From positions 1 to 42,844 of IMG/VR virus record IMGVR_UViG_3300031974_002566: 42,844 nucleotides of DNA; one strand, 5' to 3'. The DNA is from a virus. Below, one piece after another: positions 1-42,844 of this stretch (its first letter is position 1; each line of letters opens with the position of its first letter). The notes beneath the pieces were generated by a model. It saw nothing but the letters and a program-made list of their open reading frames with translations, had not been told where the DNA came from and did no database searches. Made by a program: the position numbers and the translations under genes.

Positions 1-68
1 GGTCGAAGGTGTACGAGCTTAAGAACCTCGGCATCGTGCGCGCCACCAACACGTCCAACATGGACTGA
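1..68 (+). CDS. Major capsid protein, C-terminal fragment (duplicate of the window end)
   Basis: This partial reading frame encodes the last residues of the capsid protein, ending in TNTSNMD and a TGA at 66-68. It is the same sequence as the end of the full gene at 41806-42828. It is therefore not a second gene; it is the duplicated end of the linearised circular map. Confidence 0.9.
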   Translation, partial: SKVYELKNLGIVRATNTSNMD

Positions 69-84
69 TAGGAGGCATTAACGA
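1..84. repeat. Terminal direct repeat, copy 1 (map closure)
   Basis: Bases 1-84 are identical to 42761-42844. They hold the last codons of the major capsid gene, its stop, and the ribosome binding site of the next gene. The most economical reading is an assembly overlap of a circular or terminally redundant genome of 42,760 bp. A genuine physical end lying inside the capsid gene is unlikely. Confidence 0.95.
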
Positions 85-446
85 TGGCATCCCTTTTTGA
101 GATCGGCGCTGGCAAAGCTCTCGGCTACACCTCTGGTGGTGCCGTGACCCAGGCGACCGATAAGTCGACCGGCGTGACTCTGAACCAGGCAGCTGGTCAG
201 ATCACCACCTCTGACGCAAGCCTTGCTGGTGCAGCTGAAGTCACCTTCACTGTCACCAACGACAAGGTTGCTGCTACCGATGTTGTGGCGATCTCGCTGC
301 AATCTGGTGCTTCCACCGGCACCTACATCGTGAGCATCAGCGCCGTCGCTGCAGGTTCCTTCGATGTGACCCTGAGCAACGTGGGCTCCACTGCTGGTGA
401 AGCTCTGGTGCTGAACTATGCCGTGATCAAGGCTGCTGCCTCCTGA
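84..446 (+). CDS. Probable capsid decoration protein
   Basis: This 120-residue Ala/Gly/Thr/Val-rich protein has alternating beta-strand patterns and few charged residues. It lies immediately after the major capsid gene with a strong GGAGG ribosome binding site at 71-75. Small beta-rich proteins in this position are normally head decoration or cement proteins bound to the outside of the capsid. The N-terminal half carries a GY-TSGGAVTQATDKSTGVTLN-like stretch that I recall from decoration-type proteins of marine phages. That is family recollection, not a search. Role inferred from position and composition. Confidence 0.65.
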   Translation: MASLFEIGAGKALGYTSGGAVTQATDKSTGVTLNQAAGQITTSDASLAGAAEVTFTVTNDKVAATDVVAISLQSGASTGTYIVSISAVAAGSFDVTLSNVGSTAGEALVLNYAVIKAAAS

Positions 447-448
447 TC

Positions 449-619
449 ATGGGGTTGTTCGCTTTTAGGCGAGCACAGGCACGGGAGGCTGCTGCTACGG
501 CGGCAGCCTCTACTCCTGTGAAGCAAGCCACTAAGCAATCTTCCGAGAAGCCCGATGGCAATCACGATCGACGCAACAGCAGGGGGCGCAAGCGCAAACA
601 GCTACCTGACGCTGAGTGA
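449..619 (+). CDS. Small basic Ala/Arg-rich protein of the head region
   Basis: This frame of 56 residues starts with MGLFAFRR, continues through an Ala-rich stretch and ends in a strongly basic tail (RNSRGRKRKQ). It begins 2 bp after the decoration gene and runs 65 bp into the next gene in a different frame. Short basic proteins of this kind occur between capsid and connector genes of tailed phages. It has no domain I can name. The overlap with the well-supported gene at 555 lowers confidence. Confidence 0.5.
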   Translation: MGLFAFRRAQAREAAATAAASTPVKQATKQSSEKPDGNHDRRNSRGRKRKQLPDAE

Positions 620-1115
620 CGCGAACGACATCATCGACGGTCTGGTCCAAGACGATGATGTGACTGCCTGGGCTTCGGCAACTGACGACCAGAAGAACCG
701 CGCGCTCTACACGGCAGCGCAGCGCATTGACCGTGAACGCTTTTTAGGTGCTCGTGCGACTGATACGCAGTCTCTCCAGTGGCCGCGCACCGGAGTCAGA
801 AAGCCCGATACCTACATCAATACTTACGCTGTTGGATTTCCTTTCCGCATTACGACGGATTATTTCACAGACACCGAGATCCCGGATCAGGTCAAGAAAG
901 CGCAGGCGATCCTCGCGGTCTACCTGAACAACAACAAAGACGGTCTCGGTCTGAGCGGTCTGGAGGACTACAAGAGCGTCAAGATCGGCAACCTCGAAGT
1001 CACGCCTAACCAGTACGGCGCAACCGGCGCTGATCGGATCCCTCCGATTATCGAGCGTTATTTCACCGGACTTAGAATCAGTGGACCAGGCAACGTCTCG
1101 ATCAAACGGAGCTGA
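555..1115 (+). CDS. Head-tail connector (DnaT-like / adaptor family)
   Basis: This 186-residue protein resembles the phage family usually labelled 'putative DnaT-like ssDNA-binding protein', which sits at the head-tail adaptor position. Supporting features are the N-terminal SYLTLSDAN segment, the helix TAAQRIDRERFLG, the LQWPR motif (about residues 74-78) and an all-helical middle, followed by a C-terminal part ending near residue 186. It lies between capsid/decoration genes and the tail completion genes, which fits the first protein bound to the portal. The DNA-binding label is historical; the adaptor role is inferred from position and family. Confidence 0.7.
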   Translation: MAITIDATAGGASANSYLTLSDANDIIDGLVQDDDVTAWASATDDQKNRALYTAAQRIDRERFLGARATDTQSLQWPRTGVRKPDTYINTYAVGFPFRITTDYFTDTEIPDQVKKAQAILAVYLNNNKDGLGLSGLEDYKSVKIGNLEVTPNQYGATGADRIPPIIERYFTGLRISGPGNVSIKRS

Positions 1116-1117
1116 CC

Positions 1118-1345
1118 ATGGGTTACGCCTACCCCGGCGCTGAGTTCGTTGACGACACTGCCGCTCACGCTGGTCGCTTCGGGAAGATCGTTGCCCTTGA
1201 GGATTCGGTAATCGCCAGCCTGAGTGCAGACGACTACACCGGCAACACGCTGTCCGCTATCCCGCTGAAGGCGAGCTGCGAGATGTACGGCGTCTTCACC
1301 AGCATCACCCTGACTAGCGGCACTGTCGTCGCCTACAAGCTCTGA
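1118..1345 (+). CDS. Small virion-region protein, paralogue A
   Basis: This 75-residue protein of unknown function is clearly related to the product of the next gene. Both share DTAAH-GRF, a YTGN motif and a C-terminal GVFTSITL...AYK segment. The gene starts 2 bp after the connector gene and is followed by 2 bp and its paralogue, so the pair is a tandem duplication. Its beta-rich composition and location suggest a small capsid- or neck-associated structural protein. This is inference; I do not recognise the family. Confidence 0.7.
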   Translation: MGYAYPGAEFVDDTAAHAGRFGKIVALEDSVIASLSADDYTGNTLSAIPLKASCEMYGVFTSITLTSGTVVAYKL

Positions 1346-1347
1346 TC

Positions 1348-1602
1348 ATGTCAAAAGGATTTGGCGGTGGCTCTGAGGTCGACTACACGGTCGGAGCCGA
1401 AGTGATCACTGACACCGCAGCGCATACCGGGCGTTTCAAACACATCGACTTCTACGAGAACACCACGATCGACACGTTGGTGTCTGAGAACTACACCGGC
1501 AACAGCCTGAACGGTGAGTCGATCCCGTCTGGCTTCCACTTGATCGGCGTCTTCACCAGCATCACGCTTCAGAACGGCGCCTGCATCGCCTACAAGATCT
1601 AA
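1348..1602 (+). CDS. Small virion-region protein, paralogue B
   Basis: This 84-residue protein is the second copy of the tandem pair. It shares with its upstream neighbour the segments DTAAHTGRF, ENYTGNSLN and GVFTSITLQNG..IAYKI. It carries an extra Gly-rich N-terminus (SKGFGGGSE) and a short insertion around residues 52-56. Its TAA stop overlaps the ATG of the next gene by one base, which indicates tight translational coupling. Function is unknown; a structural role is inferred from the head-tail operon. Confidence 0.7.
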   Translation: MSKGFGGGSEVDYTVGAEVITDTAAHTGRFKHIDFYENTTIDTLVSENYTGNSLNGESIPSGFHLIGVFTSITLQNGACIAYKI

Positions 1603-1958
1603 TGGCACTCTCCAGCGGGCTACGCAAGGTTGCGAACAAAGTCGTCAGCAAGCTCGGCGGCGATGTGACTGTGCGGATCCTCACCGCTGGCACCTACAAC
1701 ACCGAAGACGGCACGATCAATCTGAGCAACTCAGACACCGCCATCAAAGGTGTGCTGTATGACGTGAACCTCCGCGAAGTCAACGAACTGGTGCAGGCAG
1801 GCGACAAGAAGCTGATCATTGCGGCTTCTGCTGTCACTACCGCGCCGACGACTACCGACCGGATCGTGATCAGCAGCGTTGCTCACGAGATCGTTCGGGT
1901 AAGCACGATCGAACAGGACAACACCGCAATTTCTTACGAGCTGCTTTTGAGGGCATAG
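1602..1958 (+). CDS. Probable head closure / stopper protein
   Basis: This 118-residue protein has a short helical N-terminus followed by a beta-rich body (VTVRILTAGTYN, IKGVLYDV, KKLIIAAS, IVRVSTIEQD). That is the small beta-barrel pattern expected of head-tail stopper proteins. It lies after the adaptor and before the HK97-gp10-like and tail terminator genes, the standard place for the head closure protein. Its start overlaps the previous stop by one base. The assignment rests on position and secondary-structure pattern, without a diagnostic motif. Confidence 0.6.
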   Translation: MALSSGLRKVANKVVSKLGGDVTVRILTAGTYNTEDGTINLSNSDTAIKGVLYDVNLREVNELVQAGDKKLIIAASAVTTAPTTTDRIVISSVAHEIVRVSTIEQDNTAISYELLLRA

Positions 1959-1960
1959 CG

Positions 1961-2338
1961 ATGCGTGGACGTGAGATCAGGCTGGACCAGCTGGCGGATC
2001 TTGTGGAAGACCAGCTGGCGGAGCTAGTCCGCAGCACCACGCTCGAATGGCAGGCAAGGCTGAAAAGGCGCAACCCTCCAATCGGTACACCGTATGACAG
2101 CGGTGACCTAAAGAAGTTCTGGCTGGTCGACGTCAGCAAGAAACTCGAAGGGCGCGTCTATAACCCCCTGGAGTACGCCGAAGCGGTCTGCTACGGCACT
2201 AACCTTCCGCCGTCTTGGGGTGGCGTGTACCGCTCCAAGTTCACGCCGCCGACCCAGCCCGGCTTCCCTGACCTGATCGGCAAAGAGCTTGAAAGCTACG
2301 TTGTGAAGGAATACAGGAACATCCTGGGTAGGGACTGA
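1961..2338 (+). CDS. HK97 gp10-like neck / tail completion protein
   Basis: This 125-residue protein fits the HK97 gp10-like family. It has an N-terminal amphipathic helix (LADLVEDQLAELVRSTTLEW), a central segment SGDLKKFWLVDV and the family-typical YAEAV-YG segment before a C-terminal helix. Such proteins sit at the neck and help join heads to tails. It lies between the stopper and the tail terminator, with its TGA overlapping the next ATG. Moderately sure of the family. Confidence 0.7.
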   Translation: MRGREIRLDQLADLVEDQLAELVRSTTLEWQARLKRRNPPIGTPYDSGDLKKFWLVDVSKKLEGRVYNPLEYAEAVCYGTNLPPSWGGVYRSKFTPPTQPGFPDLIGKELESYVVKEYRNILGRD

Positions 2339-2763
2339 TGGCAGCAGCTGACCTAAACGCAGTCCGGGCAACGATCGAGGATCGTTTGGCGGTCGAGATG
2401 TCTAACTCGCCCAAGATCCCCGTCGTGTTTCACAACATGGCGTACGAGCCGACTCCAGGCAAAAGTTTTGTGCAGTGCTTGACCAGCTTTGGCAGCAACG
2501 AGTATCTGAGCCACGGCACAACGTCCGACGCCTTTAACCGCATCGTCGGGCTCGTCACGATCAACATCTTCACCGCAGCTGGCATCGGTCCTGGTGCCAA
2601 CTATGTGATCGGGAAGAGAATCCGGGATCTTTACAATAGGGTCAACGTGTCGGGGGTTTTCTTCGACGCTCCCATCGGTCCAGAGGTTCTTGGCTCGCCA
2701 GCTCCCGAGGGCTACTTTCAAACCCAGGTCCGTGTGACCTTTGAATCCATCGAGGAACTCTGA
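2338..2763 (+). CDS. Tail terminator protein (DUF4128-like, lambda U role)
   Basis: This 141-residue protein resembles phage tail terminators: an N-terminal helix (LNAVRATIEDRLAVEM), an extended strand region and a C-terminal strand ending in TQVRVTFESIEEL. Terminators form a hexameric ring that stops tail tube growth and docks to the head. The gene sits directly before the major tail tube gene, as expected. The start ATG overlaps the preceding TGA, a coupled start. Confidence 0.75.
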   Translation: MAAADLNAVRATIEDRLAVEMSNSPKIPVVFHNMAYEPTPGKSFVQCLTSFGSNEYLSHGTTSDAFNRIVGLVTINIFTAAGIGPGANYVIGKRIRDLYNRVNVSGVFFDAPIGPEVLGSPAPEGYFQTQVRVTFESIEEL

Positions 2764-2766
2764 CCC

Positions 2767-3189
2767 ATGGCAACTATTCGAGGCGAGTCTGGCTCTGTTC
2801 AATTTGAAACCGGCGCAGGCAGCCTTGCTGCTGTTGTCGGTACTCGCAGCTGGAGCCTGACCGTTACCAAAGAGACCCTGGACACCACCGTCCACGGCAA
2901 CACCTTCCGCCAGTTCGTTGGCAGCATGGTGTCTGGCTCCGGCACCGTCGAGCTGGTCTACGACCCTGATGCGACTGGTCAAGCCAGCTTCATCGAAGAC
3001 GTCATCAAGACCGGCGACGCCGCTGACGCTTCCTTTGAGCTGTTCACCACCGGCAGCAGCACTGGCACCGACTCGGTTGCTTTTGGCGGCATCATCACCG
3101 ACATGGAGATCAGCTCCACTGTTGGCGAACTTGTAGTCGTCAGCTGCAACTTCATCACCAGCGGCACCATCACTTCCAACCTTGAGTGA
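2767..3189 (+). CDS. Major tail tube protein
   Basis: This 140-residue beta-rich protein has the pattern of siphoviral tail tube proteins: an opening strand (GESGSVQFETG), a WSLTVTKETLDTT segment around residue 30, SGSGTVELVYDP in the middle and a C-terminal strand set that includes ITDMEISSTV. The gene lies between the tail terminator and the frameshifted chaperone pair, the invariant location of the tube gene. Copies polymerise as hexameric rings around the tape measure. Confidence 0.85.
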   Translation: MATIRGESGSVQFETGAGSLAAVVGTRSWSLTVTKETLDTTVHGNTFRQFVGSMVSGSGTVELVYDPDATGQASFIEDVIKTGDAADASFELFTTGSSTGTDSVAFGGIITDMEISSTVGELVVVSCNFITSGTITSNLE

Positions 3190-3224
3190 TGAGGTGTAAC
3201 ATCAGGGCGATTTAATAAGCCTTG

Positions 3225-3578
3225 ATGCCTGCATCGAAACGCCTTGTAGACGAACTGGTTGAGGCGTTTGACCTCAACCAGCGTCGCAAGTTTGTACTTA
3301 AGCACCCCAGCGGCAAAAGCTGGGATCTGTATTTCCCCGCCATCACCAGGGCTGACCGCAAAAAGGTTTCGGCTCTTGCTGGCACTGATGAAGGGCTAGA
3401 TCTTGCCACGCAGATGCTCTGCCACAAAGCAGAGTGGCAGGACGGCACCAAAGCCTTCGCAGCGGCTGACCGGGAAAAGCTGCAACGGATGCTGCCTGAG
3501 TCTGTCCTGAACGAGCTTGAGCTGTTCATGTTCGGGATGGGAGACGACATCGACCTTGAGGGGGCAAAAAACGACTAG
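3225..3578 (+). CDS. Tail assembly chaperone, short form (lambda G role)
   Basis: This 117-residue mostly helical protein lies between the tail tube and tape measure genes. The start chosen is the ATG at 3225; a TTG directly before it at 3222 is possible. The frame ends ...GAKND with TAG at 3576-3578, immediately after the slippery run at 3566-3572. In lambda and relatives the equivalent protein G coats the tape measure before tube assembly and is not found in the virion. The location and the frameshift site give strong support. Confidence 0.85.
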   Translation: MPASKRLVDELVEAFDLNQRRKFVLKHPSGKSWDLYFPAITRADRKKVSALAGTDEGLDLATQMLCHKAEWQDGTKAFAAADREKLQRMLPESVLNELELFMFGMGDDIDLEGAKND

Positions 3579-3754
3579 CGCAGGACAACTGGCTCAACTT
3601 CGAGTTCTTCCTGTCCTGCGAGCTAGGGATGACAGTCAGCCGTCTGCGCAACGAGCTGACTGATGCAGAGCTGATTTACTACGCGGCGTATTTTGAGTTG
3701 AAAGGAGATAGAGAGAAGAAAGAGATGGAGCGTGCCCAGAATCGTCGGCGGTAG
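3225..3754 (+). CDS. Tail assembly chaperone, -1 frameshifted long form (lambda GT role)
   Basis: A -1 slip on A AAA AAC at 3566-3572 moves ribosomes into a frame that continues KKRLAQDNWLNFEFF and ends at TAG 3752-3754, giving about 176 residues. The extension has the usual T-domain features: aromatic NWLNFEFFLSCELG, a MTVSRLRNELTDAEL helix, and a charged C-terminus rich in Lys, Glu and Arg. The T part recruits tube subunits while the G part holds the tape measure. The extension has no good start of its own in this frame until an internal ATG, consistent with production by frameshift. Confidence 0.8.
3566..3572 (+). promoter_or_regulatory. -1 ribosomal frameshift slippery heptamer A AAA AAC
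   Basis: The heptamer AAAAAAC lies with its zero-frame codons as GCA AAA AAC, exactly the X XXY YYZ pattern for tandem -1 slippage. It is 3 bases before the zero-frame TAG (3576-3578). The -1 frame downstream is open for about 60 codons and encodes a T-like chaperone domain. The only other requirement, a downstream stimulatory structure, was not established by eye. Confidence 0.85.
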
Positions 3755-3780
3755 CATTGGGCTATTGATCGGATGCGGTA

Positions 3781-6231
3781 GTGGCACGCTCGACAGTTGA
3801 ACTGATCGTTAATGCCACCAAGGCGCTGGGTCCGCTTCGCAAAGTAGATGCGGCAAGCAGAAAGCTAAATAGAGCGTTCCAGCTAAATCAGCAAGCAGCC
3901 AAAAAGGTTGCGGCGGCTTATGAGCGCATGGGTCACACAGGCATCAAAGCCATTCGTGACCTGGAGTCGAACGCACAGCGCCTTGGTCGTCGCATGGGCG
4001 GGTTGCGTGGTGCTGTCGCAAAGGTTGTCGTTGGGTTCGCTGCTTTTAAGACAGTCCAGGCAGGCATCGAGCGGATCGAGTCTGAGCGAAAGCTCCGGTT
4101 GCTTTCCAGAGAGTTCGGAGAGATTGCTCATGTCCAGCAGGCTGCGGCAAGAGCTGCTAAAACGTTCGGACTTAGCCAGACAGAGGCAAATCAAGGGCTC
4201 GCCAAGATCTACGCACGCTTACGACCTGTAGGAATTGGTTTGGCTGACATTGAGAGCACCTTTGTCGGATTTAACACTGCCGCCAAGTTGGCAGGTGCGA
4301 CAGCTGGAGAATCTGCCGGTGCGTTCCTGCAGTTGAGCCAAGCTCTCGGCAGCGGATTTTTGCGAGGGCAAGAACTGAATTCGGTGCTTGAGCAGGCACC
4401 GCTGATCGGCATTGCAATCGCCAAAGAAATGGGCGTTGCAGTCGGTGAGCTTAAGGACCTTGGAGCGCAGGGCAAGATCAGCAGCGCAACAGTCATCAGG
4501 GCGCTGAAGCGTATTGAGAAAGAAGGCGCTGACAAGTTGAAGGAGGCGATGGGGGGTCCGGCGCAAGCAATCAAGAATTTCCAGAACGCAGTCGAAGACG
4601 TGCAAGCGGCTGTGACCAAGGACGCGATGCCGGAGTTGACGGATGCTTTTACCGAACTTGCAAACACGATCCGTGAGCTAGCGCCTGCTCTCCGTTTTGT
4701 TGGGGGTGTAGCGGCTCAAATCTTCAAATACATTGCCGGTCTCGCCAGGCGTATCAATGACCTTCAAAACGGAGGCAAAAGAGCGCAGGCGGAGTTTCAA
4801 GCAAAAGCACAAGCGCAACAGCTGACTCGCCAGCGCTTTGGCGTTGCAGGAATGTTCTCGCAAGAGGCTCGGGATTTCAGGGCGCAAGTCGAAAAGAACT
4901 TCATGTTCAATTTCGACGCGCAGCAAAAAGCGGCTCTTGAAGCAGGAGCAACCTCTAGTCTTCCCGCTCTGCCAAAACAGCCTCTACCGACAAGCAAAGG
5001 AGGAGGTGAACAGGACAAAAAATCAGCGGCTGCGCTTCAAAGGCGGACAAAGGCGATCAGCGACTATCTCTTCAATGCTCAAAACCGCCTGAAAATTGAA
5101 ACCCAGCAAGACGAGCTGGAAAGGGTCAGGGCTGAGGCATCTGTTGCTCGCCTAGAGGCTGAGCGCACATACAACGAGATGATCAAAGGCGTTACCGATT
5201 CCACGCTGCTTAAAAACGCAGCAACAGCACGCTCGGCTGAGTTGATGCTGGTGGAAATACAAGAGGGCAAAGAGCTTGGAGAGGTGCTTGATCGCCAAGG
5301 CGAAGCCCAAAGGAAAGCAGCACAAGCTCACACTGAAAGCGCAATGGCGCTGATGGAGTTTGCCGCAACTAAAGACCCGCTGGCTGGTCTGAACGACATG
5401 ATCGGCATCACGACTGACAGCTTCAGTCAGATGTTTTTGGAGGTCTTCAAAGGCACGAAGTCGGCGGCTGACGCTTTCCGCAGCATGGCGGGCAGCATCA
5501 TCGACAGCCTCGGCAAGATCGCCATCAAAGCTGCTGCTGAAGGTCTGATCGGCTTGATCACCAGCGCCTTCACTGGTGGAGCTGGAGCTGCCCTCAGCGG
5601 TGCAGGAGCGCTGGCTAAGTCAGGCACTGGGCTCGGAGTCGGAACCTCTTCTCTAGGAGCGGGGATCGGCTACGGAGATGGTGCTGGCAAAGCCTTGACC
5701 GGCATGGGCTCACTCAAAGGATTGGGTGGGTTCGGCGGCTTCATGGCAAGAGGCGGTCGAACTCGTCCAGGCAAGGGTTACATCGTCGGAGAAAACGGTC
5801 CCGAATACTTCCGCCCTGGTCGCAGCGGTGAGATCGTCCCGAACCACATGATCAATTTGGGCGGCAAATTCATGCCGATGAACCCGTTGTTCTTGGCTGC
5901 GATGGCTGGAGTCGGAAACTTTGGTGGTCGCCGCCAAGAGTTCATGAATTACATGATCGGCGGGCGCAACTTTGGGCACGCCATGCCACGAGCAAATGGC
6001 GGTCCAGTTTCTGCTGGCTCCAACTACATGGTCGGGGAAAGGGGTCCGGAAATGTACGTTCCCTCCGGTGGCGGAATGATGAACGCCAACATCGTCGTCA
6101 ACGTCAGCGGCAACGGCGGGATGCAAACTGAAGGCGAAGGCAACGACAACCGTAGGCTCGGTGAAGCAATCGGCGTCGCTGTGCGCCAAGAACTGATCCG
6201 TCAGAAGCGCCCTGGAGGACTCCTCAGCTAA
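3781..6231 (+). CDS. Tape measure protein
   Basis: This 816-residue protein is the tape measure, which sets tail length and is ejected ahead of DNA. The N-terminal 320 residues are helical and carry the tape-measure family segment around residues 160-250 (LAGATAGESAGAFLQLSQALGSG, then ELNSVLEQAP). Charged coiled-coil stretches lie near 440-530, a Gly/Ala-rich hydrophobic segment at about 590-650, and a Gly-rich C-terminus. The C-terminal part has a repeated motif, YIVGENGPEYFRP and YMVGERGPEMYVP. The start is GTG at 3781; an ATG 8 bases upstream runs straight into a stop. By the usual 1.5 angstrom per residue rule the tail would be about 120 nm. Confidence 0.92.
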   Translation: MARSTVELIVNATKALGPLRKVDAASRKLNRAFQLNQQAAKKVAAAYERMGHTGIKAIRDLESNAQRLGRRMGGLRGAVAKVVVGFAAFKTVQAGIERIESERKLRLLSREFGEIAHVQQAAARAAKTFGLSQTEANQGLAKIYARLRPVGIGLADIESTFVGFNTAAKLAGATAGESAGAFLQLSQALGSGFLRGQELNSVLEQAPLIGIAIAKEMGVAVGELKDLGAQGKISSATVIRALKRIEKEGADKLKEAMGGPAQAIKNFQNAVEDVQAAVTKDAMPELTDAFTELANTIRELAPALRFVGGVAAQIFKYIAGLARRINDLQNGGKRAQAEFQAKAQAQQLTRQRFGVAGMFSQEARDFRAQVEKNFMFNFDAQQKAALEAGATSSLPALPKQPLPTSKGGGEQDKKSAAALQRRTKAISDYLFNAQNRLKIETQQDELERVRAEASVARLEAERTYNEMIKGVTDSTLLKNAATARSAELMLVEIQEGKELGEVLDRQGEAQRKAAQAHTESAMALMEFAATKDPLAGLNDMIGITTDSFSQMFLEVFKGTKSAADAFRSMAGSIIDSLGKIAIKAAAEGLIGLITSAFTGGAGAALSGAGALAKSGTGLGVGTSSLGAGIGYGDGAGKALTGMGSLKGLGGFGGFMARGGRTRPGKGYIVGENGPEYFRPGRSGEIVPNHMINLGGKFMPMNPLFLAAMAGVGNFGGRRQEFMNYMIGGRNFGHAMPRANGGPVSAGSNYMVGERGPEMYVPSGGGMMNANIVVNVSGNGGMQTEGEGNDNRRLGEAIGVAVRQELIRQKRPGGLLS

Positions 6232-6578
6232 TGGCTACCTTCCCTTCGATCACTCCGACCTACGGCGCTAGCAAGTCAAGCCGCCCCAAGGTTCACACCG
6301 TCAGCTTCGGTGATGGCTACGAACAGCGGATCACCTACGGCATCCCCAGCCAGATGAATCCGAAAATGTGGGACCTGACTTTTGAAGTCAGCGAAACCGA
6401 CGCCGACACGATCGAGTCGTTCCTTAACGCTCGGGCAAACGATGCCGCCAGCTTTGACTGGACTCCGCTCGACGAAACAACGTCTTACAAGTGGGTTTGC
6501 GCTGAGTGGAGCAAGTCGATTCCATACCTGAATCGCGCCACAATCACCGCCACCTTCCGCCAGGTATTTGAGCCCTGA
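6231..6578 (+). CDS. Minor tail protein, lambda M-like
   Basis: This 115-residue protein matches the lambda M-type minor tail family: the N-terminal VHTVSFGDGYEQRI motif (residues 22-35), the WDLTFEVSE segment and the C-terminal ATFRQVFEP end. It joins the distal end of the tail as part of the tip complex. Its ATG overlaps the tape measure stop and its TGA overlaps the ATG of the L gene. Confidence 0.88.
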   Translation: MATFPSITPTYGASKSSRPKVHTVSFGDGYEQRITYGIPSQMNPKMWDLTFEVSETDADTIESFLNARANDAASFDWTPLDETTSYKWVCAEWSKSIPYLNRATITATFRQVFEP

Positions 6579-7327
6579 TGGCAGTCCCTACATCTGAACT
6601 GCAGAAGGTCAACCCGAGCAGCGTCATCGAGCTGTTTGAGGTCCAGCTAACGAATGACCTGCACGGTGCTGATTTCACCTACCGCTTTCACGCGGGCGTG
6701 AACCCTTACAACAGCAACGGGGACATCATCTGGGCTGGCAACACCTACACGAAATACCCGATCGAGGTTGAGGGGTTCGACTACAACGCAGACAGCTCGG
6801 CGCTGCCGCGCCCGACCATGCGGGTGTCAAACGTGTTGGGCACGATCACTTCGATCTTGCTGAGCGCCAACCAGACGACACCAGGCAATGACCTGACCGG
6901 AGCAAAGGTCACCAGGATTCGCACCTTGCTGCGTTTCCTTGATGACGCCAACTTCCCAGACGATTCCGGTGGCAACCCATTTGGGACAGCAGACACCACC
7001 AGCAAATTCCCAGACGAGATTTACTACGTCGCACGGAAAGTCACCGAGAACCGCGATCTGGTCGAGTTCGAGCTGGCAGCAACATTCGACCTAATGGGCG
7101 TACGAGCGCCCAAGCGTCAGTGCAATCAAAACCTCTGCCCATGGATCTACAAAGGTTCGGAGTGTGGGTACAGCGGTACCACCTATTTCGACGAGAACGA
7201 CAAAAAAGTCACCGACTCATCTGACGACAAATGCGGCAAACGCCTGAACAGTTGCCAGGTTCGCTTTGGTGAAAGCGCTGAACTACCCTTCGGTGGATTC
7301 CCAGGCATCGGCGCGTTCACCTCATGA
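6578..7327 (+). CDS. Minor tail protein, lambda L-like, with Cys cluster
   Basis: This 249-residue protein follows the M gene and resembles lambda L. The N-terminal domain (residues 1-170) has the typical VIELFEVQL and PTMRVSN segments. The C-terminal part has Cys at 182, 187, 196, 219 and 226 in the context [13 protein letters not shown]...GSECGYSG...CGKRLNSC. Lambda L binds an iron-sulfur cluster through conserved C-terminal cysteines; the same role is likely here. The stop overlaps the K start by 4 bases. Confidence 0.88.
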
Positions 7328-8052
7328 AGGCAACGGCAAAAGCGAAAGCCCTTGCTCATGCAAAACAGGAAGACCCGCGTGAAGCGTGCGGTTTACTGCT
7401 CATCGTCAAAGGGCGGGAACGGTACAAACCATGTAAAAACCTCGCTGATTCCAACGAGTTCTTCATCCTGGATCCAGTCGATTACGCCGCCGCTGAGGAC
7501 GAGGGTGAAGTCGTAGCAGTCATCCACAGCCATCCGGTAACGCCACCTGAACCTAGCGATGCCGACCGGATCGCTTGTGAAAAGTCAGGGCTTCCCTGGT
7601 ACATCGTCAACCCAAAAACCGAGAAATGGGGCAGCTGCGAGCCTGAAGGCTATAAAGCACCGTTGATCGGCAGGAGTTGGGTATGGGGCGTAACCGATTG
7701 CTGGACTTTGGTTCGCGACTGGTACGGCGAGCAGGGCGTCGAACTTCCTGATTGGGACAGACCAGCAAGCATCGACGAGTTCAATGCCAACCCAATGTTT
7801 GACGGCTGCTGGGAAGAGGCTGGCTTCTACGAGGTGCCGCTTGAAGAGATAGAACCAGGCGACGCGCTTTTGATGGCGATCGAGTCAAACAAGCTCAACC
7901 ACGTTGGCGTCTACCTAGGTGACGACTACCTGCTGCATCACTTGCGCGGGCGCTTATCGAGCAGGGATCTGCTAGGTGAGTGGCTCCTAAAATGCGTCGG
8001 AAGGGTGCTGCGGTATGGAAAAGGAGATACGCCTTTACGGACCGCTGGCTAA
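7324..8052 (+). CDS. Tail tip peptidase, lambda K-like (JAB/MPN + NlpC/P60)
   Basis: This 242-residue protein has two peptidase domains. The N-terminal JAB/MPN metalloprotease domain shows Glu20 in REACGLLL and the zinc motif HSHP at 68-71 with Ser78 and Asp81. The C-terminal NlpC/P60 domain shows Cys126 in [12 protein letters not shown] and His193 in NHVGVYLG. Both active sites look intact. Lambda K-type proteins take part in tail tip assembly and probably cut peptidoglycan cross-links during DNA entry. Confidence 0.9.
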
Positions 8053-8668
8053 GTTCATCGGCAAACGCCGTTTCTTTGCCGAGGTCAGCAGCGCAGGCGA
8101 AGCAATTCGGATGCTGATCGCCAACTTCCCTGGGCTGGAACGCCACATGGCGGATTGGCATTACAAGGTTGTCGTTGATAGCTACGAGTCGGATTTAGAG
8201 GAAGTCAACAACCCCGTTTCCGGTTGCATCCAGATCATCCCGGTGGTGGCTGGCGCAGGATTTTGGAGCACGCTGGGCAAGATCATTGCAGGCGTCGCGC
8301 TAGTCGCTGTTTCGTTCGTCAGCTTCGGCGCTGGTGCTTGGGCTGGTGTGCTGGGAAGCTACGGTGTTGGTGCTGGTGCTGCGCTTGGAAGCGTGGCGGC
8401 TCTGGGCGTTGGTACTGCCCTAATCCTTGGTGGCGTTTCGCAGCTGTTAAGCCCTACTCCGCAGATCGGCAGCCTTGGTCCGGCGACTTCTTTTGCACCG
8501 ATCAAGACCACCGAAGGTTCGCAGCTTGATCCGCAAGGCGCAGACTCCTACAGCTTTAGCGGCATCCAAAACACAAGCAGGCAGGCGACGCCCGTACCTA
8601 TTGCCTACGGTGAGACTGTGGTGGGCTCCGTGACCATCTCCGCCGGTCTCGACGTTGACGACAAATGA
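8015..8668 (+). CDS. Tail assembly protein, lambda I-like
   Basis: This 217-residue protein has an N-terminal ubiquitin-like region ([28 protein letters not shown]) and a long Gly/Ala-rich hydrophobic middle from about residue 85 to 145, then a C-terminal [15 protein letters not shown] motif typical of lambda I-family proteins. It overlaps the K gene by 38 bp, which is usual for this pair. It is needed for tail tip assembly; whether it remains in the virion is not known from sequence. Confidence 0.88.
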
Positions 8669-11600
8669 CCAAACCTGACAAGCAGAAACGTCAGATCATT
8701 GGTGCTGGCGGCGGTGGCGGCGGCGGTCAGCAAGTAATTCAGCAAACGATTGTTCAGCAGAACAGTGCGCCCGCTCCGGCTAGAACTCCTACCCGAACAG
8801 CTGACAACCTCAGCTCCACGGCTTTCGGCAACATCCTTGATCTCGTCAGCGAAGGCGAGATCGAAGGGTTCCCCTCGGCACGCGACTACGCCCGTGGCAC
8901 AGATAATTACAACAAAGCCCTTCTGAAAGACGTTTTTCTGACCAATACCCCGGTTCTGCGCTCTGGTGCGGATGTAACCAGCCTCCAGGACAGCGACTAC
9001 AACTTCAAAGGCGTTACGGTCACCCCTCGCTACGGCACAAACTCCCAGTCGTACATCCCTGGTTTCGACGTAACCGAAGACGTCAAACAAGTTGGCACCG
9101 AACTAAAAAACGGTATTCCGATCACCCGACAGATCACAGACACGAACGTTGACGCTGTTCGTGTAAGTATCGCCGTACCGCGCCTTGAGAGGTCAACCAA
9201 CGAGGGCGACATCCTCGGCACATCAGTCAACATCGGAATCGACGTCCAGTACAACGGTGGCGGTTTCACCGAAGTTAAAAACGCCACGATCAGCGGTCGA
9301 ACTGCTGACAAATACGAACGCGATTACGTTATTGAGCTTGATGGCGCTTTCCCGGTAGACATTCGCGTCCGCAGGATCTCGGGTGACTCCACTGATCAAA
9401 ACGTCAACCCGACGCAGTTCTCGGCGTACACCGAACTGATCTACCAGAAGCTGCGCTATCCAAACAGCGCCCTGGTCGGTCTGCGTTTCCAGGCGGAGCA
9501 GTTCAGTTCGATCCCGAGCCGGTCTTATCGCATTCGTGGGATCAAGGTCAAAATCCCCAACAATGCCACCGTTGATCAAGCCACCGGCAGGATCACCTAC
9601 AGCGGCACCTGGACCGGCACCTTCGGCGCAGCGCAATGGACCACATGCCCAGCGTGGATCCTCTATGACCTCTTGATTTCTAAGAGGTACGGATTCGGGG
9701 ACCACATCGCAGAAGCGCAGCTCGATAAGTTCGCGTTCTATTCCGCCAGCCAATACTCCAACGAGCTTGTCGACGCTGGGCTAGGTGATGGCACTAAAGA
9801 GGCGCGATTCGCCTGCAACGCCCTGATTCAAAACCAGTACGAGGCGTACAAGCTGATCAACGACCTGTGCAGCGTGATGCGCTGTCAGCCGTATTGGGCG
9901 AACGGCACCCTTGATCTAAGCCAGGACAAACCCAAGGACCCGACGTACCTGTTCACCAGGGCAAACGTCGTCGATCCTGGCTTCACCTATTCGGGGTCTG
10001 ACCTGAAAACCCGCCATACGGTCGCTGTCGTCAGCTACCTGGACCTTGAGACCAGGGAGCAGAACTACGAGGTCGTCGAGGACCGTGACGCCATCGAGAA
10101 ATACGGATGGGTCGCTACCGAGGTGAAGGCGTTTGCTTGCACTTCACGCGGTCAGGCAAATCGCCTTGGGCAGTGGATTCTCTATACCGAACAGCAGGAG
10201 ACGGAGGCGATCAGCTTTACCGCTTCCCTTGAGGCTGGCACCTTGCTGCGCCCCGGCAGCATCATCGAAGTCCAAGACCCTGTGCGGGCAGGCATCCGCT
10301 ACGGCGGCAGGATCGCGGGCGCTGGGACGAGGAGTGTTTCTGTCGATGATGCGACAAACCTCCCGGATGATGATGCAACAATTTCGGTCCTTTTGCCCGA
10401 TGGGTCCGTCGAAACAAAAAACATCATCAGTCGGACAGGTGTTCTGATCACGGTCGACGAGGACTGGTCAACTCAGCCGCAAGTCAATTCGGTTTGGGTG
10501 ATCCAGACCGATTCGCTACAAACCCAAACCTTCCGGGTGCTCGGTGTCAAAGAGACCGACTACCACATGTACGAGATCTCGGGTCTCACCTACAACAGCG
10601 CCAAATACGACCACGTCGAACGCGGCTTCAATCTTTCGACCCGCACGATCACGAACCTCAACCCGATCCCGTCTCCACCAGGGACTCCAAAGGCTGAGGA
10701 AAAGTTTTACGCCAGCAACGACAAAGCTCGGGTCAAGATCGTTGTCAGCTGGTCTGCGGTTAAAGGCGTTCCGCAATACAAGGTGCGTTATCGCGCTGAT
10801 GACGACAACTGGGAGACAGCCGTCGTCACGAAACCTGACTACGAGATTCTCGACACTCGTGCAGCTACTTACACGATCGAGGTCTACAGCATCAACTCAC
10901 TCGGCAGGCAATCGTCTGAGTTTGCCAGCCTGAGCTTCAACGCGATCGGCAAAACTGCTGTCCCTGGCAATGTCCAGAACCTCACCTTTGAAGCGACAAG
11001 CGACAAGGAAGGCACCCTGAAATGGGATGAAACCGTTGACCTTGACGTTAAAAACGGCGGCAAGGTCTACATTCGCCACAGCAGCAAAACCGACGGCAGC
11101 GGCAGCTGGGGCGACAGCGTTGACCTGGTTCCTGCTGTTGCTGGTTCCGCCACCAGTGCCAAGATCCCGCTGCTTGAAGGCGAGGTGCTGGTCAAGTTTG
11201 CCGATGACGGAGGCAGGCTCAGCGCAAGTGAAACGAGCATCATCATCGACTTGCCTGACACCTTGGGCAAGCTGCTGGTTGAGGATCGCAGGGAAGACCA
11301 GGATTCACCGCCATTCCAGGGCAGCAAGGTAGACACCCTTTACAGCTCAGGCTTTGACGCGCTGATCCTTGACGGCGACGCTGAGTTCGACGACGTGACG
11401 GACGTTGACGCCATGGTCAGCTTCGACACCTTCGGCAACATTGAGGAATCGGGCTCCTATACGTTCACCAGCGTTTTAGACCTAGAGGCGGTTTACTCGC
11501 TGGACCTGAAACGCCATTTCGTCACGCGCGGTTTCTTCCCAAGCGACGCGATCGACAGCAGGGGAGAACAGGTTGATGACTGGGACGACTGGGACGGTGC

Positions 11601-12084
11601 CACCGTTGACAAGGTGAACGCCAAACTTCTCGTGCGAAGAACCGATGACGACCCCGATGGCGCGAGCCCGACCTGGACGGATTATGCAGAATTTGCGAAT
11701 GGCACCTTCAAAGCACGGGCGTTCCAGTTCAAAGCGGAACTGACTTCGGAAGACACTGCCCAGAACATCAAGGTCGACGAACTTGGCTACGTTGCCGAGT
11801 TCCAACGCAGAACGGAGCAGAGCACTTCTGCGGTCGCAAGCGGAGCCGGAGCAAAGTCGATCACATTCGGCAATGCGTTTTTTTCTGGCACTGCCGCGCT
11901 CTTGGGCAGCAACACAGCCTTGCCGACAATCGGCATCACCGCGTTGAACATGGCAAGCGGCGACTACTTTGTGCTTTCGAGCATCAGTCGCACGGGTTTC
12001 ACCGTCACCTTCTACAACAGCAGCGACACAGCCATCGACCGTAACTTCAACTGGTCAGCGACTGGCTACGGCAAGGCTGGGTAA
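8665..12084 (+). CDS. Central tail fibre / tip attachment protein, lambda J-like
   Basis: This 1139-residue protein is the J homologue, forming the central tail tip. The N-terminus has a poly-Gly stretch (residues 12-20) and the family motif NILDLVSEGEIEGF around 55-68. The core up to about residue 650 carries the J domains (RVSIAVPRLE, LIYQKLRYPNSALVGLRF, TTCPAWILYDLL). From about 660 there is a fibronectin type III-like domain (KIVVSWSAVKGVPQYKVRY), followed by further beta-rich modules to the end. The start overlaps the I stop by 4 bases. Receptor binding may be shared with the downstream fibres. Confidence 0.92.
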   Translation: MTKPDKQKRQIIGAGGGGGGGQQVIQQTIVQQNSAPAPARTPTRTADNLSSTAFGNILDLVSEGEIEGFPSARDYARGTDNYNKALLKDVFLTNTPVLRSGADVTSLQDSDYNFKGVTVTPRYGTNSQSYIPGFDVTEDVKQVGTELKNGIPITRQITDTNVDAVRVSIAVPRLERSTNEGDILGTSVNIGIDVQYNGGGFTEVKNATISGRTADKYERDYVIELDGAFPVDIRVRRISGDSTDQNVNPTQFSAYTELIYQKLRYPNSALVGLRFQAEQFSSIPSRSYRIRGIKVKIPNNATVDQATGRITYSGTWTGTFGAAQWTTCPAWILYDLLISKRYGFGDHIAEAQLDKFAFYSASQYSNELVDAGLGDGTKEARFACNALIQNQYEAYKLINDLCSVMRCQPYWANGTLDLSQDKPKDPTYLFTRANVVDPGFTYSGSDLKTRHTVAVVSYLDLETREQNYEVVEDRDAIEKYGWVATEVKAFACTSRGQANRLGQWILYTEQQETEAISFTASLEAGTLLRPGSIIEVQDPVRAGIRYGGRIAGAGTRSVSVDDATNLPDDDATISVLLPDGSVETKNIISRTGVLITVDEDWSTQPQVNSVWVIQTDSLQTQTFRVLGVKETDYHMYEISGLTYNSAKYDHVERGFNLSTRTITNLNPIPSPPGTPKAEEKFYASNDKARVKIVVSWSAVKGVPQYKVRYRADDDNWETAVVTKPDYEILDTRAATYTIEVYSINSLGRQSSEFASLSFNAIGKTAVPGNVQNLTFEATSDKEGTLKWDETVDLDVKNGGKVYIRHSSKTDGSGSWGDSVDLVPAVAGSATSAKIPLLEGEVLVKFADDGGRLSASETSIIIDLPDTLGKLLVEDRREDQDSPPFQGSKVDTLYSSGFDALILDGDAEFDDVTDVDAMVSFDTFGNIEESGSYTFTSVLDLEAVYSLDLKRHFVTRGFFPSDAIDSRGEQVDDWDDWDGATVDKVNAKLLVRRTDDDPDGASPTWTDYAEFANGTFKARAFQFKAELTSEDTAQNIKVDELGYVAEFQRRTEQSTSAVASGAGAKSITFGNAFFSGTAALLGSNTALPTIGITALNMASGDYFVLSSISRTGFTVTFYNSSDTAIDRNFNWSATGYGKAG

Positions 12085-12111
12085 AGTAGAGCAAACGACC
12101 GGGAAGCGGCT

Positions 12112-12888
12112 GTGGCGACGCATGACTACGACATTGCGAACGGCTCTGGCTCTGCCGTACGTGGAGACATAAATAATGTCCTTGACGCGATCGTAAGCAA
12201 TAACAGCAGCAGCACTGAGCCCGCCACCACTTTCGCTTTCATGTGGTGGGTGGATACCAATAACACCTTGCTCAAGATTCGCAATGCTGCGAACTCGGGT
12301 TGGGTCACCGTTGGCGATTACAGCACTGCCAACCTTGGTCTGCTGACCACCAGTTCAGCCAGCTCCACTTACATGCCCTTGGCTGGCGGAACGTTTACTG
12401 GAGCGGTGACGTTAGGGACTGGCGGTTCGCTGGTTTTTGAAGGCGCTACCGCTGACGCCAACGAAACCACGCTCGCTGTAACAGACCCCACGGCTGACCG
12501 CACCATCACAATGCCGGACGCCACCGGCACCATGACCTTGCTGGAGCGGGCTCAGACCTTTACCGCAGCACAGCGCGGCGCCATTACAGCACTAACCGAC
12601 GGCGCAACTATTACGCCTGATTTCTCCGCTTCAAACAATTTCAGCGTGACGCTAGGCGGCAACCGCACGCTTGCTAACCCGACCAACATTGTTGCCGGTC
12701 AATCTGGCGTTATTTTCGTTTCGCAGGACGGCACCGGTAGCCGCACTTTGAGTTACGGCAGCTACTGGGATTTCCCAGGTGGCACGGCACCGACGCTTAC
12801 GACCGCCGCTTCATCTATTGATTTGATTGCCTACGTCGTTCGCACTACGACTAGCATCCAAGCAGTTTCCTTCGCCAACTTCAGCTGA
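12112..12888 (+). CDS. Tail fibre protein with shared C-terminal module
   Basis: This 258-residue protein starts at GTG 12112 behind a GGGAAG ribosome binding site. The N-terminal part (MATHDYDIANGSG) resembles fibre anchoring segments. The middle has the repeated strand pattern of trimeric fibres (LAGGTFTGAVTLGTGG). The last 100 residues (ITPDFSASNNFSVTL, NPTNIVAGQSG, YGSYWDFPGGTAPT) are closely similar to the C-terminus of the fibre at 17567-18802. The common ending suggests a conserved trimerisation or receptor module. Confidence 0.8.
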   Translation: MATHDYDIANGSGSAVRGDINNVLDAIVSNNSSSTEPATTFAFMWWVDTNNTLLKIRNAANSGWVTVGDYSTANLGLLTTSSASSTYMPLAGGTFTGAVTLGTGGSLVFEGATADANETTLAVTDPTADRTITMPDATGTMTLLERAQTFTAAQRGAITALTDGATITPDFSASNNFSVTLGGNRTLANPTNIVAGQSGVIFVSQDGTGSRTLSYGSYWDFPGGTAPTLTTAASSIDLIAYVVRTTTSIQAVSFANFS

Positions 12889-12891
12889 GCC

Positions 12892-15282
12892 ATGGGTATT
12901 CCTGGGGGTGCAAATCTGCTGTTGGCTGCGGGCGGTGTCCCGACGTATGAGCTCGACCAGAGCTTGCGGTTTGATGGGAGTTCCTACTTAAGTCGTGCAA
13001 GCGTCTCCTCGCTAACTGCAGGCGGAGTCAGCTTCTGGGTGAAGTTCAACAGGCACTTTAACGACCCCTTTGCCGCGGTCTACGAACCAATCTTCCAGAT
13101 AGCTAATTCGTTCACGTTCAACAGAAACACTTCATCCAAATGGTATTACAGACCGAACAGTTCAGGAGCTGGGGATGAATCGTTTGATGGTAGAACAAAC
13201 AACGACCTATCTGCCTGGTATCACGTTCTTCTTAAGTTTAATAGCTCAAGCTCGACAAGTTTCTATCTCAATGGAGTCCTTGTAGGGACTCACTCGTTCT
13301 CGATCAGCTCAGTCACTAACACGCTTTATATTGGTCGGGACACCAATGGCACCTACTACTCGCAGTTTTATTTAGCCGAGTTCCATTGGGTTGGAAGTGG
13401 AAGCGTAGATGTCACTGACTTTGGAGAGTTCGACGACAACGGTGTCTGGCGTCCCATCGCTTACACCGGCTCCCACGGCACCAGCGGCTTTTACCTAAAG
13501 TTCGACCCCTCTGCCACCAACGGCGTCGGTCACGACCACAGCGGCAATGGCAATAACTTGACCGCTTCTGGCTTCACCACCTCCGGCACTGGTACGGACG
13601 TGATGAGCGACACGCCGACGACGAACTTTGCAACCATTAACCCGCTGACCAACATTAGCGGATTAAGCGGAACAATCAGCAATCTTTCAGAGGGCAACTT
13701 ATACCACAACGGCAATGGCAATACTACTTTGCCAACTACAATTGCAATTCCGGCTGGAACCGGTAAGTGGTACTGGGAAGTAACCCCAAGCAATCAGATT
13801 GCCTCTTCGGACTGGGTTTTTGGCGTACAACGTGCGGACGTTAATCGTGCAAACTACACAAGCTGGACTGACACTAAAAACAACGGTGTCTTTGTGAATA
13901 CAAATAACTCAAATAGCACCTATATCTATGGATCAAGCTCTACCACAACTGCCTGGACCGTAGCCAATGGCGATGTGGTCGGGGTGGCTTTTGATGCGTC
14001 AACCGGCAACATTTCATATTACAAAAACGGCACGTTGCAGGTGACGCTTAGTGCCGCAGTCAATACTAGTTACCCGCATTATCCTGCTGGTTCCGGTTAT
14101 TTTAGCGCTGAATATCTTACTTGGAACTTCGGACAACGCGCCTTTGCCTACACCCCGCCCACGGGTTTCAATGCGCTGAACACGTCGAACCTCCCCGCGC
14201 CGGACATTGCCGATGGGTCGGCTTATTTCAATACATCACTCTGGACTGGTACTGGCAGTCCTGTTGCGGTTACTGGGGTTGGATTCCAGCCGGATCTTGT
14301 TTGGGTAAAAGCTAGATCCAGGACGGCTGATCACAAGCTGCAAGACTCTGTGCGGGGTTCCTTTAGATACCTACAGAGCAACCTAGCTAACGCCGAGAAC
14401 ACCAACTCAGGAAACGACTGGTTCCGTTCGTTTGATAGCGACGGTTTTACTGTTGCTCAATTCACAACTGGTGGTACGTCTACAAGTGAGTGGGCAGGCA
14501 ACGGCGATACTTATGTTGGATGGTCTTGGCTTGCAGCAAACGGCACCTCAAGCAACACCTCTGGCAGCATCACAAGCACAGTAAGCGCCAACCCCTCGGC
14601 TGGTTTTTCGATTGTTAGTTATACCGGCAACGGATCAAATTCCACTGTTGGGCACGGGCTTGGTGTTGCCCCTAAGTGGATCATGGTCAAGAACCGAGAC
14701 CGTTCTATCGACTGGATCGTATATGTCGAGGACATCCTCACGGGATCCAACGACCAGTACATGGTGTTGAACCAGACTTATCAGATCAGCACCAACTACC
14801 GCTATTTCAACTCTACTGCTGCGACAAGTACCGTTTTTAGTATTGGAGGCGGCTCTGGTGCGGAGGCGACTAATGCCAACGGCGAGGACTTCATCGCCTA
14901 CTGCTTTGCCGAAGTCGAAGGCTACAGCAAGTTCGGCAGCTACATCGGCAACGGGTCAAGCGATGGTCCGTTTGTGTATTGCGGGTTTAGACCGGCTTGG
15001 GTAATGATGAAGTCTGCTACTAATGCTGGCAAATGGATTATCCAAGATACAACCCGCAACCCTTACAACCGTCAAGAGAACATTGTCTGCGCTGAAGATA
15101 CTAGGTCGGAGTCAGCATTTGCATCTATTGGAGCTACCGGATGGATAGATGGTTTGTCCAATGGATTTAAGGTCCGCGATAGCTGGTCGGATTACAACAC
15201 AAACGGAAACCAATTTATATTTGCCGCATTTGCTGAAAATCCATTCGGCGGGGAAGGTGTTTCGCCCGCTACAGCCCGCTGA
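12892..15282 (+). CDS. Large adhesin / fibre with LamG and SPRY-like domains
   Basis: This 796-residue protein has an N-terminal LamG-like concanavalin-type fold (residues about 15-165: QSLRFDGSSYLS, WYHVLLKFN, LYIGRDTN), a SPRY/B30.2-like region near 280-420 (GKWYWEVTPS, GDVVGVAFDASTGNISYYKNG), and a C-terminal half with GFQPDLVWVKARS, VAPKWIMVKNRD and FRPAWVMMKSA repeats. I recall that last pattern from uncharacterised C-terminal domains of marine phage fibres. Codons are visibly more A/T-ending here than in neighbouring genes, suggesting a separately exchanged receptor-binding gene. Carbohydrate binding is inferred from the folds. Confidence 0.75.
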   Translation: MGIPGGANLLLAAGGVPTYELDQSLRFDGSSYLSRASVSSLTAGGVSFWVKFNRHFNDPFAAVYEPIFQIANSFTFNRNTSSKWYYRPNSSGAGDESFDGRTNNDLSAWYHVLLKFNSSSSTSFYLNGVLVGTHSFSISSVTNTLYIGRDTNGTYYSQFYLAEFHWVGSGSVDVTDFGEFDDNGVWRPIAYTGSHGTSGFYLKFDPSATNGVGHDHSGNGNNLTASGFTTSGTGTDVMSDTPTTNFATINPLTNISGLSGTISNLSEGNLYHNGNGNTTLPTTIAIPAGTGKWYWEVTPSNQIASSDWVFGVQRADVNRANYTSWTDTKNNGVFVNTNNSNSTYIYGSSSTTTAWTVANGDVVGVAFDASTGNISYYKNGTLQVTLSAAVNTSYPHYPAGSGYFSAEYLTWNFGQRAFAYTPPTGFNALNTSNLPAPDIADGSAYFNTSLWTGTGSPVAVTGVGFQPDLVWVKARSRTADHKLQDSVRGSFRYLQSNLANAENTNSGNDWFRSFDSDGFTVAQFTTGGTSTSEWAGNGDTYVGWSWLAANGTSSNTSGSITSTVSANPSAGFSIVSYTGNGSNSTVGHGLGVAPKWIMVKNRDRSIDWIVYVEDILTGSNDQYMVLNQTYQISTNYRYFNSTAATSTVFSIGGGSGAEATNANGEDFIAYCFAEVEGYSKFGSYIGNGSSDGPFVYCGFRPAWVMMKSATNAGKWIIQDTTRNPYNRQENIVCAEDTRSESAFASIGATGWIDGLSNGFKVRDSWSDYNTNGNQFIFAAFAENPFGGEGVSPATAR

Positions 15283-15302
15283 CCTATGAAACGGGCATTT
15301 TT
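15274..15302 (+). terminator. Possible weak terminator after the adhesin gene
   Basis: GCCCG at 15274-15278 can pair with CGGGC at 15292-15296, followed by ATTTTT. The stem is only 5 bp with a 13-base loop and partly lies within the 3' end of the adhesin gene. It may attenuate transcription into the following fibre genes. Confidence 0.3.
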
Positions 15303-15320
15303 CACCACTACCATCTGATC

Positions 15321-15887
15321 ATGGGATTCCTAATCAACGGTCAGCCTCTTCGCGTTGGGCGACCTTTCACCGATGCCAACGGCACTCAATACCCTTCCAA
15401 CTGGCTGCGCCTTGCCAGCGAGGAAGAAAAGGAAGCGATTGGCATTACTTGGGAAGCAGATCCCGCTCCAGTTGATACTCGCTTCTACTGGGATCACGAT
15501 CTGCCCAAGCGCCTTGAGGATGAGCCTGCTGTTGATGAAAACGGCGATGCAATCCTGGACGATGACGGCGAGCAAGTCATCAACTACGGGTTGAAGACCG
15601 TATGGGTCAGGAAGCAGAAGGAAATTGCGGAAACTCTTCTCGCTGGATCTGATTGGTACGTCACCCGCAAGGCTGAAACCGACGCTGCAATTCCGGCAGA
15701 TGTGCTGGCTTACCGCGAGTCTGTCCGCACCATCAGCGGCACCCGCGAAGGTGAGATCAACGCTTGCACTACCACCGAGGAACTGGTTGCACTGCTGACC
15801 AACCCTGCTCAGGTGTTAAACGACGCTGGCGAAATGGTGGCTAACACCGAGCCATTCATCACGCCTTTCCCAGAGCCCTTGGACTGA
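15321..15887 (+). CDS. Fibre-associated protein (DUF4376-like / fibre assembly type)
   Basis: This 188-residue acidic protein has an N-terminal FLINGQPLRVGRPF segment, a middle rich in Asp/Glu, and a C-terminal region with DWYVTRKAETDAAIP and VLAYRESVRTISG. The latter pattern is what I associate with fibre chaperone-like or DUF4376-type proteins that follow fibre genes in marine phages. Its position directly behind the large adhesin supports a role in fibre assembly or attachment. The function itself is inferred. Confidence 0.65.
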   Translation: MGFLINGQPLRVGRPFTDANGTQYPSNWLRLASEEEKEAIGITWEADPAPVDTRFYWDHDLPKRLEDEPAVDENGDAILDDDGEQVINYGLKTVWVRKQKEIAETLLAGSDWYVTRKAETDAAIPADVLAYRESVRTISGTREGEINACTTTEELVALLTNPAQVLNDAGEMVANTEPFITPFPEPLD

Positions 15888-15915
15888 CTCCTTAAACTGG
15901 GCTGGGAGGTGAGCT

Positions 15916-16254
15916 ATGGCAGTCCAGCCCGGTATCTACAACTTCACTGTCCAGAGGGCTGCGGATCACGAGCTTGTCCTGATTTTCAAGGACAGCAACG
16001 GGGACGCAATCAATCTGACAAGTTGGACCGTCGCCTCTCAGGTGTGGAACGAGGCGCGCTCTACCAAGTACGCCGACTTCACCGTCGCTTACACCGATCG
16101 AGCCAACGGGAAGGTCACTTTGTCTTTGTCTGATGAAGACACAGACGATTTCCCCGATGAGCTGCGGTATGACGTGTTGCTCACAGATCCGAACGGATTG
16201 AAAGAGTATTACTTGGAGGGCGTTATTTTCGTTGACCAGGGGTACACGCGATGA
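15916..16254 (+). CDS. Small baseplate/fibre protein (BppU N-terminal-like)
   Basis: This 112-residue protein starts behind an excellent ribosome binding site (GGGAGGTGA at 15904-15912). It is beta-rich (YNFTVQRAAD, LVLIFKDSNGDAINL, ANGKVTLSLSDED, RYDVLLTDPNG). It resembles the N-terminal immunoglobulin-like domain found on baseplate upper or fibre proteins, which attaches them to the tail tip. Its stop overlaps the next start by 4 bases. Confidence 0.65.
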   Translation: MAVQPGIYNFTVQRAADHELVLIFKDSNGDAINLTSWTVASQVWNEARSTKYADFTVAYTDRANGKVTLSLSDEDTDDFPDELRYDVLLTDPNGLKEYYLEGVIFVDQGYTR

Positions 16255-16463
16255 GCCGTAACTCAGTCACCGTTCAAACAAGCGGTCGGACTAATACCGT
16301 CGAGATCGCTACACAGGGTCCGCAGGGTCCAGTCGGAGCTTTCACGCTTACCGACACCGATAAAGTGGATGGGAGCATCATCTACTACGACTCAGGTACA
16401 ACCAGCTTCAGGGCTGATGCAACCTGGACAACCGACACGCTCACTGACGGGGGCAATTTTTAA
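16251..16463 (+). CDS. Short fibre fragment with collagen-like triplets
   Basis: This 70-residue protein has an N-terminal strand (NSVTVQTSGRTNTVEIA), a short collagen-like GPQGPVG stretch at residues 23-29 and a C-terminal region of beta character. It overlaps the gene before it by 4 bases and is 3 bases from the next fibre gene. Collagen-like linkers join fibre modules in many phages. It is probably a connector; a clean frame continuation into the next gene was not seen. Confidence 0.6.
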   Translation: MSRNSVTVQTSGRTNTVEIATQGPQGPVGAFTLTDTDKVDGSIIYYDSGTTSFRADATWTTDTLTDGGNF

Positions 16464-16466
16464 GCC

Positions 16467-17558
16467 ATGGCAAACACCCTTCGCATCAAACGCCGCGCTG
16501 CGGGTGGAGCTGCTGGGGCTCCGTCATCGCTGGCGAACGCCGAACTTGCTTTCAACGAGCAGGACGACACTCTTTATTACGGCGAAGGGACGGGAGGCGC
16601 TGGAGGTACAGCGACTACCGTTTTAGCCATTGGTGGCTCTGGTGCCTTCACCACGCTGACCACCGCACAAACTATCTCCGGCAACAAAACGTTCACCGGA
16701 ACGGTTGACCTGAGCGGTGCAACCCTGAGCGGCAACACCACCTTCAGCAACAACCTGACGGTGAGCGGGGATCTCACGGTAGATGGCACGACCACCACTG
16801 TGAACTCAACCACCGTTTCGGTGGACGACAAGAACATCGAGCTGGGCTCTACTGCCAGCCCGAGCGATGCTTCGGCAGATGGCGGTGGCATCACCCTTAA
16901 GGGCACCACCGACAAAACCTTCAACTGGGTCGATTCGACTGATAGCTGGACTTCCAGCGAGCACATCGACCTCGCCTCTGGCAAAGAGTTCAAGATTGCC
17001 GGGACCTCTGTCCTGAGCGGCAGCACCCTCGGATCGGGCGTTACTGGATCCAGCCTGACCAGCGTCGGCACCCTGACTTCCGGCACCTGGTCTGCAAGCA
17101 CCATTGCAGTCAACAAGGGCGGCACCGGTCAAACCAGCTTCACCAACGGTCAGTTGCTGATCGGCAACACCACCGGCAACACGCTGACCAAGGCGACGTT
17201 GACTGCTGGTTCGAACATCAGCATCACCAACGGCACTGGCAGCATCACGATCGCTGCAACCGACACCAACACCACTTACACCGCTGGTGATGGTCTCGAT
17301 CTGACCGGCACCGAGTTTTCGGTTGACCTGAAAGCCAACGGCGGCTTAGTCATTGAAAGCACTGAGCTTGCTGTTGACCTTGCCGCCTCAAGCATCACCG
17401 GCACCCTGGCAGTTGGTGACGGTGGCACTGGAGCGACCTCTGCTTCTGGCGCACGGACCAACCTGGGCTTAGGCACCATCGCAACGCAAGACTCTGACAG
17501 CGTGAGCATCACTGGCGGTTCCATTGACGGGATCACCTTTGATGGCGGCACGTTCTGA
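16467..17558 (+). CDS. Tail fibre protein
   Basis: This 363-residue protein begins with NTLRIKRRAAGGAAGAPSSL followed by AELAFNE and DTLYYGEG, an N-terminal pattern widespread in fibre proteins of cyanophages and related phages. The rest consists of Thr/Gly/Ser-rich repeats: GNTTFSNNLTVSGDLTVDG, KGGTGQTSFTNGQLLIG and DGGTGATSASGARTNLG. These are typical of trimeric beta-helix fibres. It lies 8 bp before another fibre gene. Confidence 0.82.
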   Translation: MANTLRIKRRAAGGAAGAPSSLANAELAFNEQDDTLYYGEGTGGAGGTATTVLAIGGSGAFTTLTTAQTISGNKTFTGTVDLSGATLSGNTTFSNNLTVSGDLTVDGTTTTVNSTTVSVDDKNIELGSTASPSDASADGGGITLKGTTDKTFNWVDSTDSWTSSEHIDLASGKEFKIAGTSVLSGSTLGSGVTGSSLTSVGTLTSGTWSASTIAVNKGGTGQTSFTNGQLLIGNTTGNTLTKATLTAGSNISITNGTGSITIAATDTNTTYTAGDGLDLTGTEFSVDLKANGGLVIESTELAVDLAASSITGTLAVGDGGTGATSASGARTNLGLGTIATQDSDSVSITGGSIDGITFDGGTF

Positions 17559-17566
17559 GGTGACCA

Positions 17567-18802
17567 ATGGCGAACGTTATTCGGCATAAGCGGGGGACCA
17601 GTAACCCCGCTGCGGGCAACTTCAGCCAGACCGCTGAGCTGCTGGTCAACACCAGTGACGGCGGCGTTTTCACCAAGACAGATGGTGGCAGCGTTGTTGA
17701 GGTCGGCTCTAACGCCAGCAACCTGAGCACCGGCACCGTTCCTTCGGGAAGGCTATCGGGCTCTTACGGCATCAGCGTGACCGGCAGCTCCGCCAGCTGT
17801 ACTGGCAACGCGGCTAGCGCAACTGTGCTGCAAACCGCCAGGACGATTGGCGGCGTGTCGTTTAACGGCTCGGCAAACATCAACCTCCCTGGCGTCAACA
17901 CTGCTGGGAACCAAAACACCAGCGGCAACGCTGCCAGCGCAACCGTTCTACAAACGGCTCGCACCATTGGCGGTGTTTCGTTCAACGGTTCTGCAAACAT
18001 CAACTTGCCTGGGGTCAACACCACCGGCAACCAGAACACCAGCGGAAGTTCTGCCAGCTGCACAGGTAACGCGGCAACAGCAACCACGCTTCAAACAGCC
18101 CGCACCATCAACGGTGTCAGCTTCAACGGTTCGGCAAACATTACTGTTGAGTCCTACGTTGAAAATGACGACTCGACCAATGCAACCCGTTATCTGACTT
18201 TTGTCGATAACACAACCGCCGCTTTCAAGCGTCTTAACGAGGATTCAAGCCTTACCTACAACCCGTCTAGCAACGTGCTTTCTGCTGGCACGTTCAGCGG
18301 TAGCGGTGCAAGTCTGAGCAGCCTGAACGCGAGCAATCTCAGCTCTGGCACGGTTCCATCTGCACGGCTTAGCGGGACCTATGCCATTAACGTCACTGGC
18401 ACTATTTCTGGTTCGTCAGACTATGCCGGTCTGCTTAGGTCCAACGCCAACGACACTGCTACCGGCATCCTGACCTTTAACGCCGCATGTCGCGGTCAGG
18501 TTGACGCACTAAGCAGTGCTTCGACCATCACGCCGAACTTCAACAACTCAAACAACTTCTCAATCAGCCTTTCGACTAACACCACCATCGCCAACCCTTC
18601 CAACCTGACGGCTGGACAGAGCGGCGCTATTGCGATCACCTACAACGGCGCTTATACGGTCGCCTTTGGCTCCTACTGGAAGTTCGCTGGCGGCACCGCA
18701 CCGACCGCAACTAGCACTAGCGGCAAGGTTGACGTGCTGGTGTATTACGTCGAAAGCAGCACTAGGATCAGCGCGCAACTTCTGCTGAATATGGGCGGCT
18801 AA
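17567..18802 (+). CDS. Tail fibre protein with 120-bp internal repeats
   Basis: This 411-residue fibre has an N-terminal VIRHKRGTSNPAAGNFSQTAE segment split by Gly/Pro, like the preceding fibre. It carries three copies of a LQTARTIGGVSFNGSANI unit (residues about 85-195), a repeat often seen in phage tail fibres. The C-terminal 100 residues (ITPNFNNSNNFSISL, NPSNLTAGQSG, FGSYWKFAGGTAPT) match the ending of the fibre at 12112-12888. The TAA stop overlaps the next ATG. Confidence 0.82.
   Translation: MANVIRHKRGTSNPAAGNFSQTAELLVNTSDGGVFTKTDGGSVVEVGSNASNLSTGTVPSGRLSGSYGISVTGSSASCTGNAASATVLQTARTIGGVSFNGSANINLPGVNTAGNQNTSGNAASATVLQTARTIGGVSFNGSANINLPGVNTTGNQNTSGSSASCTGNAATATTLQTARTINGVSFNGSANITVESYVENDDSTNATRYLTFVDNTTAAFKRLNEDSSLTYNPSSNVLSAGTFSGSGASLSSLNASNLSSGTVPSARLSGTYAINVTGTISGSSDYAGLLRSNANDTATGILTFNAACRGQVDALSSASTITPNFNNSNNFSISLSTNTTIANPSNLTAGQSGAIAITYNGAYTVAFGSYWKFAGGTAPTATSTSGKVDVLVYYVESSTRISAQLLLNMGG
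17807..18148 (+). repeat. In-frame direct repeats inside the fibre gene
   Basis: Two near-identical 120-bp units start at 17807 and 17927. A third, shorter and diverged copy spans 18068-18148. The spacing is a multiple of three throughout, so the units encode repeated fibre-shaft segments. The third copy is preceded by a second copy of the SASCTGNAA segment. Confidence 0.8.
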
Positions 18803-18936
18803 TGGCTGTCAAATCGAAAACCGCGCTAGGGCGTGTTGAGCACCGCCCTGGCAAGCCGAAGCGCACTCGACAGGGCGCTGGACAACATTCACGTCCTCGC
18901 CACAATAAAAAGAGGTATCGCGGGCAGGGCAGATAG
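18802..18936 (+). CDS. Small very basic cyanophage-type protein
   Basis: This 44-residue protein is packed with Lys, Arg and Gly (MAVKSKTALGRVEHRPGKPK at the start, KKRYRGQGR at the end). The ATG overlaps the stop of the fibre gene, so it is coupled to the late operon. I recall near-identical small proteins encoded near structural genes of cyanophages, function unknown. The basic character suggests nucleic acid contact, but there is no known fold. Confidence 0.65.
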   Translation: MAVKSKTALGRVEHRPGKPKRTRQGAGQHSRPRHNKKRYRGQGR

Positions 18937-19098
18937 GTGGATCAGCGAACCCGCGACAACTGGCTGAAGATCAAAGAGCAGCTAGAGAAAGCGGGGAAAA
19001 CTGACAACCACTACTACGTCAGAGCCGTAATCATCTCGAAAGGCGGAAAGGATCCATTCGATAGCGGACCCCTTTCCCATCCACCAGAAAGCTACTAA
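18937..19098 (+). CDS. Small conserved-looking protein, end of the late operon
   Basis: This 53-residue protein begins at a GTG immediately after the previous stop. It has the pattern TRDNWLKIKEQLEKAGKTD..YYVRA, which I recall as a small family present in marine cyanobacteria and their phages. Function is unknown. A strong terminator begins 28 bp downstream, so it is the last gene of the virion operon. Confidence 0.55.
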   Translation: MDQRTRDNWLKIKEQLEKAGKTDNHYYVRAVIISKGGKDPFDSGPLSHPPESY

Positions 19099-19125
19099 GC
19101 TGAACTCGCATGGGTGTGCAGCAAG

Positions 19126-19160
19126 ACCCTTTCCGCGCCAACCGGAAGGGGTTTTGTTTT
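19126..19160 (+). terminator. Intrinsic terminator of the late structural operon
   Basis: ACCCTTTCCG (19126-19135) pairs with CGGAAGGGGT (19143-19152), a 10-bp stem with one G-U pair and a 7-base loop. It is followed by TTTTGTTTT. It lies directly after the last small gene of the virion block. Confidence 0.85.
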
Positions 19161-19227
19161 GGGAAGACACTCTTGTAACTGACTACCAAGATCGCTCGGT
19201 AGGATTCTGGGACGGTTATTTAATCCC

Positions 19228-19581
19228 ATGATCAAAACCGCATCTGCTGCCATCGCTTGTATCGCCCTGGCTGCACCTGCTATGGCTGGTCCTTACGTCA
19301 ACGTCGAAAACAATGCTGGCTGGGCTGGCAGCAGCTTTTCTGGCTCTGCCACTGACCTCCACCTGGGTTATGAGAGCGGCAATGACGTTGCCAGCTTCTA
19401 CCTCCAAGGTGGTCCTACCTACGTCCAACCCAACGGCGTTGACGGCGAGACCATCCTTACCGCGAAAATCGGTGGCTCGGTGAAGGCGACTGACAAGCTC
19501 AGCGTCTACGGCGAGCTTTCCGGCGCTTTTGATGACGTCAACGGCTACGGCAGCAAAGTCGGTGCGAAGTATTCCTTTTGA
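19228..19581 (+). CDS. Secreted beta-barrel-like protein
   Basis: This 117-residue protein has a clear signal peptide (MIKTASAAIACIALAAPAMA, cleavage probably after AMA). It is followed by amphipathic strands (YVNVENNAGW, TDLHLGYESG, ASFYLQGGPTYVQ, KLSVYGELSGA) and ends VGAKYSF, with the terminal Phe typical of outer-membrane barrels. I recall similar proteins in cyanobacteria and cyanophages. It stands between two terminators, so it is its own transcription unit. It may insert into the host outer membrane, for example to alter surface or receptor properties; this is inference. Confidence 0.7.
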   Translation: MIKTASAAIACIALAAPAMAGPYVNVENNAGWAGSSFSGSATDLHLGYESGNDVASFYLQGGPTYVQPNGVDGETILTAKIGGSVKATDKLSVYGELSGAFDDVNGYGSKVGAKYSF

Positions 19582-19611
19582 CGGCATACTGACTGCATCA
19601 CACCAAACAAC

Positions 19612-19637
19612 AGACCCGCTTCGGCGGGTCTTTTTTT
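19612..19637 (+). terminator. Intrinsic terminator after the secreted barrel gene
   Basis: AGACCCGC (19612-19619) and GCGGGTCT (19624-19631) form a perfect 8-bp stem closed by the stable TTCG tetraloop, followed by TTTTTTT. It is 30 bp downstream of the barrel gene. Confidence 0.92.
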
Positions 19638-19663
19638 GCCCGTCATACCGCGAGTGCTGGTGG

Positions 19664-19876
19664 TTGCGCTGGTATCACCAACTAGTAATCAGCCATCGCT
19701 ACCTGTTTAGCCTCGTGCGGGTAGTCGTCGTCCCGTGCATCACTCGACCTGAGAACTGGGAGCACTGCCGACGTGTCGATCGTTGGCTGATTCCTGCTGT
19801 GCAGGATTTGCTCGATTTCTATACAGTCGAGGCGTACAGCAAAGAGCAGGAGCTACTCCGTGCAAAGGATCATTAA
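19664..19876 (+). CDS. Small protein of unknown function
   Basis: An open frame ends at TAA 19874-19876 and encodes LRWYHQLVISHRYLFS, RVVVVPCITRPENW and VQDLLDFYTVEAYSKEQELL segments. No ATG is available. TTG at 19664 or GTG at 19715 are the candidate starts. It overlaps the next gene by 17 bp in another frame. The stretch between the terminator at 19637 and the gene at 19860 would otherwise be empty, and the C-terminal part looks protein-like. Confidence is moderate to low. Confidence 0.4.
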   Translation: MRWYHQLVISHRYLFSLVRVVVVPCITRPENWEHCRRVDRWLIPAVQDLLDFYTVEAYSKEQELLRAKDH

Positions 19877-20105
19877 CGCGCTCGCCGTGACCGCGTTCCT
19901 GTTGTCGGGGTCGATGACCGCAGCCCTGGTCATCTCGTTTTTGCAGATGGAGTCTGTACAGCGCGCAGCCATCAAGCGCATTACGGCTCAAGTCACCAGC
20001 GCGATCGAAGCTGAGCTGAGCGGCAAAGTCGACGACAAGATCAACGGCGTGGTTAAGCAGTTGCCTACGCAGACTGGACCTGCCCTCCCCCTTGCCAAAC
20101 CATGA
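19860..20105 (+). CDS. Small membrane-anchored protein
   Basis: This 81-residue protein starts at GTG 19860 with an AGGAG site 8 bases upstream. Residues 5-27 form one hydrophobic segment (INALAVTAFLLSGSMTAALV). They are followed by a helical charged region (AAIKRITAQVTSAIEAELSG) and a Pro-rich end. Small proteins with this layout occur in cyanophage genomes near lysis-type genes. It may be an inner-membrane anchor. Its stop overlaps the next start (ATGA). Confidence 0.6.
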   Translation: MQRIINALAVTAFLLSGSMTAALVISFLQMESVQRAAIKRITAQVTSAIEAELSGKVDDKINGVVKQLPTQTGPALPLAKP

Positions 20106-20305
20106 ATAAGGAAGGTCTCTGGTACGACGCCAAGAGCGGGTTGTATGGATACGACGCCGACTACCTGCCTGATCTGATTTGTGAGTTGCTGGAAGGATGC
20201 CTGAAATCAGGTCAGTCACCATCCAACCTGTACAGGTTCCAGCGATCACACGCGTACCAGAGATTAGAGCTCTGCCGGTTGCGCCCCCTGTCACGCTCGA
20301 ACTAG
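20102..20305 (+). CDS. Small protein of unknown function, overlapping the next gene
   Basis: This 67-residue frame begins with an ATG coupled to the previous stop. The first 35 residues (EGLWYDAKSGLYGYDADYLP, ELLEGCLKSG) look like genuine protein. The remaining part overlaps the longer gene at 20197 by 109 bp in another frame, so the true C-terminus may be short-lived or variable. No family is recognised. Confidence 0.45.
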   Translation: MNKEGLWYDAKSGLYGYDADYLPDLICELLEGCLKSGQSPSNLYRFQRSHAYQRLELCRLRPLSRSN

Positions 20306-20877
20306 GTTTTCCGATCGTTGAGCTACCAGGCTGCGCCGTAGTTCACCCAGACGCCAACCTCAACCCGAGCTTGCTGCAGGACGATCCTGCACGGACTGGC
20401 GCCTTTTGCCCTGAGGGACAGATGCCTTCATTTGTCCCAATGGATTTCACCCCAAGTGAGATCAAGGTTTTCGAGCAGAGTGCGCCATCGCAAAACGACG
20501 AAGACGATGAACCAGAAACCTCTGACCGTCCGACAATCCCGCGAATACCTAGAGCGGATCCGCCGTCAGCTCAAAAAACAGAAACTACAGAGCCTGAAAA
20601 ACCCTTCATCGAGCAAGCCATCGACGGATTGCCCCCCGTCGGAGCCGTCGTCACGACAACGACGATCGCCCTGGTGGCGGCAACTTCAGCGTTGGTTGCG
20701 AAACCGCTGGCTGACCTGATCCTGAAGCTGATCAAACCTACGGTGAAGAAGACCGTGAAAAAGGTTTCACAGTTAAGGGGACAGCCCGTGAAGGTGGAGT
20801 CGGTTCGTGAGCGTGTGCTGGCGCAGCGGGATCGGAACCGCGCTTTGATGGCTCTACGGCGGGCGCTGAAACCTTGA
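20197..20877 (+). CDS. Pro-rich protein with one membrane segment
   Basis: This 226-residue protein has an N-terminal Pro/Val-rich half (VQVPAITRVPEI, ELPGCAVVHPDANLN, DDPARTGAFCPEGQMPSFVP), an acidic Pro-rich linker at about 95-135 and a hydrophobic segment at about 148-172 (VGAVVTTTTIALVAATSAL). The C-terminus is basic (VKKTVKKVSQLRG, RDRNRALMALRRA). The GC-V-H-D-N...NDDP-type segment is familiar from cyanophage hypothetical proteins. It is probably a membrane or virion-associated protein. The 3' end overlaps the convergent gene on the other strand by 140 bp. Confidence 0.6.
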   Translation: MPEIRSVTIQPVQVPAITRVPEIRALPVAPPVTLELGFPIVELPGCAVVHPDANLNPSLLQDDPARTGAFCPEGQMPSFVPMDFTPSEIKVFEQSAPSQNDEDDEPETSDRPTIPRIPRADPPSAQKTETTEPEKPFIEQAIDGLPPVGAVVTTTTIALVAATSALVAKPLADLILKLIKPTVKKTVKKVSQLRGQPVKVESVRERVLAQRDRNRALMALRRALKP

Positions 20878-21469
20878 TCTTGTGGACGTGGGGCAGCACC
20901 TGCCCTGGCTTCGGCTTGAGAATCACGTCCGAGCAGATCACATAGAACTTGCTTTGGGGATGGAAGGCGATGCCCTTTTGAGCTAGCTCCCCGCAATGAC
21001 GGAGCCTCGAAAGCTCAAAGTCCAAACGCTTGTTAGCGAGGATCTGCCGCTGCAGAGCGTTATGGGTGTCGGCGCTGGCTTTACAGCGTTCCTGGAGCCC
21101 GCCATCGAGCGGGAAACTTAGGGTTGCGCTAACGCCGAAGTTAAGCGCGTGGTTGTTTTTCTGACCGCTCGGGAGCTCTTGGTAGTACAGGACATTTCCT
21201 GGGTTGTCCGGTACGCCGTTTTCATCATCGTCGGTGGGATCGTAATACGGTGTCCTGACCGTGGAGCTGTACGGCAGGGCGTATGACTTGCTGGTGGTGA
21301 CGAACGGCGAAAGGTTGAACGTCGGACCCTGGCAGGAGATGGAGGGTCCGTAGGCGTTTGTCGGATACGGACCCGTCAGCATCTGGATCGCCTGGTTCGT
21401 GACCGATCCGCTGCTGTTCGCGACTGGGTTCGCCGTTGCGTTTGCTTGCCCGTAGCTAGGTAGCGGCAA
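20738..21469 (-). CDS. Secreted cyanophage-type protein (third of a trio), start unclear
   Basis: The frame contains a hydrophobic signal-like stretch (LWTLVLLLPLPSYGQA) followed by a body with SGSVTNQAIQMLTGPYPTNA, SCQGPTFNLSPF and CKASADTHNALQRQ segments, recalled from cyanophage secreted proteins. No ATG or GTG lies just before the signal stretch. The nearest standard start is TTG at 21469, which would cut off most of it; CTG at 21475 or 21472 or a shift from the upstream frame are alternatives. A distant ATG at 21649 would overlap the neighbouring gene by 172 bp. Probably exported and perhaps virion-associated. Confidence 0.6.
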   Translation of the reverse strand: MPLPSYGQANATANPVANSSGSVTNQAIQMLTGPYPTNAYGPSISCQGPTFNLSPFVTTSKSYALPYSSTVRTPYYDPTDDDENGVPDNPGNVLYYQELPSGQKNNHALNFGVSATLSFPLDGGLQERCKASADTHNALQRQILANKRLDFELSRLRHCGELAQKGIAFHPQSKFYVICSDVILKPKPGQVLPHVHKIKVSAPAVEPSKRGSDPAAPAHAHEPTPPSRAVPLTVKPFSRSSSP

Positions 21470-21477
21470 CAGCAGGA

Positions 21478-21903
21478 CTAAGGTCCAAAGACCGAGGTGG
21501 TGTCGGTGACTGACTCGACGACGGTTGTCCGCTGGATCTCGGTGACTGTTTGCAGCCCCGGTCCGCTGTAGCTTTCGACGAACTGGAATGACGCACCCGG
21601 CGTAGTCATCGACCAGGTTGGCTTGTCTTCTAGAGCTAGTCCAGTCCACGAGGATGTGACGCCGTCAATCGTTTGGGTTTGGACAGGACCAGCACCAGGA
21701 AGGATCGAACTTCCCGAGTGCTGGACACCTGAGCCGCTTGCTGAATAGGTGTAGCCGGTGGCGTAGTCAATTGACTTGATGACCTCGGTCACCTGGGTGG
21801 TCGACTCCGTGCGTGAAGTCATCGTGCCCGTGCGGAAGTTCGGCACAACCGGCATCGCTACGGCGGGTGCCTGCAGCACCAGCAGCAGAAGCAGCCAGCG
21901 CAT
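21478..21903 (-). CDS. Secreted protein of unknown function (second of a trio)
   Basis: This 141-residue protein has a signal peptide (MRWLLLLLVLQAPAVA) and a Thr/Ser/Gly-rich mature part with strand-like patterns (FRTGTMTSRTESTTQVTEV, ITTPG-like and VESVTDTTSVFGP). It lies between two other signal-peptide genes on the same strand, sharing a stop/start overlap with the upstream one. Members of this trio appear familiar from cyanophages. Possible roles are virion decoration or periplasmic action; there is no motif to decide. Confidence 0.65.
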   Translation of the reverse strand: MRWLLLLLVLQAPAVAMPVVPNFRTGTMTSRTESTTQVTEVIKSIDYATGYTYSASGSGVQHSGSSILPGAGPVQTQTIDGVTSSWTGLALEDKPTWSMTTPGASFQFVESYSGPGLQTVTEIQRTTVVESVTDTTSVFGP

Positions 21904-22406
21904 CAGTCGATCCGGATCTCGGTCACCATCTGCCCGGTGGCAGAAGTACCAGCGCCGCCAGCGGTGACGGTCATGCCGTGCGCTGAATCAATCGTGCCTG
22001 CGAGGGTGCCTGCAACGCCACCGGAAGTAGTTGTCGTGTTGCCAAATAGCGGCAAGCTGCCGACAACGCCGCTAGTGACGGTGGTGCTAGTTGTGCTGGT
22101 GCTGTCGCCCTCTATGTAGCTGGTAGAGAACGAGAAGGCATCTCCTGAACTGGCTTGAGTTGCAGTGATGGTGGTGATAGAAGGGACACCGTTACTAACA
22201 GCCCCAAAACCGCCGAGAGCGCCAGCGTTGCTTCCGTCAGTAGTGGAAGCTCCTGATCCGGAGACGGAGTAGACGGTGGGTACTCGGGTGGCTGCACTTG
22301 CGGCGGCATCGACGGTCAGCTGAACGCTGGACTGAATTTTGTGGACGATGTCTGCGTGTGCAGGGCTAGCTGCCAGCAGAACTATTAGGGGCAGAAGCCT
22401 GCGCAT
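21903..22406 (-). CDS. Secreted Gly/Thr/Ser-rich protein (first of a trio)
   Basis: This 167-residue protein has a signal peptide (MRRLLPLIVLLAASPAHA) and a low-complexity beta-rich body: VHKIQSSVQLTVDAAASAAT, YSVSGSGASTTDGSNA and a C-terminal AGGAGTSATGQMVTEI. I recall a very similar secreted protein family in cyanomyoviruses, where this trio is also adjacent. Its start lies 40 bp inside the upstream membrane-protein gene. Function is unknown. Confidence 0.7.
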   Translation of the reverse strand: MRRLLPLIVLLAASPAHADIVHKIQSSVQLTVDAAASAATRVPTVYSVSGSGASTTDGSNAGALGGFGAVSNGVPSITTITATQASSGDAFSFSTSYIEGDSTSTTSTTVTSGVVGSLPLFGNTTTTSGGVAGTLAGTIDSAHGMTVTAGGAGTSATGQMVTEIRID

Positions 22407-22671
22407 CTTTTCCCTTGCCAGGTGTCTCTTTGATCGTAGGTGGCTCTTTCTTGGTCTGGTTGCCTGTTTTCCGCTCTATCCCGAATCCCGCCATCGCTCC
22501 TGTAAGCAGCGATGCGATAAAAGTCGAGTCCATCTTCATGTTCGGGAAGAGGTTCAGGTACGACACCGTCAGGAGTGTTGCCGACCACCCGAGAACCATC
22601 AGACGCACTACATCAGCCAGGTGGACTCCTTCTTTCTCTGGAGTTTGAGTCTGTTCTTCAGGGGTCGCCAT
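22366..22671 (-). CDS. Two-helix membrane protein, holin candidate
   Basis: This 101-residue protein (start ATG 22671, first residues MATPEEQTQ) has two hydrophobic segments, at about 23-42 (VVRLMVLGWSATLLTVSYL) and 50-66 (STFIASLLTGAMAGFG), and a charged Lys/Glu/Pro-rich C-terminus. Size and topology fit a small holin-like protein, and a cysteine peptidase likely to be the lytic enzyme is encoded nearby. The holin role is inference. It is the first gene of a four-gene - strand unit and is divergent from the + strand gene 15 bp away. Confidence 0.6.
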   Translation of the reverse strand: MATPEEQTQTPEKEGVHLADVVRLMVLGWSATLLTVSYLNLFPNMKMDSTFIASLLTGAMAGFGIERKTGNQTKKEPPTIKETPGKGKDAQASAPNSSAGS

Positions 22672-22686
22672 GATGGATAGAGGCTT

Positions 22687-22947
22687 TTGAGGAACGTGGT
22701 CGAGCTTGCTGCGGCAGCCGTAGGCGCAACGATTTCGGCTGCGTTCTTGGGTATGAACACACAACTCCGGAGAGGAGCTGATCGCCGGGATTCATTGGTA
22801 CGACTGACATCCAGCGTAGAAGCAATCAACAGCCGCCTCGAAGACCTCCACAACGATCTCCGGTCTGAGCGCGTAGAGATTTTTTCTCGGTTAAGCGCAG
22901 CTGAACAGAAGATCGCTCGCCTTGAAGGCTCGGTGAAGCAGACCTAG
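22687..22947 (+). CDS. Membrane-anchored coiled-coil protein
   Basis: This 86-residue protein has an N-terminal hydrophobic segment (VVELAAAAVGATISAAFLGM, residues 4-23) and a heptad-rich remainder (SSVEAINSRLEDLHNDL, FSRLSAAEQKIARLEGSV). The TTG at 22687 gives the longest frame; GTG at 22696 is an alternative. Neither has an ideally spaced ribosome binding site. Single-membrane-pass coiled coils like this occur in lysis regions, but there is no spanin hallmark such as a lipobox. Function unknown. Confidence 0.6.
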   Translation: MRNVVELAAAAVGATISAAFLGMNTQLRRGADRRDSLVRLTSSVEAINSRLEDLHNDLRSERVEIFSRLSAAEQKIARLEGSVKQT

Positions 22948-22971
22948 ACTCCGCGCAACTGCCGTACGGCG

Positions 22972-23130
22972 ATGGTTGTTTTAATCCGTCCGATCCTGTT
23001 TGCTTTCATGCAATCGGAAGCGGTCAAAAAGCTGATCCTCGATCTTTGCCGCGCTTGGGTTTCCAAGACCGACAACAAGATCGACGACCAGCTGTGCGAC
23101 ATGCTCGAACGCGCGCTGTTCGACAAGTAG
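22972..23130 (+). CDS. Small protein of unknown function
   Basis: This 52-residue protein (MVVLIRPILFAFMQSEAVKK start) has a short hydrophobic N-terminus and a helical, charged C-terminus (KTDNKIDDQLCDMLERAL). It lies 24 bp after the coiled-coil gene and 4 bp before the peptidase gene, so it is part of one + strand unit. I recall closely similar short proteins in cyanophages. No function known. Confidence 0.65.
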   Translation: MVVLIRPILFAFMQSEAVKKLILDLCRAWVSKTDNKIDDQLCDMLERALFDK

Positions 23131-23134
23131 TCGG

Positions 23135-23866
23135 ATGTATTTGGACTGGCTTGCCGCCACCATGATCCGCCTCGAACAGTTCTTTCAGTACTTCGAGAAC
23201 CTCCCGTATCAACGGGCTGCGATTCAGAAGCTGCAAGAAGACATGCCTCCGGAGCTGCTGGAGCATGACGCGGAGTGGTTCGAGATCTGGAAGAGCGGCG
23301 GCAAGCTGGTGCCCTTCAAGGTGCCGTACTACAGCCAATACGAGCTGCATAACGGATACCGGAAGTGCTTCACGTCTGCAATGGCGATGATCGCGAGCCA
23401 TTACGGCGTGATTACCAAGCAGGAGCAGTACGACAAGGTGCGCATGAAATACGGCGACACCATCGACGTAGGTGCTCAGCTGTCTGCGATCGAAGAGCTC
23501 GGGTTGCGAGCTGAGTTCGTACGAGACGGCTCAGAAGACCTGATCGAAGCGGAGATCGACAGCGGACGACCTGTAGCTGTTGGCTGGCTCCACAAGGGCG
23601 ACATCAGTACCGGGCGCCCCGCCGAGGGCTTCGGTCACTGGGCAGTGATCATCGGCTATACCGAGCGGTTCTTTATCGTTCACGACCCAAGAGGCGAGCA
23701 CGACATAGAACGCGGCAAGCTCCTCAAACGCGGCGAAGGCGCTTCAGTGTTTTACGACCGTGAAGATTTTCTCCACCGTTGGATGGTCGAAGGACCGCGT
23801 TCTGGCTGGGCGATCCTTGTAGACGCCTTCCCGCCGTTACTTATCCAGCCAACGCCGCAGCCCTAA
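23135..23866 (+). CDS. C39-like cysteine peptidase, probable lytic enzyme
   Basis: This 243-residue protein has the papain-like C39-type layout: Gln68 in PYYSQYE (oxyanion), Cys78 in RKCFTSAMAMIASHYG, His168 in GFGHWAVIIGY and Asp184 in VHDPRGE. Residues 1-55 form a helical N-terminal extension. Cyanophages commonly carry this peptidase type. It could cut peptide cross-bridges of the wall during lysis, acting as an endolysin. The genome has no other obvious lysozyme, amidase or transglycosylase gene, apart from the NlpC/P60 domain in the tail tip protein. No signal peptide is seen, so it would need a holin. Confidence 0.75.
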   Translation: MYLDWLAATMIRLEQFFQYFENLPYQRAAIQKLQEDMPPELLEHDAEWFEIWKSGGKLVPFKVPYYSQYELHNGYRKCFTSAMAMIASHYGVITKQEQYDKVRMKYGDTIDVGAQLSAIEELGLRAEFVRDGSEDLIEAEIDSGRPVAVGWLHKGDISTGRPAEGFGHWAVIIGYTERFFIVHDPRGEHDIERGKLLKRGEGASVFYDREDFLHRWMVEGPRSGWAILVDAFPPLLIQPTPQP

Positions 23867-24046
23867 CTGCTGCCCGTAGACCTCGCAAGCCTCGTTGTAA
23901 TGACGGTGTGCTTGCCACTCTTGTTTATGGTCTTTGACCATGCCTGCATAGATAACTCGGTATCTCTTCCCAGCTTCCGTTTCTATTTCTTCAATTTTTG
24001 GCGGATTCATGCAGCTATCTTGAAAATCATGCTGCCATTCCGACAT
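23837..24046 (-). CDS. Small protein of unknown function
   Basis: This 69-residue protein starts at ATG 24046 (MSEWQHDFQDSCMNPPKIEE). It has a short beta-like segment (GKRYRVIYAGMVKDH) followed by helices (EWQAHRHYNEACEVYGQQLG). The last 30 bp overlap the convergent peptidase gene. It has charged, protein-like composition but no recognised family. It is isolated on the - strand between two + genes. Confidence 0.55.
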   Translation of the reverse strand: MSEWQHDFQDSCMNPPKIEEIETEAGKRYRVIYAGMVKDHKQEWQAHRHYNEACEVYGQQLGLRRWLDK

Positions 24047-24062
24047 GACTTGGGGGGACTGG

Positions 24063-24473
24063 ATGGTAGTCAACCTAACCATGGAGGAAGAGCTGCGCAT
24101 CGAGCAGCAAGCAAGGTCAATACTTGCCTCTAGCGACGAAGAGCAGGTCCGCGACATGTGCGCGGCGTTGTCCAAACAAAACGCCTTCCAGCAAAAGCTG
24201 ATCAAGCAAGCTGTCCGTCATATCACCGAGCTAGAGCTGAAAGCAGAGCTATCGGCGCTCGAAGGCGTTGACCCTGTTGCCTGCGCTCACGTCAGACAAC
24301 AGTTCGGGTTTGATAGTTCGGATCAGCCTCGTCCAGATGGCACTCAGGACCGAAACCTTCTGCTTTCACTCGCTCTGAAAGTCCTAGGTCCGGTCCTGTG
24401 GGCTCTGGGTTATGTCCTTGGTCTCCTAGAGATAGCGAGGCGAACCATGAATCGAGCGCGTCACGGCTTCTAG
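24063..24473 (+). CDS. Helical protein with C-terminal membrane-like segment
   Basis: The start chosen is ATG 24063, behind GGGGGGAC, giving 136 residues; ATG 24045 is an alternative. The first 85 residues are helical and acidic (NLTMEEELRIEQQARSILAS, VRDMCAALSKQNAFQQKLI), a pattern I recall in cyanophage genes beside the peptidase. The last 40 residues contain a hydrophobic helix (LLLSLALKVLGPVLWALGYV). This C-terminal part lies on 182 bp that are also coding on the - strand, so its extent is uncertain. Confidence 0.55.
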   Translation: MVVNLTMEEELRIEQQARSILASSDEEQVRDMCAALSKQNAFQQKLIKQAVRHITELELKAELSALEGVDPVACAHVRQQFGFDSSDQPRPDGTQDRNLLLSLALKVLGPVLWALGYVLGLLEIARRTMNRARHGF

Positions 24474-24627
24474 TCTTCGGCGGCAGCTTTAAGAACTGCC
24501 GCACCTCTTTGTGCTCACGCACGAAGACGCTGGCGCCACGGGCGTAGCAAATGTAGAAGCGACCGTTGAAATCCTTGCCGGTCTCGACGGTCATGTCGCC
24601 TTGCAGGTGCAGGGTTTCGCGTTTCAT
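24292..24627 (-). CDS. Conserved-looking protein of unknown function, last gene of the - strand unit
   Basis: This 111-residue protein has a beta-rich N-terminus (RETLHLQGDMTVETGK, GRFYICYARGASVFVREH) and a C-terminal segment GFGPECHLDEADPNYQTRT that looks constrained. The start overlaps the upstream zinc-ribbon gene by 4 bases. It lies at the end of the sigma-factor unit and overlaps the convergent + gene by 182 bp. No family is recognised. Confidence 0.6.
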   Translation of the reverse strand: MKRETLHLQGDMTVETGKDFNGRFYICYARGASVFVREHKEVRQFLKLPPKTRSRDALDSWFASLSLGDQGHNPEPTGPDLGLSERVKAEGFGPECHLDEADPNYQTRTVV

Positions 24628-24884
24628 TGGATTGCCTTTTTCATGAAGTCATAGAAGTTGCCTAGGTCTTGCCAGAAGATCGTCGCCACGTTCTTTTGCT
24701 GCCATTGCACAGAGCGGGTGTGAGCTACCGCCTCTCGTGGTTGCACGGTGTTAAACCGATGCTCACAGATAGGGCAAGCTCGGCGGCGGACGAAATCGCC
24801 ATCCTTTGAACGGTGGGTCGATTTGACGTCGGTTACCAGGCTGCCGCAGTTAGGGCACGGCGGACCCATCCGATTAGCTGCCAT
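24624..24884 (-). CDS. NrdR-like zinc ribbon protein
   Basis: This 86-residue protein has two CxxC pairs, CPNC at 10-13 and CPIC at 37-40, in the context GSLVTDVKSTHRSKDG and FVRRRACPICEHRFNTVQ. That closely follows the N-terminal zinc ribbon of NrdR. The ATP-cone domain that senses nucleotides in NrdR is missing. It could be a DNA- or RNA polymerase-binding regulator, and it lies 3 bp downstream of the sigma factor gene, so a shared role in transcription control is plausible. Function is inferred. Confidence 0.7.
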   Translation of the reverse strand: MAANRMGPPCPNCGSLVTDVKSTHRSKDGDFVRRRACPICEHRFNTVQPREAVAHTRSVQWQQKNVATIFWQDLGNFYDFMKKAIQ

Positions 24885-24887
24885 GGT

Positions 24888-25814
24888 CTAGCTCCAACCC
24901 CAGGTCAAGCTGGAGCTGCGTCTCTGTTTCTGCCGCTTTCCCGGCGGTCGGTCCTCCAAAATGTCGCGCAGCCGTTCTTCGGCTTTGTGTACAAGCTGTC
25001 TTGTCACTTCTTTGCCGATGCCGATCCGATTGGCGATCTTCGGATTCGACAACGGCTCTTCGCCATCTAACCCGTAACGCAACGACAGAAGTCGTCGTTC
25101 GCTCTCGCTCATCTGCGCGAAGGCGCGCTTGACGGCAAGGATCGCCGTTTCGTGAGCCAGCTCTTCGGCGGGGTCGACTTGATTGCTCTGGATCAGATCG
25201 ACGATGGTGCTTCCGTCGTCGTCCCTGGTCCGAGCTTTGGTGTCGAGACTGGCGGCATCTTCTGCGGCTTGCAGATAGTTCCGCATCGTCTCCGGTTGAA
25301 CGCCGATCAGCTCGGCGCATTGCTCAAGGGTGGGCATTTTGCCGTGCTCTTTTTGATAGTCGATCATGAAATACTTGACCTTGCGCAAGCCGTCTGGCGC
25401 TCCGCTTGGGAGACGGATCATTCGGTCTTGGGTTTGCGTTGCACGCATAATCCCTTGCCGGATCCACCAGTAGGCGTACGTGGAGAACTTGTAGCCGCGC
25501 GCAGGATCGAACATCTCTGCGGCGCGAATCAGACCGATGTTGCCTTCCTGCACTAGGTCTTGCATGGAAAGGCGATTCGTCATCCTGCTGAACTTGCTGG
25601 CGACGCTGATGACCAGGCGGAGGTTGCCCTGAATCATCCGCTTCTTTGCCCTCTTGCCCACTCGAATCAGGCGTTCCTCTTCTTTGGTCAGCTCTGGCTT
25701 ATCCAAGAGAGGCATCATTGCCTGAATGGCGTTGCCGAGCGCGATCTCTTCAGCGGCTGTCAGGAGCGGGATTTTCCCGATCTGATTTAGGTAGTCGCGT
25801 AAGTAGTCAGACAT
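24888..25814 (-). CDS. Sigma-70 family factor, cyanobacterial group-2-like
   Basis: This 308-residue protein has the full architecture of a primary/group-2 sigma factor. Region 1.2 reads DYLRDYLNQIGKIPLLTAAE. Region 2 carries RLVISVASKF, the core-binding DLVQEGNIGLIRA and the -10 recognition stretch YKFSTYAYWWIRQGI. Region 3 starts near residue 155. Region 4 contains LLSLRYGLDGEEPLSNPKIA and VTRQLVHKAEERLRDIL. Regions 1.2 and 2 are very like cyanobacterial sigma factors. Region 4.2 is diverged at the -35 recognition helix, so it may read different promoters. It is not of the T4 gp55 type used by many cyanophages. It lies directly behind a terminator-like hairpin. Confidence 0.92.
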   Translation of the reverse strand: MSDYLRDYLNQIGKIPLLTAAEEIALGNAIQAMMPLLDKPELTKEEERLIRVGKRAKKRMIQGNLRLVISVASKFSRMTNRLSMQDLVQEGNIGLIRAAEMFDPARGYKFSTYAYWWIRQGIMRATQTQDRMIRLPSGAPDGLRKVKYFMIDYQKEHGKMPTLEQCAELIGVQPETMRNYLQAAEDAASLDTKARTRDDDGSTIVDLIQSNQVDPAEELAHETAILAVKRAFAQMSESERRLLSLRYGLDGEEPLSNPKIANRIGIGKEVTRQLVHKAEERLRDILEDRPPGKRQKQRRSSSLTWGWS

Positions 25815-25822
25815 CTAGCCAT

Positions 25823-25843
25823 AAAAAAGGGGGCAAAGCCCCC
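25823..25843 (-). terminator. Terminator-like hairpin in front of the sigma gene
   Basis: On the - strand GGGGGC (complement of 25838-25843) pairs with GCCCCC (complement of 25829-25834) around a 3-base TTT loop and is followed by TTTTTT. It ends 9 bases before the sigma ATG (25814). It would end SSB transcripts and stop read-through into the sigma gene unless antiterminated. Confidence 0.8.
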
Positions 25844-25849
25844 CGGACC

Positions 25850-26182
25850 TTAAAACGGCATCTCGGTGGATTCAACCTTGGGCTTCGGAGGCAGTCGGAA
25901 CTCGTTGACATCGACGACCAGGTTGGCGCGAGTCTCTCCGTTCTTGGCTTCGTAGGTTTCCAGGTGCGCCTGACCGGCGATGGTGACCTGCATGCCCTTT
26001 TGCAGAAGCTCGGCTGCGTTCTTTGAACGCTCACCCCAGACGGCGCAGCGGAGAGGCGTCACATACTCCTCGTTTTTGCGGCGCTTGTTGACGAGCACCG
26101 TGAAGTTAGTGACGTCCAGCTTGCCTACTTGGCGGATTTCGGGGTCAGCTGCGAGGTTGCCGACGGCTGTGATTGAAAGCAT
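25850..26182 (-). CDS. ssb: Single-stranded DNA binding protein
   Basis: This 110-residue protein starts at ATG 26182. It has the SSB OB-fold pattern: VGNLAADPEIRQVGK, VTNFTVLVNKRRK, TPLRCAVWGERSKNAAELLQKG and QVTIAGQAHLETYEAKNG. The C-terminus is short and ends ESTEMPF, with the acidic/aromatic tip that recruits partner proteins. It coats single strands during replication and works with the annealing protein encoded upstream. It overlaps the gene before it by 58 bp. Confidence 0.92.
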   Translation of the reverse strand: MLSITAVGNLAADPEIRQVGKLDVTNFTVLVNKRRKNEEYVTPLRCAVWGERSKNAAELLQKGMQVTIAGQAHLETYEAKNGETRANLVVDVNEFRLPPKPKVESTEMPF

Positions 26183-26376
26183 GGTCCGAAGAATTTGGAA
26201 ACGATGTTGGACAGGGCTTGTCTGGCTGTGCAGTTCCGCGCTTGCGCGTAGTGCTCGACGGAGGCGCACAGGTCAGGTGGGAGGAAATCTTCGAGATGAC
26301 TAGCCAAAGGCTTGATCTGGTTTCGCTGCTGAGCGTAAAGAGCCGCCATCTGGGCGTGCATCATCTCGTCGTTCAT
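26125..26376 (-). CDS. Small helical protein of unknown function
   Basis: This 83-residue protein (MNDEMMHAQMAALYAQQRNQ start) is helical and has a LPPDLCASVEHYAQARNCTA segment resembling a small DNA-binding or antitoxin-like helical protein, but no family is clear. It lies between the annealing protein and SSB genes, starting 4 bp after the former and overlapping the SSB gene by 58 bp. Co-transcribed with the recombination genes. Confidence 0.55.
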   Translation of the reverse strand: MNDEMMHAQMAALYAQQRNQIKPLASHLEDFLPPDLCASVEHYAQARNCTARQALSNIVSKFFGPCFQSQPSATSQLTPKSAK

Positions 26377-26380
26377 GGCA

Positions 26381-27076
26381 TCAAGGGGTCAGACGCTCCT
26401 GGATGAACTGCAGGTGTTTGGGGAGCGTGATGTGGGAGGTGATTAGCTCACCTTCCGGCACGCTGAATTCCGCCATGAACTCTTTGATGATCTTGTTCCT
26501 GACGGGCGTGGTCTCCTTCGCCAGGAGTCCGCGAATGGAGGTCAGGTCAGACGGGTTCAGGGGAACCTCACCTGGTTCCAGGTCAGCTGCTTGCTTAGTC
26601 GGTTTAGCCGAGGTTTTCGCCTTTTGCTTGGGCTCGGGACGAGGTTCAGCAGCTGGCGCGGGTTGAGCTTTTGCCTCTTCGATTTCCTCGCGTGCCCACA
26701 GCTCGTAACCGAGGGAAAACGTGAAGGCGGCGTTGGCGCACAGGGCGCGACGGTGGCTGTCGGTCAGGGTGCGGCAGCTCACCTTGTCGAACTTGACAGG
26801 CTGGTTGCGGTTGTCCTGGACCGGGTAGACAAAGTCCGGGGTCGCCTGGTCTTCAGGTCCGGTGAAATAGCTGACGAGGTAGGCGGAACCGTCGGGTGCT
26901 TGCCAGACGTGCCCACCATCAGGCGCAGGTTTTAGGTGGAACTCCCAGCCGGAAGCCATGGTGTGCAGGTGGTTGGCAATCCGTGCCCAGCTGACGTAAT
27001 CAGCTGCGTAATTGCCGGTGCCCTTGCGGAAGACGTCGTCTTTGTTGATGACGCCCGCAAGATTCGGGATGGTCAT
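26381..27076 (-). CDS. Single-strand annealing protein (DUF1071-like)
   Basis: This 231-residue protein has an N-terminal domain (residues 1-135) that fits the DUF1071 group of Rad52-like annealing proteins: YVSWARIANHLHTMASGWEF, VYPVQDNRNQPV and SCRTLTDSHRRALCANAAFTF followed by LGYELWA. A Pro/Ala/Lys-rich linker lies at 140-175. The C-terminal 55 residues form helices (RGLLAKETTPVRNKIIKEF). It would anneal complementary single strands, working with SSB and the phage nuclease. Family assignment by pattern. Confidence 0.75.
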   Translation of the reverse strand: MTIPNLAGVINKDDVFRKGTGNYAADYVSWARIANHLHTMASGWEFHLKPAPDGGHVWQAPDGSAYLVSYFTGPEDQATPDFVYPVQDNRNQPVKFDKVSCRTLTDSHRRALCANAAFTFSLGYELWAREEIEEAKAQPAPAAEPRPEPKQKAKTSAKPTKQAADLEPGEVPLNPSDLTSIRGLLAKETTPVRNKIIKEFMAEFSVPEGELITSHITLPKHLQFIQERLTP

Positions 27077-27510
27077 TGTGCGGTGAACGTGGTGACTGTG
27101 ATGATTGCCCCTGGCAGTTCTGTCTCTTCGCAGTAACGCTTGGAAGCGTTTAGCGAAACGACCTGACGATCATCGTCGAAAAGAACTCCGGTGAGCGCGT
27201 CGTTGGTGCTTCTCACGAGTTTCTCAATGTCGCCGTGAGTAGCTGAAGTGCAGGCAGAGGGGGCGGACGAGCGGAGACCACTTTTGTTGAAGTGCGATTT
27301 AGGTCTTTGAAACCTGAAGACCACAGACAAGTGAACAGGCGATGCCATATCCCACTCGTCAGGCTTCTGGTCGATGGCGGCGTATTTAACGTCTTGCCGC
27401 CACGGCTTCACTTTCTTGCTCGACTCGACCATGACCCCGCGCCCGATGTGACGTTTGGAGCCCTGAGGCGCGGGGATGCCGTGAACAACGAAAGTGATGG
27501 AGTCGTTCAA
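27073..27510 (-). CDS. rusA: RusA-family Holliday junction resolvase
   Basis: This 145-residue protein starts with FVVHGIPAPQGSKRH, the family's nucleotide-contact strand. It carries the catalytic acidic residues Asp94 (GDIEKLVRSTND), Asp104 and the FDDDRQV cluster at 111-117. RusA dimers cut four-way junctions made during recombination and replication. It overlaps both neighbours by 4 bp, so it belongs to the recombination unit with the annealing protein and SSB. Confidence 0.9.
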   Translation of the reverse strand: MNDSITFVVHGIPAPQGSKRHIGRGVMVESSKKVKPWRQDVKYAAIDQKPDEWDMASPVHLSVVFRFQRPKSHFNKSGLRSSAPSACTSATHGDIEKLVRSTNDALTGVLFDDDRQVVSLNASKRYCEETELPGAIITVTTFTAQ

Positions 27511-27839
27511 AATGCGCTATCTAAGCGCCAGTAGATTGTCACGCTGCGCTCGGCTAGTCCAGCGTCGATGTCTTGCTCCTTAATGGCGTCGATTGCCTTC
27601 CGAGCTTGCTTGCTGAGCTTGTAGCTGCTGCGCTCGCAGCGGGTGTACTTGGCGTTGCTGAACTGGTAGGTGCCCTCGTCGGCTTGATGCTCGTCGAGTT
27701 CGCCTAGTGCCATGGCTCCTTGGAGCTGTTCTTTGAGGAACGCCTCACGAGCTTCGAGTTCGGCGCGCTCTTCGCGGATCTGCAACAGGGCGTCGATCAG
27801 GTCTTGGGCGGTGGTGATGTCGGTAGTCACTTGTTGCAC
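27507..27839 (-). CDS. Coiled-coil protein of unknown function
   Basis: This 110-residue protein (GTG start at 27839, with a second GTG nine bases later) has a long helix with charge repeats (QIREERAELEAREAFLKEQL) and a C-terminal helix/strand part (KQARKAIDAIKEQDID, SVTIYWRLDSAF). Its layout resembles small phage recombination accessory proteins. It overlaps RusA by 4 bp and the upstream gene by 13 bp, so the unit is tightly coupled. Function not recognised. Confidence 0.65.
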   Translation of the reverse strand: MQQVTTDITTAQDLIDALLQIREERAELEAREAFLKEQLQGAMALGELDEHQADEGTYQFSNAKYTRCERSSYKLSKQARKAIDAIKEQDIDAGLAERSVTIYWRLDSAF

Positions 27840-27973
27840 TCCGGGGCGACTTTGACGTAGGGCTGGGTGCCGCTGTGGGTGCTGCCGTGGTGGGCGGTGG
27901 CTTCAAGACCGATAAAGGCGAAGGCTGCGGCGGCGATCAGGAAGCAGGCGACGTTGGCGAGTTTGTCTTGCAT
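27827..27973 (-). CDS. Small single-pass membrane or exported protein
   Basis: This 48-residue protein (MQDKLANVACFLIAAAAFAF) has a hydrophobic stretch at about 7-22 and a His/Ser/Gly-rich tail. It overlaps the downstream gene by 13 bp and lies 17 bp behind the upstream gene. It could be a signal peptide or an anchor. No family. Confidence 0.5.
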   Translation of the reverse strand: MQDKLANVACFLIAAAAFAFIGLEATAHHGSTHSGTQPYVKVAPECNK

Positions 27974-27990
27974 GGTGAGAAGGCGGTGGT

Positions 27991-28224
27991 TCAGGAGGCG
28001 ATGGTGACGCAGATGCGCTGGACCATGTCCATGGCGAGGTCGCTGCCCTCATCGGAGTGAGAGTCGATGCCTTCGCGCTCGATGATCGTGGCTGCCATGT
28101 CGAGCAGCTTGTCGAGCATCTCGTCGCCGAGATAGTCGGTCAGGTCGTCTTGCAGATCCTGGAGCATCCGCTTGCGTTGCTCAGCGGGAAGCTCGGGATA
28201 GTCGACAGGTTGAAGAGGAAGCAT
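27991..28224 (-). CDS. Small acidic helical protein
   Basis: This 77-residue protein (ATG 28224, MLPLQPVDYPELPAEQRKR) is strongly helical and acidic (MLQDLQDDLTDYLGDEMLDK, LDMAATIIEREGIDS). It is the first gene after the promoter candidate at 28269-28296, so it leads the recombination/SSB operon. Early phage genes with this profile often bind host proteins; here function is unknown. Confidence 0.6.
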   Translation of the reverse strand: MLPLQPVDYPELPAEQRKRMLQDLQDDLTDYLGDEMLDKLLDMAATIIEREGIDSHSDEGSDLAMDMVQRICVTIAS

Positions 28225-28268
28225 TGTGCGATGAACGGGTCGTGTGACGGGCTTCGCCCGTGAGCATA

Positions 28269-28296
28269 TTATTACCCATAACCGGGAGGAACGCAA
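28269..28296 (-). promoter_or_regulatory. Candidate promoter of the recombination operon
   Basis: On the - strand, TTGCGT (complement of 28291-28296) lies 16 bases before TAATAA (complement of 28269-28274). The start codon of the first gene is about 45 bases downstream. The 25 bases at 28275-28299 match 20 of 25 at 31211-31235, where a second promoter candidate sits the same distance from its gene. Confidence 0.55.
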
Positions 28297-28317
28297 CCTG
28301 TTCCAACCCTCTTTTGA

Positions 28318-28926
28318 TTAAATCAGGAAGTTCTCCCAGTATTTCCCTGGGTTCTCGCAGTACAGCGTCAGATCATCCAGCTGGTACTTCAGCTGTCGCA
28401 TCTTCACCTCGAACTCCTCCAGCAGCGCCGCAAAGTAAGAGTCAGTCCGGCTCAACCTGGTGAGCGACTTCAGCAGCCCTTTGCTTTCCTCGTACGCAAC
28501 CTCCGCCAGATCGCGCTCGATCTTGATGTCGCTGTCGAGCATGAACTCGACGCACGGCATCGACAAGGTTTTGTCGATCGACCGAATCAGCCGCTTCATC
28601 TGTTCCTCGATGCTTTCCGCCTCGCTCACGGCTTCCACCACCGCGACAGACTGCATCTGCTGGTGAGTCAAAACCGACTTTTCCCCAGCCTGGTGAGGAC
28701 GGAAGACTGCCGCCTTGCCGCTGAAGCCAGCGTTGAGCCTGATCAGCGCCCAGTCACGGTTGTCGACCTTGACCGTGTCGCCAATTCGCATCGACGCTGC
28801 GCTCTGGCTGCTGTCGCTCTGGTGGCAAAGGATCAGGTCTGTCGTCCAGCTGCAATCAGCGTCTTTCGTCCTGCCGCAGATCGGACAGGGTGTGCGCTTA
28901 CTTGACCGTATGAAGCTGCTCTTCAT
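28318..28926 (-). CDS. Zinc-finger protein with primase-like N-terminus
   Basis: This 202-residue protein has an N-terminal metal-binding pattern CPICGRTKDADCSW...LILCHQ at residues 14-35, like the CHC2-type or related zinc fingers at the N-terminus of phage and plasmid primases. A TOPRIM or polymerase domain does not follow. Instead residues 95-200 are helical (EEQMKRLIRSIDKTL, LLEEFEVKMRQLKYQL). It could be a primase accessory or recognition subunit, or an unrelated zinc-finger regulator. It lies upstream of the promoter candidate. Confidence 0.6.
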   Translation of the reverse strand: MKSSFIRSSKRTPCPICGRTKDADCSWTTDLILCHQSDSSQSAASMRIGDTVKVDNRDWALIRLNAGFSGKAAVFRPHQAGEKSVLTHQQMQSVAVVEAVSEAESIEEQMKRLIRSIDKTLSMPCVEFMLDSDIKIERDLAEVAYEESKGLLKSLTRLSRTDSYFAALLEEFEVKMRQLKYQLDDLTLYCENPGKYWENFLI

Positions 28927-29258
28927 TTAGCCCTCAAAAGCTGCGTCCTTGTCACCTGCGCGATTTCCAGCTCCTTTTTTGTTTTTTCAAGCAGGTGCAG
29001 AACACATCGCCTCAAGTCTTTGTGACCATCTCTAAACCCCTCTCGGTAGGGGTCTTTCGGTATTTCAGTCGAGAGTTCAGGCAAGGAATCCAGCACGTCT
29101 CTTAGGACGTAAATTCTTGCCTCCAAAGCCATGATCTCCTTGAGCCCTGGGTCGACTGGTTTTAGGTGCGACGGGATGCTCAGCAAATACTCGGTCGCCC
29201 TGGGGTTGAACCAGAAGCCCGTGAGTTTTTTGAGCTTCCACAAGTGTTTTTTTGACAT
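28923..29258 (-). CDS. Helical protein of unknown function
   Basis: This 111-residue protein begins MSKKHLWKLKKLTGFWFNP and is helical later (LKEIMALEARIYVLRDVLD, LRRCVLHLLEKTKKELEIA). It overlaps the zinc-finger gene by 4 bp, so the two are coupled. The N-terminus is strongly basic and aromatic. I do not recognise the family. Confidence 0.55.
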   Translation of the reverse strand: MSKKHLWKLKKLTGFWFNPRATEYLLSIPSHLKPVDPGLKEIMALEARIYVLRDVLDSLPELSTEIPKDPYREGFRDGHKDLRRCVLHLLEKTKKELEIAQVTRTQLLRAK

Positions 29259-29576
29259 GATCGAAAAGTTTGGGGGACTTACATGAATTGCCGCTTACTC
29301 AGCGCCGTAGAACGGTTGACTAGAACCGCTGGCACCACGCTGGTCCGCGACGGGAACCTCTCTTTCAGTGCTTGGGAAGTTGCAACCCACCAGTTAGCCC
29401 GACCAGTGGCAACCCCTACACAGGCAGCAGCACGGAGCCCCACGCAATGACGGGCTCCTATCAATGCCCCAGGTCATTAAACTGACGGCTCGAAATTCTA
29501 TTGAGGAATCTCGAAGCGTCCGCCGACGGCAGGCGACGGTGAGGGGAGGACTGCTCCGGCAAGCTCCCCACCTGCC
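29259..29576. other. 318-bp stretch without a convincing gene
   Basis: Two overlapping short frames compete here. One is on the + strand at 29283-29450 (55 residues, MNCRLLSAVERLTRTAGTTL start, GGGGGA five bases before the ATG). The other is on the - strand at 29279-29464 (61 residues, TTG start, internal GTG behind TAGGAG). Neither resembles a known family. The - strand frame agrees with the orientation of its neighbours. From 29465 to 29576 nothing convincing is seen. Confidence 0.4.
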
Positions 29577-29774
29577 TCACCTTTGGCGCGGGTATTTGCC
29601 AGGTGGCAGCTCAAGACAGTGCTCAAGCAGCGCCACCTGCCACTCGACTTCCATATTCAGCAGGTACTCGCGAGCCTCGTCTGAGAGAGGCATCCGCAAG
29701 ACAGGCTGCAACCGGGGCTCACCTGCGACCATGCCGCGCAGGTATTGGAGCATCAGCCGAGCGGCGCCCTTCAT
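29577..29774 (-). CDS. Small protein of unknown function
   Basis: This 65-residue protein (MKGAARLMLQYLRGMVAGEP) is helical in the middle (SDEAREYLLNMEVEWQVALL) and coupled to the upstream gene by a 4-bp overlap. It has normal codon use for the region. No domain is recognised. Confidence 0.55.
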   Translation of the reverse strand: MKGAARLMLQYLRGMVAGEPRLQPVLRMPLSDEAREYLLNMEVEWQVALLEHCLELPPGKYPRQR

Positions 29775-30493
29775 GAGAGGTGCTTGAGGTCGATAACGGT
29801 CTTATGGTGCCCGTGGGCGCAGGAAACGGAAAGGGTGCCTTCAGGATCGTTATTGGATTGAAGGTGTGCGCTTCGCAGTGGCGCAAGAACGTCCAACAAG
29901 TATTTGACGGCATCAAGAGTTTTCTGCACAAACCGCTCGTCCGCTTCAGACGAATGGTCCTCGCACCACTCGAAATAAGCGTCACAAAGCGCGCTTTGAG
30001 CAAGCAGCAAACCTGACTCATGCTTGTCCATCCATTCGCCTTTCTTGACGAGATAGCGCAGCCGTGGGAGGTAGGACTTGAGAAGCTCCGTGGCTTGCTT
30101 TTTCTCAATGTCAGCCTTCAGCTGCTCTTCGAGCTTGTCGACTTCGGTGATCACTTCGGCTTGCTCCTCAGATTCTTCGGCGATCCGCGCCCGGACCATT
30201 TCTTGCGTAGCGGTGGGCTGATTCTTGAGAGGCAGTGCAAACGCGATCAGATCCTCTTTGTTCTTGGCAACCTCGCGCACTGACGCGCGGATCACGGCGT
30301 TACGGCTGACATGGCTCCACCATTCGGCGCCGTCAACGTCAGGCTCGAAGACCAGAACGTCACCCTTCCATTCGCTTTCGTCGAACTTCAGGACGGCGAC
30401 CATGCCGCCGTTTTTCTTGCCTTTGTTGTCGCGGGTAGGAGCGTGGAAGAACCGGGTGATCGGTGCTTCGATGGACTTAGGGAATGCGGTCAC
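29771..30493 (-). CDS. Hypothetical protein with helical C-terminal half
   Basis: This 240-residue protein has a beta-rich N-terminal part (ITRFFHAPTRDNKG, GMVAVLKFDESEWKGDVLVF) and a long charged helical middle (residues 100-150, EQAEVITEVDKLEEQLKADI). It then has EWMDKHESGLLLAQSALCDA and a C-terminal end carrying Cys-His residues (CAHGHH). It is in the - strand early operon. The function is unknown. Confidence 0.65.
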   Translation of the reverse strand: MTAFPKSIEAPITRFFHAPTRDNKGKKNGGMVAVLKFDESEWKGDVLVFEPDVDGAEWWSHVSRNAVIRASVREVAKNKEDLIAFALPLKNQPTATQEMVRARIAEESEEQAEVITEVDKLEEQLKADIEKKQATELLKSYLPRLRYLVKKGEWMDKHESGLLLAQSALCDAYFEWCEDHSSEADERFVQKTLDAVKYLLDVLAPLRSAHLQSNNDPEGTLSVSCAHGHHKTVIDLKHLS

Positions 30494-30735
30494 GAGAGTT
30501 CCTGTTGGTGCTTTGCGATCAGTTCCCGGACATGTACCGGGTATGTGGAATAAGCCGTAAGGGCTTTGGCGAGAAGGCTGAGTTCCAAGTGACCGAGCGG
30601 TCTGATGAAGTCAGCCTCTAGCTCGCCAATCAGCACCAGGAAGATTAAGTAGGTGCTGGGATGTTCCTCGTTGTCTGCGAAACAAAAGAGGCGGTCGACG
30701 TCGTATTCGGCGTCGCGGATCGCTTCTGATTTCAT
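30490..30735 (-). CDS. Small helical protein of unknown function
   Basis: This 81-residue protein starts at ATG 30735 (MKSEAIRDAEYDVDRLFCFA), overlapping the preceding stop in an ATGA. It is helical with a hydrophobic core (YLIFLVLIGELEADF). It overlaps the next gene by 4 bp. Family unknown. Confidence 0.55.
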   Translation of the reverse strand: MKSEAIRDAEYDVDRLFCFADNEEHPSTYLIFLVLIGELEADFIRPLGHLELSLLAKALTAYSTYPVHVRELIAKHQQELS

Positions 30736-30944
30736 ACGTCGATAGGGTCGATGGAAATGCCGCACTCTTTCCAGAGTCGCTTTGAGTAAAGGTGGCGTAG
30801 CTGGTGCGCTTCGTGAGCCTCGTCGAATCGTCCGAGGTTTTTGAAGTACCGCTCTCGCATGGTTTCCCAGGTGTAGCCCTTGAAGAGAAGTTCTTCGGGT
30901 ACGGAACCTGTCGGGTTGTTCCGTGGGCGACGAGGTCTAGCCAT
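30732..30944 (-). CDS. Small basic protein of unknown function
   Basis: This 70-residue protein starts at ATG 30944 with MARPRRPRNNPTGSVPEELL, a basic N-terminus, then a helical part rich in His, Arg and Glu (FDEAHEAHQLRHLYSKRL). The basic N-terminus suggests nucleic acid or protein binding. It overlaps the next gene by 4 bp and begins 2 bp after the previous one. No family. Confidence 0.55.
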   Translation of the reverse strand: MARPRRPRNNPTGSVPEELLFKGYTWETMRERYFKNLGRFDEAHEAHQLRHLYSKRLWKECGISIDPIDV

Positions 30945-30946
30945 GA

Positions 30947-31162
30947 TCAGCGGCGCTTGCGGAAGAAGGTGGTGAACTTGTTGTCTAGCTCGATCACGTT
31001 GGAAGCCCAACTGCCTGCTTCAGGAATGTCGTCGGGATCAGGCAATTCGTTACGAGCCTGACGAGCCAGTTCGTAGATGAGGTCAAGCTCGACGGCGCTG
31101 AGGGTGACCTCGTATTGAACGTCGTGTCGAGTGCGGGGGGTGCCTTTGGTTACGTCTTTCAT
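30947..31162 (-). CDS. Small protein, first gene behind the second promoter candidate
   Basis: This 71-residue protein starts at ATG 31162 (MKDVTKGTPRTRHDVQYEVT). It has a helix-turn-like part (ELDLIYELARQARNELPDP) and a basic end (FFRKRR). It leads a run of coupled - strand genes from 30947 down to 29577. Function unknown. Confidence 0.55.
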   Translation of the reverse strand: MKDVTKGTPRTRHDVQYEVTLSAVELDLIYELARQARNELPDPDDIPEAGSWASNVIELDNKFTTFFRKRR

Positions 31163-31203
31163 GGGTGTAGCGGCGGAGTGAAGAGGGCTTGCCGACCACA
31201 GAA

Positions 31204-31232
31204 GTATGGACCATAAGCGGTAGAAAAGCAAC
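31204..31232 (-). promoter_or_regulatory. Candidate promoter of the second early unit
   Basis: On the - strand TTGCTT (complement of 31227-31232) is 17 bases before CATACT (complement of 31204-31209), about 42 bases upstream of the start codon at 31162. The surrounding 25 bases (31211-31235) are 80% identical to those of the other candidate at 28275-28299. Confidence 0.5.
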
Positions 31233-31278
31233 CTTATTCAGGGTTGTCTCAGACCTTCTTTAATTGCCTTTGACTGCC

Positions 31279-37961: not shown

Positions 37962-39410
37962 GTGTATAGCGGCTTCCAGCATTACGACCGCCAGCTGACC
38001 GCACGCGTCGCCAAGGTCAACGATCCGAACAGCGCATGGCATAACCAGGAGCCTCACTGGGTACTGATAGAAGACCTCGTCGGCGGAACGTATGAGATGC
38101 GCCGCCGTCACCGGAGGTATCTGCCGCAAGAGCCGAGAGAGCTAGACGAGTCCTACGACAACCGCCTGAGCCGTTCCGTTTGCGCCCCGTATTACCAGCG
38201 CCTTGAGCGGATGCTGGCTGGCATGTTGACCCGCAAGCCGGTCCGCCTGAACGACGTCAGCGACGCCGTGCGTGAGCAGCTGTTTGACGTTGACCTGCAG
38301 GGCAATGACCTGAACGTCTGGACCTACGAGACCGCGCGCAAGCTGGTGCGCTACGGGCACGTCGGCGTGCTGGTGGATGCGCCCTCCGCTGGTGAGCAGG
38401 GTCGTCCGTATTGGGTGACCTACACCCCTAGGGAGATCTTGGGGTGGAGGACTGAACTGGAGGACGGCGCGCAGAAGTTGGTGCAGCTGCGTTTGCTGGA
38501 AAAGGTTGTTCTTCCTGACGGCGACTACGGCGAAAAAGAGGTCGAGCAGGTCCGCGTCCTGACGCCTGGTGCTTTTGAGATCCACCGCCCTGGTCAGAAC
38601 GGTCAGTTCCAGGTTGTCGAGAGCGGCACGACGACGATGGATCACATCCCGTTCGCCGTCGCCTACTCGAACCGCGTGAACTTCATGGAGTCACGCCCGC
38701 CGCTAGAGGACATCGCCTCGCTGAACCTGAAGGCGTACCAGGTCCAGTCCGACCTTGACAACCAGCTGCACATTTCCGCAGTGCCGATGCTTGCCTTCTA
38801 TGGCTTCCCGCAAGCCGCAGAAGAGGTCAGCGCCGGACCGGGTGAGGCGATCAGCTTCCCGAGCGACGGACGGGCTGAGTACATCGCTCCACCGAGCAAC
38901 GCCTTCGACGCGCAGTTCAAGCGCCTTGACCAGCTAGCCAGCCAGATCAACGAACTCGGTTTGTCCGCTGTGCTTGGACAGAAGCTGAGCGCCGAGACCG
39001 CTGAATCGAAGCGGATTGACCGGAGTCAGGGCGACAGCACGATGATGGTCATCGCTCAAAACATGCAGGATCTGATCGACAACTGCCTTGCTCACCACTC
39101 CCACTTTCTCAATATTCCGGAAGCCGGTTCTAGCTTTGTTAATCGTGATTTCCTGGGTAGTCGCCTTGAGCCACAGGAAATCCAAGCCCTGCTGCAGCTC
39201 TACACCGCAGGCACCATCAGCCAGCGGACTCTCCTCGACCAGCTCTACGAGGGCGAGGTTCTGGGCGACGAGTTCGACATCGAGGAAGAACTCGAATCAA
39301 CCCAAGCAGGCGGGCTCCTCGAACTGGAACAACCGGCAGAGCCCAGAGCTACTCGGACAATCCCAGAGGAATACGAAGAGACCGAGACAGCTGACCAAAT
39401 TCCTGCATGA
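37962..39410 (+). CDS. Portal protein (DUF4055-like)
   Basis: This 482-residue protein begins at GTG 37962. It has the portal pattern of the DUF4055 group: YDNRLSRSVCAPYYQRLERM near residue 60, the strand-rich wing around 130-230 (YWVTYTPREILGW, HIPFAVAYSNRVN), and the C-terminal helical stem (SQINELGLSAVLGQ, AESKRIDRSQGDSTMM). The C-terminus is acidic. The portal is the DNA entry ring and the base for scaffold assembly. Confidence 0.88.
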   Translation: MYSGFQHYDRQLTARVAKVNDPNSAWHNQEPHWVLIEDLVGGTYEMRRRHRRYLPQEPRELDESYDNRLSRSVCAPYYQRLERMLAGMLTRKPVRLNDVSDAVREQLFDVDLQGNDLNVWTYETARKLVRYGHVGVLVDAPSAGEQGRPYWVTYTPREILGWRTELEDGAQKLVQLRLLEKVVLPDGDYGEKEVEQVRVLTPGAFEIHRPGQNGQFQVVESGTTTMDHIPFAVAYSNRVNFMESRPPLEDIASLNLKAYQVQSDLDNQLHISAVPMLAFYGFPQAAEEVSAGPGEAISFPSDGRAEYIAPPSNAFDAQFKRLDQLASQINELGLSAVLGQKLSAETAESKRIDRSQGDSTMMVIAQNMQDLIDNCLAHHSHFLNIPEAGSSFVNRDFLGSRLEPQEIQALLQLYTAGTISQRTLLDQLYEGEVLGDEFDIEEELESTQAGGLLELEQPAEPRATRTIPEEYEETETADQIPA

Positions 39411-39435
39411 TGCCGAGCAAGGCAGGAGGCATGTC

Positions 39436-39690
39436 ATGGGAGCGTCTAAACCGCGCAAGCAACAGCTGACCATCACAACGAAAGCTCTTGCCGAACCGGC
39501 TTATGCCGTCGTTCGCGTGTCCTGGTATCAGCAGGGCAGGGCATGCACGATCGACGAGCTACAGCTCGAAAGCGGCATCGACAACATCGAGGCGGTGCTC
39601 GAAACGGTCATCAAGAACGCGCTCCAAGCTGGTGCTGACGTTTCCGTGATCACCACGGCAAACGCCGATCAGTTCGGTCTAGACGTATGA
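39436..39690 (+). CDS. Small protein between portal and head morphogenesis genes
   Basis: The frame starts at ATG 39436 behind GGAGG at 39425-39429 and gives 84 residues (MGASKPRKQQLTITTKALAE). It is beta-alpha in pattern (AYAVVRVSWYQQGRACTIDE, IEAVLETVIKNALQAGAD). An out-of-frame ATG at 39431 lies between the binding site and this start. The protein is unknown; position suggests a head accessory protein. Confidence 0.6.
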   Translation: MGASKPRKQQLTITTKALAEPAYAVVRVSWYQQGRACTIDELQLESGIDNIEAVLETVIKNALQAGADVSVITTANADQFGLDV

Positions 39691-40817
39691 CTCAGCACGC
39701 CGAGTTCTACCGGAACGCGATCGACCTGAATCGCTACAGCAACGGCGTAGCTCGGCGCGTCATCAGGACGTACAACGAGGTGATCTTGGACGCGGCTGAA
39801 AGGCTGGCGATCCTTGACCCCGAAACTCAGACGGCGGCAAGACTCAGAGCGATTCTTCTGCAGCTCAAGGAATCGCTTGCGACCTGGTCAGGAGCGAGCA
39901 CGCAGCTGATGATCGAAGAGCTGCAAGGGCTGGCGCTGATCCAGTCCGACTTCATGGCGACGACCTTGCAGGGCATGTTGCCGCCAGGCTCGACGAGCAT
40001 CGTGCGCACAGTCGAGATCAGCCCTGAGTTTGCGCAAGCGGTCGTCAGCTTCGACCCTACGCAAGCGAACGTGGTCAACCTGAGCGATCCGCTGCCTGGT
40101 CAGCTCGGGCGTGCTGCTCCACGAGTCGCACTGCCTGAAGGTGTGACCTTGACTCTCCCCAACGGCGAGATCGTCCGCAAGGCATTTCAAAACATGGCGA
40201 CCAAGCAGGCGGAGGCTTTCGGTCAGGCAGTTCGCGTCGGGCTTATGCAAAGCGAGTCGAGTGAAAAGATCGCTCGCCGGATCAAGGGCAGGCTCAACAG
40301 GGAGCAGAGAGGCAGCACTCAGCAGATCATCCAGCAGGGCGGTCAGCTCACGGCGATGCCGAACAACCAGATCAGAGCGATTGTCCGCAGCAGCGTGACG
40401 CAGGTCGCAGACGCTGCCATGGAGCAGGTCGCCTTGGCGAACTCAGACATCACCACGAGGTATCGCTACACGGCACTGCTCGACAGCAGGACGTCACCGA
40501 TCTGCCGTGCTCTCGACGGCAAGGTCTACAAATGGGGCGAAGGTCCGCACCCCCCGGTGCATTTCAACTGCAGGTCGCAGCGCGTTGCCTTGATCAAGGG
40601 TTTCGCTCAGCAAGCCTTAGAGGAACAGCAGACATACGGCGAGTGGCTAGTTGCCAACCCAGACCAGAAGGTGAAGGTCTTCGGCAGCAAGACCAAGTAT
40701 TTCGACCATCTCACCAGGAAGTACGGACCTACCGACGCCGTCCGCAGATTCGTGAAGCAAGACGGCTCTGAAGTGACGCTCGCCGAGCTGAGAGCGAAAT
40801 ACCCGTCGGTAACCTGA
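39687..40817 (+). CDS. Head morphogenesis protein (SPP1 gp7 / Mu F-like)
   Basis: This 376-residue protein carries the minor head protein motif near its C-terminus: TALLDSRTSPICRALDGKV, then HPPVHFNCRSQRVAL. Cys and His in these motifs are conserved in the Mu F / SPP1 gp7 group. The N-terminal 200 residues are helical. Such proteins are packaged in the procapsid and affect ejected DNA. The start is coupled to the previous stop (ATGA). Confidence 0.88.
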   Translation: MTQHAEFYRNAIDLNRYSNGVARRVIRTYNEVILDAAERLAILDPETQTAARLRAILLQLKESLATWSGASTQLMIEELQGLALIQSDFMATTLQGMLPPGSTSIVRTVEISPEFAQAVVSFDPTQANVVNLSDPLPGQLGRAAPRVALPEGVTLTLPNGEIVRKAFQNMATKQAEAFGQAVRVGLMQSESSEKIARRIKGRLNREQRGSTQQIIQQGGQLTAMPNNQIRAIVRSSVTQVADAAMEQVALANSDITTRYRYTALLDSRTSPICRALDGKVYKWGEGPHPPVHFNCRSQRVALIKGFAQQALEEQQTYGEWLVANPDQKVKVFGSKTKYFDHLTRKYGPTDAVRRFVKQDGSEVTLAELRAKYPSVT

Positions 40818-40835
40818 CGGCAAAGCGGTCAGACC

Positions 40836-41000
40836 ATGCCTGCCAAGCGGAAGGGCTTGTACGCCAACATCCACGCCAAGCGGAAGCGCATCAAAGCAGG
40901 CAGCGGCGAGAAAATGCGCAAACCCGGCAGCAAGGGCGCACCGACTGCCAAGAACTTCAAGCAGGCTGAGAAGACTGCGAAAAAGCGCAAGAAGAAATGA
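40836..41000 (+). CDS. Small Lys-rich cyanophage-type protein
   Basis: This 54-residue protein is almost entirely basic: MPAKRKGLYANIHAKRKRIK, with GSGEKMRKPGSKGAPTAKNF and a Lys-rich end. I recall very similar proteins of unknown function next to head genes in cyanophages and other marine phages. It may bind DNA or the inner capsid. It precedes the scaffold gene by 52 bp. Confidence 0.7.
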   Translation: MPAKRKGLYANIHAKRKRIKAGSGEKMRKPGSKGAPTAKNFKQAEKTAKKRKKK

Positions 41001-41034
41001 CTCCTTGCCGGTAGTGATACCGTGTGCCTGAAAT

Positions 41035-41049
41035 TAACCTTACGGGTTA
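41035..41049 (+). other. Short hairpin with TTACG loop before the scaffold gene
   Basis: TAACC (41035-41039) pairs with GGTTA (41045-41049) around the loop TTACG, ending 3 bases before the scaffold ATG. A similar hairpin with the same loop occurs at 41763-41777 before the capsid gene. Confidence 0.35.
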
Positions 41050-41052
41050 TTC

Positions 41053-41730
41053 ATGGCAGAAGAGCAAGATCAGCAGGTTACGCCTGTTGACAACTCGGCA
41101 AACGACGAGATCGCAAAGCTGAAAAGCAGCATTGAGAATCTCGAAAAGAAGAACTACGAACTGATCGGCAAGCTCCAGAAGAACGAGCTGATCGGCGAGG
41201 TTCCCGACGACTACCAAGAGCTGAAGGAGTTCAAGCGTCGGGCAGAGCAGACCAAGCTCGAAGCCGAAGGCAAGTACACCGAAGCTCGCCAGGCTCTCGA
41301 ACAGCAGTTCCGTGAGGCGATCGCCAAGAAAGACGAGCGCATCACCGAGCTAGAAACGCGCGTGCGTGAACTGGAGATCATGAGCCCAGCCGTGTCCGCT
41401 TTGGCGGATGTGGTGCACGATCCCGACATGATCTTGCGGACTCAGATCCTCAAGGATCAGATCCAACGCGAAGACGACGGAACCGTCGTAGTCGTCAAGG
41501 GTTACGAGCGCACTCCGATCAGCGAATGGGCGAAAACCTTGCCCGCTTGGATGCAAAAGCAGCCCAAACCACAAGGCAGCGGTGCCCCGATCGGTCGCAG
41601 CTCCGGCGAGATTCCTGCCGGTATGGCTAACCCGTTCGCGCCCGAAAGCTACAACCTGACGGAACAATCGCGCCTATTTAGAACCGACCGCGACTTATAC
41701 GAGCGGTTGAAGGCTCAAGCTGCCCGTTAA
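41053..41730 (+). CDS. Scaffolding protein
   Basis: This 225-residue protein is charged and coiled coil over residues 14-115 (EIAKLKSSIENLEKKNYELI, RRAEQTKLEAEGKYTEARQA, ERITELETRVRELEIM). A helical C-terminal part has RSSGEIPAGMANPFAP. It lies directly before the major capsid gene, where siphoviral scaffolds are found. It directs capsid assembly and is removed from the mature head. No protease domain is fused to it. Confidence 0.85.
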   Translation: MAEEQDQQVTPVDNSANDEIAKLKSSIENLEKKNYELIGKLQKNELIGEVPDDYQELKEFKRRAEQTKLEAEGKYTEARQALEQQFREAIAKKDERITELETRVRELEIMSPAVSALADVVHDPDMILRTQILKDQIQREDDGTVVVVKGYERTPISEWAKTLPAWMQKQPKPQGSGAPIGRSSGEIPAGMANPFAPESYNLTEQSRLFRTDRDLYERLKAQAAR

Positions 41731-41762
41731 TATCGGAGCAAGGCAAAGCTACGCGGAGCCAC

Positions 41763-41777
41763 TTGGGTTACGCCCAA
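41763..41777 (+). other. Short hairpin with TTACG loop before the capsid gene
   Basis: TTGGG (41763-41767) pairs with CCCAA (41773-41777) around TTACG, 28 bases before the capsid ATG. It shares its loop with the hairpin at 41035-41049. No T run follows, so it is not an ordinary terminator. Confidence 0.35.
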
Positions 41778-41805
41778 CACCGTTAAACACTTTTGGAATT
41801 AAACG

Positions 41806-42828
41806 ATGGCGACCCTTCGGTCTGACATCATCGTTCCCGAGGTATTTACGCCGTACGTCATCGAACAGACCACCCAGCGCGATGCCTTCCTGGCAAGCGG
41901 TGTTGTGCGTCCGATGGCTGAGCTGAATGCCACCGAGGGCGGTGACTTCATCAACGTGCCTTTCTACAAGGCAAACCTGTCCGGTGACTTTGAAGTTCTG
42001 TCTGACAGCACTTCTCTGACTCCTGGCAAGATCACTGCCGACAAGCAAGTTGGCGTGATCCTGCACCGTGGTCGGGCTTTCGAGGCTCGGGATCTCGCCG
42101 CGCTTGCAGCTGGCAGTGACCCCATGGCTGCCATCGGCGCCAAGGTTGCCGCCTACGTTGCCAACCAGCGTCAGAAGGACCTGCTCTCCTGCCTCGCAGG
42201 CGTGTTCGGTTCGCTGGGCTCCACCAGCAGCTCCGCAGCTTTCTTTGACCTGACCATCGACGGCGAGTCCGGTGACACCCCCACCGTGCTCTCCCCTCGC
42301 CACGTCGCAGAAGCCCGCGCCAAGCTGGGCGACCAAGGTGACAAGCTCACCGCAATGGCAATCCACTCGAAGGTCTATTACGACCTCGTCGAGCGCCGCG
42401 CCATTGATTACATCTACGACAACACTGGCGCAGCCGATACCGGCGCTTCCCAGGGTTCGACTGCAAATGCCTTCGGCAGCCCTGCAGTTCCGACCTTCAT
42501 GGGTCTCCGCGTCATTGTCTCGGATGACGTCCAGACCTCCGGCAGCGGTTCCTCCACCGAGTACGCCACTTATTTCTTCACCGAAGGAGCAGTGGCTAGC
42601 GGTGAGCAGCTCGCCATGCAGACAGAGACCGATAGGGACATCCTCGCCAAGAGCGATGCCATGTCGATCGACCTGCACTACTGCTACCACCCCGTCGGCG
42701 CGAAGTGGGGCGTGACCACCGTCAACCCAACCCGCACTCAGCTGGAAACGGTCGGCAACTGGTCGAAGGTGTACGAGCTTAAGAACCTCGGCATCGTGCG
42801 CGCCACCAACACGTCCAACATGGACTGA
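41806..42828 (+). CDS. Major capsid protein (HK97 fold)
   Basis: This 340-residue protein has the pattern of HK97-fold capsid proteins: N-terminal TLRSDIIVPEVFTPYVIEQT, an E-loop region near 50-70 (GGDFINVPFYKANLSG), and DKQVGVILHRGRAFEARDLA, followed by the P-domain helix DPMAAIGAKVAAYVANQRQK near 105-125. The C-terminal domain includes SKVYYDLVERRAIDYI, FMGLRVIVSDDV and ends MD. It follows the scaffold gene and precedes the decoration gene, which is reached through the map closure. Confidence 0.9.
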   Translation: MATLRSDIIVPEVFTPYVIEQTTQRDAFLASGVVRPMAELNATEGGDFINVPFYKANLSGDFEVLSDSTSLTPGKITADKQVGVILHRGRAFEARDLAALAAGSDPMAAIGAKVAAYVANQRQKDLLSCLAGVFGSLGSTSSSAAFFDLTIDGESGDTPTVLSPRHVAEARAKLGDQGDKLTAMAIHSKVYYDLVERRAIDYIYDNTGAADTGASQGSTANAFGSPAVPTFMGLRVIVSDDVQTSGSGSSTEYATYFFTEGAVASGEQLAMQTETDRDILAKSDAMSIDLHYCYHPVGAKWGVTTVNPTRTQLETVGNWSKVYELKNLGIVRATNTSNMD

Positions 42829-42844
42829 TAGGAGGCATTAACGA
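42761..42844. repeat. Terminal direct repeat, copy 2 (map closure)
   Basis: Identical to bases 1-84. It shows that the record is a closed circle of 42,760 bp when one copy is removed, and it joins the capsid gene to the decoration gene at 84. Confidence 0.95.

Follow-up and report, generated by a model that had tools for sequence, protein, structure and literature searches.

Sigma factors of the kind studied here are already known from several cyanobacterial phages, namely S-CBS1 and S-CBS3 (rpsD4), KBS-S-2A, S-LBS1 and P-SS2. The accessible part of the P-SS2 paper describes a group 2 sigma factor encoded by that phage (PMC2784084), KBS2A encodes RpoD (PMC3751600), and the S-LBS1 paper, in the portion available, indicates that a sigma factor is also known there (PMC6157547). 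A review, likewise accessible in part, relates altered growth and metabolism in S. elongatus made to express S-CBS3 RpsD4 (PMC10452541). The accessible text of the publications naming these siphovirus sigma genes gives no promoters for them. A further point of reference is T4 gp55, whose variable linker bears a clamp peptide; the available part of a review calls this mechanism unique to T4-related phages or unlike other bacterial systems (PMC2988020).

Here we analyze a viral record of 42,844 bp (hereafter the window, meaning the whole stretch of DNA at its full length) that carries a sigma gene of this type. The reading we consider probable is that the gene encodes a working phage sigma that would be gated by a terminator, coupled to a zinc-ribbon gene and able to turn host polymerase toward promoters of the phage, probably late ones. 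This reading draws on the domains and structural model, an S-CBS3 homologue in the same place, a phage-only clade, changed promoter contacts, the conserved terminator, codon freeze, fixed junction spacing, ribbon matches and swaps at the seam. The terminator, frozen 3' end and fixed ribbon junction in the window clade, together with the QLxL tails of its relatives, look new.

The sigma gene and its relatives

The head and tail genes of the record (terminase, portal, scaffold, major head, tape measure) run rightward, and profile matches identify a leftward recombination module of exonuclease, RusA, Sak-type annealing protein and SSB. The sigma gene lies near the end of this module on the minus strand (24888..25814) and encodes 308 residues from an ATG start. 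Upstream of it, all on the minus strand, are ssb (25850..26269; PF00436, E 4.6e-18 on 25850-26173), whose limits are those of the ORF such that the true start may be further in, the annealing protein (26381-27076; PF06378 over cut-off) and the RusA resolvase (27073-27510; PF05866 over cut-off). Beyond the adjoining zinc-ribbon gene is a conserved small protein, phrog_37139 (24292..24627, minus strand; E 1.9e-35), also present in S-CBS3 (38.7% match). DNA comparison of window positions 15000-39999 with the phage collection returned no relatives.

Three other features of the record were observed. A palindrome, AATAGGTCGGTTCCGAACCGCTATT, occupies positions 32091-32115, in the gap from which the exonuclease and replication genes diverge, and is a possible operator. 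Adjoining genes on the plus strand (34084-36247) resemble a ParB-like nuclease, a methyltransferase and a queuine tRNA-ribosyltransferase (phrog_6059), a cluster compatible with a possible 7-deazaguanine DNA modification. Directly 5' of the scaffold gene start (41053) is a plus-strand hairpin (41030-41052) which, as judged by eye, is retained in relatives with base changes on both sides (AACC..GGTT, AACCC..GGGTT, AAGCC..GGCTT); this pattern suggests a putative RNA control site for the head gene.

The preliminary description of this locus had identified a phage-encoded sigma-70 factor, and the protein bears this out. Pfam recognizes four sigma70 domains above the curated thresholds, namely regions 1.2 (residues 3-34, E 6e-12), 2 (60-131, E 5.5e-20), 3 (144-217, E 1.4e-6) and 4 (231-283, E 1.3e-7). 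Region 2, for core binding and -10 recognition, maps to 25422..25637 on the minus strand (PF04542, 73 bits) with GYKFSTYAYWWIRQ kept, and region 4 to 24966..25124 on the same strand (PF04545), where the alignment and a helix in the model place a diverged -35 recognition helix at residues 268-287. An AlphaFold2 model from 26 sequences (mean pLDDT 77.3) reproduces the helices expected of sigma2, sigma3 and sigma4 and leaves residues 289-308 as a disordered tail. The best PDB match has an E value of 2e-44, and Foldseek with the model retrieves SigA-type chains, for which the domain arrangement is unreliable (TM ~0.39). The window sigma is an intact sigma70 factor of a kind already known.

Inspection of its relatives separates type from origin. 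The SigA/group 2 type named earlier agrees with the closest cellular proteins, which are picocyanobacterial sigma factors at 43-45% identity (45% being the best across 399 genomes). The top NCBIfam model is TIGR02997, for cyanobacterial RpoD/SigA, at 258 bits, which is below its cut-off of 384.5. Among 50,697 phage records, 271 match the window sigma, all at less than 60% identity; the best identities for the cyanosiphovirus rpsD4/RpoD-like factors are 43% (S-CBS3), 42% (S-CBS1), 38% (KBS-S-2A) and 37% (S-LBS1), with homology spanning 84-91% of the protein. Sixteen IMG/VR loci are closer (59-80%), and all belong to one clade.

Phylogeny was examined in a tree of 27 phage and 31 cellular rows, hand-picked and supplemented with every usable sigma ORF from five host genomes, in which five cellular rows were taken as SigA from region 4.2. 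The window falls in a five-row clade (support 100/100), itself part of a clade of 20 rows that are all from phages (99/97), and none of the phage rows is nested within a cellular sigma group. A quicker 88-row tree, which omits L025, L155, L157, L168, L112, L027, L029, L039 and rows more than 75% alike, agrees on the placement of the window; its exceptions are a viral-classed contig (L046) inside a cellular group and a Microcystis phage row (L190) that groups with cellular rows. These placements do not support "host-type" as a statement of origin. By the criterion set in the preliminary description, the position outside cyanobacterial sigma factors refutes recent host capture while membership in the sigma70 superfamily stands. 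The suggested mimicry of a stress sigma finds no support. The tree and the changes in promoter-contact residues argue against a stress sigma taken up recently from a host, and this reading was rejected. We read the window sigma as probably an old phage lineage, a phage-specific branch of the sigma70 family, and the window virus is an S-CBS3-like cyanosiphovirus.

Sequences bordering the sigma gene

An intrinsic terminator lies between ssb and sigma (25828..25844, minus strand), where the gap reads GGGGGCTTTGCCCCC followed by TTTTTT. Site scan and alignment recover it in all 13 clade sequences as a six-pair stem with a T-rich stretch that ends 13-15 nt upstream of the sigma start. At the same position it is found in none of the S-CBS1 (0/1), KBS (0/9), S-LBS1 (0/11) or other phage sigmas (0/18), and two of five S-CBS3-group sequences have a terminator farther upstream of sigma. 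A lax scan of 18500-38000 returned 24 sites against 19.2 expected; since such sites are common, a lone terminator before sigma would be weak evidence, and it is conservation that carries the case. The sigma gene may be transcribed from a leaderless or internal promoter. A terminator just 5' of the start codon would delay or limit sigma synthesis, such that sigma would be made mostly from polymerase read-through.

The opposite end of the gene is conserved as nucleotides. The last ~25 nt are frozen in sequence within the window clade and form an element, CAGCTCCAGCTTGANCTGGGGYTGG (24894..24918, minus strand), with 9-bp pairing potential, as defined by codon and sequence comparisons. Among 18 sequences, four of which had been found via the element itself (L296, L300, L301, L302), invariant degenerate columns using a single codon number 0 of 62 before residue 290 and 4 of 6 after it. 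When the comparison was repeated with the 14 sequences found by protein, the single-codon columns among 83 near-invariant ones were R6, P290, S300, S301, S302 and L303, that is to say, R6 alone lies outside the tail. The exact element pattern occurs in 35 viral stretches and is the 3' end of a sigma gene in every one. Three of these are L004, L005 and L006; of the 32 newly found, 25 have a sigma motif upstream in frame, and the other seven (L273, L275, L277, L279, L283, L288, L298) begin inside the gene with only the sigma end left. An attachment site shared with the host was rejected as an identity for the element, as its 24-base pattern, with one mismatch allowed, is absent from all 399 genomes scanned in the picocyanobacterial order.

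Immediately downstream, in the same frame as sigma, is the zinc-ribbon gene (24624..24884, minus strand). Its 86-residue product is NrdR-N-like (PF22811, 33.9 bits, cut-off 27.2), and the cut-off of the NrdR-like model was exceeded in the window and in all five relatives tested; comparison with named phages gave a single weak match (E 2e-3). One codon separates the sigma stop from the ribbon start in 27 of 27 distinct junctions, with ATG as start in 26 and GTG in one. All ribbon genes have two CxxC motifs save that of L008, whose sequence ends after the first. The sigma stop codons are TAA in 16 junctions, TGA in seven and TAG in four, and a sigma-ribbon fusion by stop-codon read-through, suggested by the shared frame, is unlikely because all three stop codons occur.

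Pairing within the 3' element involves ~9 bp (-12.1 to -15.3 kcal/mol) and extends over a G-rich stretch that could be a candidate ribosome site for the ribbon. If the pairing does cover a ribosome site, the sigma and ribbon genes would be coupled, such that the frozen element would link translation of sigma with that of the zinc-ribbon gene one codon downstream. Counting against this coupling, the element hairpin shows no covariation (no pair with two-sided changes), its loop is conserved too, and six 91-nt element contexts fold no differently from shuffles. The window has no Rfam match over cut-off for a known RNA family.

Comparison of sigma and ribbon alleles across 21 sequences reveals abrupt exchanges at this boundary. 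Sigma and ribbon identities are 99% and 34% for L028-L295, where DNA identity falls from ~98% to 25% across the junction, 100% and 34% for L295-L296, and 99% and 39% for L063-L302. On these alignments, ribbon alleles appear to be exchanged as a natural cassette at the sigma 3' end; the swaps support a recombination seam and count against a tight co-evolved sigma-ribbon interface. In the reading we favor, the element would serve coupling and double as the seam for ribbon exchange. A stricter alternative holds that it is a seam only, kept alike by exchange via the phage annealing protein and with no role in expression. The divergent ribbons beside near-identical sigmas, the fall in DNA identity at the seam and the nearby Sak-type annealing gene all fit this alternative, yet a pure seam needs neither a fixed stop-codon-start spacing at every junction nor a G-rich stretch at the expected ribosome site, and we regard it as rather unlikely, though the strongest of the competing explanations.

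Promoter contacts and candidate targets

Residues in regions 2.4, 3.0 and 4.2 of sigma70 factors contact promoters, and the window sigma differs from host factors in each. The diverged -35 recognition helix pointed out beforehand is evident in the alignment, where host SRERVRQ corresponds to GKEVTRQ in the window, and divergence extends beyond that description into regions 2.4 and 3.0. In region 2.4, the host Q-x-x-T-R becomes Q-x-x-M-R in the window clade, the T-to-M position being one we take to be E. coli T440. In region 3.0, host LPIHI.E contrasts with LPSGAPD in the window, and the window clade is without the LPIH motif. Region 2 is otherwise conserved, with the clade keeping GYKFSTYAYWWI(R/K)Q. 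The recognition helix of the window retains E, R and Q while its first R is K, and in relatives the helix drifts (HRETVRK, HKEAARK, HRESMRR, AQDTTAR).

Moving host polymerase to phage promoters, as the preliminary description had it, is the natural reading of such a protein. The sigma would bind host core polymerase and direct it to phage promoters unlike those of host SigA; the most likely targets would be promoters of the rightward structural genes, and a role at late promoters is likely. Counting against this reading, no target promoter was found, and the motif expected upstream of late genes was absent where sought: the head-gene leaders compared share no common -10/-35 pattern, and sigma70-like sites number 2 against 5.1 in shuffles, so that they are fewer rather than enriched.

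One alternative is that this is an ordinary rpsD4-type sigma acting on canonical host-like sigma70 promoters and adding sigma during takeover, with the terminator and 3' sequence merely inherited. The same role is proposed for the group 2 factor of P-SS2 in the accessible part of that paper (PMC2784084), and the E, R and Q retained in the recognition helix are in keeping with it. Against this, the contacts in regions 2.4, 3.0 and 4.2 are unlike those of hosts and vary from one clade member to another, there is no enrichment of consensus sites, and the 3' end of the gene is frozen by codon. We consider the alternative unlikely, and favor a sigma that would redirect polymerase to promoters of the phage's own type.

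C-terminal tails and comparison with known systems

The disordered C-terminal tail of the window sigma (PPGK..Q..SSSLTWGWS, residues 289-308; 24891..24950, minus strand; pLDDT <50) is conserved in its clade, where the last eight residues are 87% identical as against 45% in region 4.2. Window-clade sigmas retain SSSLxWGW, and sister clades have QLxL instead, a motif related to the bacterial clamp-binding consensus, given in the accessible part of one report as QL(S/D)LF (PMC9690074). We did not class the window sigma as having a clamp-binding tail, as QLxL is missing and conservation is by codon and not by residue only. That its tail is a divergent QLxL form, a host sliding-clamp peptide acting as in gp55, is very unlikely: a conserved disordered peptide does follow a variable linker where sister clades have QLxL, but none of the 16 sequences of the window's sigma cluster has the motif, and the codon-level conservation means that the peptide may be a by-product.

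Among distinct phage sigmas, 38 of 152 carry QLxL within their final 15 residues, compared with 0 of 80 cellular sigmas, a mean of 1.5 (maximum 7) in shuffled phage tails and 6 of 1597 other C-termini from the same viral loci; the counts exclude L076 and L183, which have no stop codon, and are not independent, since at 50% identity the motif is in the majority in 5 of 36 clusters. Example tails are EQLSLFAA, TQLALFGPLE, GQLALPLV, EQLRLF, MQQLTLVQ and MLQLPLIP, and the loci with such tails in S-LBS1, KBS-S-2A and their kin are L020, L149, L161, L163, L167, L176 and L019. QLxL in two tree rows (L072, L054) is probably due to chance. In the S-LBS1 clade (37 sequences, assigned by us), Q310, L311 and L313 never change, although six different codons encode L311 and the linker is variable, so the tail peptide is selected at the protein level. 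Extra residues follow QLxL in 13 of the 37. In part of this clade (L119, L121, L127, L130, L134, L136-L139, L142, L143 and kin) the sigmas have two QLxL motifs, neither terminal, and extend ~40 residues past the second QLVL motif. The KBS clade has QLxL in 4 of 8. The motif does not accompany loss of the region 4.2 motif as a rule, as relatives of KBS-S-2A combine QLxL with RERIRQ-type helices.

Eight sister phage records, of which some are fragments, yielded no beta-clamp domain. On the host side, a QMVLF string in DnaE was dropped as a clamp motif, its context being judged a conserved polymerase block, and in one Y-family polymerase locus of 428 residues QLDLP occurs at position 314, which is weak support. 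Judged by titles and the beginnings of abstracts, no paper retrieved from the open-access literature describes clamp-type sigma tails in cyanosiphoviruses. These tails are the strongest new lead of the analysis, one that concerns the relatives of the window and not its own sigma.

A joint reading, which we hold to be improbable, would have a QLxL tether between sigma and host clamp in S-LBS1 and KBS-S-2A and a sigma-ribbon promoter code in the window, both replacing the -35 contact. Its clamp half would couple late transcription to replication as in T4, with a full-size sigma70 and the host clamp; in its ribbon half, sigma would be made in step with a swappable NrdR-type ribbon giving upstream DNA recognition. 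If QLxL tails bind the clamp, replication-coupled sigma transcription would have arisen separately from T4 with the host's clamp. Should sigma and ribbon together read promoters as two components, the second of them swapped as a cassette, the pair would provide a simple route to rewired promoter codes.

Set beside described systems, the window is closest to S-CBS3, which has the same order of RusA, annealing protein, ssb and sigma ("rpsD4") but is without the zinc ribbon and without a terminator at the pre-sigma position of the window clade. The S-LBS1 and KBS-S-2A sigmas differ from the window sigma in their QLxL tails. Cyanobacterial group 1/2 sigmas (SigA family, TIGR02997) share its domains and include its closest cellular match, whereas the window lies outside every cellular group sampled, scores below the TIGR02997 cut-off and has changed promoter contacts. 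NrdR repressors combine a zinc ribbon with an ATP-cone; the ribbons of the window and five relatives match the N-terminal zinc-ribbon model, yet are 79-88 residues long with no ATP-cone family among their Pfam hits. T4 gp55, which works with gp33 and the gp45 clamp, resembles the sister phage sigmas, on the accessible account, in having a terminal clamp-type peptide on a variable linker. In contrast to gp55, which is sigma2-like only and has no sigma4, the window and sister sigmas have the full sigma70 build, region 4 included, and where T4 supplies gp45, the clamp of the sister phages would be that of the host.
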